A stretch of DNA of 64,000 bases from Devosia sp. 66-22 (lineage in GTDB: Bacteria > Pseudomonadota > Alphaproteobacteria > Rhizobiales > Devosiaceae), in assembly GCA_001899065.1 (NCBI GenBank), contig MKUZ01000006.1, forward strand, positions 173,054 to 237,053. Direction: 5' to 3'. Under the pieces are notes generated by a model. It made no database searches and was not told where the DNA came from. It was given only the letters and a program-made list of their open reading frames with translations. This document shows, in pieces, positions 1 to 64,000 of the stretch. Position 1 is the first letter of the stretch; every line of letters begins with the position of its first letter. Both the position numbers and the translations under genes were made by a program.

Positions 1-1
1 G

Positions 2-2986
2 ATCGGCATCAAGCCAAAGTTCTCGACTGCCGACGGCATCCCCGAGGATTCCGAGGCCGGGTTCGACGTCATCGCCGTCTCGCCCGCGGGCGCGGCGATC
101 GACAAGACCGGCATCAAGTGGAAGCTGTCGCGCATCGACACGACCTACCAGTGGTACCGCAACAACGGCACCTGGCGGTGGGAAGCGATCACGACCACGC
201 GTCAGGTCGCCGACGGCACCATTGACGCCAAGGCGTCGGGTCCGGTCTCCATCGCCGCACCGGTGATGTGGGGCGAGTACCTGCTCGAAGTCGAAAGCAC
301 GGGCGAGGGCGCAACCTCATCGAGCTACGATTTCTACGCCGGCTACTACTATGCCCAGGCCGGATCGAACACGCCCGATACGCTCCGCGTCGTGCTCGAC
401 AAGCCGGCCTACAAGGTGGGCGAAACCGCCAACCTCAAGCTCGATCCGCAGTTCGCCGGCACGGCGCTGGTGATGGTGGTCGATGACCGCATCATCGAGA
501 TGCATGCCGTCGACGTGCCCGAGGGCGGCACCACAGTGCCGCTCACCGTCAGCGAGAGCTGGGGGCCGGGCGCTTACGTCACCGCCATCCTTTATCGTCC
601 GTCGGATGCGGCCGAGAAGCGGATGCCGGCGCGTGCGCTGGGCCTCGCCTTCGCCGATGTGGATCCGGCCGACCGCAAGCTCGAAGTGGCGTTCGACGTG
701 CCCACCGAGACGCTGCCGCGGCAGGCCTTCACCACGAGGGTCAAGATCGACAATGTCGCGCCGGGCCAGAAGGCCTATGTGGCGGTTGCCGCAGTGGACC
801 TCGGCATCCTCAACATCACGCGCTTCAAGACCCCCGATCCGGACGGCTGGTACTTCGGCCAGCGCCAGCTCGGCATGGAGTTCCGTGACCTCTATGGCCT
901 CCTGATCGACCCCACCCAGGGCGATCCGGGCGACCTCAGCGTGGGCGGCGATGGCGATCTGTCGCGTCTCTCCACGCCGCCGGCGACCTCGGTGCTGCTC
1001 GCGCTGCATTCGGGCATCGTCGAAGTGGGTGCGGACGGCATGGCCGAGATCAGCTTCGACCTGCCCGACTTCACCGGCACGGCCCGGCTGATGGCAATGG
1101 CGTGGACCGACACCCAGGTCGGCCATGCCGAAGCCGACGTGTTCGTGCGCGACCCCGTGGTCGTCACCATGAGCCCGCCGCGCTTCCTCCGCCTCGACGA
1201 CACCTCGCGGCTGCTCGTCGAAGTCAACAACGTCTCGGGCCCGGCCGGCGAGTACAAGGTCGAGCTCATCACCCAGACGGGCCTGTCGACCGACGCGGCG
1301 GAAACCAAGTTCACGCTCGAACAGGGTGGCCGCAACTCACTCAATCTCGGGCTGACCGGCACGCAGATCGGCAACAACGATCTCAAGCTGATCATCACGC
1401 AGCCGGACGGCGTCACCATGGTCAAGGAGCTGACGCTGGGCGTCCGCGCCGCGGCCAGCGAGATGACGACGTCCGAGCTGATCCCGATCGGGCCGGGCGA
1501 AACCGTCGAGCTGTCGGCGGTCAAGCTCGACCACCTGATCATGCATTCGGGCCAGCTCACCCTCGCGGTGGGTCCGATTGCCCGCCTCGACGTCCCCGAG
1601 CTCCTGCTCTCGCTCGACCGCTATCCCTATGGATGCGCCGAGCAGACGACGAGCCGGGCGATGCCGCTGCTCTATCTCAACGACGTGGCCCAGAGCATCG
1701 GCATGGGCAGCGACGGCGAGATCGACCAGCGCATCAAGGACGCCATCGCCTCGGTGCTGAGCAAGCAGAACTCGGCCGGCTCGTTCGGCCTGTGGGGCGC
1801 CTATAGCTCCACGGATCTGTGGCTCGACTCCTTCGTCACGGAGTTCCTGCTCCGCGCCAAGGACAAGGGCTATGCCGTGCCTGACCTCGCCATGACCATG
1901 GCGCTCGACTCGATCGGCAACCAGCTCAGCTATGCCAACGACTTCGAGATGGGTGGCGAAGACATCGCCTATGCGCTCTACGACCTGGCTCGCGCCGGCC
2001 GTGCGGCGATCGGCGACCTGCGCTACTATTTCGAGGCGCGTCTCGACCGCTTCGCCACGCCGCTGGCCAAGGCCCAGCTCGGCGCCGCGCTCGCCCTCTA
2101 TGGCGACCGCACCCGCGCCAGCCAGGCCTTCGAGGCGGCCGTGGAGATGCTCACCGAGCGCGAAGACCGGACGAGCTATCGTCCGGACTATGGCAGCCAG
2201 CTGCGCGACACGGCCGCCGTACTGGCCCTCGCCGCCGAGTTCCAGCCGACGGGCGTGGACATCCCGGCGCTCGCAAGCCGGCTCAGCGACCTGCGCGACG
2301 TGGAACGCTGGACCTCGACGCAGGAAGACGGCTGGACGCTCATTGCGGCGGCGGCCCTCGCCAAGGAGACGGCCGAGGGCAGCATCTCGGTCGACGGGCA
2401 GGAGCTGGGTGGCACCGTGTATCGGAGCTACCTGCAGGAGGAGTTCGACGACGGTCCGGTGACCGTGGTCAACAACGGCAACAAGGCCACCGAAATGAAG
2501 ATCTCGGTGACCGGCATTCCGTCCGATCCTCCGCCGGCGAGCGACAACGGCTTCCGCATCGATCGCGTGTTCTACAATCTCGACGGCACCGAAGCCGATA
2601 TGGGCGACGTTACCCAGAACGACCGCTTCGTTGTCGTGCTGACCATGACGCCGACGCAGCTCGGCTCGGGCCAGTACCTGGCCGTGGACCCGCTCCCCGC
2701 CGGCTTCGAGATCGAGAACGCCAACCTCGCGGAAGGCGGCGCGGTGGGTGAGCTCAGCTGGCTCAGCGCCAATTCGCCGAGCCATGTGGAGTCGCGCACC
2801 GACCAGTATGTGGCGGCGTTCCGCTACATGTCCGGCGTCGATGTGTTCTCGACCGCCTACATGGTCCGCGCCACCTCGCCGGGCACCTTCGTGCTCCCCG
2901 GCGCGACGGTGGAGGACATGTATCGCCCCGAGTTCCGCGGCAACACGGACCCGGGCAGCATCGAGGTCAAGACGGCCGGGCAATGA
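2..2986 (+). CDS. Bacterial alpha-2-macroglobulin family protein (5' partial)
   Basis: The reading frame is open from the first bases, so the N-terminus (signal peptide or lipobox and first macroglobulin domains) lies outside the window. The visible 994 residues contain beta-sandwich macroglobulin repeats, a central alpha-2-macroglobulin region, and a thioester-type motif GCAEQ (Cys codon 1634-1636, Gln codon 1643-1645) opening a helical toroid domain. This matches periplasmic bacterial A2M proteins of the YfhM type, which are thought to trap proteases that breach the outer membrane. Family members usually read CLEQ; here the second position is Ala, but the thioester Cys and Gln are kept. The stop overlaps the start of the next gene (ATGA), and the A2M/PBP1C pairing is the classical one, which supports the call strongly. 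Confidence 0.92.
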   Translation: MGIKPKFSTADGIPEDSEAGFDVIAVSPAGAAIDKTGIKWKLSRIDTTYQWYRNNGTWRWEAITTTRQVADGTIDAKASGPVSIAAPVMWGEYLLEVESTGEGATSSSYDFYAGYYYAQAGSNTPDTLRVVLDKPAYKVGETANLKLDPQFAGTALVMVVDDRIIEMHAVDVPEGGTTVPLTVSESWGPGAYVTAILYRPSDAAEKRMPARALGLAFADVDPADRKLEVAFDVPTETLPRQAFTTRVKIDNVAPGQKAYVAVAAVDLGILNITRFKTPDPDGWYFGQRQLGMEFRDLYGLLIDPTQGDPGDLSVGGDGDLSRLSTPPATSVLLALHSGIVEVGADGMAEISFDLPDFTGTARLMAMAWTDTQVGHAEADVFVRDPVVVTMSPPRFLRLDDTSRLLVEVNNVSGPAGEYKVELITQTGLSTDAAETKFTLEQGGRNSLNLGLTGTQIGNNDLKLIITQPDGVTMVKELTLGVRAAASEMTTSELIPIGPGETVELSAVKLDHLIMHSGQLTLAVGPIARLDVPELLLSLDRYPYGCAEQTTSRAMPLLYLNDVAQSIGMGSDGEIDQRIKDAIASVLSKQNSAGSFGLWGAYSSTDLWLDSFVTEFLLRAKDKGYAVPDLAMTMALDSIGNQLSYANDFEMGGEDIAYALYDLARAGRAAIGDLRYYFEARLDRFATPLAKAQLGAALALYGDRTRASQAFEAAVEMLTEREDRTSYRPDYGSQLRDTAAVLALAAEFQPTGVDIPALASRLSDLRDVERWTSTQEDGWTLIAAAALAKETAEGSISVDGQELGGTVYRSYLQEEFDDGPVTVVNNGNKATEMKISVTGIPSDPPPASDNGFRIDRVFYNLDGTEADMGDVTQNDRFVVVLTMTPTQLGSGQYLAVDPLPAGFEIENANLAEGGAVGELSWLSANSPSHVESRTDQYVAAFRYMSGVDVFSTAYMVRATSPGTFVLPGATVEDMYRPEFRGNTDPGSIEVKTAGQ

Positions 2987-5112
2987 GCACGACCGTCCCG
3001 CAAAGCACGAGGCGCGGCCGCAAGCCGCGCCTCTCGAACTGGGCGGCGATCGCGCTGATCGCCGCTGCCGGCGTCGGCGTCGGCGGTGTCGCCTATACGC
3101 GGGGCACGATCGAACAGATCGCAGCGGCATTGCCCGCGACGCCCGATCTCGCGACGCTGCCGGTCTCGACCTCGGTGGTCGACCGCAACGGCCAGCTCCT
3201 GCGTCCGTTCACCACCGACGGTCGCTGGCGCCTGCCGGTCAGCGTGGACCAGGTCGACCGGCGCTTCATCGACATGCTGCTGGCCTATGAGGACCAGCGC
3301 TTTGCCACCCATCACGGCATCGACTGGAGCGGCATGGCCCGCGCCGCGGTGCAGTTCACCATGGCCGGCGGCAAGATCGTGTCGGGCGGCTCGACGCTGA
3401 CCATGCAGGTCGCGCGGCTGCTCGAGACCGGCTCGACGCGCAGCCTCGATGCCAAGCTGCGCCAGATGGTGCATGCCGACCGGCTCGAGAGCGAGCTGAG
3501 CAAGGACCAGATCCTGACGCTCTACCTGACGCTCGCCCCCTATGGCGGCAATATCGAGGGCGTGCGCGCTGCCTCCCTCGCCTATTTCGGCAAGGAGCCG
3601 GCGCGGCTGACCACGGCGGAAGCCGCGCTGCTCGTGGCGCTGCCGCAATCGCCCGAGGCGCGCCGCCCCGACCTTAATCCCACGGTCGCCAAGCTCGCAC
3701 GCGACACCGTGCTCGACCGCATGGTGACCGCGGGGCTGATGCAGCAGGAAGAAGCGGACGCCGCCAAGGGCGAGCCGATCCCCACGGCCCGCCGCGAATT
3801 CCCCATGCTCGCCGCGCACCTGGCGCAGGAGGCGACGGCGCTCGACCCCAGCGCGCGGACGATCCCGCTCACCCTCGACAAGAAGCTGCAGCAGGCGCTC
3901 GAAAAGCTGGGCACGACGCGCGCCGCGCCGCTCGGCGACGAAGTCTCGGTGGCGATCCTCGTCGCCGACCAGGAGAGCGGCGACATTCTCGCCTCGGTCG
4001 GTTCGGCCGGCCTGTTCAAATCGAGCGCCGACGGCTTCGTCGACATGACCAAGGCGGTGCGCTCGCCCGGCTCGACGCTGAAGCCGCTGATCTACGGGCT
4101 CGGCTTCGAGCTCGGTCTCGCCCATCCCGAGAGCCTGATCGAGGACCGCACCACGGCGTTCGGCGCCTATGTCCCGGTCAATTTCGACAATTTCACCCGC
4201 GGCACGGTGACCATCCACCAGGCGCTGCTCGAATCGCTCAACATCCCCGCCGTCATCGTGCTCGATGCGGTGGGCACGGCGCGGCTCGTGTCGCGCATGA
4301 AGCGGGCCTATGCCGACCCCAAACTGCCCGACCAGACGCTGCCCGGCCTCGCGATCGGCCTGGGCGGCGTGGGCGTGACGCTGCGCGACCTCGTCTCGAT
4401 GTATGCCTCGATCGCGCGCGGCGGCATGCCGGTGCATCTCAATGACGGCGTCGGCCCGCATGTCGATACCACCGGCAACGAGGCGCCGGTGCTCGATCCG
4501 GTGTCGGCCTGGTACGTCAGCTCGATCCTTCGCGACGTGCCGCCGCCGGTCAACGGCATCTCCGGGCGCATCGCGTTCAAGACCGGCACCTCCTATGGCT
4601 ACCGTGACGCCTGGGCGGTGGGCTATGACGGCCAGAATGTCGTCGGCGTGTGGGTGGGCCGCCCCGACGGCGTGCCGGTGCCCGGCATTTCGGGCATCAA
4701 GGCGGCGGCGCCCATCCTGTTCGAGGCGTTCGACCGCATCGGCCCGACGCAGCCCTTCGCACCCGCGCCCAATGGCGTCATCCTCGCTGCCAATCCGGAC
4801 CTGCCCGAACCGCTCCGCCGCTTCCGCCACCCCAACGACAACCGCACCGCCCGCGATCCTTCGCCCGAAATCTCGTTCCCCGAGGACGGCTCGGACCTCG
4901 ACCTCGGCATCGGGGCCGGCGACGGCCAGCCGCTGGTGGTGAAGGTCCGCAACGGCGCCCCGCCCTTCACCTTCTTCGCCAACGGCGCCCCGTTCGAGCA
5001 GGCCGCGTTCACCCGCCAGGGCATCTGGACGCCCGACGGCCCGGGCTATGTCACCGTCTCCGTGGTGGATGCGAAGGGCCGCAGCGACCAGGTGAAGGTG
5101 TTTCTGGACTGA
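2983..5112 (+). CDS. pbpC: Penicillin-binding protein 1C
   Basis: Bifunctional peptidoglycan synthase of 709 residues. An N-terminal membrane anchor lies at about 19-38. The GT51 glycosyltransferase domain shows the catalytic Glu in EDQRF (E103) and the GGSTLTMQ segment near 135-142. The transpeptidase domain has the acyl-serine SxxK at S364-K367 (inside SPGSTLKPL), an SLN motif near residue 423, and KTGTS at 533-537. The tail past about 620 resembles the PBP1C C-terminal domain. It polymerises glycan and crosslinks stem peptides at the outer face of the inner membrane. Its ATG overlaps the A2M stop by four bases, so the two are probably translationally coupled and act together in envelope repair or defence. 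Confidence 0.95.
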   Translation: MSTTVPQSTRRGRKPRLSNWAAIALIAAAGVGVGGVAYTRGTIEQIAAALPATPDLATLPVSTSVVDRNGQLLRPFTTDGRWRLPVSVDQVDRRFIDMLLAYEDQRFATHHGIDWSGMARAAVQFTMAGGKIVSGGSTLTMQVARLLETGSTRSLDAKLRQMVHADRLESELSKDQILTLYLTLAPYGGNIEGVRAASLAYFGKEPARLTTAEAALLVALPQSPEARRPDLNPTVAKLARDTVLDRMVTAGLMQQEEADAAKGEPIPTARREFPMLAAHLAQEATALDPSARTIPLTLDKKLQQALEKLGTTRAAPLGDEVSVAILVADQESGDILASVGSAGLFKSSADGFVDMTKAVRSPGSTLKPLIYGLGFELGLAHPESLIEDRTTAFGAYVPVNFDNFTRGTVTIHQALLESLNIPAVIVLDAVGTARLVSRMKRAYADPKLPDQTLPGLAIGLGGVGVTLRDLVSMYASIARGGMPVHLNDGVGPHVDTTGNEAPVLDPVSAWYVSSILRDVPPPVNGISGRIAFKTGTSYGYRDAWAVGYDGQNVVGVWVGRPDGVPVPGISGIKAAAPILFEAFDRIGPTQPFAPAPNGVILAANPDLPEPLRRFRHPNDNRTARDPSPEISFPEDGSDLDLGIGAGDGQPLVVKVRNGAPPFTFFANGAPFEQAAFTRQGIWTPDGPGYVTVSVVDAKGRSDQVKVFLD

Positions 5113-5251
5113 GGCCCGCGCAGGCCCCCAGCCCCCACTCACACATTCGTGCGCCCGCGTTGAAACGCCGCGTGCTTCGCTGTCGTTGCTGTGTCACAAA
5201 TCGACCACTGCGCCGGCCCACTCTCCGGTGCACGACAGTTGAGAGCCTGAT

Positions 5252-6373
5252 TTGGCCGCGTACATTCTGCGCCGTATCCTGCTGATGATCCCCACACTGT
5301 TCGGGATCATGCTGCTCTCGTTCGTGATCATCCAGTTCGCGCCCGGGGGGCCCGTCGAGCAGGCCATTGCCCGCATGTCGGGCCAGGGCGGCTCGGTGAT
5401 GGCGACCGTCACGGGCGGCCAGGGCGACCTGATCTCGCCGGGCGGCGGCGCACAGAACAGCGCCGCCACCACGCAGGGCGGCAACACCAGCCTCTATCGC
5501 GGCTCGCGCGGGCTCAACCCCAAGGTGGTTGCCGCCATCGAGAAGCGTTTCGGCTTCGACAAGCCGCCGGTCGAGCGCTTCTTCACCATGCTGTGGAACT
5601 ATGTCCGCTTCGACTTCGGCAACAGCTTCTTCCGCGACATCTCGGTGATCGACCTGATCAAGGAGAAGCTGCCGGTGTCGATCACGCTGGGTGTGTGGAT
5701 GACCGTGCTCAGTTACGGTATCTCGATCCCGCTCGGCATCCGCAAGGCAGTCAAGGACGGATCGCGCTTCGATGTATGGACCTCGTCGGTGATCGTGCTC
5801 GGCTATGCGGTGCCCGGCTTCCTCATCGCCATCCTGCTGATCGTGCTGTTCGCCGGCGGCAGTTTCTGGACCATCTTCCCATTGAAGGGGCTGGTCTCGT
5901 CCAACTGGGCGAGCCTGCCCTGGTGGCAGCAGATCCTCGACTATCTGTGGCACATTGCCCTGCCCATCTTCGCGATGGCGCTGGGTGCCTTCGCCACGGC
6001 GACGCTGCTCACCAAGAACTCCTTCCTCGAGGAGATTTCCAAGCAATATGTCACCACGGCCCGCGCCAAGGGGCTCAACGAAGGCCGCATCCTCTACGGC
6101 CACGTGTTCCGCAACGCCATGCTGATCGTCATCGCAACGTTCCCCGGCGCCTTCATCGCGAGCTTCTTCGGCGGCTCGCTCCTCATCGAAACCATCTTTT
6201 CGCTCGACGGGCTGGGCTATCTCGGCTTCCAATCGGTCATTGCGCGCGACTATTCGGTGGTGTTTGCGACGCTCTACATCTTCTCGCTGCTGGGCATGGT
6301 GATCGGGCTCGTCTCCGACCTCGTCTATGCGTGGGTCGACCCGCGCATCGATTTCGAGAGCCGCGCGGTATGA
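5252..6373 (+). CDS. yejB: Peptide ABC transporter permease, YejB-like
   Basis: Inner-membrane permease of 373 residues. The first helix begins right after the start ([11 protein letters not shown]), and a long periplasmic loop precedes the binding-protein-dependent transport domain. The cytoplasmic coupling loop is near residues 269-290 ([12 protein letters not shown]). The start is TTG at 5252 with a GAGAG purine stretch just upstream; no better start is in frame nearby. The length and the extended first periplasmic loop are typical of YejB rather than DppB. YejABEF systems import oligopeptides and peptide antibiotics such as microcin C. The stop overlaps the next start (ATGA). Confidence 0.92.
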
Positions 6374-7551
6374 TCGCCGGGCTCGCCAACCGCCTCGCGT
6401 TCTCCGGTCCGGTCTGGGCCCCCGCCGATGTCGCGGCGCCGCCGGTGGCAGCCCGCCCACGTATCTCACCGATCACCCAACGCCGTATCCGCAACTTCGC
6501 CGCCAGCAAGCGTGGCGTATGGTCATTGTGGATTTTCGTTCTACTGTTCGCGCTGTCGATGTTCAGCGAATTCATCGCGTCCGACCGGCCGATCGTCGCT
6601 GTCTACAAGGGCGAACTGCTGTTTCCCATCGTTGTCAATTACCCCGAAGCCAAGTTCGGCGGCTTCCTTGCCACCACCAATTTCCGCGACCCGCTCAACC
6701 GGACAGAGATCGAGGCCAATGGCTGGATGGCCTGGCCGCCCATCCGCTTCTCCTACGGCACCGTCGACAACAATCTGCCGCGCGCCGCACCGACACCGCC
6801 CACCTGGGCGATGGCGCCCGAGCAGCGCTGCGCCGGCTATCCGCAGGGCGATGCCGACCCCGAATGCCGCCTCGGCAACTGGCACTGGCTGGGTACCGAC
6901 GACCAGGGACGCGATGTGCTGGCGCGCCTGCTCTACGGCTTCCGCATCTCGGTGCTATTCGGCCTCGCGCTCACCATCACCTCGTCGATCGTGGGCGTCC
7001 TGGTTGGCGCCGTGTCGGGCTATTTCGGCGGCTGGACCGACCTCCTCACGCAGCGCTTCATCGAGGTGTGGGCCTCGATCCCCTCGCTCTACCTGCTGCT
7101 CATCATGTCGAGCTTCATCGCGCCCAGCTTCTGGACGCTGCTCGCCATCCTGCTGCTGTTCGGCTGGGTGACGCTGGTGGGGCTGGTGCGCGCCGAGTTC
7201 CTGCGCGCCCGCAATTTCGAGTATGTCGCGGCCGCCCGAGCGCTCGGCGTCTCGAACGTCGCCATCATGTGGCGCCACCTGCTCCCCAACGCGATGGTGG
7301 CGACGCTCACCTTCATGCCGTTCATTCTCGGCGCCTCGATCGTCACGCTCACCTCGCTCGACTATCTGGGCTTCGGCCTGCCGCCCGGTTCGCCCTCGCT
7401 GGGCGAGCTGCTGAGCCAGGGCAAGGAGAACCTCCAGGCACCCTGGCTCTCCATCACCGGCTTCGTCACCATCTCCCTCATGCTGTCGCTGCTGGTGTTC
7501 GTCGGCGAGGCGGTGCGCGATGCCTTCGATCCACGGAAAGTGTTCCAATGA
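6370..7551 (+). CDS. yejE: Peptide ABC transporter permease, YejE-like
   Basis: Second permease of the Yej importer, 393 residues from the ATG that overlaps the yejB stop. The frame is open further upstream, but that part is antisense-like noise inside yejB and the ATGA overlap decides the start. A cytoplasmic N-terminus of about 55 residues precedes helix 1, followed by a large periplasmic insertion (to about residue 170). That insertion contains the [10 protein letters not shown] segment common to DppC/OppC-type permeases. The coupling loop lies near 286-308 ([20 protein letters not shown]). Five or six membrane helices are visible. It would pair with YejB to form the channel. Confidence 0.92.
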
Positions 7552-9206
7552 GTACGCTGCTCGAGGTCGAGGACCTCCAGATCGGCTTCCACATGGATAC
7601 GACCACGATCCACGCGGTGCGCGGCATCTCGTTCAGCATCGAGCCCGGCAAGACCCTCGCTCTCGTCGGCGAGAGCGGGTCGGGCAAGTCGGTGACCGCC
7701 AATTCGATCCTGAGGCTCCTGCCGGAGTCGGCGGAGGTGCAGGGCACTATCCGCTACAAGGGCCGTGACCTCCTCACCATGGGCGACCGCGAGCTGCGCG
7801 GCATTCGCGGCAACGACATCTCGATGGTGTTCCAGGAGCCCATGAGCTCGCTCAATCCGCTGCACACGGTGGAGCAGCAGGTGAGCGAGATCATCACCAC
7901 CCATCGCGGCCTGCGCCGCGCCGCGGCCCGCGCCGAGACGCTGCGGCTGCTCGACATGGTGGGACTGCCCAATGCCGAGACGCGCCTCGACGACTATCCG
8001 CACCAGCTGTCGGGCGGCCAGCGGCAGCGCGTGATGATCGCCATGGCGCTCGCCAACGAGCCTGACCTCTTGATCGCCGACGAGCCGACGACCTCGCTCG
8101 ACGTCACCGTGCAGGCGCAGATCCTCGGCCTGCTCCAGGATATGCAGCGGCGGCTGGGCATGGCCATGCTGTTCATCACGCACGACCTGGGCATCGTGCG
8201 CCACCTCGCCGACACCGTATGCGTGATGACGCAGGGCGAGATCGTCGAGCGCGGCGACGTGGCCGATGTCTTCGGCAACCCCCAGCACAGCTACACGCGG
8301 CACCTGCTCGCGGCCGAGCCGAGCGGCGCGCCGCCGCTGGCCGATCCCGACGCGCCGGTGATCGCCTCGACCGAGAACCTCCGCGTCTGGTTCCCCATCA
8401 AGCGCGGCGTGCTGCGCCGTACGGTGGGCCACATCAAGGCGGTGGACGACGTCAGCCTCGAAGTGCGCGAGGGCCAGACGCTGGGCATCGTCGGCGAGAG
8501 CGGCAGCGGCAAGACCACGCTCGGCCGCGCCATGCTGCGCCTGCTGCCCTCCGAGGGCCGCATCGTGTTCATGGGCAGCGAGCTCAGCAAGCACGGCTGG
8601 AACGAGATGCGGCCGATCCGCAAGGACATGCAGATCGTGTTCCAGGATCCGTTCGGCTCACTGTCGCCGCGCATGACCATCGGCGAGATCATCGCCGAGG
8701 GCATCAATGTGCACATGCCGGCGCTCAGCGAGGACGAACGCGAGCGCAAGGTGTCGCGCGCCCTCATCGAAGTGGGGCTCGAGGCCGCGATGATGCACCG
8801 CTACCCGCACGAGTTCTCCGGCGGCCAGCGGCAGCGCGTCGCCATCGCCCGCGCCCTCGTGCTCGAACCCAGGCTGGTGGTGCTCGACGAGCCGACCTCG
8901 GCGCTCGACATGAGCGTCCAGGCGCAGGTGGTCGATTTGCTGCGCATGCTGCAGACGCGGCACCGGCTCACCTATCTGTTCATCTCGCACGACCTGCGCG
9001 TCATCCGCGCGCTCGCCAACGAGCTGATCGTGATGAAGGACGGCAAGGTGATCGAGGCCGGTCCGGCCGCCGACATCTTCGCCAACCCCGCATCGGCCTA
9101 CACGCGGCAGCTCATGCGCGCGGCGCTCACCGATGTGCTGGTTCCGCCGCCCGACAACGACGTGCTAGGTTTCGACAAATCCACCGCTCAGAGAGGCCCG
9201 CAATGA
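7548..9206 (+). CDS. yejF: Peptide ABC transporter ATPase with two nucleotide-binding domains, YejF-like
   Basis: A 552-residue fusion of DppD-like and DppF-like ATPase domains. The first domain has Walker A GESGSGKS near residue 40 and signature LSGGQRQRV near 155. The second has Walker A GESGSGKT near 315 and signature FSGGQRQRV near 424. Each domain carries a Walker B of the form DEPT with a following D-loop. One chain therefore supplies both ATP sites that power YejBE. Start ATG overlaps the yejE stop by four bases and its own stop overlaps yejA in the same way, so the operon is tightly coupled. Confidence 0.93.
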
Positions 9207-11059
9207 CCCCGATCCTCCGCGCTTCCCTCCTTGCCGCCGCGCTGCTCCTCGCCGCGGCCCCCGCCGTCGCCGATCCGGCGCAGAACGGGGAGTGGCACCA
9301 CGCCACCTCGCTGCTGGGCGCTCCCAAATATCCAGCCGGCTTCGCGCATTTCGACTACGTCAATGTCGATGCGCCCAAGGGCGGCCTCGTCCGCCTCGAC
9401 GAGCAGGGCAGCTTCGATACGTTCAACCCGATCCTGCCCGAGGGCGAGCCGGCGACGGGCCTCGGCCTCGTCTACGAGACGCTGACCGAGACACCGCTCG
9501 ACGACACCAATGCCTCCTATGGCCATGTCGCCGAGGCCTGGGCCTATCCGCCCGATATCTCATCGACCACCTTCCGCCTCAACGCGCGGGCAAAGTGGCA
9601 GGACGGCCAGCCGATCACCGCCGCCGACGTCATCTGGTCATTCGAGAAGCAGACGACGCTCAATCCGAATCTGCAGCAGTACTACCAAGACGTGAGCAAG
9701 GTGGAGGAGACGGCGCCGGGCGAGGTGACGTTCTTCTTTTCGACCACCAACAACCGCGAGCTGCCCACGATCCTCGGCCAGATGCTGGTACTGCCCAAGC
9801 ACTGGTGGGAGGGCACCGACGCCAACGGCAAGCAGCGCGACATCGGCGCCTCGACGCTCGAGCTGCCGATGGGTTCGGGCCCGTACAAGATGAAGGAGTA
9901 CGCTGCCGGCGCCTCGATCACCTATGAGCGCGACCCCAATTGGTGGGGGGCGGCGGAGCCGATCGGCATCGGCCAGTACAATTTCGACCTGATCCGCTTC
10001 GAATACTTCCGCGACCTCGATGTCGCCTTCGAAGGCTTCAAGGGCGACCAGTTCGACTGGTGGCTGGAGAACCGCGCCGCGCGCTGGGCCAATTCCTACG
10101 ATTTCCCCGCTGCGCAGGACGGCAGGGTGATCAAGGAGCTGTTCCCCAATTCCTACATGGATTCGGGCGTGATGGTGGGCTTCATGCCCAATTTAAGGAT
10201 CGACAAGTTCAAGGACGCGCGCGTGCGCCACGCGTTGCTGCTCGCCTTCGACTTCGAGAGTCTCAACAAAACCCTGTTCTACGATCAGTATGAGCGCGTC
10301 AGCTCCTACTTCTTCGGCCTGCCCTTCGCCAGCAAGGGGCTGCCGGCAGGACAGGAGCTCGAGATCCTCGAAGCGGTGAAGGACAAGGTGCCGCCCGAGG
10401 TGTTCACGTCAGAATATGTGAGCCCGGTCGCCGGCGATCCCGCCAAGCTGCGCGAGAATCTCCGGCAGGCGCTGGCCCTCCTCACCGAGGCGGGCTACAC
10501 GCTCAACGGCAACCAGCTCGTCGATGCCGGCGGCACGCAGCTCAGCTTCGAGATTCTGCTCAACGGCCCGACCATCGAGCCGGTGGCGACGGCGTGGCAG
10601 ACGAACCTGCGCTCCATCGGCATCGAGGCCAGCATCCGGCCGGTCGATTCGGCCGAGTACATCAACCGCGTCCGCTCGCGCGATTTCGAGATGATCTATT
10701 CGGGCTGGTCGCAGTCGATGTCGCCGGGCAACGAGCAGAACTTCTTCTTCGGCTCGGAAGCGGCGACCGACGAGAACAGCGCCAATTATGGCGGCATCGC
10801 CGACCCCGGCGTCGACGCGCTGATCGACCGCATCGTGTTCGCCAAGGACCGCGACGAGCTGCTGGCGGCAACCGCGGCGCTCGACCGCGTGCTGCTGTTC
10901 AACTACTTCGTCATTCCCAGCTACACGCTGCGCAACGAACGCGTCGCGCGCTGGGACCGTTTCAGCCACCCCGACAAGCTGCCCGAATTCTCGATCGGCT
11001 TCCCGCAGGTGTGGTGGTACGACGAGGCGAAAGCGGCAAAGACCGGGGTGGCGCAGTAG
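9203..11059 (+). CDS. yejA: Periplasmic peptide-binding protein, YejA-like
   Basis: Solute-binding protein of 618 residues, family 5 (SBP_bac_5). A clear Sec signal peptide (hydrophobic stretch ending AVADP, cleavage near residue 24) is followed by WHHATSLLG and FDYVNVDAPKGG, which resemble the YejA N-terminus. The protein captures peptides in the periplasm for YejBEF. The gene sits last in the operon, which differs from the yejA-first order of enteric bacteria. A strong stem-loop follows at 11065-11103, before a convergent gene. Confidence 0.9.
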   Translation: MTPILRASLLAAALLLAAAPAVADPAQNGEWHHATSLLGAPKYPAGFAHFDYVNVDAPKGGLVRLDEQGSFDTFNPILPEGEPATGLGLVYETLTETPLDDTNASYGHVAEAWAYPPDISSTTFRLNARAKWQDGQPITAADVIWSFEKQTTLNPNLQQYYQDVSKVEETAPGEVTFFFSTTNNRELPTILGQMLVLPKHWWEGTDANGKQRDIGASTLELPMGSGPYKMKEYAAGASITYERDPNWWGAAEPIGIGQYNFDLIRFEYFRDLDVAFEGFKGDQFDWWLENRAARWANSYDFPAAQDGRVIKELFPNSYMDSGVMVGFMPNLRIDKFKDARVRHALLLAFDFESLNKTLFYDQYERVSSYFFGLPFASKGLPAGQELEILEAVKDKVPPEVFTSEYVSPVAGDPAKLRENLRQALALLTEAGYTLNGNQLVDAGGTQLSFEILLNGPTIEPVATAWQTNLRSIGIEASIRPVDSAEYINRVRSRDFEMIYSGWSQSMSPGNEQNFFFGSEAATDENSANYGGIADPGVDALIDRIVFAKDRDELLAATAALDRVLLFNYFVIPSYTLRNERVARWDRFSHPDKLPEFSIGFPQVWWYDEAKAAKTGVAQ

Positions 11060-11064
11060 CGGTC

Positions 11065-11103
11065 AGAGCTTCGGGGCGAGACCGGATCTCGCCCCGACGC
11101 TCT
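11065..11103. terminator. Bidirectional terminator-like stem-loop between yejA and the GH4 gene
   Basis: CGGGGCGAGA (11072-11081) pairs perfectly with TCTCGCCCCG (11087-11096) around a five-base loop. An outer AGAGC/GCTCT pair extends the stem. No clear U-tract follows, but the position between two convergent genes makes termination or mRNA 3'-end protection the likely role. Confidence 0.72.
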
Positions 11104-11120
11104 GGGTGCGGATCGCCAGC

Positions 11121-12491
11121 TTACTCCGCCGCGATCTTGGTCCCGACCCGGGCCCATGCCGGCAACCACTCGTCGTGCACGGCCAGCAGATCGTCGACCA
11201 GCGCCCAGATCTGGTCGAGGTCGAGCTCGGCGCCGGTGTGGGGGTCCATCATTGCGGCGTGGTAGATGTGTTCGCGGTTCTCGGTCAGCAGTGCCTGGAC
11301 CGTCAGTTCCTGCACGTTGATGTTGGTGCGGATCAGCGCGGTGAGCTGCGGCGGCAGCGCGCCGACATAGGTCGGCTGGATGCCGTTGTGATCGACGAGA
11401 CACGGCACCTCCACGGCGCAGCCATCGGGCAGCGAGGTGATCAGCCCATCGTTGCGCACATTGCCGTAGATGACGCTCGGCTGGCCGGTCCAGCGCGAGT
11501 TCATGATCTCGGAGGCATACTCATGGCTCTCCCGGATCTCGACGGTGTTCGCGGTCTTGTAGCGCTCCGCCTCTTCCTTCCAGCGTGCGATCTGTTCGAT
11601 GCAGCGCTTGGGATACTCATCGAGCGGGATCGAGAATTTCTCGATCAGGTCCTCGCGGCCTTCCTTGATGAACCACGGCACATACTCGGCAAAGTGCTCG
11701 CTGCTCTCGGTGACGAAGTAGCCGAGCCGCGTCAGCATCTCGTAGCGCACCGTGTTGTTCTGGCGGCTGTTCCAGTGGCTGGGCTTGGGCGCCTTGCCGC
11801 TGCGATAGGCGGCGACGAGGTCTGGGTAGAGATTGCGGTAGGTGCCGTCGGGCAGGCGCTGCTCGAAGTTGAGGTAGAACGCCATGTGGTTGATGCCGGC
11901 CGCGCGATAGCGCAGCGTCGCCGGATCGATCTCGAGGTCGCGCGCCAGCTCATAGGCGGTACCCTGCACCGAATGGCAAAGGCCGACCTGCCTGATGGTA
12001 GGGTACTTCGCGGCGATGGCCCAGGTGTTGATCGCCATCGGGTTGACATATTGCAGCATGATCGCCTCGGGACACACTGCGAGCATGTCCTCGCAGATGC
12101 TCCACAAATGCGGCACCGTGCGGATGCCGCGCATGATGCCGCCGATGCCGAGCGTATCGGCGATCGTCTGGCGCAGGCCGAACCTCTTGGGCACCTCGAA
12201 GTCGGTGATGGTGCAGGGGTCGTAGCCGCCGATCTGGAAGCAGACGACGACAAAGTCCGCGCCCTCCAGCGCACGGCGCTGGTCGGCGAAGGTCTCGATC
12301 GTCGCCTTGGTGCCCAGCGTCTGGACCAGCTTGCCGGCGATGACGGCGCTCTCCTCGAGCCGCTGCGGGTTGATGTCCATCAGCGCGATCCGCGCATCGG
12401 CCAATGCCGGCCGCTGCAGCACGTCACCGACGATGTTCTTCATGAACACGGTCGAGCCGGCGCCGATGAAGGTGATCTTGGGGTTGGGCAT
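11121..12491 (-). CDS. Glycoside hydrolase family 4, alpha-galactosidase-like
   Basis: About 456 residues, close to the 451 of MelA. GH4 enzymes use NAD+ and a divalent metal to cleave glycosides by an oxidation/elimination/reduction cycle in the cytoplasm. Visible marks are the Rossmann GAGS motif near residues 10-14 and the metal-ligand segment CHSVQGT (Cys at about 172). A second conserved His lies in the following INHMAF segment. The gene begins at ATG 12491; an in-frame GTG lies two codons upstream and neither has a close ribosome site. It is divergent from a galactose-1-dehydrogenase-like gene, which supports galactoside over glucoside specificity, although alpha-glucosidases share this family. 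Confidence 0.82.
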   Translation of the reverse strand: MPNPKITFIGAGSTVFMKNIVGDVLQRPALADARIALMDINPQRLEESAVIAGKLVQTLGTKATIETFADQRRALEGADFVVVCFQIGGYDPCTITDFEVPKRFGLRQTIADTLGIGGIMRGIRTVPHLWSICEDMLAVCPEAIMLQYVNPMAINTWAIAAKYPTIRQVGLCHSVQGTAYELARDLEIDPATLRYRAAGINHMAFYLNFEQRLPDGTYRNLYPDLVAAYRSGKAPKPSHWNSRQNNTVRYEMLTRLGYFVTESSEHFAEYVPWFIKEGREDLIEKFSIPLDEYPKRCIEQIARWKEEAERYKTANTVEIRESHEYASEIMNSRWTGQPSVIYGNVRNDGLITSLPDGCAVEVPCLVDHNGIQPTYVGALPPQLTALIRTNINVQELTVQALLTENREHIYHAAMMDPHTGAELDLDQIWALVDDLLAVHDEWLPAWARVGTKIAAE

Positions 12492-12612
12492 TGTCACTGG
12501 CGCCGCCGGCGCCCTCCTCGAAAAGCTGGCGCGAAGCTAGCTCCGCGGCCCGCCAAAACAAGCCGCTGGTCTAAAGCAATTCTTCCGGTTTCTAAAGTTC
12601 CCTGCATGCGGC

Positions 12613-12660
12613 AACGGCTGTCTGACAGTTTCCCGCGCGCCCTTTCAAATGACAGCCGTT
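12613..12660. promoter_or_regulatory. Inverted repeat in the divergent GH4/galactose dehydrogenase control region
   Basis: AACGGCTGTC at 12613-12622 is a perfect reverse complement of GACAGCCGTT at 12651-12660, with 28 bases between. The left arm is itself nested in CTGTCTGACAG (12618-12628), an 11-base palindrome. Regulator unknown; it could be an operator pair or a leader stem for the rightward gene. Confidence 0.45.
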
Positions 12661-12697
12661 TCGTCTTAAGTGCCGCCGCCAAGCGCGGAGGTACACT

Positions 12698-13636
12698 TTG
12701 GCCAAGCACAAGATCGCCGTCATCGGGGTGGGCAAGATCGCCGTCGACCAGCACCTGCCGGTGATCGACAAGAGCCGCGATTTCGAGGTCGCGGCCACGG
12801 TGTCGGGCCGCGGCGTGCAGCATCGCGACCTGCCGGTGTTCAAGACCGCCGCCGAGCTCTATACGGCGATGCCCGAGGTCAAGCTCGTCGCCATCTGTAC
12901 GCCGCCCGGCGTGCGCCACGCCTATGTGCGCGAGGCGATCGATGCGGGCAAGCATGTGCTGATGGAAAAGCCGCCGACCCCGACCATCAGCGAGCTCGAC
13001 GACCTCGTCGCCTACGCCAAGAAGAAGAAGCGAATCCTGTTCCAGACCTGGCACAGCCGCTACAACGAGGCGGTCGACGCCACGCGCAAAATCCTCAAGA
13101 AGAACGGCCTCCGCACGGCGCGCATCGACTGGCGCGAAAGCGTGCGCAAATGGCATCCAGGGCAGGACTGGGTGTGGGAGCCCGGCGGCTTCGGCGTGTG
13201 CGACCCCGGTATCAATGCCCTGTCGATCTTTACCAAGGTCGTACCCTTCCCCGTCTTTGTCGAAAAGGCGCACCTCAAATTTCCGGCCAACCGGCAGACG
13301 CCCGTCGATGTCGAGATCGTCTTCAAGTCGGGCGAAGCGCATCAGCCGCAGATGAGCGCCGGCTTCAACTGGCTCGAGGAGTCGGGCGAGATCTGGACCA
13401 TCCGCTTCGAGACGCTCAAGGGCGACGAACTCAAGCTCGAAAAGGGCGGCACGGTGCTGCGCATCAACGGCAACGTGACCATCGAGAACCCGTCCGAGGA
13501 GTACGAGCAGATCTACGCGCACTTCGCCAAGCTGCTCAGGAAGGGCAAGTCCGAGGTCAGCGACGCTCCCCTGCGGCTCGTCGCCGACGCGTTCCTGCTC
13601 GGTGCGCGGGAGAATGTCGAGGAGTTCCATTGGTAG
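12698..13636 (+). CDS. Gfo/Idh/MocA family dehydrogenase, galactose 1-dehydrogenase-like
   Basis: A 312-residue NAD(P)-dependent sugar dehydrogenase. The N-terminal Rossmann motif GVGKIA is near residues 9-14 and the EKP catalytic-lysine motif near 96. The C-terminal half has the segment GGFGVCDPGINALSI, which I associate with galactose 1-dehydrogenases of the De Ley-Doudoroff pathway. Start is TTG at 12698: a perfect GGAGG (12687-12691) sits six bases upstream. The likely reaction is D-galactose to D-galactonolactone, which would oxidise galactose released by the divergent GH4 enzyme. L-arabinose or fucose could also be substrates. Confidence 0.75.
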   Translation: MAKHKIAVIGVGKIAVDQHLPVIDKSRDFEVAATVSGRGVQHRDLPVFKTAAELYTAMPEVKLVAICTPPGVRHAYVREAIDAGKHVLMEKPPTPTISELDDLVAYAKKKKRILFQTWHSRYNEAVDATRKILKKNGLRTARIDWRESVRKWHPGQDWVWEPGGFGVCDPGINALSIFTKVVPFPVFVEKAHLKFPANRQTPVDVEIVFKSGEAHQPQMSAGFNWLEESGEIWTIRFETLKGDELKLEKGGTVLRINGNVTIENPSEEYEQIYAHFAKLLRKGKSEVSDAPLRLVADAFLLGARENVEEFHW

Positions 13637-13654
13637 GCGCGGCGCTCCGCGCCT
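13635..13654. terminator. Stem-loop overlapping the end of the galactose dehydrogenase gene
   Basis: AGGCGCGG (13635-13642) pairs perfectly with CCGCGCCT (13647-13654) around a four-base loop. The stem begins inside the TAG stop codon and lies between convergent genes. There is no U-tract. Confidence 0.5.
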
Positions 13655-13698
13655 AACCAGGCCACACCCGCGGCGGCGGCCGCGCTAGTGACGTCCGC

Positions 13699-15720
13699 TC
13701 ACCCCTCCAGCCACTTCACCTGCTCCCTGCTCAGCTCAATGCCCGTCGCCTCGATCGAGTTCTCGAGCTCGCCGATCGAGCGCGGGCCGATCAGCGGGAC
13801 GACTTCGAGCGTGTGGTTGAGCACATAGGCGAGCGCTATCTGGATCGGTGTTTTACCGAGCTCGGCCGCGAGCTTCACGGCGCGATCGCGGCGCTTGAAG
13901 TTCCTGGGGCTGTACCAGGAGTTGACAATCTCCTCATTGTCGAACTTGTCGCGGCCGGCGGCGTCGGTGAAGAAGCCACGCGCCTGGCTCGACCAGGAGA
14001 ACACCGGCATCTTCCGGCGCTTGAGCCAGGCCTTCCATTCGTCGTCGGAGGCGGCGACGCAACCGGCCCAGACCGGGTTCACCATCTCGGCCAGCGCGAA
14101 ATTGTTGGACAGCGCATTGGGCGCCATCAGTCCGTGCTTGCCGGCATATTTGATGGCGGCGTCCATGCGGGCGCGGCTCCAGTTCGAACCGCCGAACGCG
14201 TCCTTGATGCGCCCGGCCTTCACCTCGGCATTGAGCGCGTCGACGAACTCGCCGACCGGCACCTCTTCGTTGTCGCGGTGCATGAAATAGATATCGACAT
14301 GGTCGGTCTGCAGGCGGTCGAGCGACTCGCTCAACTGCCTGCCGATCTGGTCGGGGTAGTTGAGCGGCGTGTGGATGCCCTTACCGATCAGGATGTAAGA
14401 GTCGCGTTTCACGCCGCGGCTCTTCTGCCACTGACCGAAGAACTTCTCGCTGCGGCCCGCGCCATAGGCCCAAGCCGTGTCGAACAGATTGCCGCCGCGC
14501 TCGTAGAACGCATCGAGCAGGATGGAAGCGCCGCCGAAGCTGGGGAAGTACTCAAAGCCCATCGCGACTTTCGACGTCGGCTGGCTGATGCCGGTGATCT
14601 GCCGCTTGCCGAGCGCGCCGGCCCTGGGCGCCTTGAGCTTATCGCCGCGAATGGTGGTGCCGCCGCGCTTTGGCGCCTTCTCGATGTTGAATTCGAGCCC
14701 GGCGTCGGCGCGCCATTTGTCGAGCGTCCTGAGGTTGCCCAGCGTGTCGGCCCAGCTCATGCCCGGTGCATCGAACTGCTGCCGGCCGGCATGGATTGCG
14801 GCGGCCGCGGCGTCCGCCTCATAGGCATAGAGGGGCTTGCCCTTCTTGCCGCCATGGGTCTGCTTCTTCCCGTCGCGCAGGATCACGTCGAACGTGCCCG
14901 GCGAGCCGTCACGCGGACCGCTCACGAACCAGAAGTCCTTGACCTCGATGCGACCCAGCGTGCCGATGATGCGCAGCACATTGTCCTGCTGCACGGAAAC
15001 CGAGCAACTGATCTCGGCGATGATCTCGTTGGGGAATTTCAGCACGGCCGAGGCCCATTCATCGGTGCCTTCGAGGCCGAGATGCGCCACGCCCAGCGTC
15101 TTGACCGGATCGAGGAAGGGCTTGCCCGCCGCCGCGCCGGCGATCAGGCGCGAGATCGAGGTGACGTAGCAACCCACATCGAGGATGCCGCCGCCGGCGA
15201 GGTCGTTCTTGTAGAGCCGGTGCTCGGGCATGAAGCCCGGCATGGCGAAGCCGAAGCTGGTCTTGATCAGGCGCACCTCGCCGATGACGCCCGACGTCAC
15301 GACGTCGATCAGGAGCTGCGTCTGCGGATGGAGGCGGTACATGAAGGCCTCGCCCATGAAGGTGCCGGCCTTCTTCGCCGCGTCGAACATCGCTTCGGCC
15401 TGGAAGGCCGTAAGCCCCAGCGGCTTTTCGATCAGCGCATGCTTGCCGGCCTCCGCGGCCTTGATGCCCCATTCGGCGTGGCCGGGGTGGGGCGTTGCGA
15501 TGTAGACAGCGTCCACCTCGGGGTCGGCGAGCAGCGCTTCGTAGCTGCCGTGAATGCGCGCGCCGGGGAAGTCGGTCTTGAGCGACGCCTTAGTGGGGTT
15601 GCGCGAGCCGATGGCGACCAGGTCGCCGCTGTCGGTGCCGTTGAGGCCGAGGAGGAACGCCTTGGCAATTCCGCCCGCGCCAATGATGCCCCAGCGGATG
15701 GGTTTGTTCTTGCTCGCCAC
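13699..15720 (-). CDS. Gfo/Idh/MocA oxidoreductase fused to an aldo/keto reductase
   Basis: One 673-residue chain with two complete oxidoreductase modules. Residues 1-345 form a Gfo/Idh/MocA dehydrogenase with GAGGIA at 14-19 and EKP at 98-100. Residues from about 365 form an aldo/keto reductase whose catalytic tetrad can be read as D414, Y419, K447 and H481. A Lys/Arg/Gly-rich linker joins them. The start is taken at GTG 15720, ten bases after a GGGAGG; a GTG six codons earlier has no ribosome site. Both modules would act on sugars or sugar-derived carbonyls with NAD(P)H, so the chain may run an internal oxidation/reduction relay. No frameshift was found that would separate the modules. Confidence 0.85.
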   Translation of the reverse strand: MASKNKPIRWGIIGAGGIAKAFLLGLNGTDSGDLVAIGSRNPTKASLKTDFPGARIHGSYEALLADPEVDAVYIATPHPGHAEWGIKAAEAGKHALIEKPLGLTAFQAEAMFDAAKKAGTFMGEAFMYRLHPQTQLLIDVVTSGVIGEVRLIKTSFGFAMPGFMPEHRLYKNDLAGGGILDVGCYVTSISRLIAGAAAGKPFLDPVKTLGVAHLGLEGTDEWASAVLKFPNEIIAEISCSVSVQQDNVLRIIGTLGRIEVKDFWFVSGPRDGSPGTFDVILRDGKKQTHGGKKGKPLYAYEADAAAAAIHAGRQQFDAPGMSWADTLGNLRTLDKWRADAGLEFNIEKAPKRGGTTIRGDKLKAPRAGALGKRQITGISQPTSKVAMGFEYFPSFGGASILLDAFYERGGNLFDTAWAYGAGRSEKFFGQWQKSRGVKRDSYILIGKGIHTPLNYPDQIGRQLSESLDRLQTDHVDIYFMHRDNEEVPVGEFVDALNAEVKAGRIKDAFGGSNWSRARMDAAIKYAGKHGLMAPNALSNNFALAEMVNPVWAGCVAASDDEWKAWLKRRKMPVFSWSSQARGFFTDAAGRDKFDNEEIVNSWYSPRNFKRRDRAVKLAAELGKTPIQIALAYVLNHTLEVVPLIGPRSIGELENSIEATGIELSREQVKWLEG

Positions 15721-15755
15721 TTGTCTGATGCCTCCCACGCCCGGACTCAGCCGGG

Positions 15756-15767
15756 GTAAATATTTAC
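15756..15767. promoter_or_regulatory. 12-base perfect palindrome upstream of the oxidoreductase fusion
   Basis: GTAAATATTTAC is self-complementary and A/T-rich in a very GC-rich region. It lies 36-47 bases upstream of the chosen GTG start of the fusion gene. It could be an operator or overlap the -10 region. No regulator can be assigned. Confidence 0.4.
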
Positions 15768-15792
15768 TAACGTGGATTAGTCCAAACGGCGA

Positions 15793-15818
15793 GGCCGCAC
15801 AATCGCCGTACTGCGGCC
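15793..15818. terminator. Stem-loop after the TIM-barrel/FGE gene
   Basis: GGCCGCA (15793-15799) pairs with TGCGGCC (15812-15818). A competing stem, CGGCGA (15787-15792) with TCGCCG (15803-15808), overlaps it. Both lie just past the stop codon at 15824 on the minus strand. This is a likely transcript end for the ten-gene minus-strand block. Confidence 0.45.
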
Positions 15819-15823
15819 GGCGC

Positions 15824-17749
15824 TCACAAATCCACCGCGCAGCGGAAACCTATCAGACCGGATCGGTTCAATCCGGCGCCGCATTGCAGCAGCTTCACCG
15901 AGCGCGAGGGCGGCATCGGCCCGCTCTCGACATACCAGTCGGAGGGCGCCGCCAGCGGCGCACAGCCGCCCTTGAGGATGTGAAAGCGCGAACGCCCGTC
16001 GACATGTTCGCTCTCGGTGAGGTTCCACACCAGCGGGTCCGACCGTTCGAGCAGCCCGCGCTCCGCCGCGATCTGCCATTCGTCCTCGGTCGGCAGCCGA
16101 AGGCCGGCCCACGCCGCATAGGCCCGCGCGTCGGCCAGCTCGACATAAGTCACCGGCCCCGTCACCGCGAGCGCAAAGCGCTCCGTGCGGGCCGGGCTGT
16201 AGCCGGTCTCGCGCAGGAAGCGATGGAAGTCTTCCGCCGTGACCTCATGCACCCCGATGGCGAAGCGCCGCGCCGGCACATGGCGCGTCATCGTCGCCAT
16301 CGCATGCAGGCGCGGCGGCAGCGGCTTCCATTCGTCGACGAACGGCGCCTCGCCATAGAGGCCCGTCTCGCGCAGGCGGTGCGTCACCTCGAGATCGCCG
16401 CCGGGCCAATCCACCGCGACCATGCCGGCGGGGACGGCGGAATGACGCACGATGGGTGCGGGAATGCGGATCGCGGGGCGGGCGGCAAAGGTGGAGGCCA
16501 GGGCCCCCTCATCCGCCCTATCGGGCACCTTCTCCCCCAGGGGGAGACGGGCAGGCACCGCAATGCCTGGGTGTCGGCCGGATGAGGGGGCCTTTGCTAC
16601 AGCAGCTATTGCGCCTGCGCGCAGCACACCCGAAGCCGGACCGCCGCTCACCAGGTCGACCAGCCCCTCGCCTTCGATCCAGGGACCGTCATAGTCACCA
16701 CCGCGGTTGACCAATGTCCACAACGGCACACCGTCATGCACCCATTTGCTCGCGACGAGCTGCGGCGCGGCGGTCTGGGCCAGCGGCGTCCAGTCTTCGC
16801 TCGTGAACCATGGCGCACGCGAGCGATAGACCGCCGACATCGCCCGGAGCGTCGCCTTGTCGCGCGGCGACCAGCCGACCCAGACGCCGAACACCACCTC
16901 CCACACCAGCACGCCCGTGCCGTTGAGCCAGGCCGAGTGCAGCTCGTCGAGATGCTCATGGTTCCAGCGACGGATGTGGTGCAGCTCGTGCCGACGCTCG
17001 AGCCATTTGGTGCGCAACACACCGGGCGTCGCACTGTCAGCGAACCACTGGGCCCAGCTCATGGTCTGCGCCGCGACCCTGGGCAGCGGTACCTTGCTCT
17101 CCCCCTCGAGCGTCAGCGCCGGGTCGATCGCGTCGAGCGCAGCGCGCAGCGCGCCGCTTGCTTCTTTGGAGGAGTCGAGGAACACGCCGTCGACACCGAG
17201 CTTGCTGACGAGCCCGATCACCGTATCGATCGCCTCGGCGCCGCTGCCCGTCTCCCATGGATAGTAGCTCAGATAGACGCGCACGCCGCGCGCCTGGAAC
17301 TGCGCCACGACCGCGGGCAGCTCCGCGACATCCTCGAAATAGGCGAAGTGGTTGCGCGCGTCGATGCCGAGGACTGGATAGGCGTTCCACAGAGTGATGC
17401 CGTCGAAGAGGCCAAAGTCGCGCTCCGCCGCGTCGAGATAGCGGTCGACGGTGAACACACCCCGCTCGTGGTCGTAGAGCAGCTCGTCCCACAGCCAGGC
17501 GACATTCATCACCCGCGCCGAGGGGTTCGTGCCGCGATAGCGCGCATCGTCATAGCCGACCTTGGCACGCGCCTCGCTGCGCCAGCGCGTCAGCGCCGCG
17601 CGCCAGGCCGGCCAGTCGGCGGGATCGTCGGGCACGGCGAAGATCTTGGCTTCGTCGAGCACGCTCAAATCGGCGTCCGGCGCGAGCGGCACAATTGTCG
17701 GCCGGTCGATGGGCCGCGGGACGTAGGGATTGAACCCGAGAGAGGGCAT
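15824..17749 (-). CDS. TIM-barrel glycosidase-like domain fused to a formylglycine-generating-enzyme-fold domain
   Basis: A 641-residue protein without an evident signal peptide. Residues about 70-380 look like a glycoside-hydrolase-type barrel, with acidic residues at strand ends such as GVFLDSS and LTLEGE. Residues about 490-641 match the FGE-sulfatase/SUMF1 fold, with RLPTEDEW near the middle and a closing GFRCAVDL. No FGE active-site cysteine pair is obvious, so the domain may bind a ligand rather than oxidise cysteine. Residues about 386-416 are encoded by a palindromic repeat (16502-16592) and read as a foreign linker. The ATG overlaps the upstream stop by one base (TGATG). Catalytic function is unknown. 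Confidence 0.68.
   Translation of the reverse strand: MPSLGFNPYVPRPIDRPTIVPLAPDADLSVLDEAKIFAVPDDPADWPAWRAALTRWRSEARAKVGYDDARYRGTNPSARVMNVAWLWDELLYDHERGVFTVDRYLDAAERDFGLFDGITLWNAYPVLGIDARNHFAYFEDVAELPAVVAQFQARGVRVYLSYYPWETGSGAEAIDTVIGLVSKLGVDGVFLDSSKEASGALRAALDAIDPALTLEGESKVPLPRVAAQTMSWAQWFADSATPGVLRTKWLERRHELHHIRRWNHEHLDELHSAWLNGTGVLVWEVVFGVWVGWSPRDKATLRAMSAVYRSRAPWFTSEDWTPLAQTAAPQLVASKWVHDGVPLWTLVNRGGDYDGPWIEGEGLVDLVSGGPASGVLRAGAIAAVAKAPSSGRHPGIAVPARLPLGEKVPDRADEGALASTFAARPAIRIPAPIVRHSAVPAGMVAVDWPGGDLEVTHRLRETGLYGEAPFVDEWKPLPPRLHAMATMTRHVPARRFAIGVHEVTAEDFHRFLRETGYSPARTERFALAVTGPVTYVELADARAYAAWAGLRLPTEDEWQIAAERGLLERSDPLVWNLTESEHVDGRSRFHILKGGCAPLAAPSDWYVESGPMPPSRSVKLLQCGAGLNRSGLIGFRCAVDL
16502..16592. 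repeat. Palindromic repetitive element inserted in frame inside a coding sequence
   Basis: The ends are a perfect 14-base inverted repeat: GGCCCCCTCATCCG (16502-16515) and its complement (16579-16592). Inside are two more stems: TCTCCCCC/GGGGGAGA (16531-16547) and CAGGCA/TGCCTG (16552-16569). The core GGGCACCTTCTCCC (16523-16536) recurs on the other strand at 25576-25589. The element stays open in the host frame and encodes about 30 residues rich in Pro, Gly, Arg and Ala. Confidence 0.85.
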
Positions 17750-18525
17750 CAGAGACCGAGTATCCTGCGCGCCCGCACGATGATGGGGGCATCCACCATA
17801 CGGCCATCCACGGTGAAGGCGCCCGCCCCGCCCCTGGCCGCTTCAACCACCCGCTCGGCCCAGGCAATTTCCTGCGCGCTCGGCGCGAACGCCGCGTTGA
17901 GCAGCGGCACCACCGTCGGGTGCACGCAGGTTGCGCCGTCGAAGCCATGTTCGCGGGCTTCGCGGCCGGCGGCCTCGATCGCCGGCAGATCGGCATAGTC
18001 GGCCACCGAGCGCAGCAGACCGAAGCTCAATTTGCCTTCGGCCTTGGCCGCATAGTGCACCAGCAGCTTGGGCGTGCGCAGCACCTCGGGCGTCGGCGTC
18101 GCGCCCAGCTCGGTCGCGAGGTCCTCGCTGCCCACCAGCAGGCCCATCACGCCGGGATGCCGCGCGTAGTCCCGCGCATCGAGCACCGCACCGGGGCTCT
18201 CGAGCATGGCGATAGCCGGCAGCGCGAAGCTACCGAGCTCGCTGATCTCCGCCTTGGCCAGCACCAGCCCCGTGGCTCCGGCGCGTGCCGCCGCTGCGGC
18301 ATCGGCGCGTCGCCGCTCACCACTGTTGATGCGCACGAACACCTTGGCGCCGTTGCGCGACACGGCCGCGGCGGCGTCCGCCAAGGCATCTCGGGCCCGG
18401 TCCTTGTCGGCCTCGGGCACCGCATCCTCGAGGTCGAGGATGATCGCGTCCGCGCCGCGCTCGTGCGCCCTGGCGAGGAAGCGCTCCGCATGTGCGGGCA
18501 CATAGAGCAGCGAGCGCAGTCTCAC
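17749..18525 (-). CDS. HpcH/HpaI aldolase, citrate lyase beta subunit (CitE)-like
   Basis: A 258-residue TIM-barrel lyase. The N-terminus RSLLYVPAHAERFLARA and the metal-site segment ILDLEDAVPEADK are hallmarks of CitE and malyl-/citramalyl-CoA lyases. The Glu in IAMLESPGAV corresponds to the second acidic metal ligand, and VFVRIN supplies the conserved Arg. Stand-alone CitE-like proteins cleave beta-hydroxyacyl-CoA thioesters into acetyl-CoA plus a keto acid in the cytoplasm. The start is GTG within a GTGA overlap with the CoA-transferase stop, and the stop overlaps the next gene by one base. Adjacency to a class III CoA-transferase suggests that enzyme makes the CoA thioester it cleaves. 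Confidence 0.85.
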   Translation of the reverse strand: MRLRSLLYVPAHAERFLARAHERGADAIILDLEDAVPEADKDRARDALADAAAAVSRNGAKVFVRINSGERRRADAAAAARAGATGLVLAKAEISELGSFALPAIAMLESPGAVLDARDYARHPGVMGLLVGSEDLATELGATPTPEVLRTPKLLVHYAAKAEGKLSFGLLRSVADYADLPAIEAAGREAREHGFDGATCVHPTVVPLLNAAFAPSAQEIAWAERVVEAARGGAGAFTVDGRMVDAPIIVRARRILGL

Positions 18526-19691
18526 AGTCCGAGCTCCCTCAGGATTTCTGCATTGTGTTCACCCAGTGCCGGCGCCGGTCGCTGCCACACGCCCGGCGTG
18601 CTGCCCATGCGCGGCACGATGTTGTGCATCGGCAGCGCACCATAGTCGGCATCGTCGGCTTCGACGGTGACGCCGCGTTCGGTGAAATGCGGGTCGTCGG
18701 CTGCGTCGGCCGGCGAGAAGATCGGCCCGACGGTGGCGCCCGCCTCGCGCATGATCGCGAGCGCTTCGTCATGGTCGTGCTGGGCGAACCAGGCGCCCAC
18801 GGCCTCGTCGACCAGTTCGCGATGCTTCACCCGCTGCTCATTGGTGGCAAAGCGCGGATCGGCAAGCATGTCGCTCCGCCCGATCAGCTCGAAGATGCGC
18901 CTGGCGACCTGCGGCGTCGAGCCGGAGACGGCAAGGTACTTGCCATCGCGGGCGCGATACACGTTGCGCGGGCTCGACGTGTTGGAGGCGCTGCCCGAGC
19001 GCATCTTGGTCTTGCCCGTCACGCGATAGAGCGCCGCTTCCGGGCCGAGCACCGAGACGATGGGCTCGAGCAGGCTGAGGTCAATCACCTGCCCCCTGCT
19101 GAGCCCCTTTTCGCGCGCCAGCAGCGCCATGCTCACGGCATTGGCGCCATAGACGCCGGCGATCATGTCGGCCAGCGCCAGCGGCGGCAGCACCGGCTCG
19201 CGATCGGGGAAGCCGTTGCGATGCGCAAAGCCGCTCATCCCCTCGACGATCGAACCGAAGCCCGGCAGGTGCGCATAGGGTCCGGTCTGGCCGAAGCCCG
19301 AGATGCGCACGATGATCAGATCGGGATTGTCGGCGAGCAGCGTCTCAGGCGCGAGGCCCATCTGCTCGAGCGTTCCCGGTCGGAAATTCTCGATGAACAC
19401 GTCGGCCGTCCGGAGCAGCGCCTTCAGCGCCACCATGCCGGCGGCGTCGCGCAGGTTCAGCGCCAGCGACCGCTTGTTGCGGCCATAGACCTTCCAGAAC
19501 AGCGCATGCCCCTCGTCCTTCCATTGCCTGAGCGGATCGCCCTCGGGCGGCTCGACCTTGATGACATCGGCGCCGAAATCGCCGAGCTGCAGGCTGAGCA
19601 TATTACCGGCCACGAGCCGGCTGAGATCCACCACGCGAATACCGCGCAGCGGACCCTCAGACGTTGGATCGAAGTGGACAGCCTCAGGCAA
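18522..19691 (-). CDS. CaiB/BaiF (class III) CoA-transferase
   Basis: A 389-residue family III CoA-transferase. It opens with PLRGIRVVDLSRLVAG and continues with GADVIKVEPPEGDP, KRSLALNL and ENFRPGTLEQMG, the standard N-terminal blocks. The segment GQVIDLSLLEP (Asp near residue 204) aligns by eye with the active-site Asp region of the superfamily. It would move CoA between carboxylic acids in the cytoplasm. The start is TTG at 19691, giving an eight-base overlap with the upstream gene; no ATG is available at a sensible position. Its product is a plausible substrate for the downstream CitE-like lyase. Confidence 0.85.
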   Translation of the reverse strand: MPEAVHFDPTSEGPLRGIRVVDLSRLVAGNMLSLQLGDFGADVIKVEPPEGDPLRQWKDEGHALFWKVYGRNKRSLALNLRDAAGMVALKALLRTADVFIENFRPGTLEQMGLAPETLLADNPDLIIVRISGFGQTGPYAHLPGFGSIVEGMSGFAHRNGFPDREPVLPPLALADMIAGVYGANAVSMALLAREKGLSRGQVIDLSLLEPIVSVLGPEAALYRVTGKTKMRSGSASNTSSPRNVYRARDGKYLAVSGSTPQVARRIFELIGRSDMLADPRFATNEQRVKHRELVDEAVGAWFAQHDHDEALAIMREAGATVGPIFSPADAADDPHFTERGVTVEADDADYGALPMHNIVPRMGSTPGVWQRPAPALGEHNAEILRELGL

Positions 19692-21783
19692 AGTCCTCGA
19701 TCTCCAGGCGGCCCACGCTCATCCGCCCCGCGCTCGCAATGCGCAGGCCGGCCATGCCGTAGCGATAGGCACCGTCGCTCGCCGACAGCAGCTCCTTGCC
19801 ATCGACCGACAAAGTCAGCCGGTCGCCGATCGCCTTGAGCTCGACCTGATGATCGCGGCCCAACTCGAGCTTGAACGGCGCCGCGGCCAGCACGGTCGTG
19901 CCGTGATCCTGCTTGACGATCACCACCTGCCCGTCATGGAAGCCGCCCGCATAGAAGCGGCTCGTGCCCTGAACGCGTGCGCTCACGAGGTGCGAGCCGC
20001 CCGCCAGCGGCGTGAGTTCGGCGGCGACGCGCTGGTCGCGGAGGTAGGCATTGCCGGTCCACAGATCCGCGTCGCTCGCGGTGTGCACATGCAGCCGGCC
20101 GCCTTCCATCGTGAAGTAGCCGCGGTTCCAGGTGAAGCGCGTGACGCCGCCCCATTCGAGCTGTTCGAGCTTTGGGTCGATCGTCACCTTGCCCGGCCCG
20201 CTCACCTCGAAGTCGGCGAGGAACAGGCGGCCGAGGAATTTGAGCCGGCCGAAATACTCGATCGACACGCCGATTTCGTCGACCGCTTCGGCCGAACCAT
20301 CGGGGATCGCGAACTCGTATTGCTGCCAGTCGTCCTTGGCGGGAATCTGCCAGGCGCCGACCTCCTCGATCGTGCCGCTCATGGCGCGACGCACATAGGG
20401 CACGACGCGCAGATTGCCGTCGCCGTTCCAGGGGTCGAGCTTGAGTTTGAACTTGACGATCTGGCCGTTGTCGGCCACCGGCGTGAACATCGGGCGGTAG
20501 CGCTCGTCGTTGAATTCGCTCTGGCGATACCAGGGCTTGTAGAACACGCGTCCACCCTGGCCGCGCTCGAGCCGGTCGAGCTGGATCTCGAGCGCGCCGC
20601 GCGAGGCTTCGGTATGCACCTCATCGGTGTGCCGCAGCAGGATGCGGTTGAGCCCTTCGGCGCGGAAGCCATGCGTCGAGCCCGGCGCGTCGAAGTCGAA
20701 GCGGAGGCCGCGGCGCTCGAAATCCTCGACCCAGAGCGGATCGGGTGCCTCGCCATTGAGCCGCTGGCCCAACACGGTCAGCTCGCGCGCGAAGGTCGGG
20801 ATGTCGAGGATGTTGACCGTTCCCAGCACGCCCGAGGTCACGAGGAAATCGTTGATGGGCTTGCGATATTTGTCCCAGCCCGGCTGCAGGCCCTGGAAGG
20901 TGCCCACGATCGCCGCCGCGTTGCCGGCATTGCAGTCGGTGTCCCAGCCGGCCATCGTCGCGATCTCGGCGGTGCGCGGCAGGTCGCCCTTGCCGTAGAG
21001 GACGGCCATGATCAGCACGCCGGCATTGGGAATGATGTGGCAGACGCCCGGATAGCGGTCGTAACCGAAATCGGCGACCAGCATCTTCTGGCACGAACGC
21101 CAGTCGTCGGGGTGCGCCTTGTGATGAGCGATCACCGCCTTGGCGACGCGCGCATATTCGCTGTCGCCGGGAATGGTCGCCATCGCCGCGGCGACGATCT
21201 CGTCGATCGACGTGGCGACGAAGGCCTGCGCGATCGCCGCCGCCACCCAGCGCGCGCCATGCAGACCATTGCCGTCATGCGCGACGCTGGCGGCGCGCGC
21301 CGACATTTCGGCGGCACGCTTGGGATTGCCCGGGTTCAGCCAGCCCCAGCTATCGATGAAGATCTGACCGCCGATCTGTTCGGCGATGGCTGCGCCATTG
21401 GTCGCGATCGACCCGGACGCCGGCGCCGCAATACCGTTCCTCAGGTTGAGATAGGCGGTGTGCTCGGTCGAGCGGCCAAAGCCGCCCCACCAGTACATGC
21501 CGTGCTCCTCCGCCGCGTAGTTGAGCCAGGTCCGGCCCTCCTGCTCGGCGGTGAAGTCGAGGCCATAGTCGCGCAGCACGCGGATGAAATAGACCGGGCC
21601 GTTGGTGTCGTCGTCCGCCGCGAAATTCTTGAAGTCGTGGAGGTATTGCGTCACTTCGCCATAGGTCTTCTCGATCCGCTCGAGCGACCAGATTGTCGGC
21701 TCGACCGGAGCGCCCAGCCGCACGCCGATCGCCTTGGCGATGAAGCCTGCATAGATGCGCTCGTAGATATCCCGCGTGTTCAC
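19684..21783 (-). CDS. ADP-ribosylglycohydrolase-family protein with C-terminal beta-sandwich domain
   Basis: A 699-residue protein. Residues 1-370 form an ADP-ribosylglycohydrolase (ARH) helical fold, with metal-binding clusters AADDDTN near residue 57 and GWDTDCNAGN near 280. Residues about 390-699 look like one or two jelly-roll domains of the LamG or 3-keto-disaccharide hydrolase type. No signal peptide is seen. ARH proteins cleave N- or O-glycosidic bonds to ribose or ADP-ribose using two Mg2+ ions. In a carbohydrate import operon the substrate is more likely a small glycoside. Start is GTG with AAGGAA upstream; the stop overlaps the CoA-transferase start. Confidence 0.8.
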   Translation of the reverse strand: MNTRDIYERIYAGFIAKAIGVRLGAPVEPTIWSLERIEKTYGEVTQYLHDFKNFAADDDTNGPVYFIRVLRDYGLDFTAEQEGRTWLNYAAEEHGMYWWGGFGRSTEHTAYLNLRNGIAAPASGSIATNGAAIAEQIGGQIFIDSWGWLNPGNPKRAAEMSARAASVAHDGNGLHGARWVAAAIAQAFVATSIDEIVAAAMATIPGDSEYARVAKAVIAHHKAHPDDWRSCQKMLVADFGYDRYPGVCHIIPNAGVLIMAVLYGKGDLPRTAEIATMAGWDTDCNAGNAAAIVGTFQGLQPGWDKYRKPINDFLVTSGVLGTVNILDIPTFARELTVLGQRLNGEAPDPLWVEDFERRGLRFDFDAPGSTHGFRAEGLNRILLRHTDEVHTEASRGALEIQLDRLERGQGGRVFYKPWYRQSEFNDERYRPMFTPVADNGQIVKFKLKLDPWNGDGNLRVVPYVRRAMSGTIEEVGAWQIPAKDDWQQYEFAIPDGSAEAVDEIGVSIEYFGRLKFLGRLFLADFEVSGPGKVTIDPKLEQLEWGGVTRFTWNRGYFTMEGGRLHVHTASDADLWTGNAYLRDQRVAAELTPLAGGSHLVSARVQGTSRFYAGGFHDGQVVIVKQDHGTTVLAAAPFKLELGRDHQVELKAIGDRLTLSVDGKELLSASDGAYRYGMAGLRIASAGRMSVGRLEIEDFA

Positions 21784-21804
21784 TTCGGTTCCTTCAATTG
21801 TGAG

Positions 21805-23010
21805 TCAGGCGACCTTGTCGGCCGCGATTGGAGAGAGCAGTTGCGTGCGGTCGCCCGCCACCTGCTGGGCCCGCCGCGCCGCCTGGACGAAGATGTCGTT
21901 GGCGGCATCGGCGAAGCGATCGGCTTCCGCCATCAGGTCGACGCGGTTGGCCCGGTCGAGCAGAGCGAGGTCGGCCGGATCGATCACCGCCGCGCCGTGC
22001 AGCACGCCCAGGATCGCGCCCGCCATCACGCCGATCGAGTCGGTGTCGCGGCCCGAATTGATGCCGTCTTCGACCGATTTGCGGAACACGCCGGAATTGA
22101 CCACGGCAAAGCCGAGCGCCAGCGGCAGCTCCTCGATCGCATGCAGCCGGCTGGGCTGGTAGGCGTCGCTGGGCATGCCCGCCTTGTCGGGCGAGTGGTT
22201 CACATTGTCGCCCATGGGCGAGTAGGCGGCGATGATGTCGTGGAATACTGCCGTTACCTCGGCATGGTCGCTGCCCGCTGCCCTGAGCTTGCGCGCCGCC
22301 GACACGATGTCGACGATGGCCCGCCTTGTGCCGTCCTTGGCCACCGTGATCGTCGCTTCCACCACATCGTCGAGCGTCGTGCCCGGCACGAAGGCCGCGG
22401 CCACCGCCGCCGCCATCACGCCCGCCGCCTCGAGTCCGAAGCTCTGCTGGTGGCCGGCGGCGAAGGCGATCGCCTCATCATAGGCGGCGCGTGGATCGCA
22501 GGCATTCACCGCGCCGATGGGCGCGATGTACATCGCCGCGCCGCAGTTCACCATGTTGCCGATGCCGCCCTGGCGCGGATCGACGCCGGAGAGCTGGTGG
22601 CGCTGGTAGATCCACTTCTCGGGATAGAACAGTCTTTCGACCAGCAGCGCCTCGCGCTGCAGCTCGGGGATCCAGCGCGGCGTCCAGCCGATCTCGCGGA
22701 CCATGCCATCCGCCATGTCCCACGCGTCGAGCGGCCGCCGCTCATTGGCGTAGATGTTCATCAACGCCAGCGTCATCAGCGTGTCGTCGGTGACGATGCC
22801 GTTGCCGCGCACGCGACCGTTTCGGGCCCCATCGGGCAAATCCATCTTGTGCCACCGCGTATCGAGCGAGGTGACACGGCCGTAGCGCGCCCGGATCTCC
22901 CCGGCCGAGAGTTTCTCGACCGGGGCACCGAGGGCGTCGCCAAGGGCGACGCCGTAGAGCAGCGCGCGGATCCGTCCCTTGAGGGACAGACCCTCGTCTG
23001 TCGTGGTCAT
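21805..23010 (-). CDS. ADP-ribosylglycohydrolase-family protein
   Basis: A 401-residue ARH-fold enzyme. Recognisable blocks are LYGVALGDALGAPVE near the N-terminus, the metal motif VTDDTLMT near residue 74, and SGRDTDSIG near 320, the paired Asp clusters that hold two Mg2+ ions in this family. It is much shorter than its neighbour and has the more canonical first motif, so the two are not recent duplicates. The ATG overlaps the stop of the binding-protein gene (ATGA), tying it to sugar import. The glycosidic substrate is unknown. Confidence 0.85.
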   Translation of the reverse strand: MTTTDEGLSLKGRIRALLYGVALGDALGAPVEKLSAGEIRARYGRVTSLDTRWHKMDLPDGARNGRVRGNGIVTDDTLMTLALMNIYANERRPLDAWDMADGMVREIGWTPRWIPELQREALLVERLFYPEKWIYQRHQLSGVDPRQGGIGNMVNCGAAMYIAPIGAVNACDPRAAYDEAIAFAAGHQQSFGLEAAGVMAAAVAAAFVPGTTLDDVVEATITVAKDGTRRAIVDIVSAARKLRAAGSDHAEVTAVFHDIIAAYSPMGDNVNHSPDKAGMPSDAYQPSRLHAIEELPLALGFAVVNSGVFRKSVEDGINSGRDTDSIGVMAGAILGVLHGAAVIDPADLALLDRANRVDLMAEADRFADAANDIFVQAARRAQQVAGDRTQLLSPIAADKVA

Positions 23011-24443
23011 TTAAGCACAGTCCTTGCGTAGTCGGTCAGGCGCTGGCCGCCGGCAGCGTTCCACTCGGCGACATAGGTGTCCCACTGGTCCATGCCGGCT
23101 TCGCCGGTGATGAACTTGGCCACCCAGGAACGATAGACGTTCTCGGCAGCGTCGACATCGGGCGCGTATTCGGCCGGCCACACGAAGCTGTTGTCCGGCT
23201 TGAACCACTTGCTGACGCTCGCCAGGAAGTCGAGCGAGGCCTGCGAGCGCCATTCGGTCGGCGGCACCCAGGTCGGCGCGTAGGAGAAGCGCGCATACCA
23301 GGTCGACATGTCCGGGTTGACGGTGATCGTGCCGTCGGCGGCCTTGGTGTAGTGCGTGCCTTCAAAGCCCATGCGGTCGACCACCTGGCCTTCGGGGCTG
23401 GCGAGAAAATCCATCACCTTCATGGCGGCAGCCTGCGTCTCGGGCGACGCCACCGACGAGATGGCCCAGCCGCGGCTCTCCTTGCTCACATCCACGGCCT
23501 GCAGGCCCTGGCCGCCCGGGCCCGAGGGCACCGGCAGCAGGGTCAGCGTGATGTCCTCGCCCGGATGGGCCGCGGCCATCTTGCCGCCATAGATGCCAAC
23601 CGTCTCGGCGGAGGAGCCGAAGATCACGCCAGCCTTGCCGGTGTAGAACTTGTCTTCCTTCACGTCGAACTTGTTGGTGACGTACTCCTTGTCGAACAGG
23701 CCCTTGGCGGCAAGATCGGCGTAATAGGCGATCTTGGCCTTCTCCTGCTCGGTCACGCGCGCGGCGACCCACTGGCCCGACGCGTCCTTCATCCAGGTGC
23801 CGGTGACGCCGAAGGCCTGGTTGAAGATGTCGTCGAGTTCGTTGGTGTTCACATAGGCGGTGAGGCCCAGCGTGTTACCCGGGGTGCCGTCGCCGTCGAG
23901 ATCGCCATCGTGGATCGCCTGGAACAGGGCGGTGTAGTCGTCGACGGTCTCGGGCTTCTTGCCGCCCAGCTTTTCGAGCCAGTCGGTGCGGATCACCGGC
24001 TGCGGCGCACGCGGCGGGAAGTCGTAGACCAGGTAGGGGTAGTTCTTCATGCGCTCGACGTTGTGGCCGTAGAGCTCGTTCTTGAGGAACTTGGTGCTGG
24101 CGATGAGCGGGTTGAGGTCGGCGAGGATGCCTTGCTCCACCATCTTCTGGTCGCCGCCCTGGAAGTAGATCAGGTCGGGGATATCGCCGCCCAGCAGCAG
24201 CGCGCTCAGCTTGTCGGCATAGGACGAGGCCGCGATCGGCACGATCTGCAGGTCGATATCGCTGCCGTCCATGGCTTTGACGCCGGCCTCGATGTTCTTG
24301 ATGTAGGTCTCCGATGCCGGATCGTCCGGCACGAGGTCGCCGGCCACGATGCGCACCACGGTCGCCTGGGCCATCGCGCCGCCGACCATCACGGCCGTCA
24401 TCGCGATAGCGGTCCCCGCCATCAGCAGGTGTCGTCTAAGCAT
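23007..24443 (-). CDS. ABC transporter substrate-binding protein (family 1, LipO/YtcQ-like)
   Basis: A 478-residue periplasmic binding protein. The start is ATG 24443, preceded by AGGAGG. A longer in-frame extension exists but lacks a ribosome site and would bury the signal peptide. The signal sequence ends AMAQA near residue 26, with no lipobox Cys. A DGDLDGDGTPGN segment in the middle resembles a calcium-binding loop and is common in this subfamily. The adjacent permeases are of the LplB/LplC type, which import oligosaccharides or related compounds. Downstream enzymes suggest a glycosylated acid as ligand. Confidence 0.87.
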   Translation of the reverse strand: MLRRHLLMAGTAIAMTAVMVGGAMAQATVVRIVAGDLVPDDPASETYIKNIEAGVKAMDGSDIDLQIVPIAASSYADKLSALLLGGDIPDLIYFQGGDQKMVEQGILADLNPLIASTKFLKNELYGHNVERMKNYPYLVYDFPPRAPQPVIRTDWLEKLGGKKPETVDDYTALFQAIHDGDLDGDGTPGNTLGLTAYVNTNELDDIFNQAFGVTGTWMKDASGQWVAARVTEQEKAKIAYYADLAAKGLFDKEYVTNKFDVKEDKFYTGKAGVIFGSSAETVGIYGGKMAAAHPGEDITLTLLPVPSGPGGQGLQAVDVSKESRGWAISSVASPETQAAAMKVMDFLASPEGQVVDRMGFEGTHYTKAADGTITVNPDMSTWYARFSYAPTWVPPTEWRSQASLDFLASVSKWFKPDNSFVWPAEYAPDVDAAENVYRSWVAKFITGEAGMDQWDTYVAEWNAAGGQRLTDYARTVLK

Positions 24444-24492
24444 GGAATGTCCTCCTGTTATGCTTGTTGGTTTGGTTGGTTGTGATTGAACT

Positions 24493-24521
24493 GGGGTGTC
24501 GGGTAGTCCGACGCCGACCCC
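24493..24521. terminator. Possible stem-loop between permease and binding-protein genes
   Basis: GGGGT (24493-24497) and GTCGG (24498-24502) can pair with ACCCC (24517-24521) and CCGAC (24508-24512), leaving a four-base bulge. It lies in the 108-base gap before the binding-protein gene and could stabilise or partly separate the two mRNAs. Confidence 0.33.
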
Positions 24522-24551
24522 ATCCACCGGCGGCGGGCATGCCAAGTGCGC

Positions 24552-25511
24552 TCATCCCTTCACCGCTCCCGTCATGGTGCCCTTGGTGAAGTATTTGAGG
24601 ATCAGCGGGTAGATCACGAGGATGGGCGCGATGGTCAGCAGGATCATGCCGGCCTTGAAGGCACGCAGGTCGATCTGGCTGGCATTGGTGTATTTGCCCA
24701 TGTCCTCGAGGCCCACGATCGAGAGCTTGTCGCCCTCGACCACGAACTGCCGCAGCACGAGTTGCAGCGGCCATTTGTTCTGGTCGTTGAGATAGAGCAG
24801 CGGCCGGAAGAACTCGTTCCAGTGAAACACGATATAGAACAGCGCTATGGTCGCGATGGCGGGCTTGGCCAGCGGCAGCACCACCATGTAGAAGGTCTGG
24901 AACGGATTGGCGCCGTCGATGCGTGCCGCCTCGATCAGGTCTTCGGGGATCTCCTCGAAGAAGCGCACGAGGATGATCAGGTACCAGGCGTTCACCGCCT
25001 TATACATGATCACCGACCAGTAGGTGTCGAGCAGGCCGAACTGCTTGTTGAAGAAGTAGTCGGGCAGCATGCCCGGCTCGAACACGATCGTGACCAGCAC
25101 CAGCACATAGACCGCGCGGCGACCCGGCAGGCCGGGACGCGACAGGCCCCACGCCATCAGCGTGGTCAGCGCAATGTTGATGACGACGCCCACCGCCGTG
25201 ATCAGGATCGAGTTGAGCATGCCCTGCTGGACGCGCGGATGGTTGACGAGCACGGTCCACACATCGAGCGAGAAGCCTTCGGGGATGATGGTGAGCCCGC
25301 TCATCCCCGGCACGCGCGCATTGTCCGACAACGACACTGCAAGGAGGTTGAGGATGGGCTGCACGGTGACGACGACCATGGCGAGCAGCGTCGTCACGAT
25401 GATCGCATACTCGATCCGCTCGAGCGGCGTCCGACCGATCGCCGCGCGGGTATGAACATACTCACCCTTGGCCGGCGCCATCGGCGCGATGGGTTCTTCG
25501 ATGCTGGTCAT
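24552..25511 (-). CDS. ABC transporter permease, LplC/YtcP-like
   Basis: A 319-residue inner-membrane protein with six predicted helices and a MalG-type layout. The EAA coupling loop is near residues 191-215 (EAARIDGANPFQTF). The C-terminal KGTMTGAVKG tail is typical of the YtcP/LplC group. It pairs with the LplB-like permease encoded upstream (25633-26577). No ATPase gene is present in the operon. Confidence 0.9.
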   Translation of the reverse strand: MTSIEEPIAPMAPAKGEYVHTRAAIGRTPLERIEYAIIVTTLLAMVVVTVQPILNLLAVSLSDNARVPGMSGLTIIPEGFSLDVWTVLVNHPRVQQGMLNSILITAVGVVINIALTTLMAWGLSRPGLPGRRAVYVLVLVTIVFEPGMLPDYFFNKQFGLLDTYWSVIMYKAVNAWYLIILVRFFEEIPEDLIEAARIDGANPFQTFYMVVLPLAKPAIATIALFYIVFHWNEFFRPLLYLNDQNKWPLQLVLRQFVVEGDKLSIVGLEDMGKYTNASQIDLRAFKAGMILLTIAPILVIYPLILKYFTKGTMTGAVKG

Positions 25512-25535
25512 GGCCGGCCTCGCGATGGTGCGTGT

Positions 25536-25612
25536 GGCCTCACCCTCATCAGGCTTCGCCGCCTCCTCCCATCGAGGGAGAAGGTGCCCAGCGGGCGGAT
25601 AGGGGGGCGGCC
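25536..25612. repeat. Palindromic repetitive element, second copy, between the two permease genes
   Basis: On the minus strand it carries the same core as the copy at 16502-16592: ATCCGCCC, a short spacer, then GGGCACCTTCTCCC (plus-strand 25576-25589). The ends are GGCC (25536-25539 and 25609-25612). An internal stem CTCCC/GGGAG lies at 25566-25580. The copy is intergenic and less symmetric than the first. Confidence 0.75.
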
Positions 25613-25632
25613 GCTTGCGCCGAGCATACCCA

Positions 25633-26577
25633 TCACCACACCCCCCGGCCTGTGAGCCGCTTGCTCACCAGATGCGCGACGATGATCAGGATGAAGCCGA
25701 TGACGCCCTTGAACAGGCCGGCTGCGGTGCCCAGCGCATACTCGCCAGTCTGCAGGCCGATGCGGTAGACATAGGTGTCGATGATGTCGATCGTCGAGCG
25801 ATTGACGTCGTTCTGCATGTTGAACACCTGGTCGAGCCCGGCGCTGAGGAACATGCCCATATTGAGGATGAACAGCGTGGCGATCGTCGGCGCGATACCG
25901 GGGATTGTGATGTGCCAGATCTTCTGCCAGCGATTGGCGCCGTCGATCTCGGCCGCTTCGTACAGCGACTGGTCGATGGCAATGATGGCGGCGAGGTACA
26001 GCAGGCTGTCCCAGCCGGCCGAGCGCCAGATTTCCGACAGCACCAGCACCCAGCGGATGGCGCCGGTATTGGTCATGTAGTTGACCGGTTGCAGGCCCAC
26101 GGCGCGCGCGATGTCGTTGATCGCGCCCGAGGGCGAGAGCAGCGCGATGAAGATGCCCGAAATCACCACCCAGCTGAGGAAGTGCGGCAGGTAGACCGCC
26201 GACTGGATGGTCTTGCGCAGCGGCCCCGAGCGGACCTCGTTGAGCATCAGCGCCACGATGATCGGCACCGGGAAGATGAAGACCAGCTTCATCGTCGAGA
26301 TGATGATGGTGTTCCAGACGACCTGGTAGAACACCGGCGAGGAGAACAGGAGCTGGAAATTCTTGAGCCCCACCCAGATGTTGGGCGGGATGATGCGCAC
26401 CTGCTCGAACGCCATCTTGGCGTTCCAGATCGGCACGTAGTGCCAGATCACGAAGAAGATCACGCCCGGCAGCAGCATCGCCCAATAGGGCCACCATTGC
26501 CGGAAGCTGTGGGCGAAGTCGCCGCGCGCCCTGCGGCCGGCTGGCCCATTGCTGTGGGGAGCGAGCTCGGCCGTCAT
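25633..26577 (-). CDS. ABC transporter permease, LplB-like
   Basis: A 314-residue permease with six helices. A cytoplasmic N-terminus precedes helix 1 (WPYWAMLLPGVIFFVIW), and the EAA loop EAAEIDGANRWQKIW lies near 204-218. It is the first gene of the transport operon. A perfect palindromic operator (26702-26717) sits about 125 bases upstream of its ATG. Together with the LplC-like protein it would form the channel for the LipO-like binding protein. Confidence 0.9.
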   Translation of the reverse strand: MTAELAPHSNGPAGRRARGDFAHSFRQWWPYWAMLLPGVIFFVIWHYVPIWNAKMAFEQVRIIPPNIWVGLKNFQLLFSSPVFYQVVWNTIIISTMKLVFIFPVPIIVALMLNEVRSGPLRKTIQSAVYLPHFLSWVVISGIFIALLSPSGAINDIARAVGLQPVNYMTNTGAIRWVLVLSEIWRSAGWDSLLYLAAIIAIDQSLYEAAEIDGANRWQKIWHITIPGIAPTIATLFILNMGMFLSAGLDQVFNMQNDVNRSTIDIIDTYVYRIGLQTGEYALGTAAGLFKGVIGFILIIVAHLVSKRLTGRGVW

Positions 26578-26701
26578 GGCGCCGGATCCTTGAGGGCGGC
26601 GCGTCGTGCCGGAATCGACGTGCCATTGGCCGGATTCGTGCTGACTTTCGCCGAGATTCGCGGGGATATCACTTGGCTTCTCCGCTCAAATCCGTTGCAA
26701 T

Positions 26702-26717
26702 CCGGGAACGTTCCCGG
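26702..26717. promoter_or_regulatory. LacI-type operator upstream of the LplB-like permease
   Basis: CCGGGAACGTTCCCGG is a perfect 16-base palindrome with a central CG, as LacI-family operators usually have. The same sequence with one change occurs upstream of the lacI-type gene (27847-27862). Confidence 0.75.
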
Positions 26718-26757
26718 GACGCTGCCGGCCGTGCCGAAGAGTGTCATGCCCGTCTCC

Positions 26758-27807
26758 TCATACCCGTTCGGACTGTCGGGAGCCGACAGCGGCGTCAGAT
26801 AGATCGGCCAGCGAGCCGCGCTCGATCAACCGGCATGGGAGGTAGATGCGGCTGTGATCGGCGCGGCCCGCTATCTCGTCGACGAGACTCTCGACCGCGC
26901 GGCGGCCGAGGGCGCGCGCGGGCTTCTCGATGGTGGTGAGGCCGGGCCAGGAGAAGGCGCCGCCGGGAATGCCGTCAAAGCCCAGCACCGACACCTGCTC
27001 GGGGCAGTTCAGCCCCGCATCGCGCGCCGCCATCATGGCGCCGAGCGCCATCAGGTCGTTGGCGGCAAACACGCAGATATGCGGGCTTTTGTCCCTTTCG
27101 AGGATGCGCGTCATGGCGGCATGGCCACCCTCGACCGTGTATTCGCCGTCCTCGATGGGCAGGCTCGCCGGGTCGACATCGCGCTCGAGGCAATGGTCGT
27201 TGACGGCGCGCAGGAAGCGCGCCCGGGCAATGCGCCAGCGCGGCCCCAGCATCAGCCAGGGGCGCCGGTGGCCCATGGACAGCAGGTAATCGAGCCCCAG
27301 CCGCACCGCCTGGGTGATGTCCGAGCCGACGCTCGAGGTGTCCGGGAAGCGCTCGGCGCTCGAGCCGATCAGCACGAAGGGCAGGCCGAAGCGGTGCAGA
27401 TCGTCGAAGCTGTCGGCGACCGGATTGATGATCACGCCCTCGACCCGCGCCTGGCGCAGCGCCTGCAGGTGCCGCGCCTCGCGGTCGTGGTCCCAGTCGG
27501 AGGAAAACACCAGCAGCGAGGCGCCGGCATCGGCGGCGCGATCCTGCGCGCCACGGGCCACTTCGGCCCAGAACGGGTTGGCGATATCAGGGATCACGAG
27601 GCCCAGCATGCCCGAGCGGCCCGAGCGCATGCCCACCGCCAGGTGGTTGCGCTCATAGCCGAGGGCGCGGGCCGCCGCGAGCACCTTGTCGCGCGTCGCC
27701 GGGCTGATTTCGGGAGCATTGGAGAGAGCTCGCGCCGCGGTGGATTTGCTCACCCCGGCGCGCTGCGCCACGTCGACGATTGTCTGCCTGCGGCTCCCCC
27801 GCACCAT
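26758..27807 (-). CDS. LacI-family transcriptional regulator
   Basis: A 349-residue repressor. The N-terminal helix-turn-helix (TIVDVAQRAGVSKSTAARAL, residues 9-28) and hinge helix are followed by a periplasmic-binding-protein-like sensor domain (LGLVIPDIANPFWAEVARG). The C-terminal SVLGFDGIPG and LTTIEKPARALGRRAVE blocks are typical. It lies just upstream of the transport and ADP-ribosylglycohydrolase operon on the same strand. Matching palindromes precede both its own gene and the permease gene, so it probably represses itself and the operon until a sugar-like ligand binds. Confidence 0.92.
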   Translation of the reverse strand: MVRGSRRQTIVDVAQRAGVSKSTAARALSNAPEISPATRDKVLAAARALGYERNHLAVGMRSGRSGMLGLVIPDIANPFWAEVARGAQDRAADAGASLLVFSSDWDHDREARHLQALRQARVEGVIINPVADSFDDLHRFGLPFVLIGSSAERFPDTSSVGSDITQAVRLGLDYLLSMGHRRPWLMLGPRWRIARARFLRAVNDHCLERDVDPASLPIEDGEYTVEGGHAAMTRILERDKSPHICVFAANDLMALGAMMAARDAGLNCPEQVSVLGFDGIPGGAFSWPGLTTIEKPARALGRRAVESLVDEIAGRADHSRIYLPCRLIERGSLADLSDAAVGSRQSERV

Positions 27808-27846
27808 CTCCTCCCGGGACGGACTCTGGCGGTCCGCTCTCCATTT

Positions 27847-27862
27847 CCGGGAACGTTACCGG
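27847..27862. promoter_or_regulatory. LacI-type operator upstream of the regulator gene
   Basis: CCGGGAACGTTACCGG differs from the 26702-26717 palindrome at one base. It is centred about 48 bases upstream of the regulator's ATG, a position fit for autoregulation. Confidence 0.7.
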
Positions 27863-28030
27863 GAAATCCTGACCCTGGCAATCCCCCCACCCACCGGTCG
27901 AGGAAGACGACCGAGATGCCGACGGTCACGGCGATTGCCAGACGATCGGTCACACCCTGTGGGTGGGTGGCATCGAGGTGACCCGCCTGCCCGCTCCGGC
28001 TATTGTCGGCACAACTGAATCGGAGCGACC

Positions 28031-31000
28031 ATGTCCCTCGAAATCATCCGCCAAGAGATGCGCGAAGCCCTCACCGCCGACGCGGCGGCGATCGACCGCC
28101 TGGTCGCTGCCGCCGGGCTCGACGACGGCGCGCGGCAGGCGATCACCGCCGACGCTGTGCGGCTCGTCGAAAAGGTGCGCGCAGGGCTCTCGACCGGCAT
28201 GCTCGAGAGCTTCCTCAGCGAGTATTCGCTGTCGACCACCGAGGGCATCGCGCTGATGTGCCTCGCCGAAGCGCTGCTGCGCGTGCCCGACACGACGACC
28301 ATGGACGACCTCATCGAGGACAAGATCGCCTCGGCCCGCTGGCTCGAGCATTTCGATGCGGCAAACCCGCTCCTGGTCAATGTCTCCACCCTCGCCCTCA
28401 CCCTCACCGGCGAAGTGCTCAGGGATACCGGCGCGGGCGTTACCGGCATGGTGCGCAATTTCGTGCAGCGGCTGGGCGAGCCGGTGATCCGCGGCGCGGT
28501 GCTGCAGGCGATGAAAATCCTGGGCAGCCAGTTCGTGCTCGGCCGCACCATCGAGGAAGCGGCCAACACGGCGCGCAAGGCGGAGGCGCAGGGCTTCGCC
28601 TATTCCTACGACATGCTGGGCGAGGCGGCGCGCACCGAAGCGGACGCCAAGCGCTACCGCACGGCCTATGCCGAGGCGATCGCGGTGATCGCGGCGCGCT
28701 GCACCGCCGACAAGGTGCGCGACAATCCCGGCGTGTCGGTGAAGCTCTCGGCGCTCCATCCGCGCTACGAATTCGCCAAGCGCGGCCGCGTGATGAACGA
28801 ACTGGTCGAGCGCGCGCTCGCCCTGGCCGTGATGGCGCGCGGCGCCAATATGGGCTTCAACATCGACGCCGAGGAAGCCGACCGGCTCGACCTGTCGCTC
28901 GACATCATCGAAGCCATCCTGTCCGACCCGCGCCTCGCCGGCTGGGACGGCTTCGGCGTGGTGGTGCAGGCCTATGGGCCGCGCGCCGGCTATGTGATCG
29001 ACTGGGTGGCCGAGCTGGCCGAGCGGCTTGACCGCCGCGTGATGATCCGGCTCGTCAAGGGAGCCTATTGGGACGCCGAGATCAAGCGCGCGCAGGTGCT
29101 CGGCCTCGACGGCTTCCCCGTGTTCACGGCCAAGGCCGCGACCGACGTCAGCTACGTCGCCAATGCGCGCAAACTGCTCGAGAAGCGCAACCGCATCTAC
29201 CCGCAGTTCGCGACGCATAATGCGCACACGGTTGCTACCGTGCTCTATCTCGCCAAGCAGCTCGGCGCGACCACCACGGAGTTCGAGTTCCAGCGGCTCC
29301 ACGGCATGGGCGAACGCCTGCACCAGATCCTGGCGGACGAGCACGGCACTAAAACGCGAATCTATGCGCCGGTCGGCCGCCATGCCGACTTGCTGGCCTA
29401 TCTCGTGCGGCGCCTGCTCGAGAACGGCGCCAACGGCTCGTTCGTCAACATGATCGCCGATCGCGACGTGCCCGCCGCGCAGGTGGCGCGCGATCCGTTC
29501 GAGAGTGTGCGCGAGCCCAGCCGCATCACCGGTCCCGACGATCTGTTCGCGCCGTCACGCCGCAACTCCCGCGGCTTCGACACCACCGATCCCCTGGCGA
29601 TGGCCGAGCTCGACGAGACGCGTGCCGGCTTTGCCGACAGGCTGTGGTCGGCCGCCGCGGCCAACGCCGTGGAGGGCGACGCGGTCGAGTATTTCCGCAT
29701 CGAGAGCCCCGCGACCGGCGAGCTTGTCGGCGAAGCCATCGGCGCCGGTCCTCAGACGATCGACGCCGTGCTCGCCGCGGCGACCGCGGCCGCACCCGAC
29801 TGGGCGGCTCGCCCGGTGGCCGAGCGCGCCGCCATCCTGCGCCGCGCCGCCGAGCTCTACGAGGCCAATGCAGCCGAACTCTACGTGCTGTGCACGCGCG
29901 AGGCCGGCAAGGTGCTGAGCGACGCCGTGAGCGAGATCCGCGAAGCGACCGACTTCCTGCGCTACTATGCGGTCGAGGCCGAACGGCTGCGCGAAGGCGT
30001 GCCGCTTGGCGTCGTCACCTGCATTTCGCCGTGGAACTTCCCGCTGGCCATCTTCACCGGCCAGGTCGCTGCCGCGCTGGTGGCCGGCAATGCCGTGCTC
30101 GCCAAGCCGGCCGAGACGACGCCACTGATCGCCGCGCGCGCCGTCGAGCTGCTGCACGAAGCGGGCGTGCCCCGCGATGCGCTGCAGCTCGTCCCCGGCC
30201 GCGGCGGTACCGTGGGGGCGGCGCTCACCTCCGACCCGCGGGTCGGCGGCGTGGTGTTCACCGGCTCGCTTCCCACCGCCAAGGCGATCGACCGCGCCAT
30301 GGCCGATAGGCTCGATGCGGCGGCGCCGCTGATCGCCGAGACCGGCGGTCTCAATGCGATGATCGTCGATTCGACGGCGCTGCCCGAGCAGGCGGTGCGC
30401 GACATCCTCGCCTCGGCCTTCCAGTCGGCCGGCCAGCGCTGCTCGGCCCTGCGCGTGCTCTATCTGCAGGAAGAGACCGCCGACAAGGTGCTCGACATGC
30501 TGCTGGGCGCCATGGACGAGCTCGCGGTGGGCGACCCGGCAGTGCTCGCCACCGATGTCGGCCCGGTGATCGACACGCGCGCCCGGGACAAGATCGACGC
30601 GCATATCGCGGCCCATGCCGCGCGCGGCGCGGTGCTGAAGCAACTGGCGACGCCGATCGGCGGCACCTTTGTCGGCCCCGCCGTGCTCAAGGTCGCCGGC
30701 ATCGGCGAGCTCACCGAGGAAATCTTCGGGCCCGTACTGCATGTCGCGACGTTCAAGGCCAACCAGCTCGACAAGGTGATCGCCGACATCAACGCGGCGG
30801 GCTACGGCCTCACCTTCGGGCTCCACACGCGCATCGACGCCCGCGTCGAGCATGTGAGCCACCGCATCAAGGCGGGCAACATCTATGTCAACCGCAACCA
30901 GATCGGCGCGGTTGTCGGCTCGCAGCCTTTCGGCGGCGAGGGGCTGTCGGGCACCGGACCCAAGGCCGGCGGACCGCACTATCTGCCGCGGCTGTCACGG

Positions 31001-31579
31001 CCGCTCGAGCAGACACCACCATCGACCGCCAACAATGTGCTGTCGGGGCTGTCGGTCGGCTTCGCCATCGCTGCCGTCGACCAGGTGCGTGTCGGCTACG
31101 ACAAGGCCACGGCTCGAACGCTCAAGCAGAAGATGCCGGGCCCAACCGGCGAGTCCAACGTGCTCGAGACGCATCCGCGCGGCATCGTGCTCTGCCTCGG
31201 CCCCGACGAGGAGTCGGCGCGACGACAGGCGCAGCTCGCGCTCGCCCATGGCAATGCCGTGCTCGTTGTCGCCTATGGCGGCCCGCGCATCGCCGAGGAG
31301 CTGGGCAAGGACGGTGCGGCGATCGGCGGCGTCGAACGGCGGCTGTCGCCGGCGGTGATCGAGGCCGGGCTCAACGTCGATGCGATCATGCATTTCGGTA
31401 CGCCCGAAGCACTGCGGCCATGGCGGCAGGCGCTGGCGCGCCGCGACGGCCCGATCGTGCCGCTGATCGCCAGCGAGGCCGATGCCGGCCGGCTGATCCT
31501 CGAGCGCCACATCTGCATCGACACCACCGCCTCGGGCGGCAATGCCGAACTGCTGGCGGGGATTTCGGCGGGGACCTAG
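28031..31579 (+). CDS. putA: Bifunctional proline dehydrogenase / L-glutamate-gamma-semialdehyde dehydrogenase PutA
   Basis: A 1182-residue enzyme that oxidises proline to glutamate. The N-terminal proline dehydrogenase barrel (about 80-470) includes FQRLHGMGERLH for FAD and proline binding. The aldehyde dehydrogenase domain (about 530-985) has the Glu in AETGGLNAM and the catalytic Cys in SAGQRCSALRV. A tail past about residue 1000 looks like the extra C-terminal domain of long PutA proteins. No ribbon-helix-helix domain precedes the barrel, so it should not act as its own DNA-binding repressor. Start ATG has GGAGCG just upstream. The stop overlaps a convergent ATPase gene by four bases. Confidence 0.95.
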   Translation: MSLEIIRQEMREALTADAAAIDRLVAAAGLDDGARQAITADAVRLVEKVRAGLSTGMLESFLSEYSLSTTEGIALMCLAEALLRVPDTTTMDDLIEDKIASARWLEHFDAANPLLVNVSTLALTLTGEVLRDTGAGVTGMVRNFVQRLGEPVIRGAVLQAMKILGSQFVLGRTIEEAANTARKAEAQGFAYSYDMLGEAARTEADAKRYRTAYAEAIAVIAARCTADKVRDNPGVSVKLSALHPRYEFAKRGRVMNELVERALALAVMARGANMGFNIDAEEADRLDLSLDIIEAILSDPRLAGWDGFGVVVQAYGPRAGYVIDWVAELAERLDRRVMIRLVKGAYWDAEIKRAQVLGLDGFPVFTAKAATDVSYVANARKLLEKRNRIYPQFATHNAHTVATVLYLAKQLGATTTEFEFQRLHGMGERLHQILADEHGTKTRIYAPVGRHADLLAYLVRRLLENGANGSFVNMIADRDVPAAQVARDPFESVREPSRITGPDDLFAPSRRNSRGFDTTDPLAMAELDETRAGFADRLWSAAAANAVEGDAVEYFRIESPATGELVGEAIGAGPQTIDAVLAAATAAAPDWAARPVAERAAILRRAAELYEANAAELYVLCTREAGKVLSDAVSEIREATDFLRYYAVEAERLREGVPLGVVTCISPWNFPLAIFTGQVAAALVAGNAVLAKPAETTPLIAARAVELLHEAGVPRDALQLVPGRGGTVGAALTSDPRVGGVVFTGSLPTAKAIDRAMADRLDAAAPLIAETGGLNAMIVDSTALPEQAVRDILASAFQSAGQRCSALRVLYLQEETADKVLDMLLGAMDELAVGDPAVLATDVGPVIDTRARDKIDAHIAAHAARGAVLKQLATPIGGTFVGPAVLKVAGIGELTEEIFGPVLHVATFKANQLDKVIADINAAGYGLTFGLHTRIDARVEHVSHRIKAGNIYVNRNQIGAVVGSQPFGGEGLSGTGPKAGGPHYLPRLSRPLEQTPPSTANNVLSGLSVGFAIAAVDQVRVGYDKATARTLKQKMPGPTGESNVLETHPRGIVLCLGPDEESARRQAQLALAHGNAVLVVAYGGPRIAEELGKDGAAIGGVERRLSPAVIEAGLNVDAIMHFGTPEALRPWRQALARRDGPIVPLIASEADAGRLILERHICIDTTASGGNAELLAGISAGT

Positions 31580-32298
31580 GAGGCGGCGAGAAGCTGACGG
31601 CTGTAGCCGTCGGCGACATCCCCCGCGCGCAACTGCTCGCGGGTCAGCGTCTCGACCGGCGCGGCATTGCGCATCACCATCAGCCGCTCGCACATATAGG
31701 AGATCACCGCGAGGTCGTGGCTGACCAGCACGAAGGTGAGGTTGAGCTCGCGGCGCAGGCGATTGAGCAGGTTGAGGATTTCGGCCTGGATCGACACATC
31801 GAGCGCCGATGTCGGCTCGTCGAGCAGCAGCACCCGCGGGCTGAGCGCGAGCGCCCGGGCGATGGCCACGCGCTGGCGCTGGCCGCCGCTCAGCTCGTGC
31901 GGATAGCGGAACTGGAAGTCGGCGGGGAGCCCGATGAGATCGAGCAGCTCGGCGGTGCGCCGCTGCACATTGGGAATGGCGTTGATCACCATCGGCTCGG
32001 CGATCTGGTGGCCGATGACATAGCGCGGATGGAGCGAGGCATAGGGGTCCTGGAACACCATCTGCACGACGCGGGCGAGCGTCTTGCGCGGCGTGCGGGC
32101 CGGGTCGAGATCGGCGACACGGATGGTGCCCGACCAGTTCCAGTTGAGCCCCATGATGGTGCGCAGGATCGTCGACTTGCCCGACCCGCTCTCGCCGACG
32201 AGCCCGAAGCTCTCGCCCTCGGCGACCGAGAAGGAGGCGTTGCGCACGGCAGTGGAGCTGCCGAAGGTGACGCTCAGGTCCTTGATTTCGATCATCAT
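31576..32298 (-). CDS. Dipeptide/oligopeptide ABC transporter ATPase, DppF/OppF-like
   Basis: A 240-residue ATPase with Walker [10 protein letters not shown], signature [15 protein letters not shown], Walker [14 protein letters not shown] and the switch His in VLVSHD. The start is the ATG that overlaps the DppD-like stop (ATGA); the frame is open upstream, but only inside the preceding gene. It lacks the usual C-terminal extension of about 80 residues seen in OppF, so it is a short version. It is last in a five-gene import operon and converges on putA with a four-base overlap. Confidence 0.9.
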   Translation of the reverse strand: MMIEIKDLSVTFGSSTAVRNASFSVAEGESFGLVGESGSGKSTILRTIMGLNWNWSGTIRVADLDPARTPRKTLARVVQMVFQDPYASLHPRYVIGHQIAEPMVINAIPNVQRRTAELLDLIGLPADFQFRYPHELSGGQRQRVAIARALALSPRVLLLDEPTSALDVSIQAEILNLLNRLRRELNLTFVLVSHDLAVISYMCERLMVMRNAAPVETLTREQLRAGDVADGYSRQLLAAS

Positions 32299-33140
32299 TG
32301 GCCGAGCTCCGCCCAGGACGCCTCGCGCTGCAGCACCGGCAGCGGCTCGAGCGAACGGTTGATCGAGGGAAGGCACGAGAGCAGGCCGCGCGTATAGGGA
32401 TGCTGCGCCTCCTGCAGGCGATCGGCCTGCAGCGTTTCGACGATGCGGCCGGCATACATGACGATGACGCGGTCGCAGAATTTGCTCACGAGATTGAGGT
32501 CGTGGCTGATGAAGATGAGGCCCATGCCGCGGCGGGTCACCAGCTCGTCGAGGATCGACAGCACCTGCGTTCGCACGGAGACGTCGAGCGCCGAGGTCGG
32601 CTCGTCGGCGACCAGCAGGTCGGGCTCGCGCACCACCATCATGCCGATCATGACGCGCTGGCCCATGCCGCCGGACAGCTCGTGCGCATAGAGGCGCGCG
32701 ACGCGCTCGGGCTCGCGGATGTGCACCGCCTCAAGCGTTTCGAGCGCCTTGCGACGGGCATCGCGGCCGCTCATGCGGCGGTTGCCGATGCGGATCGCCT
32801 CGACGATCTGGTCACCGATGCGCATCACCGGATTGAGCGAGAATTTGGGGTCCTGCAGGATCATGCCGAGGCGGCTGCCGCGCAGCGAGCGGCGCAGTCG
32901 CGGCGAGGCATCGCGCAGGTCGATATTGTCGAATTCGAGCCGGTCGGCGCTCATCCGCGCATAGGGCGGCAGCACGCCCAGGATCGAACGGCCGGTGAGG
33001 CTCTTGCCGGAGCCGCTCTCGCCGACGATGCCGAGCTTTTCGCGGCCGAGCGAGAACGAGACGCCGCGCACCGCATCGCGGAAGGTGCCCTCTTCGGTAC
33101 GAAAGGCGACGTGCAGATTCTCCACATTGAGCAGATTCAT
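32295..33140 (-). CDS. Dipeptide/oligopeptide ABC transporter ATPase, DppD/OppD-like
   Basis: A 281-residue ATPase beginning MNLLNVENLHVAF. It shows Walker A GESGSGKS, signature LSGGMGQRVMIGM (an unusual Met in place of Gln before GQR), Walker [15 protein letters not shown], and a C-terminal HPYTRGLLSCLPS segment typical of the OppD/DppD tail. It pairs with the DppF-like partner. Its ATG shares one base with the DppC-like stop (TGATG). Confidence 0.91.
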   Translation of the reverse strand: MNLLNVENLHVAFRTEEGTFRDAVRGVSFSLGREKLGIVGESGSGKSLTGRSILGVLPPYARMSADRLEFDNIDLRDASPRLRRSLRGSRLGMILQDPKFSLNPVMRIGDQIVEAIRIGNRRMSGRDARRKALETLEAVHIREPERVARLYAHELSGGMGQRVMIGMMVVREPDLLVADEPTSALDVSVRTQVLSILDELVTRRGMGLIFISHDLNLVSKFCDRVIVMYAGRIVETLQADRLQEAQHPYTRGLLSCLPSINRSLEPLPVLQREASWAELGQ

Positions 33141-34036
33141 CAATTGCGCTGCCTCAGATGCGGATCGAGCAGGTCGCGCAGGGCATCGCCGAGCAGATTG
33201 AAGCCGAGGCTGACGATGAAGATCGCGGCGCCGGGGATCGTCGCCACCCACCACTGATCGAAGATGAACTTGCGGCCGGTGGAGATCATCGCCCCCCATT
33301 CGGGCAGCGGCGGCTGTGCGCCGAGGCCGATGAAGCCAAGCCCTGCGGCGGTGAGGATGATGCCGGCCATGTCGAAGGTCATGCGCACGATCACCGAGCT
33401 CAGGCACATCGGGATGACGTGGAACACGATGATGCGGAACTCGCTGCCGCCGGCGAGGCGGATGGCGGCGACGTAGTCGGAATTGCGCACGATCAGCGCC
33501 TCGGCGCGCGCCAGCCGGGCATAGGGCGGCCAGGCGGTGAGGGTGATGGCGAGCGCGGCGTTGACGATGCCGGGACCGAGCGCGGCGACGAAGGCGAGCG
33601 CCAGCAGCAGCTTGGGCACGGCGAGGAACACGTCGGTGATGCGCATGAACACCGCATCGACCCAGCCGCCGACGGTGCCCGAAACGACGCCGATGAGGAG
33701 GCCGATGGGCGCCGAGCTGACGATGACCAGCCCGACGATCAGCAGGGTCAGGCGCGAGCCGTAGACGAGGCGCGAATAGATGTCGCGGCCGAGCTCGTCG
33801 GCGCCGAACCAGTATTCGGCGCTGGGCGCGGAGAGGCGCGCGGTGAGCGTGGGCAGGTACGGATCGTGCGTCGCGATCCACGGTGCGAAGGCCGCACAGA
33901 ACAGCAGCAGCAGGACGATGAAGAGGCCGACCATGCCGAGCGGGTTGCGGGCGAAGCGCTTGGCAAAGCCGCGCAGTTCCTTGAGCTGAGCAGCGCGCAG
34001 CGCGTTGCGGGGCGCGGGAAGCGTGGTGTCGCTCAT
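33140..34036 (-). CDS. Peptide/nickel-type ABC transporter permease, DppC-like
   Basis: A 298-residue permease. After a cytoplasmic N-terminus comes helix 1 (GMVGLFIVLLLLFCAAF), then the conserved periplasmic FGADELGRDIYSR segment. The coupling loop is near residues 187-207 (AAIRLAGGSEFRIIVFHVIP). The C-terminal NLLGDALRDLLDPHLR is the usual ending of DppC/OppC proteins. ATG overlaps the DppB-like stop (ATGA). Confidence 0.92.
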   Translation of the reverse strand: MSDTTLPAPRNALRAAQLKELRGFAKRFARNPLGMVGLFIVLLLLFCAAFAPWIATHDPYLPTLTARLSAPSAEYWFGADELGRDIYSRLVYGSRLTLLIVGLVIVSSAPIGLLIGVVSGTVGGWVDAVFMRITDVFLAVPKLLLALAFVAALGPGIVNAALAITLTAWPPYARLARAEALIVRNSDYVAAIRLAGGSEFRIIVFHVIPMCLSSVIVRMTFDMAGIILTAAGLGFIGLGAQPPLPEWGAMISTGRKFIFDQWWVATIPGAAIFIVSLGFNLLGDALRDLLDPHLRQRN

Positions 34037-35079
34037 GAGGTTCTCCGGCGCGAGCGCGGATCGAGGATGCTGTAGAGCACGTCCGAAAGCATGTTGAGCA
34101 GGACGAAGACGACACCGACAAGCAGCGTGCCGCCGAGGACGGCGTTCATGTCGGCGGCGAACAGCGACGAATAGATGTAGTTGCCGATGCCGGGCCAGGA
34201 GAAGATCGTCTCGACCAGCACGGAGCCCTCGAGCAGCCCGCCATAGCTGAGCGCGATGACGGTGACGAGCGGGATCGCCGCATTGCCCAGCGCATGGCGC
34301 ATCACCACGGTGAACTCGCTGGCGCCCTTGAGGCGCGCGGTGAGGACGTATTCGCGGCTGAGCTGGTCGAGCATCACCGAGCGCGTCATGCGCGAGATGT
34401 AGGCGAGGCTGTAGTAGCCGATGAGCGTCGCCGGCAGGATCATGTGGCTGACGGCGTTCCAGAACACGTCCCACTGGCCCTGCGTCGAGGCATCGATGAG
34501 GATGGAGCCGGTCCAGCGGGTGACGATGCCGGTGAAGAACACGTCGACCTGCCCCGGGCCCGCCACCCAGCCGAGCTTGTAGTAGAACACGAACAGACCC
34601 ACGAGGCTGAGCCAGAAGATCGGCACCGAATAGCCGATCAGCCCGACGATGCGGAACAGATGGTCGGGCCATTTCTCGTGCCAGTAGGCGGACGCGACAC
34701 CCATGGGGATGCCGAGCACGACGCCGATGATGAGGCCGATGGTCGCCAGCTCGAGCGTGGCGGGGAAGAACGCGAGGAGGTCGGTGATGACCGGCCGCGA
34801 CGTCGAATAGGAAATGCCGAAATCGCCGCGCAGGATCTTGCCTACATATTCGGCGAACTGCTGCCAGATCGGCTTGTCGAGGCCGAGCTCGAGAAAGACG
34901 CGCTGGTAGACTTCGGGGGTTGCCTTTTCGCCCACGATGGCCAGCACCGGATCGATGGGCAGCACGCGGCCGATGAAGAAGGTGAGGGCGGCGAGGCCGA
35001 GGAGCGTGATCGCGACGGTCAGCAGCCAGGTGCCGAAATCGACCAGCAGTTGCAGTGGTCTGGGGAGTGTCGCGGTCAC
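34033..35079 (-). CDS. Peptide/nickel-type ABC transporter permease, DppB-like
   Basis: A 348-residue permease of the DppB/OppB type, with a GTG start. The N-terminal helix is followed by a periplasmic domain holding LGLDKPIWQQFAEYVGKILRGDFGIS, shown here only as a family landmark. The coupling loop near 245-265 reads TARLKGASEFTVVMRHALGN. The C-terminal DVLYSILDPRSRRR is typical. A stem-loop (35097-35122) separates it from the binding-protein gene upstream. Confidence 0.91.
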   Translation of the reverse strand: MTATLPRPLQLLVDFGTWLLTVAITLLGLAALTFFIGRVLPIDPVLAIVGEKATPEVYQRVFLELGLDKPIWQQFAEYVGKILRGDFGISYSTSRPVITDLLAFFPATLELATIGLIIGVVLGIPMGVASAYWHEKWPDHLFRIVGLIGYSVPIFWLSLVGLFVFYYKLGWVAGPGQVDVFFTGIVTRWTGSILIDASTQGQWDVFWNAVSHMILPATLIGYYSLAYISRMTRSVMLDQLSREYVLTARLKGASEFTVVMRHALGNAAIPLVTVIALSYGGLLEGSVLVETIFSWPGIGNYIYSSLFAADMNAVLGGTLLVGVVFVLLNMLSDVLYSILDPRSRRRTS

Positions 35080-35096
35080 ATTGCCTCTGGAGGTTA

Positions 35097-35122
35097 GGAC
35101 CGGGAGCGCGCGCCCCCGGTCC
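35097..35122. terminator. Stem-loop between the family 5 binding-protein gene and dppB-like gene
   Basis: GGACCGGG (35097-35104) pairs perfectly with CCCGGTCC (35115-35122) around a ten-base GC loop. It sits in the 50-base gap after the binding-protein stop. Such stems commonly protect the binding-protein mRNA 3' end or attenuate read-through. Confidence 0.6.
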
Positions 35123-35129
35123 CCTGATC

Positions 35130-36740
35130 TTACTGCTTCGTCACGGCGCCGTAACGGTCATCCGAGAAGGTGATGCCGAGCACCACGCCCTTGACGCTCG
35201 AGCGCATGGCAACCTTGCGGCTGTCCTGGAACATGTAGACGAAGGGCGAGCTGTCGGTGTGCAGCTTCTGCATATCCCAGTACATCTGCTTGCGCTTTTC
35301 GACGTCCTGCTCCTGCACGGCTGCGGCGACCATGTCCGAGATCTCACCCGAGTCCCAGCCGAAGCGGTCGGCGAGGTTGCCCTTGGTGCCGTCCGGATCG
35401 GAAGGATCGTGATTGCCGAAGGCCTTCGCGTTCGAGTGCGGATCGGGATAGTCCGGGCCCCACAGGCCGAACCAGATGTCGAGATCGTGCGAGCGGTAGC
35501 GATCGAGCCACGGGCCGCCATCGACGACCTGCAGATCGAGTTCCACACCGGCCTGCGCCGCGGTGGCCTGCACGGCCTGGGCGTAGTCCGGATAGGGCGG
35601 CACGTTCCACACGACGGTGGCGAGCTTGATCGGGGTCTGGACGCCGGACTCGGCGATCAGCTGCTTGGCCTTCTCGACATTGAGCGAGTAGGGGTTGTAG
35701 TCGACATTGCCGCCGAGGAAACCATCGGGGATCATGTTCTGGTGCACCTTGATGGTGCCCTTACCGATGGTGTCGGCGATGCCCTGGTAGTCGACCAGAT
35801 ACTTGATGGCTTCGACGACTTTCGGGTTGCTCAGCGCGGGGTTCCGCATGTTGAGGCCGAAGTAGTACATCGTCGACGACACACCCTCGAGCACCTGGAT
35901 GTCGGCATTGCCGGAGATCGCGCCGATGTCGTCGGGCCCGAGCTTGTTGGCGATGTCGATGTCACCCTTTTCGAGCGCGAGACGCTGCGTGGCGCTTTCC
36001 GGCATGTGCTGCAGGAAGAGCCGCTCGACGCCCGGTGCCGTGCCCCAATAATTGGGATTGCGGGTCATCAGGATCGAGACCTTGGGGTCCCACTTGGTCA
36101 GGACATAGGGGCCCGAGCCAGCCGAGTTCTCGGACTTGAGCCAGGCGTTGCCGTAGTCGTTGGAACCGTCTTCGCGCTTGCCTTCGTGTTCCTTGACGAC
36201 CTTGGAGTCGACGATGCCGCCCGTATAGGACGAGAGCACATAGAGCACGAAGCTAGGGGCGTATTTCTGGTCGACTTCGAAGCTCAGGGTCGTGTCGTCC
36301 ACGGCCTTGATCTTGTCGTTCACATTGTCCTTGGTCAGGCCGAACTGATTGAGGATGAACGAGATACGGCTGTCGATCAGGATGACGCGGCGCAGCGAGT
36401 ATTCGGCGTCCTGCGCGGTCACCGGATTGCCCGAGGCGAACTTGGCGGCAGGGTTCATCTTGAAGGTGAAGGTCTTGCCGTCATCCGACACCGACCAGCT
36501 TTCCGCCAGCACGCCGGTGATCTTGGTCGGATCGGCCGGGTCGAAGCTGACCAGCGGCTGATAGATCTGCTGGCTCGCCAGCACGCCGCCCACTTCCGAC
36601 ACTTCGGCCGGATCGAGCGTGATGATGTCGTCGATCGCATCGGCGATCACGAGCGTATTGGTCGGCGTCGCCGCGATGGCGCCGGTGGCGGTCATCACCG
36701 CGCCCAGTGCCACTGCAACGAGCGCTTTGTACAAACGCAT
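35130..36740 (-). CDS. Periplasmic binding protein, family 5 (dipeptide/oligopeptide type)
   Basis: A 536-residue SBP_bac_5 protein. The start is ATG 36740, preceded by GGGAG at eight bases; an upstream in-frame extension has no ribosome site and precedes the signal peptide. The signal peptide ends near residue 24 (GAIAATP). The mature start TLVIADAIDDIITLDPAEVS resembles the conserved opening of the family. Ligand may be a peptide, but family 5 proteins also bind sugars, opines and nickel chelates. The regulator next door is of the XRE-cupin type, often linked to amino-acid or polyamine use. Confidence 0.9.
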   Translation of the reverse strand: MRLYKALVAVALGAVMTATGAIAATPTNTLVIADAIDDIITLDPAEVSEVGGVLASQQIYQPLVSFDPADPTKITGVLAESWSVSDDGKTFTFKMNPAAKFASGNPVTAQDAEYSLRRVILIDSRISFILNQFGLTKDNVNDKIKAVDDTTLSFEVDQKYAPSFVLYVLSSYTGGIVDSKVVKEHEGKREDGSNDYGNAWLKSENSAGSGPYVLTKWDPKVSILMTRNPNYWGTAPGVERLFLQHMPESATQRLALEKGDIDIANKLGPDDIGAISGNADIQVLEGVSSTMYYFGLNMRNPALSNPKVVEAIKYLVDYQGIADTIGKGTIKVHQNMIPDGFLGGNVDYNPYSLNVEKAKQLIAESGVQTPIKLATVVWNVPPYPDYAQAVQATAAQAGVELDLQVVDGGPWLDRYRSHDLDIWFGLWGPDYPDPHSNAKAFGNHDPSDPDGTKGNLADRFGWDSGEISDMVAAAVQEQDVEKRKQMYWDMQKLHTDSSPFVYMFQDSRKVAMRSSVKGVVLGITFSDDRYGAVTKQ

Positions 36741-36796
36741 GGCAGTCTCCCTTGTTGAGGTTGCAGGTTTCCGGCGGAGAACGCCGGTTGTCGTCG

Positions 36797-37291
36797 TCAT
36801 CTCTCGCTGATCCCTTCAAAGGTGAAGATCAGCGCAGCGATGGGTAGAAGCGTATCGATCTGCGCGAGCGTCGCAGGGGTGAAGATGCCGGCATCGCCGA
36901 GCAGGGCGACGACACCGCGCGTCTCGCCGGCAATGACGATGGGAAAGCACGAGCAGGCGCCATAGCCCATGGCGACGAGACCGCCGGTCTCGGGAATGAA
37001 GGCGGCCATGCCGGCAACATCGTTGCCGATGACCGGGCGCCTCTCGCCCAGGATGCGGCGGTTCCAGGGATCGTCGCCCACCGGATCGACATTGCCGACC
37101 GGGAAGTCGATGGGGTTGGACGTGCCGATGCGGTGGCTCACCGTGCGGTCGGGCGCGACGGCGATGAAGGTGGCCGTGCGCACGCCCGGAACGGCGGTGA
37201 AGAGCGCGGACAGCTCTGCGAACAGGGCGGCCGGGCCGCTCGCGAGTGCGGCAGCCAGCCGGCTGGCGAGGGCGGGATCGAGCGGACTCAT
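36797..37291 (-). CDS. Small GAF-domain protein
   Basis: A 164-residue protein that is nearly all one GAF fold: an N-terminal helix (LASRLAAALASGPAALFAEL), then ligand-pocket strands with TATFIAVAPD, a GACSCFPIVI core and a closing helix. There is no output domain. The ATG overlaps the XRE-cupin regulator stop (ATGA) and the binding-protein gene follows, so it is probably made with the regulator. It may sense a small ligand, or scavenge one, for the adjacent importer. The paired Cys in the pocket might be redox active; this is inference. Confidence 0.7.
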   Translation of the reverse strand: MSPLDPALASRLAAALASGPAALFAELSALFTAVPGVRTATFIAVAPDRTVSHRIGTSNPIDFPVGNVDPVGDDPWNRRILGERRPVIGNDVAGMAAFIPETGGLVAMGYGACSCFPIVIAGETRGVVALLGDAGIFTPATLAQIDTLLPIAALIFTFEGISER

Positions 37292-37887
37292 TCGGGGAAC
37301 AACCTCATGGTGCCGACCCACAATTCGATCGCCGTCTCGCCGCCGACATTGGTGCCGCGATGCGGGCGACGGCTGTCGAAATGCAGCGTGTCCCCTGCCC
37401 TGAGCTCGTAGGTGGCCCCGTCCACTTCGTAGAGCATGAAACCGGCGACCAGATAGACGAAGTCCTCGCCCTCATGGCTCATCATGTCGGAGGCGTAGCC
37501 CGGCGGGACATGCGAGAGGCAGGCATTGAGCTTGGCGTCGGCGAAACCGCGCTCGAGGAATTCGTAGAATCGCGACGTGCCGTCGACCTTGAACGTCGGG
37601 CGCTGGCCGGCATGGCTCACAACCGAGTGCGAGCGCGCCGGCGCCCTCGACACGAACATGTCCACCGAGGCGTCGAGCGCCTTGGAGACATTGTAGAGCG
37701 AGGCCAGGGAGGGTGTCGAAATACCGCGTTCGATCTGGGAGATGAACCCGATGGTCAGCGATGCCTCGTCGGCCACCTGCTGCATCGTCTTGCCGATGGC
37801 CTTGCGGCGTGCCCGGAGGCGTGCGCCCAGGCTTTCACCCGACGTGACGAAACTCTCGGACATCTCGCGGATGTCATCAGCGTCCAT
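37288..37887 (-). CDS. XRE-family regulator with C-terminal cupin domain
   Basis: A 199-residue one-component regulator. Residues about 20-78 are an XRE helix-turn-helix (GARLRARRKAIGKTMQQVAD, then SLTIGFISQIERG). Residues about 118-195 are a cupin barrel with PPGYASDMMSHEGEDFVYLV and GDTLHFDSRRPHRGTN. The His and Glu residues there may bind metal or ligand. It is followed by the GAF gene (four-base overlap) and the Dpp-like operon. A perfect palindrome (37914-37928) just upstream of its start is a strong candidate for its own operator. Confidence 0.9.
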   Translation of the reverse strand: MDADDIREMSESFVTSGESLGARLRARRKAIGKTMQQVADEASLTIGFISQIERGISTPSLASLYNVSKALDASVDMFVSRAPARSHSVVSHAGQRPTFKVDGTSRFYEFLERGFADAKLNACLSHVPPGYASDMMSHEGEDFVYLVAGFMLYEVDGATYELRAGDTLHFDSRRPHRGTNVGGETAIELWVGTMRLFPE

Positions 37888-37913
37888 GCTTGCCTGCGCC
37901 CCGACCTGCGGCC

Positions 37914-37928
37914 TTTAGTGACACTAAA
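37914..37928. promoter_or_regulatory. Palindromic operator upstream of the XRE-cupin gene
   Basis: TTTAGTGACACTAAA is a perfect 7-1-7 palindrome, A/T-rich at the ends. It lies 27-41 bases upstream of the regulator start and between it and the epimerase gene. The position suggests binding by the regulator itself. Confidence 0.7.
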
Positions 37929-37944
37929 CATGTGCCGTGGGGAG

Positions 37945-38919
37945 TCAACGGGGCGCTTGCTGCGCCTCGTAAGCGATGGTGGCGAGGAGCGCGTCGCGAA
38001 GTTCTGTCGGCTCGGAGAAGCCAAGCTCCCGGCGGATGCGGGTGGTATCGAGCGTCAGGGGATAGCGCAGATCCGTGGCGTCGGCGCGCTCGTGCAGCAG
38101 CGCCTTGCGCGCGGCCGGTACGGTTTCGATTTCGAGCGGCGTGTTCAGCACCACCGCGAAACTCAGCAGCCATTCGATGGGCGTGCGCACGAAGTCCTGC
38201 CCGACATTGTAGATCCGTCCCGCACCACGCGGGTCGAGCGCGGCAAGCAGCATCGCCTCGGCAACATCGTCGACATAGCCGTAGGAATTGGGCCATTTGG
38301 CCGCCCGTTCGTCCATGTAGGCAAGACCGCCCGCCCTGGCCGCCTTGATGGCCCAAGCGAAACGATGCTGCGGGTCGCGCGGTCCGAAGATCATGGGCGC
38401 GCGGATGACGGTGGTGGCGAAACGGGCGTCGGCGCGGGCAGCCTCCTCGAGGACGATCTTGTCGTAGTCCTCGAACAATTCGGCGCTCACCCCCTTGGGC
38501 CGGTGCGGATTGCCGCGATAGGGATAGCGGAAGCCGCGGAGCGGATCGTCCTCCGTCGCCGGCTGCGGCTGGACAGCGGGCGATTCCTTGCGCAGCAGGC
38601 CGCCGTAATTGGCGTAGACGTCCACCGAGCTCAGCAGCATGTAGCGGCCGCCGATTTCGCCCATGGCGTCGAGAACGGCGCGGGTGTTGAGCATGCCGAG
38701 CGCATAGATATCGATGACGGTTTCGACCCGGTGCTTGCGCAGAACCGTCACGAGCGCATCGCGATCCATCCGGTCGGCGGCCTCGAAGACGGCCCCGCGC
38801 GGCAGGTCGACCGGGTGCTCACCGCGGGCGATGGCGATGGGCTGCAGGCCCCGCCGTACGGCGCGTTCGGCCACTGCGCGACCGATGAAGCCGGTGCCAC
38901 CGATAATCGCTATTGTCAC
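37945..38919 (-). CDS. NAD-dependent epimerase/dehydratase family protein (extended SDR-like)
   Basis: A 324-residue Rossmann-fold protein. GGTGFIG near residues 7-13 binds the dinucleotide, and LLSSVDVYANYGG provides the active-site Ser and a Tyr. The usual YxxxK is not in its normal form; the corresponding helix reads EDYDKIVLEEA, so it is an atypical SDR. The start is GTG 38919 with GGGAG eight bases upstream. The gene lies upstream of the XRE-cupin regulator on the same strand, with the palindrome between them. Substrate unknown; it could act on a sugar nucleotide or a related sugar. Confidence 0.8.
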   Translation of the reverse strand: MTIAIIGGTGFIGRAVAERAVRRGLQPIAIARGEHPVDLPRGAVFEAADRMDRDALVTVLRKHRVETVIDIYALGMLNTRAVLDAMGEIGGRYMLLSSVDVYANYGGLLRKESPAVQPQPATEDDPLRGFRYPYRGNPHRPKGVSAELFEDYDKIVLEEAARADARFATTVIRAPMIFGPRDPQHRFAWAIKAARAGGLAYMDERAAKWPNSYGYVDDVAEAMLLAALDPRGAGRIYNVGQDFVRTPIEWLLSFAVVLNTPLEIETVPAARKALLHERADATDLRYPLTLDTTRIRRELGFSEPTELRDALLATIAYEAQQAPR

Positions 38920-38984
38920 TTGGTCGTCTCCCAGAGCGGCTCGCTCTCCGGGTTTGCCCGCCGATTGTCAACAGCGGCGCGACG

Positions 38985-39059
38985 CTAGCGCTCGGAACCC
39001 ACCGCCATCAGGGCGTTCAGCAGCACGAGGGCCGCCGCGATGATCACCAGGCTGGTCAT
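38985..39059 (-). CDS. Small hydrophobic membrane peptide
   Basis: A 24-residue ORF that reads MTSLVIIAAALVLLNALMAV followed by a polar GSER end. It would be a single membrane helix. A GAGGAG ribosome site lies eight bases upstream of the ATG, unusually good for a chance ORF. It follows the DUF2934 gene on the same strand. No function can be given. Confidence 0.5.
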   Translation of the reverse strand: MTSLVIIAAALVLLNALMAVGSER

Positions 39060-39114
39060 TTGCCACTCCTCGTTCAATCGGGTGCGAACGCATGCCTGTC
39101 GGCCCGGTTCCGCC

Positions 39115-39321
39115 TCAGCCCGTTGTTTTTCGGCGCGGCGCGTTCGCAAGGTCGCGGTCGGCATTGCGCTCGCGCAGCTGCCGCTCGAGCGCACGGAACC
39201 AGTATTCCTGCTCGCGGCCAAAGGGTTTGCCGTCCTGCTCCCACAGGAAGTACGCCGTTTCCCGCACCGCCAGCTCAAAGGCGGGGTCGCTCCAGGGATC
39301 GTGTGGCGGCTGCTCGGCCAT
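39115..39321 (-). CDS. DUF2934-domain protein
   Basis: A 68-residue soluble, charged protein. The segment VRETAYFLWEQDGKPFGREQ followed by EYWFRALERQ matches the DUF2934 pattern (helix, LWE, Gly-rich turn, W, second helix). GGAG lies seven bases upstream of its ATG. DUF2934 proteins are common in alphaproteobacteria, often near stress genes; their function is unknown. It is flanked by the small membrane peptide and the PHP hydrolase, with no overlap. Confidence 0.82.
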   Translation of the reverse strand: MAEQPPHDPWSDPAFELAVRETAYFLWEQDGKPFGREQEYWFRALERQLRERNADRDLANAPRRKTTG

Positions 39322-39399
39322 TCACCAGCTCCAGATTCGTCAGTCGCAACGAGAACGTCGCAGCCTGCCGTTCGTGTCAGGAGCCGTGAAGATTTGTGC

Positions 39400-40809
39400 C
39401 TAGGAGGCGAAATAGACCGGGTTGCTGAGGGCGCGACGGAAAGGCCGATCGGTGACATCGGCGTCGCGAAGCTGCCAGGGAAGGCTGGCTCCGCCGGTGG
39501 CGGCACGGAATTCGCCGATGAGTCGCTCCCGCGCGGCTTCAGCGACGATCTCGGCGCGAACGAAGCCGCGCGCACCGGAGGGTATCGCAATATCCTGGTG
39601 CCAGTTGTCGGAGCCGATGGCCATCGACGCGATCTCGCCGCCGGCATCGATCAGGACGACGCGGTCGCCGCCGGCGCCGCGGACTTCCACATGTGCCGCA
39701 CGGGCCGTCCTTACCGTGGAGCCCATCGGCTGGCCGTCGACGGTCAGAATCAATGAGGGACCGCTGGGCGATTCGGTGACATAGCCGCGGCCGGACTGCA
39801 TCGCCGCGAGGATCGCGTCCTCGGACAGCTCGTCGAGCCACAACACCGTCGTCGGACGGGCAAGAACCAGCGGCCCCTCTGGCAGCAGCCGGTCCGGCTG
39901 GTGGTAGTCCGATCCGCCGATAGCCGAGAGACGCATGCCGCTCGCAAGGCGCTGCTGGTAGCGATCGAGCGACACCCAGTTCCACGCCATCCAGGTCGAT
40001 TGCCAGACCTCCTGGCAGTCCGCTTCGGGGAACTCGTAGTCCCACGGGATGGTCGGCTTGTCGTGATTGATCGAGAGCAGCCCGCCCTTCTCGTGCACCA
40101 GACGCGCCAGCGTGTGCGCATCGGCGGGCTGCGTCATGCGGAAGTCGATCCAGGCGTCGACGCCATAGACATTGGCGTGGCCGACGGCGGTGGTGATTTC
40201 CATGGCTCGCACGAAGACCAGGTCGGGCGTCGACGCCGGATGGAAGTAGCGGCGCTGCGTGATGGTGTTGTGGTCGGCGATGGCGAGGAAGTCGAGGCCG
40301 GCCTGCCTGGCCGCCTGATGCAGCAGCTCGGGCGAACCCTTGGCATCGGAATGAAAGGTGTGGCAGTGGAGATCGCCCTTGTACCAGCCGGGCGCGGAGC
40401 GCACCGGAAAGGTCCGCGCCGGCTGCGGTTCGAGCCTCCGCGGCGCGGCGTCGAGGGCGATGGTGACGGTCACGTCGGTGCCCGCTTCGGGTACCTTGTA
40501 GAGCCCAAGAATGACGTTCCAGCGGCCGGCGGGAATGTCGCCATGGATATAGCCGGGCGTCGCGTCGTCGGTGGCGATGAAGAAGCGGTCGCGGGCGCCA
40601 CCGCTCCAGCCGCGGAAGCCCTCGGCCGTGGGGTAGCCGGTATCGCGCGGGTCGAACGCGCCCAGATCGATAACGCAGTCCTCGGCAGCGGGATAGGCGA
40701 GCGTCACATCGATGCGCGTCGTGCCGGCCGGGACATCGAACGGAACGTAGAAGTAGGGATTGGCCTGCTGGTCCGCACGCGTGACATGCGCGGTGACTGA
40801 GATGCTCAC
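39400..40809 (-). CDS. PHP-domain metallohydrolase, CehA/McbA-like
   Basis: A 469-residue protein. An N-terminal beta-rich domain (1-140) precedes a PHP (polymerase and histidinol phosphatase) metal site. Metal-ligand motifs are DLHCH at 146-150, HSD at 153-155, ADHN at 178-181, Glu near 204, NHD near 249, and GGSDYH at 298-303. A C-terminal strand-rich part follows. CehA/McbA relatives include carbaryl hydrolase and phosphoesterases, so hydrolysis of an ester, carbamate or phosphodiester is likely. No signal peptide is seen. The GTG start overlaps the stop of the MalK-type ATPase gene, so it belongs to the sugar importer operon. Confidence 0.82.
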   Translation of the reverse strand: MSISVTAHVTRADQQANPYFYVPFDVPAGTTRIDVTLAYPAAEDCVIDLGAFDPRDTGYPTAEGFRGWSGGARDRFFIATDDATPGYIHGDIPAGRWNVILGLYKVPEAGTDVTVTIALDAAPRRLEPQPARTFPVRSAPGWYKGDLHCHTFHSDAKGSPELLHQAARQAGLDFLAIADHNTITQRRYFHPASTPDLVFVRAMEITTAVGHANVYGVDAWIDFRMTQPADAHTLARLVHEKGGLLSINHDKPTIPWDYEFPEADCQEVWQSTWMAWNWVSLDRYQQRLASGMRLSAIGGSDYHQPDRLLPEGPLVLARPTTVLWLDELSEDAILAAMQSGRGYVTESPSGPSLILTVDGQPMGSTVRTARAAHVEVRGAGGDRVVLIDAGGEIASMAIGSDNWHQDIAIPSGARGFVRAEIVAEAARERLIGEFRAATGGASLPWQLRDADVTDRPFRRALSNPVYFAS

Positions 40810-41918
40810 AGCGGCATCTCTCCGTCGGCCGGGATACGCGCGCCGGTGCTGTCGAACAGGTGGACGTGCTCGAGCGAGAAGCCGAGGGTTACGTCGGCGC
40901 CAAGCTCGATATGATCGTCGGTGAAGATCCGCGCGGTGACGCGCGAACCGTCGGCGCGTTCGATGGTGACGAGGCTTTCGGGCCCCATGTTCTCGTTGGC
41001 AAAAAGCTTGCCGGAGATCGCATTGGCGGCGCCGGGCGCGGCTACGGTCAAATGCTCGGGCCGGATACCGAGGGTCAGCGCCTTGCTCGCCTGCAACGCC
41101 GTCGCGACGCCCGAGGACATCGGCAGGCCGCCGAGGGCCAGGCCATCGGCCGACAGGAGCAGCTGACCATCGCCATGCGCCGCTTCGACCGGTACGAGGT
41201 TCATCGGCGGATTGCCGACGAAATTGGCGACGAAGGTCGTCGCGGGCCGGCGATAGATCTCGATGGGCGGCGCATATTGGACGATGCGGCCCTGATCCAT
41301 CACGGCAATGCGCGTGGCGAGCGCCATCGCTTCGGCCTGGTCGTGCGTGACGTAGACGGCGGTCATGCCCATGTCGCGCTGCAGATGGTTGAGGAAGCCG
41401 CGCGCCTCGAGCCGGAGCTTGGCGTCGAGGTTGGAAAGCGGCTCGTCGAACAGATAGACGCGCGAGGGATAGACCAGCGCGCGGGCGAGCGAGGTGCGCT
41501 GCTGCTGGCCGCCCGAAATCTGGCTCGGCAGGCGGTTGAGCAGGGTGCCGATCTTGAGCACGTCGGCGACCTCGCGGGCGCGCCCGTGGCGTTTCTCGAC
41601 GCTCTCGCCGCGCACCTTGAGCGGATAAGCGATGTTGTCGGCAAGATTCATGTGCGGGTAGAGCGCGTAGTCCTGGAACACCATCGAGATCTGGCGGTCC
41701 TTGGGATGGAGGCCGGTGACGTCCTGGTCGCCGATGAAGATCTTGCCCGAGGTAGGCGTCTCGAGCCCGGCGATCATGCGCAGGCTGGTGGTCTTGCCGC
41801 AGCCGGAGGGACCGAGCAGGCAGACGAACTCGCCGTCGCCGATGCTGAGGTCGACGCCGGCGACGGCGGTGAAACTGCCGAAGGTCTTGGTGACATTCTC
41901 GAAGACGACGGATGCCAT
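40806..41918 (-). CDS. Carbohydrate ABC transporter ATPase, MalK/UgpC/MsmX-like
   Basis: A 370-residue ATPase. Walker A GPSGCGKTT is near 36-44, signature ISGGQQQR near 133, Walker B LFDEPLSNLD near 153, and switch His in YVTHDQAEAMALA. The C-terminal 130 residues form the TOBE regulatory domain typical of the MalK group. It is the only MalK-type ATPase gene in the window and may also energise the two importers that lack one. Stop and start overlaps on both sides are one to four bases. Confidence 0.93.
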   Translation of the reverse strand: MASVVFENVTKTFGSFTAVAGVDLSIGDGEFVCLLGPSGCGKTTSLRMIAGLETPTSGKIFIGDQDVTGLHPKDRQISMVFQDYALYPHMNLADNIAYPLKVRGESVEKRHGRAREVADVLKIGTLLNRLPSQISGGQQQRTSLARALVYPSRVYLFDEPLSNLDAKLRLEARGFLNHLQRDMGMTAVYVTHDQAEAMALATRIAVMDQGRIVQYAPPIEIYRRPATTFVANFVGNPPMNLVPVEAAHGDGQLLLSADGLALGGLPMSSGVATALQASKALTLGIRPEHLTVAAPGAANAISGKLFANENMGPESLVTIERADGSRVTARIFTDDHIELGADVTLGFSLEHVHLFDSTGARIPADGEMPL

Positions 41919-42742
41919 CAGGCCTTAATCCCCCCGAAGAAGCGGAAGCCGAAGCGCCAGCTCACGAACAGATAGAGCAGGACGACCGGCAGCGAATAGA
42001 TGAGTGCATAGGCGGCCAGCAGCGTGACGATGGGCGTGCCGGCTTCCGAGTAGAACGAGTAGATCGCGACCGAGGCCGGCATCTGTTCGCTCGAGCGCAA
42101 CAGGATGAAGGGGATGAGGAAGCTGCCCCAGATATTGACGAAGGCCCACACCACGATGACGACGATGCCCGGCCGGATGACCGGCAGCGCGACGTCGAAG
42201 AACGCCTGCAGCGGCGAGGCGCCGGCCACCATCGCGCTCTCCTCGTAGCTTTTGGGAATGCCGTCGATGAAATCGCGCAGGATGAACATTGCGGTGGGCA
42301 GGAGGCCGCCGGCAAAGACGAGGATGACGGCGAGCTGCGTGTCGATGAGCCCCATCGCCGAGATGATGAGGAAGATGGGCACCATGGCCGCCGAGCCGGA
42401 GACGACCGACGAGAACAGCAGCAGCACATAGGTGACGGCGCTCTTGCCCGGGATGGTGGAGCGCGACAGGGCATAGGCCGCGAGGGTCGCCGCGGCGCCG
42501 ATGAGGATGACCCCGCCGACACTCTGGATGAGGCTGTTGAACAGCGCGCGGACGGCGAAGCTGTTCTGGAAGACGGTGGCGAAATTGCTAAGCGTCCACG
42601 GATCAGGCAGCGCGAGGCCCATTTCAGCCCGCGCGTTGAACGGCGCGAAGATGAACCAGATCAACGGCAGGGCGAACAGCACGCCGAGCAGCGCAGCAAG
42701 CACGGAAAAGCCGATGCGCGACAGGAAGGCGCCGCCGCTCAT
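41918..42742 (-). CDS. Carbohydrate ABC transporter permease, MalG-like
   Basis: A 274-residue permease with six helices, starting MSGGAFLSRIG. The EAA loop is near 165-190 (SYEESAMVAGASPLQAFFDV). The ATG overlaps the MalF-like stop (ATGA), and the stop shares a base with the ATPase start. A longer open frame upstream lies inside the partner gene and was not used. It forms the channel with the MalF-like protein. Confidence 0.91.
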   Translation of the reverse strand: MSGGAFLSRIGFSVLAALLGVLFALPLIWFIFAPFNARAEMGLALPDPWTLSNFATVFQNSFAVRALFNSLIQSVGGVILIGAAATLAAYALSRSTIPGKSAVTYVLLLFSSVVSGSAAMVPIFLIISAMGLIDTQLAVILVFAGGLLPTAMFILRDFIDGIPKSYEESAMVAGASPLQAFFDVALPVIRPGIVVIVVWAFVNIWGSFLIPFILLRSSEQMPASVAIYSFYSEAGTPIVTLLAAYALIYSLPVVLLYLFVSWRFGFRFFGGIKA

Positions 42743-43659
42743 GTCGCGGCCTCCTTCTCGGCCTTCGATTTGCGCCGACCGATGCTGAGATAGATCAGCG
42801 CGAGGACGAGGTTGATCAGCATGATGATGACGCCCACGGCCGCCCCCTTGCCGAACTCGAAGTCGCGGAACGCCACGCGGTAGTTGTAGATGGAGAGCAG
42901 TTCCGTCCGGTAGGCGGGGCCGCCATGGGTGAGGAGGAACGGCGTGAAGACGTTGAACGTCCACATGGTGATGAGAATGAGGTCGGTGACGACGTGGCCG
43001 CGGATCAGCGGCAGCGCGATGTCGCGGAATTTCTGCCAGCTCGAGGCGCCCGCGACGTCGGCGGCCTGGAAGTAGCTCGGCGGGATCGAGGCGAAGGCCG
43101 AGTTGAACAGCATCATCGAGAAGGCGGCGCCGCGCCAGGTGTTGAAGATGACGATGACCCAGAAGGGCTGCTGCAGCAGGAAATCGCCCGGCGGCAGGCC
43201 GAGGCCGCGCATGATCATGTTGAGCGTGCCGTTGTCGTAATCGAGGAAGGCGAACCAGGCAAAGCCGATCACCACCTCGGGCAGGATCCAGGCGCCGATG
43301 ACCATGGCCTCGACGAAGCGCTTGAGGCCGGGTCGGATGGCCTGCATGAGCCAGGCGAGAAGGAGCCCGAGCAGTGCCTGCCCGACCAGCGCGGAGAGCA
43401 GCACGAACTCGGTTGTGATGATGAGGGACGACCCGAACTGGCCGCGCGTGAAGAACGTCGCCGGATCGAACAGGCGAACGTAGTTCTGGAGGCCGACGAA
43501 TTCGGGATTGAGCGCCGTGCGACCGAGCAGCGTGCGGTTGGTGAAGGAGACGAAGATGACCCAGAAGAAGGGCAGCAGGATGAACAGCCCGACGAGGATC
43601 GCCCCGGGAGCGAGAAAGAGCGCAGCGACGCGACGGGAGAGGAGCGAGAACTGCTTCAC
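42739..43659 (-). CDS. Carbohydrate ABC transporter permease, MalF-like
   Basis: A 306-residue permease with a GTG start. The first helix (VAALFLAPGAILVGLFILLP) and the periplasmic FVGLQNYVRLF segment are characteristic of the MalF/UgpA group. The coupling loop near 197-220 reads FQAADVAGASSWQKFRDIAL. It follows the binding-protein gene after a 57-base gap that contains a strong stem-loop. Confidence 0.91.
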   Translation of the reverse strand: MKQFSLLSRRVAALFLAPGAILVGLFILLPFFWVIFVSFTNRTLLGRTALNPEFVGLQNYVRLFDPATFFTRGQFGSSLIITTEFVLLSALVGQALLGLLLAWLMQAIRPGLKRFVEAMVIGAWILPEVVIGFAWFAFLDYDNGTLNMIMRGLGLPPGDFLLQQPFWVIVIFNTWRGAAFSMMLFNSAFASIPPSYFQAADVAGASSWQKFRDIALPLIRGHVVTDLILITMWTFNVFTPFLLTHGGPAYRTELLSIYNYRVAFRDFEFGKGAAVGVIIMLINLVLALIYLSIGRRKSKAEKEAAT

Positions 43660-43676
43660 GGGGAGCTTCCCAGGAT

Positions 43677-43706
43677 GGGGCCCCTTCCGAGAACGGAAGG
43701 AGCCCC
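43677..43706. terminator. Stem-loop after the sugar-binding-protein gene
   Basis: GGGGCCCCTTCCG pairs with CGGAAGGAGCCCC with one mismatch around AGAA. It lies directly between the binding-protein stop (43717) and the MalF-like start. It probably raises binding-protein mRNA over permease mRNA. Confidence 0.62.
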
Positions 43707-43716
43707 GGGGGGAGGA

Positions 43717-45072
43717 TCAGAGCTTGCTGACGGTATTGTCCTCGCCAATGATGGCGATGACCGAGGTCTTGTACTGGGCCATGGCATCCTCGGGCGAGAG
43801 CTCGCCCGACACCACGCTCTCGGTCATGCGCTGAATTTCGGCGGAAACCTTGTTGTAGTTGGCGTCGTTCGGCCGTGCCGTGGTGAGCGGCAGCAGCGTC
43901 TGCGAGGTGGTGGTGAGGAACTCGGAGTTCGGAATCGCCACATCGTCGCGGGCGCGGATCGCCGGCTGGATCTTCTGGAACTCGTCGAGCATTTCGACCG
44001 AGTTCATGTAGGCGAGGAGGGCCCACGCCTCGGCCGGGTTCTTGGTCGCCGGGTTGAGCACGAAGCCCGTGCCGCCCGAGATGGTGACGAAGTCCTGGCC
44101 GCGCAGGCCCTTGCCCGGCTCCTGCGCCGGCATCTTGGCCCAGCCCACGACCTCGTCGCGGTTGGGGAGGCCAAATTCGGCATCCGGCCGCGTCACCGAA
44201 CGCCAGAAATAGTCGCCCTCGACGAGGAGCGCCGTCTTGCCGTCACGGAAGTTGGCGAAGGACTGGTTGCGGCCGTCGGCGAGAAGCTGGGCGCGCTGGT
44301 CGCCCAGGCCCTCGTCCACATAGATTGTCTTGTAGAGGTTGAGCGTGTCGAGGATGCCCTGGCTCGAGACGATGAACTTGCCGTTCTCGTCGGTCACCTG
44401 CTCGCCGGTGCCCAGCAGCGCCATCCAGTAGCCCTGCATGGTGGTGGCTTCACCCATCGCCACGCCGGCGTTGAGCTGCAGCGGGAATTCGACGCCCGAT
44501 GCCTTGAGCTTTCGGGCGGCGTCGAGAATTTCGGCCCAGTTGGCGGGTTGCCAATCGGCCGGCAGGCCGGCCTTTTCGAGCAGATCCTTGCGCGTGAAGA
44601 TCATGCGCACGTCGGTGCCCTTGGCGATGCCATAGGGCTTGCCCTGGTAGCTGAGGAGGGCCTTGATGCCGTCGGAGATGTGCGACCAGCCTTCCCACGA
44701 ATTGACCTCGGGGCCAGCCACTTCCTCGAGCGGCTTCAGCAGGCCGCCTTCAACGAAGCTCGGGACGAGGAAGCCGTCGAAGCCGGATACGTCCGAGCCG
44801 GCGCCGGTGGAGAAGTCGAGCGCGAGCTGCTGGGTGTATTGCTCGTCGGTGCCGCCGAACTCGTTGAGAGTGACGTTCACCTCCTTGCCTTCGGCCTTCA
44901 TCTTCTCGGTGAAGGCGGGGATCAGCTTGGTCTTGATAAAGATCGCGTCGTTGCTGTTGGCGCCGCCTTCGACGCAGCGGCAGCTCACCGTCAGGTCGAC
45001 GGCGAAAGCGGGCGTAACAAGCGTGGTGATAGTAGCAAGGCCGAGATACAGGGCCCGCAGACGATTGCTCAT
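43717..45072 (-). CDS. Carbohydrate-binding protein (family 1)
   Basis: A 451-residue periplasmic binding protein. The start is ATG 45072, eight bases after GGGAGGAG; a longer upstream frame lacks a ribosome site. The signal peptide ends PAFAVD near residue 24. The mature N-terminus contains VSCRCVEGGANSND with two closely spaced Cys, which could form a disulfide. It serves the MalF/MalG/MalK-like transporter. Nearby DUF5054 and PHP enzymes suggest an oligosaccharide or sugar ester ligand. One operator-like site lies 80 bases upstream of the start. Confidence 0.9.
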   Translation of the reverse strand: MSNRLRALYLGLATITTLVTPAFAVDLTVSCRCVEGGANSNDAIFIKTKLIPAFTEKMKAEGKEVNVTLNEFGGTDEQYTQQLALDFSTGAGSDVSGFDGFLVPSFVEGGLLKPLEEVAGPEVNSWEGWSHISDGIKALLSYQGKPYGIAKGTDVRMIFTRKDLLEKAGLPADWQPANWAEILDAARKLKASGVEFPLQLNAGVAMGEATTMQGYWMALLGTGEQVTDENGKFIVSSQGILDTLNLYKTIYVDEGLGDQRAQLLADGRNQSFANFRDGKTALLVEGDYFWRSVTRPDAEFGLPNRDEVVGWAKMPAQEPGKGLRGQDFVTISGGTGFVLNPATKNPAEAWALLAYMNSVEMLDEFQKIQPAIRARDDVAIPNSEFLTTTSQTLLPLTTARPNDANYNKVSAEIQRMTESVVSGELSPEDAMAQYKTSVIAIIGEDNTVSKL

Positions 45073-45151
45073 CGCAAAACTCCTCCCATGTGATGGCTCC
45101 GGATTTTCCCGGTCGCCGGCATTGGTCTTCCGCAAAGAAGACGACCGAGAA

Positions 45152-45165
45152 TGAACACGTTTTCA
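45152..45165. promoter_or_regulatory. LacI-type operator in front of the sugar importer operon
   Basis: TGAACACGTTTTCA is a 14-base near-palindrome (one mismatched pair) centred on CG. A near copy lies at 45316-45329 in the same divergent control region. Confidence 0.65.
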
Positions 45166-45315
45166 CTTCGCGTCAATCAGGACGCGACAAGAATCCCGGC
45201 GGGCGATTCTGACGCACGTGAACAATTCCACGGCTTTGCGACGCCCTCGTGACACTATCGGCTAGAACATCGACCCTGCGCCGCTTGACAGTGAGTGACC
45301 GCAGGGTCAGAGAAT

Positions 45316-45329
45316 TGAACACGCTTTCA
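45316..45329. promoter_or_regulatory. LacI-type operator in front of the regulator gene
   Basis: TGAACACGCTTTCA differs from the 45152-45165 site at one base. It lies 37 bases upstream of the chosen regulator start, which argues against a start further upstream. Confidence 0.62.
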
Positions 45330-45365
45330 GCGAAATCGGAGCAGACGGTGGACAAGGACGGCCAG

Positions 45366-46388
45366 ATGGCACGTGGGCGGGCAACCGCCGAAATGGTGGC
45401 ACGCCAGGCCAACGTCTCCCGCGTGGCCGTGTCGCGCGCCTTCAACTCGCACACCTCGCTCAAGCCGGAAAAACGGGAGCTGATCCTTAGGATCGCACAG
45501 GAGCTCAACTATACCCCCGACCGCGCGGCGCGGGCTCTCGTCAGCGGCAGGACGCACCTGATCGGCGTTATCGTGCCCGACGTGTGCAGCTATTGGGAAA
45601 GCCAGGAGATCGACGCGCTGACCACCGCGCTCCAGAACGAAGGTTTCGCCACGCTGCTGTTCAAGACGCGCTCCGACTTCAGCATGGATGAGAAGCTGCT
45701 GGCCTATATGCGCGGCTTCAACCCCGACTCCGTCATCGCGTTCATGGAGAACGTCAGGCCCTCGACGCTGGTCCGGTTCCTCGACCGCGCGGTGCCGATC
45801 TACGTGCACTACCCCCATCCCGATGCGGAGGATGATGGCGAGGACGGCCCGCTCTACGATCGGCTCAATGTTCTGCAGCACGGGGGCATCGACCAGGCGG
45901 TGGCGCTGCTGCAGGGATACAACACGCGGCGCATCGTCTACCTCTCCGGCGCGGTGAAATCGCGCTCCAACGTCGCCCGCGAGAAGATGCTGCGAACGGT
46001 GATGGCTGCACGCGGGCTTCCCCCGCCCAGGGTGGTCATCGGCGACTATAGCTACGATACCGCCTATGCCGCGACCATCGACCTGTTCCGTGTCGGCGAT
46101 GGCGCCGACGCGATCTTCGCCTCCAATGACGTCAGCGCGTTCGGGGTGATCGATGCGTTGCGCCATGAGCTGGGACTACGCGTGCCCGAGGACGTGAAGG
46201 TGGTGGGTTTCGACGATATCGCGCAGTCGCACTGGAAAAGCTACGACCTCACCACGGTGAAGTTCGACCTGAGCGAACGCGTGCGGGCGCTGGTGCGGCT
46301 GATCCTGCGCCGGCTCAACGAGCCCGACGCGCCGGCGCTGCAGGAGACGTTGCATACGAGTCTCGTCGTTCGGGGCACGGTGGGCTGA
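45366..46388 (+). CDS. LacI-family transcriptional regulator
   Basis: A repressor of about 340 residues. The helix-turn-helix (ATAEMVARQANVSRVAVSRAF) is followed by the hinge segment YTPDRAARALVSGRTHLIGV and a PBP-like effector domain ending FDDIAQSHW. ATG 45366 has AAGGA seven bases upstream. GTG 45348 is an alternative. Starts near 45249 are unlikely because an operator-like site falls there. It is divergent from the sugar importer operon and five bases upstream of the DUF5054 gene, so it probably controls both. Confidence 0.88.
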   Translation: MARGRATAEMVARQANVSRVAVSRAFNSHTSLKPEKRELILRIAQELNYTPDRAARALVSGRTHLIGVIVPDVCSYWESQEIDALTTALQNEGFATLLFKTRSDFSMDEKLLAYMRGFNPDSVIAFMENVRPSTLVRFLDRAVPIYVHYPHPDAEDDGEDGPLYDRLNVLQHGGIDQAVALLQGYNTRRIVYLSGAVKSRSNVAREKMLRTVMAARGLPPPRVVIGDYSYDTAYAATIDLFRVGDGADAIFASNDVSAFGVIDALRHELGLRVPEDVKVVGFDDIAQSHWKSYDLTTVKFDLSERVRALVRLILRRLNEPDAPALQETLHTSLVVRGTVG

Positions 46389-46393
46389 CCCCG

Positions 46394-48292
46394 ATGGCCG
46401 ACAGGCGTATCCACCTGGTCTTCAAGACCCATCTCGATATCGGCTTCACCGATCACGCGGCGCGCGTGCGGCGGCAGTATCACGAGCAGTTCATTCCGCA
46501 GGCGATCGCGACGGGCGAGCATTTCTACGCCGAGAATCCGGAGCGTCCGGCCTTCATCTGGACGACGGGCGCCTGGCTGATCCACGACCATCTCGCGACG
46601 CAGGATGCGGACAAGGTCAGGCGGCTCGAACGCGCGGTCGAGCGCGGCCTGATCGCCTGGCATGCGCTGCCTTTCACCACGCACACCGAGCTGATGTCCC
46701 CTGCCCTGTTCCGCGCCGGGCTGAGCTACGGGCAGGAACTCGACAAGCGCTTCGGCCGAACCACCAGCGCCGCCAAGATGACTGACGTGCCCGGGCACAC
46801 GCTGGGCATGGTGCCACCCATGGCACAGGCTGGAATCACATTCCTGCATCTGGGCGTCAACACGGCAAGCCCCGTACCCGACGTGCCGCCGATCTTCCGC
46901 TGGCGCGCGCCCGACGGCGCAGAGATCGTCGTGATGTATCAGGGTTCATACGGCGAGACGGATTTCCCCGCGGGCCCCGACACAGGACTGAGTTTCGCGC
47001 ATACGAGCGACAATATCGGACCGCAAAGCGTGGCCCAGACGGTGGACGTGATGCGCGCGATGCAGCACGCGCACCCCGATGCCGAGATCGTCGCCTCGAC
47101 GCTCGACGCGTTCGGGGCGCAGATGTGGGCACGGCGGGAGCAGTTTCCCGTGGTGACGCAGGAGATCGGCGACAGCTGGATCCACGGCACCGCGAGCGAC
47201 CCGCACAAGCTGGCGCAGTTTCGCGCACTGCAGCGGCTCCATGACGGCTTCGACGAGCCGACACCGGAGCGGCGGGCCTTCGGCCGCGGGCTGACGCTGG
47301 TGGCCGAACATACCTGGGGCGTCGACATCAAGACCTATCTGCGCGACGAGACCGCGTGGGACCGCACCGATTTCGATGCCGCACGGGCGAACGACTACCG
47401 CTTCGCCTATGCCGAGCAATCGTGGACCGAACAGCGCGCATACATCGCCGCGGCGCTGGCGTCGCTTGCACCGGCGGATCGTGCGGCTGCCGCGGGTGCG
47501 TTGAGCGAGCTCGACGTTCCGGCAGCGAACGACGCCGCCGCCGGCACGGCCCTTCGCGACAATGGCTGGACGGCCGATCTCGACGCGGCGACCGGCGACA
47601 TTGCGCAGCTCACGGCGCCGGACGGCACTGTCATTGCCGGCGTGGACGGTTCGCTGCTCGGCTACCGCCACGAAAGCTACGACTCGACGGAGCTGCAACG
47701 GCACCTCGACAGCTACCTCCAGCACCGCGCCGAATGGGCGGTGCTCGACCACGACAAGCCGGGGCTCGACAGGGCTCGCACGGCGGAGACAGCGGCGTTC
47801 GCACCGCTGCACAAGGGTGGCGGCATCGCCCAGATGCCGGATCGGGCGCAGGCCGAACTGGGCGCTCCCGCACGGGTGGAGCTTTCGATCCGCGGCCTCG
47901 ACGCGCGGCGTGTCGAGATCAGGCTCGTGCTGCGCGACAAGCCGGCCAACCGCATGCCCGAGGCGGGCTTCCTGTCGCTGACGCCGGCGGGCGCCGCGGA
48001 CTGGGCCCTGCGCAAGATGGGCCTGTGGAACGATGGCAAGAACATCGTTCGCCGCGGCGGCGGGCAGTTGCAGGCGGTCGAGGCGGTACGGGCCGGCGAG
48101 ATCACCGTCACGCCGCTCGACAGCGCGCTCGTCGCGCCGGCGGGCGCACCGTTCATGCCGTTCCAGCCGGAAGAACCCGACTACGGCAGAGGCGTGCGCT
48201 TCAATCTCTACAACAACAAATGGGGCACCAATTTCCCCATGTGGTGGGAGGGCAGCATCGCCTTCCGCTTTGTGCTCGACCTCGGCGGCTAG
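46394..48292 (+). CDS. DUF5054 protein with GH38-like (alpha-mannosidase-type) N-terminal domain
   Basis: A 632-residue protein. The opening HLVFKTHLDIGFTDHAARV matches the GH38-type metal motif (H13, D15). KMTDVPGHTLG near 128-138 offers a candidate nucleophile (D131), as in alpha-mannosidases. The rest matches the DUF5054 pattern I know for this opening motif, with a C-terminal beta-sandwich (about 430-632). There is no signal peptide, so it would act on imported material in the cytoplasm. It is co-transcribed with the LacI regulator (five-base gap) and divergent from the importer. Activity is unproven; mannoside or related glycoside cleavage is the best guess. Confidence 0.78.
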   Translation: MADRRIHLVFKTHLDIGFTDHAARVRRQYHEQFIPQAIATGEHFYAENPERPAFIWTTGAWLIHDHLATQDADKVRRLERAVERGLIAWHALPFTTHTELMSPALFRAGLSYGQELDKRFGRTTSAAKMTDVPGHTLGMVPPMAQAGITFLHLGVNTASPVPDVPPIFRWRAPDGAEIVVMYQGSYGETDFPAGPDTGLSFAHTSDNIGPQSVAQTVDVMRAMQHAHPDAEIVASTLDAFGAQMWARREQFPVVTQEIGDSWIHGTASDPHKLAQFRALQRLHDGFDEPTPERRAFGRGLTLVAEHTWGVDIKTYLRDETAWDRTDFDAARANDYRFAYAEQSWTEQRAYIAAALASLAPADRAAAAGALSELDVPAANDAAAGTALRDNGWTADLDAATGDIAQLTAPDGTVIAGVDGSLLGYRHESYDSTELQRHLDSYLQHRAEWAVLDHDKPGLDRARTAETAAFAPLHKGGGIAQMPDRAQAELGAPARVELSIRGLDARRVEIRLVLRDKPANRMPEAGFLSLTPAGAADWALRKMGLWNDGKNIVRRGGGQLQAVEAVRAGEITVTPLDSALVAPAGAPFMPFQPEEPDYGRGVRFNLYNNKWGTNFPMWWEGSIAFRFVLDLGG

Positions 48293-48717
48293 TCGCCCAG
48301 CCGGCCATGCTCGTGCGTGCCGTCGGCGAGGATTTCGATCACGCGGCACTCGCCGACGTGACCATGCGCGCAATTGTCCGCCATCCGTTCGAGCTCGCGC
48401 TCCAGCGCGCGGAGGCGACTGATGCGCGCGCGCACTTCGAGCAGGCGATCACGGGCGATGGCGTCGGCGGCCGCGCAGGACTGCTGCGGATTGTCCTGCA
48501 GGGAGAGCAGCGTGCGGATGGCGTCGACGTCGAAGCCGAGCTCCCGCGCATGGCGGATGAAGGCGAGCCGCTTGAGCTCGTCGTCGCCATAGAGGCGCCG
48601 GTTGCTGCCGGTGCGCGGCGGCGCCGGAAGCAGGCCGATCTCCTCGTAGTAGCGGATGGTGGGCACCTTGACGCCGCTCTGTTCGGCGGCGCGCCCGATG
48701 GGAAATCCTGCGCTCAT
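48289..48717 (-). CDS. MerR-family metal-responsive regulator, ZntR/CadR-like
   Basis: A 142-residue activator. The N-terminal winged helix (FPIGRAAEQSGVKVPTIRYY, then EEIGLLPAPPR) is followed by a long dimerisation helix. The metal site looks like that of ZntR: a Cys in NPQQSCAAAD and a C-terminal loop CAHGHVGEC. A +2 metal such as Zn, Cd or Pb is therefore likely, rather than Cu. The ATG at 48717 is preceded within ten bases by an operator-like sequence also found in the promoter of the divergent ATPase. The stop overlaps the DUF5054 gene end by four bases. Confidence 0.88.
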   Translation of the reverse strand: MSAGFPIGRAAEQSGVKVPTIRYYEEIGLLPAPPRTGSNRRLYGDDELKRLAFIRHARELGFDVDAIRTLLSLQDNPQQSCAAADAIARDRLLEVRARISRLRALERELERMADNCAHGHVGECRVIEILADGTHEHGRLGD

Positions 48718-48724
48718 TGCTATT

Positions 48725-48739
48725 CTCCAGTGACTATAG
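48725..48739. promoter_or_regulatory. MerR-type operator upstream of the regulator gene
   Basis: CTCCAGTGACTATAG resembles the dyad CTCCAGTGGCTAGAG in the ATPase promoter (13 of 15 bases identical). It ends eight bases from the regulator ATG, suggesting autoregulation and a very short leader. Confidence 0.6.
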
Positions 48740-48806
48740 ATTAGGGCGCCCGCCCGCGAGGTGAAAGGGGCCGGGGGGCCCTCTCCGTCTCGTGATCGAT
48801 TGGGCC

Positions 48807-48837
48807 TTGATCCTCCAGTGGCTAGAGGTTGTACGCC
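48807..48837 (+). promoter_or_regulatory. MerR-regulated promoter of the metal ATPase gene
   Basis: A -35 box TTGATC (48807-48812) is followed by a 19-base spacer carrying the dyad CTCCAGTGGCTAGAG (48813-48827). The position for the -10 box is 48832-48837. The over-long 19-base spacer with a central dyad is the signature of MerR-activated promoters, and CadR/ZntR operators look alike. Confidence 0.72.
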
Positions 48838-48863
48838 AGCGCTCAATTGAAGGAGCGACTCGA

Positions 48864-51089
48864 ATGGCAGACCCCGTGATCGACACGAAATTCCGGGTGG
48901 ACGGAATGGATTGCGCCGCCTGCGCGCAGAAGATCGACGCGGCGACGCGCCGGGTTTCGGGCGTTTCGGACGTAGAGGTGTCGGTGACCGCCGGGGTGAT
49001 GAAGGTGACCCACGCGGCGCAGACCGATCTCGACGAGATCGTCCGGCGAGTCGACAGCGTGGGCTACCGCGCCGCGCCGCTGGCCAAGGCGGAGGTCCCT
49101 GTGGCAACCCCAAGCGCAGCGGGCGGACATGACCACGATCACGACCATGATCACGATCACGGCGGTGACCAGCAGGACAAGCTGGAGGGCCTGCACGGCC
49201 ATGACCACGGCAGCGCGGATGGTCCGTGGTGGATGGCGCGCAAGGCACAATTGACGCTGCTGTGCGGCGCCGCCATCGCGGCGGCGTTTGTCCTCGTCCG
49301 CTTCTTCCCCGACTACCACCAGTGGATCTTCACGGCAGCGATGCTGGTGGGGCTGATCCCGATCGCGCGGCGGGCCTTCATGGGCGCCATCAACGGCGCG
49401 CCGTTCACGATCGAGACGCTGATGACGGTCGCGGCGGTGGGCGCGGTGTTCATCGGCGCCAGCGAGGAAGCGGCCGTCGTGGTGATCCTGTTTCTCGTGG
49501 GCGAACTGCTCGAAGGCATCGCCACCGGCCGAGCGCGCGCCAGCATCAAGGCGCTGGCGGATCTCGTGCCCAAGATGGCGCTGGTCGAAGCCAATGGCGC
49601 CACCACGGAGGTGCCGGCGGAGAGGCTGAGGGTCAACAGCATCATCCTCGTCCGGCCCGGCGACCGGATTGCGGCCGACGGCGTCATCGTGTCGGGCGAG
49701 AGCGCCGTGGACGAAGCCCCGGTCACCGGCGAGTCGATGCCCAAGCGCAAGGCCGAGGGCGACGAGGTCTATGCGGGCACGATCAACGCCGAAGGCGCGC
49801 TGCGCGTCCGGGTCACGGCCGCCGCCGCCGACAACACGATCGCCCGCATCGTCAAGCTGGTGGAAGAGGCGCAGGAATCGAAGGCGCCGACCGAGCGGTT
49901 CATCGAGAAATTCTCGCGCTACTACACGCCGGGCGTCATGATCGTTGCCGCCCTGATCGCGATCGTGCCGCCGCTGGTGGCCGGGCAGAGCTGGAGCGAG
50001 TGGGTCTACAAAGGCCTCGCTGTGCTGCTGATCGGCTGCCCGTGCGCGCTGGTGATCTCGACGCCCGCCGCCATCGCCGCGGCACTCTCGGCGGGGGCGC
50101 GGCGCGGCCTGTTGATGAAGGGCGGCGCGGTGCTCGAGGGCCTGGGCAAGGTCAACCAGGTGGCGCTCGACAAGACCGGCACGCTGACCGAGGGCAAGCC
50201 CAGGGTCACCGACGTCATCGGCGTCGCGCGCAGCGAGCACGACGTGCTGCGCCTCGCGGCGGCGCTCGAGATCGGCTCGAGCCATCCGCTCGCCACGGCG
50301 ATCCTAGCGAAGGCCGCCGAGAAGGGCATCGCGGTCGAAGCGGCGCTGGCCGGCGGCGCGGTCGGGGGCAAGGGTGTCACCGGGCGCGTCGGCGAGGATC
50401 AGCTGTTCCTCGGCTCGCCGCGCGCGGCTGCCGAGAAGTTCAAGCTGCCGGCCGAGCTCGAGGCGCGGATCACCGCGCTCAATGACGAGGGCAAGACGGT
50501 GTCGGTGCTGCTGGTCAATCGCGCGGTGGCCGGTGCCATCGCCATGCGCGACGAACCGCGCGACGACGCGAGGGACGGCATCGCCGCGCTGAAGCGAATC
50601 GGCGCCGAGGTGGTGATGCTCACCGGTGACAACAAGCGCACCGCCTCCGCCATTGCCGCCGAGCTCGGCCTCGAACCGCGCGCCGAGCTGCTGCCCGAGG
50701 ACAAGCAGAAGATCGTCGGCGAGCTGCGCGCGCAGGGCAAGGTCGTCGCCAAGGTCGGGGACGGCATCAACGATGCCCCCGCGCTCGCGGCGGCCGATGT
50801 CGGCATCGCGATGGGCGGCGGCACCGACGTGGCGCTCGAGACGGCGGACGCCGCCGTGCTGCATGGCCGCGTGATCGACATCGCCAACATGATCGTCCTG
50901 TCGCGGGCCACCACGAGCAACATCTGGCAGAACATCGCCATTTCGCTCGGCCTCAAGGGCTTCTTTCTCGTCACGACCGTGATGGGCGTGACGGGACTGT
51001 GGCCGGCCATCCTCGCCGACACGGGCGCGACCGTGCTGGTGACCGCCAATGCGATGCGCCTGCTGGCCTGGCGAGGCATCGAGAGATAG
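48864..51089 (+). CDS. zntA: Zn/Cd/Pb-exporting P1B-type ATPase, ZntA-like
   Basis: A 741-residue P-type ATPase. The start is ATG 48864, eight bases after AAGGAG; a longer frame from 48792 would run through the promoter. An N-terminal heavy-metal domain has GMDCAAC near residues 15-21, and a His-Asp run lies at 89-99. The transmembrane metal site CPC is at 392-394, the phosphorylated Asp at D436 (DKTGTLTEG), and GDGINDAP lies in the hinge region. CPC with a DKTGT and a ZntR-type regulator indicates efflux of divalent soft metals. It is divergent from its MerR regulator. Confidence 0.93.
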   Translation: MADPVIDTKFRVDGMDCAACAQKIDAATRRVSGVSDVEVSVTAGVMKVTHAAQTDLDEIVRRVDSVGYRAAPLAKAEVPVATPSAAGGHDHDHDHDHDHGGDQQDKLEGLHGHDHGSADGPWWMARKAQLTLLCGAAIAAAFVLVRFFPDYHQWIFTAAMLVGLIPIARRAFMGAINGAPFTIETLMTVAAVGAVFIGASEEAAVVVILFLVGELLEGIATGRARASIKALADLVPKMALVEANGATTEVPAERLRVNSIILVRPGDRIAADGVIVSGESAVDEAPVTGESMPKRKAEGDEVYAGTINAEGALRVRVTAAAADNTIARIVKLVEEAQESKAPTERFIEKFSRYYTPGVMIVAALIAIVPPLVAGQSWSEWVYKGLAVLLIGCPCALVISTPAAIAAALSAGARRGLLMKGGAVLEGLGKVNQVALDKTGTLTEGKPRVTDVIGVARSEHDVLRLAAALEIGSSHPLATAILAKAAEKGIAVEAALAGGAVGGKGVTGRVGEDQLFLGSPRAAAEKFKLPAELEARITALNDEGKTVSVLLVNRAVAGAIAMRDEPRDDARDGIAALKRIGAEVVMLTGDNKRTASAIAAELGLEPRAELLPEDKQKIVGELRAQGKVVAKVGDGINDAPALAAADVGIAMGGGTDVALETADAAVLHGRVIDIANMIVLSRATTSNIWQNIAISLGLKGFFLVTTVMGVTGLWPAILADTGATVLVTANAMRLLAWRGIER

Positions 51090-51145
51090 CGCCGCACAGA
51101 TAGCAGCCGGACACAGCGACGACGCCCTTGCTGGAGGCGGCGCCG

Positions 51146-52198
51146 ATGTCTAAGCAGGTGCTCATTCTCAGGGCGTCAATCCGGTTGGAGCGTGCGGCAG
51201 TGAAGGATGATCCGGCGCCGGGCAAGGTGACGATCGCCGACGTGGCGCGCCTTGCCGGCGTCTCCAAGGCCGTGGCGTCGCGGGCGCTTTCGCCCGAGCG
51301 CCGGCCGGTGTCCGACGAAAAGCGCGAGCGCGTGCTGGCGGCAGCGCGGCAGTTGGGCTTTCGCGTAAACCTGCTGGCGCAGAGCCTCACCACCAAGACG
51401 GTCAACCTGGTCGCGGTGGTGGTCAACCATATCCACGACCTCAGCGACCTCGACCTGTTCGACGAGCTGCTGGCGCAGACGCAGGCGGTGGGCAAGCAGG
51501 TGATCCTCATCCGCGTCGGTTCCGTCGCCAAGGTCGACGAGTTCCTGCGCCAGGGCGTCGCCTACCATGTCGACGCGGCGCTGGTGTTTTCCGATTTCGC
51601 CGATGCCGCGACGGTGCGGCAGATGTTCCGCACCGAGCAGGTGATCATGCTCAACGGGCGGCACGACAGGCTCTCTCCCGCCATCATCCCCGACGACGCG
51701 CAGGGGATCGACGAGGCGGTCGCGCATGCCGCCGGACGCGGGGCGAAGACAGCGGCGCTCGTTACGGGCCGCGCCACCTCGCTGGTCGAACAGGCGCGCG
51801 TCGCCGCTTACAAGGCGGCACTCAAGCGGCACGGCATCCGGCTGAGCAAATCGGTGCAGGGCGACTATTCGTATGCCAGCGGCCACGCCGCCGCCGGAGA
51901 GCTCGGCCCGTCGCTGCCCGATGCCGTGTTCTGCACCTCGGACGCCATGGCGATGGGCATTCTCGATGTGTATCGCGAAAAGTTCGCGCGCGGCGACGGC
52001 AAACGGTTCGCTCTCTACGGCTTCGACGATCTGTCGCTGCTCGATTTCGACGCTTATCCGATCGCCTCGATCGGCTACGACAAGTCGGTGTTCGTGCGCG
52101 AGATGGTGCGGATGATCGCTGAGCCCGGACATTTCCAGCCGGGCATGCCGCCCGTGCTGATCCCGACGCGGTTCATCGCGCGCAGCACCGCAGCCTGA
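51146..52198 (+). CDS. LacI-family transcriptional regulator
   Basis: A repressor of about 350 residues. The start ATG 51146 follows GGAGG by eight bases; a TTG at 51128 is a weaker option. About 30 residues precede the helix-turn-helix (TIADVARLAGVSKAVASRAL). The effector domain includes VNLVAVVVNHIHDLSDLDLF and ends FDDLSLLDFDAYPIASIGYD. It faces an amino-acid-type import operon, an unusual partner for a LacI-family repressor. A TGAAACCGGTTTCA palindrome upstream of that operon (56067-56080) is a candidate binding site. Confidence 0.86.
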   Translation: MSKQVLILRASIRLERAAVKDDPAPGKVTIADVARLAGVSKAVASRALSPERRPVSDEKRERVLAAARQLGFRVNLLAQSLTTKTVNLVAVVVNHIHDLSDLDLFDELLAQTQAVGKQVILIRVGSVAKVDEFLRQGVAYHVDAALVFSDFADAATVRQMFRTEQVIMLNGRHDRLSPAIIPDDAQGIDEAVAHAAGRGAKTAALVTGRATSLVEQARVAAYKAALKRHGIRLSKSVQGDYSYASGHAAAGELGPSLPDAVFCTSDAMAMGILDVYREKFARGDGKRFALYGFDDLSLLDFDAYPIASIGYDKSVFVREMVRMIAEPGHFQPGMPPVLIPTRFIARSTAA

Positions 52199-52205
52199 GA
52201 CGTTT

Positions 52206-52229
52206 CGGGGCCGCCCGAAGGCGACCCCG
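52206..52229. terminator. Terminator-like stem-loop between convergent LacI and binding-protein genes
   Basis: CGGGGCCGCC pairs with GGCGACCCCG (one mismatch) around a CGAA tetraloop, between stop codons at 52198 and 52243. There is no long U-tract. It could work in both directions. Confidence 0.68.
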
Positions 52230-52242
52230 ATTGATCAGCCCC

Positions 52243-53034
52243 TTACCAGATGGGGTTGAGGGCCGGCGGGTTGGCGGTTTCGCCCCACCACTTCTTGTAG
52301 TTGGCTTCGTAGGCGCCCGACTGGATGTAGTCGGACACGAACATGTCGAGCCAGCGGACGAACTCGATGTCGCCCTTGGCGACCGCGATGCCGATCGGAT
52401 CGTTCGAGTAGAGGCCCGGCAGCGTCACCAGCGAGGGGTTCTGCGTGGCGAGGTAGTCGAGCAGCGACGAATCTTCGATCGCGGCGTCGACGCGCTTCTG
52501 CTGGAGCTGCAACACGCCATCGGGGGCGAACTGGTCGACGTAGACGAGCTCGGCGGTCGGGACGGCGTCCTTGATGAACGTCTCGCCGGTGGTGCCGCGA
52601 CCGACAACGATCTTCTTGCCGGCGAGGCCTTCGAGCGAGGTGATGCCCGAATCCGCCTGCACGATCACGCGCAGACCGGCGCGGTTGTAGGGGATCGTGA
52701 AGTTGACCGACTCGGCCCGCTTGAGCGTCGCCGAGGTGTTGGCGACCACGATGTCGAGCTGGCCGGAGACCAGCATCGAGATGCGCGCGTCACCCGACAC
52801 GTCGGTGAACTCGACGGGCAGGCCCAGCTTCTCGCCGATCATGGTGGCGACGTCGACGTCATAGCCGACCGGATTGTTCTGCGCATCGCGGAAGCCGATG
52901 GGCTCGCCGCCCAGCGACACGCCGATCCGCACCACGCCACGCGCACGGATGTCGTCGAGCATACCGGCGGTGGCCGGCAGGGCCGAGGCAGCGACGAGCG
53001 CCAGCGCGGCCAGGGTAGTCATGAGCTTCTTCAT
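52243..53034 (-). CDS. Amino-acid-type periplasmic binding protein (family 3)
   Basis: A 263-residue SBP_bac_3 protein. The signal peptide ends PATAGML near residue 23. The mature segment RGVVRIGVSLGGEPIGFRD and the later GQLDIVVANTSATLKRAESV match the family. The ligand-pocket residues differ from those expected for Glu or Arg binders, so specificity cannot be read. It is the last gene of an operon that includes a glycosylasparaginase-like hydrolase. A ligand such as glycosylasparagine, a beta-aspartyl compound or an N-glycosyl amino acid is plausible. Confidence 0.9.
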   Translation of the reverse strand: MKKLMTTLAALALVAASALPATAGMLDDIRARGVVRIGVSLGGEPIGFRDAQNNPVGYDVDVATMIGEKLGLPVEFTDVSGDARISMLVSGQLDIVVANTSATLKRAESVNFTIPYNRAGLRVIVQADSGITSLEGLAGKKIVVGRGTTGETFIKDAVPTAELVYVDQFAPDGVLQLQQKRVDAAIEDSSLLDYLATQNPSLVTLPGLYSNDPIGIAVAKGDIEFVRWLDMFVSDYIQSGAYEANYKKWWGETANPPALNPIW

Positions 53035-53053
53035 TGGGATGTTCCTCCGTTTG

Positions 53054-53971
53054 TCACGCCGTTCTCGCGGGCCGGAGCTCAGGTTCCGGCATCGAGCTTT
53101 CCCAGAGCCAGTAGCGAATCTCGCCCTCGCACTGGAAATTCACGACCTCATGGTTGCCCCTGGCATCGAGGGCGTGGATCACCACGCCGCCAAGGAAACC
53201 ACCGGTCAACTCGTTCAGCTCATCGACGGCGAGCTTGATGGCATCGCCGAGCGAGTAGCCGAGTTTCATGGCGAGAACGATGGTGCGCGAGGTTGCGCAA
53301 CGTATCGTCATCTCGCCGGTATGGGTGCAGGCCGCCGCGCCGTAGCGGCTGTCGGCATAGAACCCCGCTCCAGGAATCGGGCTGTCGCCGAGACGGCCGG
53401 GATACTTCCAGGCCCAGCCGGAGGTGGAGGTCGCCGCGTGTATCCCCCGCGCCGTGTCCGCCGAAAGCCACACGGTCGTGTCGCGGACGCGTTCGGGATC
53501 GGTGATGGTCTTGAGCAGCGGCGCGAGCGGCGTGTCGGGGAAGGCCGCCGCCTGCTCCGGCGTCATTTCCTTGACGAGCCGCTCCCACCAGACGCGCTTG
53601 CTGTCGGCCATAAGGACGTCGTCAACGGAGAAACCGGTTTCAGTCGCAAAGCGTCGCGCGCCCTCGCCGGTGAGCATTACATGCGGCAGCTGCTTCATGA
53701 CCTCATGGGCGAGCTTCGCCACCGGCAGCGTGTTGGGGACGGCGCCGACGGCGCCGATCTGGCGCGTATTGCCGTCCATCACGCCGGCATCGCACTCCAT
53801 GACGCCCAGCATGTTGGGCCAGCCGCCATAGCCGACGCTGCGCACCCTGGGTTCGGCCTCGACCTTGGTGATCCCCTCGACCATGGCGGTGAGGCTGTCG
53901 GCGCCGGACCTCAGCATCTCGACCGTGGTGGGGAAGCCGGGCCAGGCCTCGGCATTGGCAAGCAGCAGCAT
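53054..53971 (-). CDS. N4-(beta-N-acetylglucosaminyl)-L-asparaginase-like Ntn hydrolase
   Basis: A 305-residue member of the asparaginase 2 / aspartylglucosaminidase family. DAGVMDGNTRQIGAVGAVPN is a family landmark, and SGWAWKYPGRLGDSPIPGAG matches the substrate-pocket block of aspartylglucosaminidase. These precursors self-cleave before a Thr that becomes the nucleophile. The best candidate is T165 in VRDTTVW, replacing the usual HDTIG motif, so the neighbouring His and Gly are changed. No signal peptide is seen; it would act in the cytoplasm on an imported amide. Its start overlaps the ATPase gene stop by one base. Confidence 0.82.
   Translation of the reverse strand: MLLLANAEAWPGFPTTVEMLRSGADSLTAMVEGITKVEAEPRVRSVGYGGWPNMLGVMECDAGVMDGNTRQIGAVGAVPNTLPVAKLAHEVMKQLPHVMLTGEGARRFATETGFSVDDVLMADSKRVWWERLVKEMTPEQAAAFPDTPLAPLLKTITDPERVRDTTVWLSADTARGIHAATSTSGWAWKYPGRLGDSPIPGAGFYADSRYGAAACTHTGEMTIRCATSRTIVLAMKLGYSLGDAIKLAVDELNELTGGFLGGVVIHALDARGNHEVVNFQCEGEIRYWLWESSMPEPELRPARTA
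53630..53641. promoter_or_regulatory. Operator-like palindrome inside the glycosylasparaginase-like gene
   Basis: GAAACCGGTTTC is a perfect 12-base palindrome, identical to the core of the upstream operator (56067-56080). It may be an auxiliary LacI-family site inside the operon or chance; it lies about 2.4 kb from the main site. Confidence 0.3.
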
Positions 53972-54705
53972 CAGTCTTTCCGCATCTTGGACAGGAACTG
54001 CGCGACGCGCGGCTGTGCGAGACCGCCATCGGGCGCGAAGAATTGCTCGGCCGGCAGGTCGACCAGCAGCTTCCCCTTCTCGAGGAAGACGATGCGGTCG
54101 GAAATCTGTCGGGCGAACTCGATTTCGTGGGTGACGAACAGCATCGTTGTCCCGTCGGTCGCGAGCTTGGCGAGGATCGCCAGGACCTCGGCCGTCATCT
54201 CGGGGTCGAGCGCCGACGTCACCTCGTCGAGCAGCAGGTAGCGCGGTTTCATCGCCAGCGCCCGGCAGATGCCGACACGCTGCCGCTGTCCACCCGAAAG
54301 CTGTGAGGGATAGGCATCGGCGCGGTCGCCGAGGCCGACAGAGGCGAGCAGCGCCCTGCCCTCTGCTTCCGCCTCGGCCTTTGGGCGCTTCAAGACCTCG
54401 ACCGGCGCGAGCGTGATATTCTGCAGCGCCGTCATATGCGGGTAGAGATTGAACAGCTGGAACACGGTTCCGGAGCGCTTGCGCGCCTCGGCGAGGTCGC
54501 GCGGCTTGCTGACGTCGAAATCGTCGACGGTGATGCGGCCATCATTGAGCTTTTCGAGGCCGTTGATGCAGCGGATCAGCGTCGACTTGCCCGAGCCCGA
54601 GGAGCCGAGGATCGACACCACCTCGCCGGGACTGACGGTGAGGTTGACGCCGTCGAGGACGATGACGTCGCCAAAGGCCTTCTTGACGTTTTCGACTTTC
54701 AGCAT
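53971..54705 (-). CDS. Polar amino acid ABC transporter ATPase, GlnQ-like
   Basis: A 244-residue ATPase with Walker A GSSGSGKST near 33-41, signature [15 protein letters not shown] near 138 and Walker B LLLDEVTSALDPE near 160. The EV variant is common in amino-acid importers. VTHEIEFARQ provides the switch His. It powers the two HisM/GlnP-like permeases encoded just upstream. Confidence 0.94.
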   Translation of the reverse strand: MLKVENVKKAFGDVIVLDGVNLTVSPGEVVSILGSSGSGKSTLIRCINGLEKLNDGRITVDDFDVSKPRDLAEARKRSGTVFQLFNLYPHMTALQNITLAPVEVLKRPKAEAEAEGRALLASVGLGDRADAYPSQLSGGQRQRVGICRALAMKPRYLLLDEVTSALDPEMTAEVLAILAKLATDGTTMLFVTHEIEFARQISDRIVFLEKGKLLVDLPAEQFFAPDGGLAQPRVAQFLSKMRKD

Positions 54706-54708
54706 GGA

Positions 54709-55380
54709 CTAGAGGCCCCGGAAGGCGCTGTGGGCGCGCAGGCGTTTTTCGAGCGCCGAGCCGAGCATGGCGACGAGCTTGGCGGCGAGATAGTAGAGGA
54801 TGCCCACGGCCGTCCACACGATGAAGGGCTTGAGGGTCCTGAGGTTGAGGTTGGCGCCGATCTTGGCGAGGTCCATCACGCCGATCACCGAGATCAGCGA
54901 TGTCACCTGCAACTGGTTGACCAGCAGCGCCGTGAGCGGCCCGATGGAGAAGGCGGCGGCCTGTGGCGCGATCACATGGCGCAGCACCTGCCAGCGCGTG
55001 AGGCCGAAGACGCGGGCCGCTTCGATCTGGTCGCGGCCGATCGACTCGATGGCCGAGACGGCGATGACATAGACGAACGCCGCCGTGTTGGCCGACAGCG
55101 TGATGAGCGCGGCGGTGACCGGTGTCACGTTCATCTTGAGCAGGCCGGGGAAGCCGAAGAAGACCAGGAAGAGCTGCACCAGCACGGGCGAGTTCTTGAG
55201 GATTTCCGACACGAAGGTGATGAGCTGGGTGAGCACCGGCACGCGGTAGAAGCGAATGACGCCCCAGACGACGCCAATGAGCACGCCGAGCAGCGAGGTG
55301 GCGAGGAACAGGCCGATGGTGACGCCAAGGCCCTGCGTGAGCAGCCACAGGTCGAATGGGGTGAACTCGGTGTAGCGCAT
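54709..55380 (-). CDS. Polar amino acid ABC transporter permease, HisM/GlnP-like
   Basis: A 223-residue permease. Helices begin with GVTIGLFLATSLLGVLIGVVW, and the coupling loop ESIGRDQIEAARVFGLTRWQ lies near 110-130. It ends four bases before the ATPase start and overlaps the preceding permease by one base. It would heterodimerise with the other permease of the operon. Confidence 0.92.
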   Translation of the reverse strand: MRYTEFTPFDLWLLTQGLGVTIGLFLATSLLGVLIGVVWGVIRFYRVPVLTQLITFVSEILKNSPVLVQLFLVFFGFPGLLKMNVTPVTAALITLSANTAAFVYVIAVSAIESIGRDQIEAARVFGLTRWQVLRHVIAPQAAAFSIGPLTALLVNQLQVTSLISVIGVMDLAKIGANLNLRTLKPFIVWTAVGILYYLAAKLVAMLGSALEKRLRAHSAFRGL

Positions 55381-56051
55381 CAGTTCACCTCGGGCTGCAT
55401 GTCGCGGTTGAGCCAGCGATGCAGCAGGCTGATCGCGATCGAGACAAGGTAGGTGAGTGCGGCATAGACGAGCAGCAGCACGACATAGACCTCGAACGGC
55501 CGGAACGTCTCTGACGTGACGATGCGGGCGTTGCCGGTCAGCTCGTTGAGCGTGATGGTCGAGAGGATGGAGCTCGTCAGGATCATGTTGATCAGCACCG
55601 AGCCGAGCGGCCGCACCGAAGTGCGCAGCGCGATGGGCAGCACGATGCGCGTGAAGATGACCCGGCGCGGCAGGCCGCTGACTTCCGCCGCTTCGATGAT
55701 GCCGTTGTCGATGGCAAGGATGCCGGCGCGGATGGCGTCGGAGGCGTAGGCGCCGCCGGAGATGGAAAGGGCGATGACGCCGGTGGTGAAGGCATCGATG
55801 TAGATGCCGATCTCGGGCAGGCCGTAATAGAAGAAGAAGAGCTGGACGAGGAACGGGATGTTGCGGAAGAGGTCGACATAGGCGAAGGCCAGGCCACGTA
55901 CCCAGGCCAGTTGCGAGGTACGCGCAATCGCCACCAGCATGCCCAGGATCACGCTGCCCACGAGCGCGACGGCGCAGACCTCGGCGGTCAGCAGGGCGCC
56001 TTCGGCGAGGAAGCCGACATAGGGCGCCAGAATTGTCAGGTCGATCTTCAT
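55380..56051 (-). CDS. Polar amino acid ABC transporter permease, HisQ/GlnP-like
   Basis: A 223-residue permease, first gene of the operon. The start is ATG 56051 (MKIDLTILAPYVGF) with GGGAG just upstream. An in-frame start at 56081 would place the palindromic operator inside the gene, so the shorter form is favoured. The coupling loop near 125-150 reads IIEAAEVSGLPRRVIFTRIV. Confidence 0.92.
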   Translation of the reverse strand: MKIDLTILAPYVGFLAEGALLTAEVCAVALVGSVILGMLVAIARTSQLAWVRGLAFAYVDLFRNIPFLVQLFFFYYGLPEIGIYIDAFTTGVIALSISGGAYASDAIRAGILAIDNGIIEAAEVSGLPRRVIFTRIVLPIALRTSVRPLGSVLINMILTSSILSTITLNELTGNARIVTSETFRPFEVYVVLLLVYAALTYLVSIAISLLHRWLNRDMQPEVN

Positions 56052-56066
56052 CCGTCTCCCGCCGGG

Positions 56067-56080
56067 TGAAACCGGTTTCA
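56067..56080. promoter_or_regulatory. Perfect LacI-type operator upstream of the amino-acid-type importer operon
   Basis: TGAAACCGGTTTCA is a perfect 14-base palindrome centred on CG. It lies 16-29 bases upstream of the first permease start, where binding would block transcription. The LacI-family regulator at 51146-52198 is the obvious candidate. Confidence 0.75.
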
Positions 56081-56132
56081 CTTTACGGTGTCTGGCCGGC
56101 TTGTCAACTGCCCGGATTCGGGCGTGGCCCTG

Positions 56133-57038
56133 CTAGGGGGCCGGCGTCGTGGGGATCGTGGCCGTGAGAATGGCGCCGGTTTCGGACTCGGTGATGAACA
56201 GTGTCCGGCCGTCCGGACCGTAGGTGGCATTGGTGGTGAGCAGCCCGCGGCAGGACCTGATCCGGTAGGTCGGCACGCCCAATGGATCGAACAGCCAGAC
56301 CGAGCCGGTGCGGTTCTGGCAGACGGCCAGCCCACCCTCGTGGTCCACGGCAAGACCGTCCGGCCCGCTGAAGCCACCGCTGAAGCTCTGGAACACGCCC
56401 ACCTTGATGATCCTGCCGTCGGCGCTGAGCGGCATGTGCCAGACCTGCTGGCCGAAGGTGACCGCGACGTAGAGGCGCGTCTCGTCGGGCGACAGCGCAA
56501 TGCCGTTGGGACTGGGGACGTTGGACAAGAGGCGGTCGAGCGAGCCGTCGAGGTTGCGGCGAAACACGCGGCCGGTCGGATCGTTGAGATCGGTGTCGCC
56601 CTGGTCGGTGAAATAGAGATTGCCGCGGCTGTCGAACACCAGGTCGTTGGGGCCCTTGAAATCGGGGCCGAGCTGCGCGCGGGTCACCACCGGGCTGACG
56701 CTGCGCGTCGACAGATCGAGCCGGAGGATGCCGTTTTCGCGATCGGCGATGTAGATGTCGCCGTCGCCGCCCATGGCCAGGCCGTTCGGCACGCCGGCAT
56801 AGTCGACGACGATGCTGACCTGCCTGGCGGGGTCCACCCGGAAAATCCGGCCGAAGGCGGAGTCGACGACGTAGAGATTGCCGGCGCTGTCGAACACCGG
56901 GCCCTCGAGGAACGAGTGCATGTCCGGCAGCCCGGCCGAGCGGAGCCATGGCGAGGAGCGCGGCGCGAGCCCGAGCGCGGCAACCACATCGACGAAGACT
57001 TCGCTCTCGAGCGGCTGCGGCGGAGGATAGAGCGACAT
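56133..57038 (-). CDS. SMP-30/gluconolactonase-like beta-propeller protein
   Basis: A 301-residue six-bladed propeller. It has repeated strands with NLYVVDSAFGRIFRVD, DIYIADRENGILRLD and NLYFTDQGDTD. The metal-site positions of SMP-30 are matched by Glu in FLEGPVFD, Asn in PNGLAM and GPNDLVFD, and Asp in GPDGLAVD. Members hydrolyse aldonolactones in the cytoplasm. No signal peptide is seen. It is last in the operon after a sugar importer, four bases after the permease stop, and fits a lactone step before the enolase-superfamily enzyme across the divergent promoter. Confidence 0.82.
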   Translation of the reverse strand: MSLYPPPQPLESEVFVDVVAALGLAPRSSPWLRSAGLPDMHSFLEGPVFDSAGNLYVVDSAFGRIFRVDPARQVSIVVDYAGVPNGLAMGGDGDIYIADRENGILRLDLSTRSVSPVVTRAQLGPDFKGPNDLVFDSRGNLYFTDQGDTDLNDPTGRVFRRNLDGSLDRLLSNVPSPNGIALSPDETRLYVAVTFGQQVWHMPLSADGRIIKVGVFQSFSGGFSGPDGLAVDHEGGLAVCQNRTGSVWLFDPLGVPTYRIRSCRGLLTTNATYGPDGRTLFITESETGAILTATIPTTPAP

Positions 57039-57042
57039 TCGA

Positions 57043-57903
57043 TCAGCCCTTTACGCTGCCCGACATCATACCCGACGACTGGAACTGCCGCGCGACATAA
57101 TAGAGCGCGGTCGGTGGCAGCATGTAGATGACGCCCGAGGTCATCAGCAACGGCCAGGGCGCTGCGTCGTCGGCCATGAACTGGCCCAGCATCACGGGGA
57201 TGGTGAAGCGCGACTCATCGGACAGCAGCAGGAACGCGTAGAGATACTCGTTCCACGACAGCATGAGGGCGAAGGCGCCCACGGCGACGATGGTGGGCAG
57301 CATCAGCGGCACATAGATGAGCGTGAACATCTGCAGCGGGCCGGCCCCGTCGATCCGGGCCGCGTCGTCGAGCTCGTCGGGCAGCGTATGCGCGTTCTGC
57401 TGCAGCACCCAGATCGCATAGGGCGTGGCGAAGGCCACGACGCACAGGACGAGCGCGAGCTGGTTGCCGAGCAGGCCATAGGTGCCCATCACCTGATAGA
57501 ACGGAATGGCCAGGAAGGTCGCCGGCACGAAGTAGGCGACGAGCGCCAGGTAGGAGACGAGCGAGCCGAAGCGCGGCCGCAGCCGGCTGATGGCGAAGCT
57601 CGCCATCAGGCTGCAGGCGAGGACGATCGCCGTCGCGGCGACGGCGATGAGGGCACTGTTGCCGAGCTGCTGCCAGAACTGCGCCAGATAGTAGTCGGCC
57701 TGGGTGAGCACGGTGACGTAGTTGGCGAGCGTCGGATTGACCGGCCACAGATGGCCGGCAAAGCCCTCGCGCGGCGGCGTCAGCGAGAGCACCACCATGT
57801 GGTAGATGGGCAGCAGCGACCACACGACGATGACGAGGCCGAGAACGCCGAGCAGGACGTTTTCGTGGAGCCGTCTGGGGAGGGCCGTGCTGGCGTCGCT
57901 CAT
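57043..57903 (-). CDS. Carbohydrate ABC transporter permease, MalG-like
   Basis: A 286-residue permease. The EAA loop near 175-200 reads ELDDAARIDGAGPLQMFTLI. The start is the ATG at 57903 within a four-base overlap with the MalF-like stop; upstream open frame is inside the partner gene. Helices and the C-terminal SGSVKG tail fit the CUT1 sugar-importer family. Confidence 0.92.
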   Translation of the reverse strand: MSDASTALPRRLHENVLLGVLGLVIVVWSLLPIYHMVVLSLTPPREGFAGHLWPVNPTLANYVTVLTQADYYLAQFWQQLGNSALIAVAATAIVLACSLMASFAISRLRPRFGSLVSYLALVAYFVPATFLAIPFYQVMGTYGLLGNQLALVLCVVAFATPYAIWVLQQNAHTLPDELDDAARIDGAGPLQMFTLIYVPLMLPTIVAVGAFALMLSWNEYLYAFLLLSDESRFTIPVMLGQFMADDAAPWPLLMTSGVIYMLPPTALYYVARQFQSSGMMSGSVKG

Positions 57904-58790
57904 CGCTGCTCCCTCAAACGGCGGAGCAGCACGATGATCAGCGGCACGAGCACGGGCAGCGCCGACATCATGGTCACGATGCCGGCCTCGAAGTCGGCTT
58001 TGCGGAAAGCGTAGCGGATGCCCATCGTCGCGAGCGTATTGGTGCGCTCCATCGGCCCGCCGCCGGTCAGCAGATAGATGCTGTTGAAGTCGCCGAGCGA
58101 CCAGATGGCCGAGAGCATGGTGCTGGTGAGGAAGACGCCTGCAATGGCGGGGAAGGTGACGTAGCGGAACTGCTGACTGGGCGAGGCGCCGTCGATCTTG
58201 GCCGCTTCGTAGAGGTCCTTGGGGATGCCCAGGCGCGCCGCCACGATGATCATCGTCCAGAACGGCAGGTATTTCCAGATGTGGACCGTGATGATCGAGA
58301 GCATGCCGTAGCTCGGCTGGGTCAGCCAGGCCGGTCCGTCGACATGGAACAGCTTGAAGATGAGGGTGTTGATCATCCCCCAATCGGAATTGAGCATCCA
58401 GCGGATGGAGAGGATCGAGGGGATGTGCGGCGCCACCCAGGGCAAGAGGAACAGCGCGCTGATGATGCGGACGCCGCGGCCGGGCAGCACGAAGAAGCTC
58501 GACAGGGCCAGCGCCAGCAGCATCTTCAACCCGACGCCGAAGACGATGAACACGAACGTGTTCTGCAGCGTCAGCAGGTAGATCGGGTCGGTGAGGACGC
58601 GCGGATAAGCGCTGAGGTCGGAGCCCAGATAGAGCGCGTAGGCGATCGGGTAGGCAATGAACAGCACGAAGACGAGCGCAAAGGGCAGGATGAAAAAGAG
58701 CGCCCACGCCTCTTCGAAGCTCAGGAGCTGACCCCGCCGGCGGAGATCCGCCGACGGGGCCAGAGCATTGTTGGTCGCAGGCGTCGTCAT
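57900..58790 (-). CDS. Carbohydrate ABC transporter permease, MalF-like
   Basis: A 296-residue permease with helix 1 in WALFFILPFALVFVLFIAYP. The EAA loop lies near 191-214 (YEAAKIDGASPSQQFRYVTF). Overlaps on both sides are four bases. The operon has no ATPase gene, so an ATPase such as the MalK-like protein at 40806-41918, or one elsewhere in the genome, must serve it. Confidence 0.92.
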   Translation of the reverse strand: MTTPATNNALAPSADLRRRGQLLSFEEAWALFFILPFALVFVLFIAYPIAYALYLGSDLSAYPRVLTDPIYLLTLQNTFVFIVFGVGLKMLLALALSSFFVLPGRGVRIISALFLLPWVAPHIPSILSIRWMLNSDWGMINTLIFKLFHVDGPAWLTQPSYGMLSIITVHIWKYLPFWTMIIVAARLGIPKDLYEAAKIDGASPSQQFRYVTFPAIAGVFLTSTMLSAIWSLGDFNSIYLLTGGGPMERTNTLATMGIRYAFRKADFEAGIVTMMSALPVLVPLIIVLLRRLREQR

Positions 58791-60121
58791 TCAGCCAGCA
58801 AGGCAGTCATGCGTTCGGCCAGCTCGTCGACGGCCTTGTCGGTTTCCCAGCCGTCGATGACGATGCGTCCCATCGCCTTCTGCCAGAGCTGCTCCTGCAT
58901 CACCTTGGCATAGAGCCGGTTGTAGGTGTGCGGCAGCGGCGTGGTCGCCGACTCGGTGAACTGCTTGTACATCGCCGCGACATGCGGATCGGTGGACTGC
59001 GAGTAGAACGGATCGGCGAGCAGCTTGGGCATCACCGGCACCCAGCGGCCGCCATTGGCCTGCAGCATCGGCCCGATGGTTTCAGGCTTGAGCAGCAGCG
59101 CCAGGAACGACTTGGCGTTGTCGGGGTTGGGCGAGGCCTTGAACGACAGGATCTGCTTGACCGAGATGATGGTCGGCGTGGGCGCACCGTCGGCGCCATT
59201 CGGCCACGGCACGGTTCGCAGGGCGTTGGCATAGACGTCCGGATTGTCGGCCTTCTGCGACAGCGGGATGGAGAGAGTCGGGTTCATCGCGACGAGGTTC
59301 TTCCGGTTGAGGAAGGACGTGTTGTCGTCGGCGCCACCCCAGTTCACCGCGTCGGGCGGCACGCAGCCGGCCTTGATCGGCTTCACGTAGCTGTTGAGCG
59401 CGGCGATCACCTTCTCGCGCGTTTCGGGCTGCGAGATCTGCAGCGTGCCATCGGGCGCCACGACCTGCGCGCCGAAGGCGTTCAGGTAGATGTGCATGAT
59501 GAGATAGGGATCGTTCGAGGTGGTCGAGCTGCCCTGCCCGATGCCGTAGACGCGCTCGCCCTTGTCGCGCAGCGCGGGCGCGACGGCGTCGCACCAGAAG
59601 TCCCAGAAGGGCTGCCAGTCCTTGGGCAGGTCGGCTTCGCCGAAGCCGGCCGTCTCCAGCATGTCCTTCCAGTAGTGGACATGCGGGGTCATCTGCACCC
59701 ACGGCGCGGCATAATAGGCGCGCTGGCCGGTCGCGCCGTTGAGCAGGTAGACGGAATCGAGCGCGCCCTGCTGGAACTCGGCCTTGACCGGCTCGATGAC
59801 GCTGGTCAGGTCCGCCAGCTGGTCCTCGAACGCCCAGGTGGGCGTGTAGGCGAGGTCGAAGCCGAAATCGAAGGTCAGGTCCGGCGGACTGCCGGCCTTG
59901 AGCGCGGTGAGCACTTTGGCTTCCGTGTCGCCGGTCGCGTAGAAGCTCAGTTCGGCGGTCTTGCCGGTTTCCTTCTCCCAGCGGGCGACGATGTCCTTGA
60001 GGGTGTTGTCCTCGACTTCAGTGGTGCCTTTGGTCCACCAGATCGTCAGATCGGCGGCCAACGCGCCCGTTGTCCCCACCAACATGACGGCGGTGGAGAG
60101 GATCAATCCTAGCCTGCGCAT
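58787..60121 (-). CDS. Carbohydrate-binding protein (family 1)
   Basis: A 444-residue periplasmic binding protein. The start is ATG 60121, eight bases after GGGAG; an ATG five codons earlier has no ribosome site. The signal peptide ends GALAAD near residue 23. The mature start LTIWWTKGTTEVEDN and the LTFDFGFDLAY segment are typical of CUT1 binding proteins. The operator-like site at 60199-60213 lies about 80 bases upstream. The ligand may be a sugar acid or its precursor, judging by the enzymes nearby. Confidence 0.9.
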   Translation of the reverse strand: MRRLGLILSTAVMLVGTTGALAADLTIWWTKGTTEVEDNTLKDIVARWEKETGKTAELSFYATGDTEAKVLTALKAGSPPDLTFDFGFDLAYTPTWAFEDQLADLTSVIEPVKAEFQQGALDSVYLLNGATGQRAYYAAPWVQMTPHVHYWKDMLETAGFGEADLPKDWQPFWDFWCDAVAPALRDKGERVYGIGQGSSTTSNDPYLIMHIYLNAFGAQVVAPDGTLQISQPETREKVIAALNSYVKPIKAGCVPPDAVNWGGADDNTSFLNRKNLVAMNPTLSIPLSQKADNPDVYANALRTVPWPNGADGAPTPTIISVKQILSFKASPNPDNAKSFLALLLKPETIGPMLQANGGRWVPVMPKLLADPFYSQSTDPHVAAMYKQFTESATTPLPHTYNRLYAKVMQEQLWQKAMGRIVIDGWETDKAVDELAERMTALLAE

Positions 60122-60198
60122 GCGTTGCACTCCCATTTGAACCCCGCGGGCTCCCGCCCACGCTGGGCAGGCCCGTCCCGTGCGCGCACACTAAACCG

Positions 60199-60213
60199 AC
60201 ATGTATACTTGTC
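60199..60213. promoter_or_regulatory. GntR-type operator in the divergent importer/enolase control region
   Basis: On the minus strand it reads GACAAGTATACATGT, 13 of 15 bases identical to GACAATTATACAAGT at 62695-62709. It lies between the binding-protein gene (minus) and the enolase-superfamily gene (plus). A partial TTGACATGT repeat follows at 60231-60239. Confidence 0.65.
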
Positions 60214-60279
60214 AAACAAAATTAAGAATGTTGACATGTAGAGATCGGCACGCCCCGTATTCAGCACCCCGCAGGTCAA

Positions 60280-61398
60280 ATGAAGATCACCGAAATCGAG
60301 ACGATTCCGCTCCGACTCCCCGAGGTCAGGGAGATCGGCGACGGCTGCCAATCCGTGCTGATCATCCAGATCCGGACCGATGACGGGCTGGTGGGAACCG
60401 GCGAGGTCCATACCAATCCGCTGGTGAGCCAGGCGATCATTGATGCGCCGCTGTGCTCGGTGTCGGCCAATGGGTTGCGCAATCTGCTGATCGGCGAGGA
60501 CCCGCGCGACATCGGCCGGCTGTGGGACAAGATGTACAGGCACACCGCCACCTATGGCCGGCGTGGCGCGCTGATGCATGCGATCAGCGGCATCGACATC
60601 GCGCTGTGGGACATACTGGGCCAGGCCGCGGGCCTGCCGGTGCACCGGCTGCTGGGAGGCGCGCGGCGCGCGCTGGTGAAGGCCTATGCGAGCGATCTCG
60701 CGCAGGACAGCCTCGGCGCGACGCTGGCGCAGGCGCGGAAGCACCGCGACGCCGGCTATCGGGCGATGAAGTTCGGCTGGGGCGCGCTCGGAGAGAATCC
60801 ACGCAGCGATGCCAGGGCCGCGGCGTCCATCCGCGAAGCGGTCGGCGACGACATCGACATCATGTTCGATATCGGCGTCGCGATGCCGTTCAACGACGCG
60901 CTCTATCTGGGACGGGCGCTCGCCGAGTCCGGCGTGGCGTTCCTCGAGGAGCCGCTCGCGCCGGACGATCTGCGCGGCTTCGCCGCGCTGGTCGCCGCGT
61001 CGCCGACGCCGATCGCCACCGGCGAGAAGGAAACAACGCAGCACCCCTATCTCGACCTCATGGATCGGGGCGGCCTGCGCATCGTGCAGCCGGACGTCGC
61101 GCGGGTGGGCGGCATCTCGGAGATGCTGCGCATCATTGCGCATGCGGAAGCGCGCGGGGTGCAGATCATCCCGCACTGCTGGTCGACGGACATCCTCGTG
61201 GCGGCGACGCTGCACGTGCTCGCGATCCAGCGCGAGGCGCCTTATCTCGAATACAACGCGACACAGAACCCGCTTCGCACCGATCTGCTGGTCGAGCCGA
61301 TCCGGCCGGTTGACGGCTTCGTCGCCATCCCCGACAAGCCCGGACTTGGGATAGAGCTCAACCTCGATACGCTCGAGCGCTATCGCTGGACGCCCTGA
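60280..61398 (+). CDS. Mandelate racemase/enolase-superfamily sugar-acid dehydratase-like protein
   Basis: A 372-residue protein with the N-terminal capping domain and a modified TIM barrel. Metal ligands can be read as D197 (MFDIGV), E223 or E224 (FLEEP) and E249 (TGEKE). The general-base dyad is D272 (QPDVAR) with H299 (IPHCWS), as in mandelate racemase D270/H297. The lysine motif on the second strand reads K164-F-G166: the second Lys of the usual KxK is Gly. This favours a dehydratase using His as base over a racemase. The cytoplasmic substrate is probably an aldonate derived from the imported sugar. Confidence 0.83.
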   Translation: MKITEIETIPLRLPEVREIGDGCQSVLIIQIRTDDGLVGTGEVHTNPLVSQAIIDAPLCSVSANGLRNLLIGEDPRDIGRLWDKMYRHTATYGRRGALMHAISGIDIALWDILGQAAGLPVHRLLGGARRALVKAYASDLAQDSLGATLAQARKHRDAGYRAMKFGWGALGENPRSDARAAASIREAVGDDIDIMFDIGVAMPFNDALYLGRALAESGVAFLEEPLAPDDLRGFAALVAASPTPIATGEKETTQHPYLDLMDRGGLRIVQPDVARVGGISEMLRIIAHAEARGVQIIPHCWSTDILVAATLHVLAIQREAPYLEYNATQNPLRTDLLVEPIRPVDGFVAIPDKPGLGIELNLDTLERYRWTP

Positions 61399-61421
61399 GC
61401 CCTCGCCTGTTGGAGCCGACC

Positions 61422-61883
61422 ATGCAGATCGAAGCACGCCTCGCCGAACGGGGCATTACCCTGCCCAGCCTTACCGCGCCCAGCGGAAACTTCGTGCCCT
61501 ACAAGCTCGCGGGGCCGTTCCTCTATCTGTCGGGCCAGGGACCGGCCGAGAACGGCGAGCGCCTGACGGGGATGGTGCCGACGGCGGTGTCGGTGGAAGA
61601 GGCGTACCGGCGGGCGCGGCTGACGGGACTGCAATTGCTGGCGGTGGCACAGGCGGCGCTGGGGACGCTGGACCGGGTCGAGGGCGTGGTGAAGCTGCTG
61701 GGCATGGTCTATGCGACGGCCGACTTCAAGCAGCACCCCGCCGTCATCAATGGCTGCTCGGACCTGTTCGTCGAGGTGTTCGGCGACGCCGGGCGCCACG
61801 CGCGGTCGGCGGTCGGGATGGGCTCCCTGCCCCACGGCATTTCGGTCGAGATCGAAGCGATCCTTCTGATCAAGCCGGCCTGA
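61422..61883 (+). CDS. RidA/YjgF-family protein
   Basis: A 153-residue protein. The start is ATG 61422, six bases after TGGAG; a TTG twelve bases earlier is less likely. It matches the RidA subgroup with AGPFLYLSGQGPAENG and RHARSAVGMGSLPHGISVEIEA. The Arg in ARSAVG is the position that hydrolyses reactive enamines or imines in RidA proteins. It follows the enolase-superfamily gene by 23 bases. It may deaminate or detoxify an intermediate of this pathway. Confidence 0.87.
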   Translation: MQIEARLAERGITLPSLTAPSGNFVPYKLAGPFLYLSGQGPAENGERLTGMVPTAVSVEEAYRRARLTGLQLLAVAQAALGTLDRVEGVVKLLGMVYATADFKQHPAVINGCSDLFVEVFGDAGRHARSAVGMGSLPHGISVEIEAILLIKPA

Positions 61884-62666
61884 TCAGGGCTCCTGGTTTC
61901 CCGACACCAGACGGATCCGCGCATTGTCGATGTGATGGCGCATGGCGGTGCGGGCGCTGTCGGGATTGCCTTCGGAAATGGCGAAGACGATGGCGGCGTG
62001 CTCGTCCTGCACGAGCCGCTGGCGCGACGCCTGTTTCTTGAGCGACAGGCCACGGGTCAGCCGCAGGCTCGCATCGAACAAAGTTGTCAGGTGACGCAGC
62101 GTTTCGAGGAACAGATCGTTATGGGCGGCCTGGGCGATGGCTTCGTGCAGGTCGATGTCCTCGCTGACGCCGACCTCGCCGGCGGTGATGACCGCCTCGA
62201 GCCGCTTGTTGCTGGCATTTATCCGGTTGAGGTCGCTCTCGGTCCGGCGCTGGGCGGCATGGAAGGCGGCCTCGCCCTCGACGGCGATGCGCAGCTCGAA
62301 AAAGCGCAGCACTTCGGCGACGGCGCCGGCCGGCGCGTGCTGGAAAAACTCCGCGCTCGGGCGGCGCTGCACATAGGTCCCTGACCCTTGCCGCGCAACG
62401 ACCAGCCCGTCGACCTGAAGGCGGAACAGCGCCTCGCGCACGATCGGGCGCGACACGCCGAATGCGTCGGACAACTGATTCTCGGAGGGAAGCCGCGTTC
62501 CCTCGGCATATTCGCCCGAAACAATTCCCTGCAGCACCTGCTCATAAAGCTGGTCGGCAAGCCTAACTCGTTGAGCGGGGCGATATTTTTCGAGCACGCC
62601 AGGTCCCTTTGGCTGCAGGGCGCCGGCCTGGGTGCCGGCAATCTGGACCGCCTTCCGCCTCGTCAC
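61884..62666 (-). CDS. GntR-family (FadR subfamily) transcriptional regulator
   Basis: A regulator of about 260 residues. The start is GTG 62666, with GAGGT just upstream; an in-frame TTG near 62699 would sit inside the operator-like site and is rejected. An extended N-terminus precedes the winged helix (YEQVLQGIVSGEYAEGTRLP, then SENQLSDAFGVSRPIVREAL). The helical FCD effector domain (about 120-255) has RFFELRIAVEGEAA and conserved His residues that usually bind metal and an acid ligand. It abuts the end of the ridA-like gene. Matching sites at 60199-60213 and 62695-62709 are its likely targets. Confidence 0.9.
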   Translation of the reverse strand: MTRRKAVQIAGTQAGALQPKGPGVLEKYRPAQRVRLADQLYEQVLQGIVSGEYAEGTRLPSENQLSDAFGVSRPIVREALFRLQVDGLVVARQGSGTYVQRRPSAEFFQHAPAGAVAEVLRFFELRIAVEGEAAFHAAQRRTESDLNRINASNKRLEAVITAGEVGVSEDIDLHEAIAQAAHNDLFLETLRHLTTLFDASLRLTRGLSLKKQASRQRLVQDEHAAIVFAISEGNPDSARTAMRHHIDNARIRLVSGNQEP

Positions 62667-62694
62667 TTGACCACCTCTTGTTGCATATATATTA

Positions 62695-62709
62695 GACAAT
62701 TATACAAGT
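62695..62709. promoter_or_regulatory. GntR-type operator between the regulator and the DapA-family gene
   Basis: GACAATTATACAAGT is a near copy of the site at 60199-60213. It lies 29-43 bases upstream of the GntR start and 14-28 bases upstream of the divergent DapA-family start, so one site could control both. Confidence 0.66.
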
Positions 62710-62722
62710 TTGCGAGGGGACT

Positions 62723-63646
62723 ATGAAGACGGCACCTGTCACATTCGCGCATCTGGCCGCCTCGGTCATAGCCGTGCCCCCGCTGGCACAGACCGCTGAG
62801 TTCGGTCTCGCGCGCGAGCAGAACATCGCGCTGATCGACCACCTGCAGGCGGCTGGCGTACGTTCCCTTATGTACGGTGGCAATGCGAATTTCTACAATA
62901 TTCCGGTCAGCACCTATGCTGATACCCTGGAGTTTCTAGCCGAGAACACCGCCCCGGACTGCTGGGTGATCCCGGCGGTCGGTCCCGACTTCGGACGAAT
63001 TGTCGACCAGGCCCCGGTTGTTCGCGATCTCAACTTCCCCATGGCGATGGCGCTGCCTGCCGCCAAGGGCAGCTACACCGACGCCGGCATGGCCACCGCC
63101 TTGCGGCATCTGTCCGACAAGCTGGCCGCACCGGTGCTGATGTATGCCAAGCACGATGGCTGCGTGGACCCCAAACTCGCCGGACAACTGGTCGAAGACG
63201 GCGTCGTCGCCTACGTCAAATATGCGGTGGTCCGGGCGGATGCGAAGGCCGACGACTTCCTGCGCGCCCTTATGGACGTGATGGACAAGCGGCGCATCAT
63301 CAGCGGCATCGGCGAGCGGCCGGTCATCGACCACTTCACCACTTTCGGCCTGACAAGTTTTACATCTGGCTCGATCGCGGTGGCGCCGCGCCTGTCGATG
63401 GCGATCCTGCACGCGCTGCAGGCGGGCGACCTGAAGCGTGCCGCCGAGCTGCGCGAGACGTTCATCCCGCTCGAGGACTGCCGCGACACGTTCGGCCCGG
63501 CGCGCACGATCCACGATGCCGTCACCCTTGCCGGCGTCGCCGATATGGGTCCTGTTGCGCCGCTGCAGAGCAACCTCGTGGGCGAGCAGCGCCACCGCAC
63601 CGCCGCCGCCGCCGCGGAGCTCTACGCACTCGAACGCGCAGCCTGA
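62723..63646 (+). CDS. DapA-family lyase (dihydrodipicolinate synthase/N-acetylneuraminate lyase superfamily)
   Basis: A 307-residue TIM-barrel lyase. The Schiff-base Lys is K166 (VAYVKYAVV) and the partner Tyr is Y141 (LMYAKH). The GTT-type binding motif near residue 50 is replaced by YGGNANFYNI, so the carboxylate-binding loop differs from DapA and from KDG aldolases. The start is ATG 62723 with GAGGGG upstream. It would cleave or dehydrate a keto-sugar acid made by the enolase-superfamily enzyme. It is followed by the amidohydrolase gene, 17 bases downstream. Confidence 0.85.
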   Translation: MKTAPVTFAHLAASVIAVPPLAQTAEFGLAREQNIALIDHLQAAGVRSLMYGGNANFYNIPVSTYADTLEFLAENTAPDCWVIPAVGPDFGRIVDQAPVVRDLNFPMAMALPAAKGSYTDAGMATALRHLSDKLAAPVLMYAKHDGCVDPKLAGQLVEDGVVAYVKYAVVRADAKADDFLRALMDVMDKRRIISGIGERPVIDHFTTFGLTSFTSGSIAVAPRLSMAILHALQAGDLKRAAELRETFIPLEDCRDTFGPARTIHDAVTLAGVADMGPVAPLQSNLVGEQRHRTAAAAAELYALERAA

Positions 63647-63663
63647 ACGCCGGAGCCGAGCAC

Positions 63664-64000
63664 ATGGCCAGCTACGATCTGATCCTCAAGGGTGGGCACG
63701 TCATCGACCCCTCGCAGGGGATCGATGCACCGATGGACGTGGCGTTCAGCGGAGGCAAGGTCGCGGCCATTGCGCCGGCGATCAGCGACAGCGACGCGCC
63801 GCAGACGCGCGACGTGTCGGGCAAGTATGTCGTGCCGGGGCTGATCGATCTCCACACGCACGTCTACTGGGGGGGCACCTTCCTCGGGGTCGATCCCAAT
63901 GTGGTGGCGCGCCGCTCGGGCATGACCACGGCCGTCGATGCGGGAAGCTGCGGCGCCAACAATATCGGCGGGCTGCTCCGCCATGTCGCGCCACTATCCG
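63664..64000 (+). CDS. Amidohydrolase/deacetylase-family metallohydrolase (3' partial)
   Basis: Only the first 112 residues are in the window. They contain the beta-sandwich start (YDLILKGGHVIDPSQGID), the metal-binding LHTH (H64, H66), and GMTTAVDAGSCGANNIGG, which fits the dihydroorotase-like amidohydrolase/deacetylase group. Such enzymes remove acyl groups or open cyclic amides in the cytoplasm. It follows the DapA-family gene by 17 bases and probably belongs to the same transcript. The Lys that is usually carboxylated lies beyond the window. Confidence 0.82.
   Translation, partial: MASYDLILKGGHVIDPSQGIDAPMDVAFSGGKVAAIAPAISDSDAPQTRDVSGKYVVPGLIDLHTHVYWGGTFLGVDPNVVARRSGMTTAVDAGSCGANNIGGLLRHVAPLS

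Follow-up and report, generated by a model that had tools for sequence, protein, structure and literature searches.

A predicted LacI-controlled operon with two ADP-ribosylglycohydrolase-family genes in Devosia sp. 66-22 and its relatives, and its possible role in the catabolism of a ribosylated hydroxy-acid

Introduction

ADP-ribosylglycohydrolases (ARHs) have been studied mostly as erasers of ADP-ribosylation. This raises the question of what two genes of this family might do in one operon with an importer, a CoA-transferase and a CitE-like lyase. In the 64-kb stretch of Devosia sp. 66-22 DNA analysed here (the window), the open reading frame list places all nine genes named in an earlier sequence-only reading on the minus strand between 15824 and 27862, transcribed in the order lacI, lplB, lplC, binding protein, ARH1, ARH2, class III CoA-transferase, CitE-like lyase and TIM/FGE fusion (Table 1). 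Judging from sequence comparisons, we consider it somewhat probable that these genes form a self-contained operon, controlled by LacI, for the catabolism of a ribosylated hydroxy-acid, a substrate that we infer along with all activities. The operon was not described in the open-licence PMC literature searched, and papers mentioning both ADP-ribosylglycohydrolase and citrate lyase drew no operon link between the two in the available text of those examined.

Table 1. Features of the operon and its surroundings in the window.
Feature	Position	Strand	Basis
Operator 1, GGTAACGTTCCC	27849..27860	-	upstream of lacI; same site in relatives and own-genome search
lacI-family repressor, 349 aa	26758..27807	-	LacI and Peripla_BP_3 over Pfam cut-off
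Operator 2, perfect palindrome GGGAACGTTCCC	26704..26715	.	lacI-lplB gap; exact site in relatives
LplB-type ABC permease, 314 aa	25633..26577	-	BPD_transp_1
LplC-type ABC permease, 319 aa	24552..25511	-	BPD_transp_1
AlgQ/LipO-like solute-binding protein, likely start 24443	23007..24545	-	profile match to AlgQ1/AlgQ2
ARH1, ADP-ribosylglycohydrolase-family, 401 aa	21805..23010	-	PF03747, 146 bits
ARH2, 699 aa: ARH domain ~1-345, middle beta domain, C-terminal CBM66-like domain ~550-699	19684..21783	-	PF03747, 154.5 bits
Class III (CaiB-type) CoA-transferase, 389 aa	18522..19691	-	PF02515 (CoA_transf_3), 384 bits
CitE-like C-C lyase, 258 aa	17749..18525	-	PF03328 (HpcH_HpaI), 82.5 bits
TIM-barrel-like and FGE/SUMF1-fold fusion, 641 aa, accessory	15824..17749	-	FGE-sulfatase (Pfam), C-terminal part
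GFO/IDH/MocA and aldo-keto reductase fusion, 679 aa, possible accessory	13699..15738	-	domain matches

A conserved gene set with a predicted operator

The family assignments of the sequence-only reading agreed with Pfam matches for the LacI regulator, the permeases, both ARHs, the CoA-transferase, the CitE-like lyase and the FGE part, and with a profile comparison for the AlgQ-like binding protein. The genes are tightly coupled from the binding protein to TIM/FGE. By ORF coordinates with predicted starts, the binding-protein gene and ARH1 share 4 bp and ARH2 starts 21 bp after the end of ARH1, followed by overlaps of 8 bp between ARH2 and the CoA-transferase, 4 bp between the CoA-transferase and CitE, and 1 bp between CitE and TIM/FGE. 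A promoter scan was uninformative, returning 0 sites versus a mean of 1.3 in shuffled sequences.

Of the 80 loci compared, we assigned 69 to the alphaproteobacterial type, among them L123 with Planctomycetota in its title, and 11 to the spirochaete type. A gene was counted as testable only where the contig extends far enough, and only loci longer than 9000 bases entered the gene clustering. Across several alphaproteobacterial families gene order and content were kept: among testable loci of this type the LplB-type permease was present in 57/57, the LplC-type permease in 58/58, the binding protein in 60/60, ARH1 followed by ARH2 in 64/64, the CoA-transferase after ARH2 in 61/62 and the CitE-like lyase in 56/62. 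Conservation of the gene set in related genomes, suggested as a check by the sequence-only reading, was thereby found with its order kept in Alphaproteobacteria and also in spirochaetes, with CitD-/CitF-like genes replacing the CoA-transferase.

Two predicted operators, which had escaped the earlier description, mark the operon. In 54 of 55 relatives the LacI-type site GGKAACGTTMCC precedes lacI (55 of 56 including the window), and the exact sequence recurred in the lacI-lplB gap of 56 of 57 relatives as well as in six of the ten spirochaete loci having the operon start on the contig. This predicted site is a conserved palindrome with a central CG, as for a local regulon of the LacI family. 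A reversed-pattern control gave 0 matches in 1.49 Mb, and a 14-base search of the own genome found the two operon sites only. Searching with the 12-base core added one more place, on contig C13. It lies within a predicted 580-aa ORF, the only operon-type gene in its surroundings is a homologue of the ABC ATPase at a distance of 7 kb, and it was therefore taken as a chance site. Among NCBIfam models the LacI protein came closest to CytR, a LacI subfamily and RbsR, with scores far below cut-off in every case; we infer that the protein binds GGKAACGTTMCC. Since the gene set is conserved and the operator present, a chance cluster could be ruled out, and on sequence comparison the gene set is a conserved regulon.

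Two ARH-family proteins with intact metal-site motifs

Both ARHs passed the PF03747 (ADP_ribosyl_GH) cut-off of 26.2 bits by far, and both carry the motifs of the two-metal site (Glu; Asp-Asp; Asp-x-Asp) in alignments of their relatives. For ARH1 (63 rows) TDDT was found in 61 and DTDS in 62 rows with gaps in the remainder, and E32, D75, D76, D322 and D324 showed no substitution except gaps. For ARH2 (71 rows) D57-D59 was found in 70 rows and WDTDCN in 71, likewise with no substitution except gaps at D57-D59 and D281-D283, while T60 was V or I in nine rows and E28 was N in one. From work on ARH3 and DraG we take these motif residues to be metal ligands. The ARH2 model (mean pLDDT 90.4) has a helical domain of ARH fold followed by all-beta regions, which bears out the beta-sandwich tail proposed for this protein, and the last of these resembles the CBM66 of levanase. 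In a Foldseek search the model matched ARH3 (6hh3_A, TM 0.74 by target), MJ1187 (1t5j, 0.74) and CBM66. The window ARHs thus share metal-site motifs, and ARH2 by its model also the fold, with DraG, ARH3 and MJ1187, but differ from them in the extra beta domains of ARH2 and in the location of both genes within an importer operon.

DraG removes ADP-ribose from nitrogenase reductase, and the ARHs of the operon might similarly be regulators that strip ADP-ribose from the CoA-transferase, the lyase or the transporter. ARH1 indeed matches DraG structures weakly and the DraG equivalog model TIGR02662 at 51 bits, but 337 bits would be needed, and ARH2 gave no match to this model at 0.01. The presence of two different ARHs within one importer operon, the association with ribokinase-like genes described below, and a general inspection of the recurring neighbours, in which no ADP-ribosyltransferase came to notice, also speak against such a function, which we regard as very improbable. 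That the ARHs act on ADP-ribosylated proteins alone, the second refuting condition of the sequence-only reading, is likewise made unlikely by the import genes and the ribokinase association.

Importer, cargo and identity of the sugar

The binding protein alone matched no Pfam or NCBIfam model, and a profile built from 11 sequences (the protein and ten relatives) matched AlgQ1 at 4e-24 and AlgQ2 at 2e-22. With two LplB/LplC-type permeases and this binding protein, the operon resembles importers of the AlgQ1/Q2 and LplABC types, but differs from them in that the window's copy is without an ABC ATPase gene, which was found in 53 of 63 testable relatives. An acidic cargo would be consistent with the AlgQ-like binding protein.

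The sugar part may be ribose, as ribokinase-like genes in four members of the family point to. Such a gene lies inside the operon in L130, where it accompanies the CoA-transferase and CitE, in Agrobacterium (L183) and in a spirochaete (L162), and in R. leguminosarum (L188) the gene is divergent from lacI and has its own operator. D-ribokinase TIGR02152 was the best-scoring model for all four, at 226-283 bits and so below the cut-off of 299.65. Additionally, paralogues of ARH2 adjoin nucleoside hydrolase, phosphorylase-family and PfkB genes, and all characterised ARHs that we know of act on ribosyl bonds. A small operon with an ARH gene and a kinase gene is also known from E. coli (yegTUV, repressed by GgaR, with yegV a putative sugar kinase; PMC10819704) and from Salmonella (STM4065-4067, in which STM4066 is an aminoimidazole riboside kinase; PMC3161100). 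The available text of these sources describes no CoA-transferase or lyase there, and yegTUV differs further in having one ARH and a putative symporter versus the two ARHs and the ABC importer of the window.

The same pathway could also serve another sugar such as a hexose or uronic acid, with the ARHs as more general glycosidases and the beta domains of ARH2, the CBM66-like one included, holding the sugar. AlgQ-like binding proteins bind uronic-acid oligosaccharides, ARH2 has its levanase-like C-terminal domain, and a ribokinase-like gene was found in only one of the 80 named loci (retrieved stretch, 1e-8), with 79 lacking one. We nevertheless consider a non-ribose sugar unlikely, given the ribokinase-like genes in four separate members, one with its own operator, the ribosyl bonds on which the characterised ARHs known to us act and the nucleoside enzymes beside ARH2 paralogues.

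Activation and cleavage of the acid

The CoA-transferase is assigned to class III by PF02515 over cut-off together with Asp175, presumably the catalytic Asp, which was present in 60 of 60 rows and aligned with an Asp of SUGCT 9br6. Similarly, PF03328 over cut-off and an Arg, Glu and Asp at the site of Rv2498c, to which the closest solved structures belong, indicate a CitE-like beta-hydroxyacyl-CoA lyase. Arg65 (present in 60 of 61 rows, with a gap in the other) and the invariant Glu109 and Asp135 (61 of 61 rows each) align with Arg64, Glu112 and Asp138 of Rv2498c, active-site residues as given in the available text of PMC6689899. The protein stayed below the cut-offs for citrate lyase beta (TIGR01588, 100 of 443 bits needed) and RipC (NF038242, 112 of 375 bits needed). 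The operon thus shares with itaconate/citramalate degradation (RipC, Rv2498c) a CitE-like lyase of the kind that splits an acyl-CoA into acetyl-CoA and an oxo-acid, and retains the Rv2498c site residues, but has ARHs and a sugar-type importer ahead and no hydratase among its recurring genes.

Some ARH loci are without the CoA-transferase and CitE, which indicates that the link between the acid step and the ARHs is not strict. Neither gene was found beside the ARHs in L111 or in the plasmid copies of Agrobacterium, Nitratireductor, R. leguminosarum and Phyllobacterium (seven of 25 plasmid records examined), and CitE was missing in five further Ensifer/Rhizobiales loci. Six genomes without the operon's CitE, that of L111 among them, encode CitE elsewhere. 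Conversely, CoA-transferases 70-80% identical to the operon copies recur with CitE but without ARHs, as do more distant pairs (12 of 24 CoA-transferase matches retrieved, gene lists for six), and several pairs without ARHs adjoin other importers.

The spirochaetes carry a diverged operon (ARH2 43-46% identical) in which CitD-, CitE- and CitF-like genes follow in this order, with ARH2 directly before CitD and the CitD-/CitF-like parts in the CoA-transferase position. This order is that of citrate lyase CitDEF, but tested proteins scored below the equivalog cut-offs, narrowly for three CitF (454, 498 and 482 of 501 bits) and by more for two CitD (34.6 of 63.5 bits each), and the genes accompany ARH2 and an ABC importer of the sugar type. 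CitG and CitX, which make and attach the cofactor and are needed for classic citrate lyase, were found in four and three of nine spirochaete genomes, mostly MAGs. A tree joined alphaproteobacterial ARH1 with the small spirochaete ARH (99/97), but only on long branches flagged as unsafe, and BLAST paired the spirochaete ARH proteins with ARH2 among the targets listed, so that orthology of these two was set aside.

Two readings of this acid module compete with a single imported compound. The operon might serve two nutrients under one switch, with the ARHs acting on a riboside with a non-acid aglycone and CoA-transferase/CitE on a co-occurring free hydroxy-acid. This would accord with the independent occurrence of the pair beside other transporters, the ARH operons lacking it and a second ABC importer that follows the Nitratireductor copy. 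Among the recurring genes of the main operon, however, there is no second importer that would serve a free acid, and the recruitment of different activating machinery at the same place beside CitE in spirochaetes would be difficult to account for if the acid did not derive from the imported compound; two nutrients seem to us distinctly unlikely. The ARHs might alternatively have as their target the phosphoribosyl-dephospho-CoA group on the carrier protein of citrate lyase, a cofactor that contains a ribosyl-ribose bond, and ARH2 does stand directly before CitD in spirochaetes. We rejected this as extremely improbable because alphaproteobacterial operons keep both ARHs with a CoA-transferase in place of CitD/CitF, and because neither CitG nor CitX found a match in the own genome, which speaks strongly against this reading in Devosia. 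A hydroxy-acid would be consistent with either back end, CoA-transferase/CitE or CitDEF-like.

Accessory genes

The sequence-only reading had counted the TIM/FGE fusion among the operon genes. It lies outside the conserved core, with just four relatives carrying it downstream of CitE (L050, L120, L127 and L129, the last identical to L052), and was accordingly dismissed as a core enzyme and listed as a rare accessory. Its TIM-barrel part matched no Pfam model, and its structure model (pLDDT 46.7) was too poor for a structure search. The 679-aa GFO/AKR fusion gene adjoining the operon had gone unmentioned; both halves follow CitE (82% identical) in one close relative (L073, the same as L033), and the remaining loci compared gave no match of that kind close to CitE.

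Proposed pathway and significance

In the proposed pathway, LplBC and the AlgQ-like binding protein would bring in an acidic compound, possibly a di- or tricarboxylic acid of the citrate or citramalate type that bears ribose as an O-riboside, N-riboside or 1-O-ribosyl ester, and an inducer would bind LacI and release it from GGKAACGTTMCC. ARH1 and ARH2 would cleave the compound at their two-metal site into ribose, which could enter the pentose phosphate pathway via ribokinase, and the free acid, which the class III CoA-transferase would convert to its CoA ester. The CitE-like lyase would then split the ester into acetyl-CoA (or acetate) and a 2-oxo (or 3-oxo) acid; in spirochaetes a CitDEF-like, carrier-protein-based complex may perform the last two steps. 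Import, ARH cleavage, CoA activation and splitting of a glycosylated acid had been proposed by the sequence-only reading; gene conservation and the fit of an acidic cargo to the AlgQ-like binding protein favour this scheme, while the members without CoA-transferase and CitE count against its acid part. Malate or citrate itself is an unlikely substrate because aerobes use both via the citric acid cycle, without a CoA-transferase and CitE. We know of no natural ribosyl-hydroxy-acid of the proposed kind.

More tentatively, ARH-fold enzymes could be dedicated catabolic ribosidases in a two-phylum regulon for an undescribed ribosylated citrate- or citramalate-like acid sufficiently common in soil and sediment to serve as a carbon source, with an interchangeable back end (CoA-transferase and CitE, CitDEF, perhaps an AtuA-like protein). 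The operon points to a natural compound of which we know no description, and suggests that one lyase type is served by two unrelated routes of substrate activation. An operator-marked operon that combines two ARHs with an importer and a hydroxy-acid module, and in some members a ribokinase-like gene, offers a direct and testable way towards a metabolic role for ARHs, which would extend to bacterial ARH genes such as yegU.

Operon structure in Devosia sp. 66-22

All nine genes of the minus-strand operon lay where the sequence-only reading had placed them and belonged to the families it had named, as judged by domain and NCBIfam matches. From the binding-protein gene through the gene for the TIM-barrel/FGE-fold fusion, reading frames overlapped or lay within 21 bases of the next. 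The window corresponds to contig C6, 173054-237053, of genome G000. We consider this genome Devosia-like since in a scan of named genomes the closest relatives of its ARH2 were found in two MAGs of its own genus, one named Devosia nanyangense (87%) and the other assigned to Hyphomicrobiales (88%). ARH1 and ARH2 were the only matches to the ADP-ribosylglycohydrolase (ARH) family across the whole genome. The beta-sandwich tail attributed to ARH2 was borne out by a confident model (pLDDT 90.4), in which a domain similar to ARH3 and MJ1187 is followed by beta structure in the middle and, at the C-terminus, by a domain resembling the CBM66 of levanase. Genes flanking the operon are included in the table of features, where L-numbers denote loci fetched from other genomes, except L189, which belongs to the own genome.

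Features within and around the ARH operons
Feature	Location	Remarks
GFO/IDH/MocA oxidoreductase and aldo-keto reductase fusion, 679 aa	window 13699-15738	matching segments, in the same order, after CitE in L033/L073
PutA-like ORF (proline dehydrogenase / aldehyde dehydrogenase), 1182 aa, named by eye	window 28031-31579, plus strand	directly past the operon
Third operator core, exact	L189:9718-9729, contig C13	within a predicted 580-aa ORF (8934-10676, minus strand), apart from the operon's kin
AtuA-family gene (PF07287)	L162:14948-16333	upstream of lplB; spirochaete ARH operon without CitDEF
AtuA-family gene (PF07287)	L163:14789-16171	upstream of lplB; spirochaete ARH operon without CitDEF
ARH2 paralogue	L062:1607-12290	in divergent LacI-linked gene groups
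ARH2 paralogue	L065:6988-14486	in divergent LacI-linked gene groups
Operon copy on Agrobacterium plasmid, typed conjugative	L183:8498-14822	near acyl-homoserine-lactone synthase and LuxR-type genes
First ARH2 gene of Sphaerochaetaceae genome G142	L160:8050-12076	cut by contig end; CitD-, CitE- and CitF-like genes follow
Second ARH2 gene of G142	L164:8985-11087	beside a family 4 glycosidase

Distribution and conservation

Within the family of the own genome, ARH2 matches at 1e-10 occurred in 67 of 136 genomes, and by a count of printed rows 62 genomes had a match of at least 55% identity, some in pieces. An even sample of 397 further genomes from across the phylum gave a single match at 1e-60, a 35% paralogue; beyond its own lineages the operon is thus rare. 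In the spirochaete phylum 6/296 genomes had a match at 1e-60. Scanning the named genomes with aligned ARH2 sequences left 80 loci, 69 of alphaproteobacterial type and 11 from spirochaete MAGs; hosts included Devosia, Ensifer/Sinorhizobium, Aminobacter, Rhizobium, Pelagibacterium and Paracoccaceae-type MAGs.

Neighbors were counted in the 69 alphaproteobacterial-type loci, using for each gene only contigs that extended far enough. On the importer side ARH2 was always accompanied by ARH1 (64/64), the binding protein (60/60), lplC (58/58), lplB (57/57) and lacI (55/55). The proposed co-occurrence of the ARHs with the CoA-transferase and CitE held in this sample, with 61 and 56 of 62 testable loci, respectively. 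An ABC ATPase gene was present in 53/63 testable loci and absent from ten, as from the window copy; elsewhere the own genome had 29 ATPase matches at 1e-40, the best sharing 59% identity with the ATPase of a Pelagibacterium operon. Upon clustering the genes of the longer loci, operon genes recurred in 52-70 loci and the next cluster (CitF) in 7. The operon is therefore conserved as a unit. In L125, L131, L133, L150 and L151 operon genes matched in pieces, with frameshifts in ARH2, ARH1, lacI, CitE and others. Apart from one copy on a Rhizobium plasmid these come from Devosia, and L053-L056 and L043 overlap some of the same genomes; the frameshifts reflect either decay or sequencing error.

Operator and regulation

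A LacI-type palindrome, GGKAACGTTMCC, was found upstream of lacI in 54/55 relatives (exception L078); the gap between lacI and lplB contained it in 56/57, the L120 copy having one mismatch. Across all 80 loci (1.49 Mb) there were 119 exact sites, and the control, the same pattern read backwards, gave 0. Two exact sites were present in 55 of the alphaproteobacterial-type loci, one in 3 and none in 11, and no lacI was found on the contigs of these 11 either. A search of the own genome located the 12-base core at three places, two of them at the operon. Because the third lies inside a predicted ORF away from the operon's kin, this operon is probably the regulator's only target.

Among 16 spirochaete stretches (L147 and L164 overlap) the exact operator was present in L137, L140, L142, L145, L161 and L163, and with one mismatch in L136. 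No operator was found in L139, L144 and L162 despite the operon start being on the contig; the start was off the contig in L138, L141, L143 and L160, and in L147/L164 ARH2 was not accompanied by importer genes.

The spirochaete version of the operon

As far as contigs extended, L136-L145 encoded lacI, a small ARH, lplB (57-61% identical, but 32% in L136), lplC, a binding protein (unmatched in L136) and ARH2 (44-46% identical). Downstream followed a protein of 87-95 aa, then CitE, then a protein of 471-528 aa. Their NCBIfam matches were to the citrate lyase gamma/acyl carrier protein (35-46 bits, two tested), beta (212 and 258 bits, two tested) and alpha subunits (454-498 bits, three tested), all under curated cut-offs, the last narrowly. 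CitF was present in 7/11 spirochaete loci of the scan. L160 likewise had citrate-lyase-like genes after ARH2 (Pfam matches for CitF and ARH2; CitD and CitE recognized by eye), and in L161 ARH2 was followed by a single 404-aa ORF with CitD- and CitE-like parts and then CitF. These arrangements suggest that a carrier-protein transferase system replaces in spirochaetes the class III CoA-transferase of Alphaproteobacteria, with a lyase of one family in both. In a tree the ARH2 proteins of both phyla grouped together to the exclusion of the 35% paralogues, with support of 93/85, slightly below the strict mark. CitG was found in 4/9 and CitX in 3/9 of these spirochaete genomes, a distribution that fits either the presence or the absence of a functional carrier of the citrate-lyase type.

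Clues to the acid

The nearest solved relatives of the binding protein were AlgQ1 and AlgQ2, which take acidic oligosaccharides. Those of the CoA-transferase were CaiB/BaiF 4ed9 and SUGCT, and that of CitE was Rv2498c. CitE residues Glu109, Asp135 and Arg65 aligned with the site residues of Rv2498c and were kept in 61 aligned rows with one gap at Arg65. PMC6689899 gives these site residues as Glu112, Asp138 and Arg64, states that Rv2498c splits (S)-citramalyl-CoA and (R)-HMG-CoA, not citryl-CoA, and describes sequence as an unreliable guide to function in the CitE-like family.

The CoA-transferase and CitE also occurred apart from ARHs. Two of the six genomes with a CitE away from the ARH operon (see below) had it in a second locus, L153 or L154, together with a CoA-transferase sharing 73-80% identity with those of the operons, a 2-hydroxyacid dehydrogenase, an RraA-like protein, an IclR-like regulator and a different type of importer. 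Family assignments were tested in L153, where the regulator and the permease and ATPase of the importer were recognized by eye. The exact operator did not occur in L153-L158. Order-wide, the CoA-transferase matched at 1e-130 in 21/397 genomes. CitE adjoined it in 11 of 12 fetched loci (exception L180), one of the 12 being an ARH operon (L171, same as L130), and an importer like that of L153 lay directly upstream in 4/6 gene lists by eye. This recurrence of the pair without ARHs and with its own importers supports a free hydroxy-acid as its putative substrate.

Clues to the sugar

Ribokinase-like genes were encoded in the L130 operon between ATPase and CoA-transferase, beside two ARHs in spirochaete L162, and divergent from lacI on Rhizobium leguminosarum pRL1 (L188; start 1609, own exact operator at 1695); on the Agrobacterium plasmid a gene annotated as ribokinase stands where the CoA-transferase would. 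The best model for all four was that of ribokinase, TIGR02152 (226-283 bits, below the cut-off of 299.65). Phyllobacterium L185 retained a 76-aa fragment of a ribokinase-like gene in the same place as in R. leguminosarum. Since only 1/80 named loci had such a gene, most carriers would have to rely on a kinase encoded elsewhere; the own genome holds ribokinase-like genes (best 266 bits).

The 35% ARH2 paralogues had LacI and ABC genes as neighbors, and in L062 also a nucleoside hydrolase, a nucleoside-phosphorylase-family gene and a PfkB gene. L062 and L065 might thus represent another type of riboside locus built around an ARH within this bacterial family. A 28% paralogue (L067) lay beside a PnrA-type importer. 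According to PMC3161100, the Salmonella gene for the putative ARH STM4067 lies in one operon with that for the aminoimidazole riboside kinase STM4066, and E. coli yegU is listed as a gene of unknown function in PMC10819704.

A putative pathway for acidic ribosides

We propose that an acidic riboside would be imported and cleaved by ARH1 and ARH2, the ribose passing to ribokinase. The freed acid would be converted to its CoA (or carrier-protein) ester, which CitE would split into acetyl-CoA or acetate and an oxo-acid. The two ARHs could possibly act on different anomers or different linkages, or on a compound that carries two ribosyl groups. Neither CoA-transferase nor CitE was found alongside the ARH operons of L111 and of the Agrobacterium, Nitratireductor, R. 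leguminosarum and Phyllobacterium plasmids, and no CitE in the spirochaete operons with an AtuA-family gene. Such operons fit either an acid handled elsewhere or a substrate family with varied aglycones. A CitE sharing 55-57% identity with that of an Ensifer operon was encoded elsewhere in 6/6 genomes checked, namely five from Ensifer/Rhizobiales with no citE in the ARH operon and that of L111, whose operon lacks both genes.

We found no description of this operon in the open PMC literature. Its parts belong to familiar families, arranged as in LacI/ABC operons for carbohydrates. What appears to be new is the putative use of ARHs as catabolic enzymes linked to an acid-splitting module.
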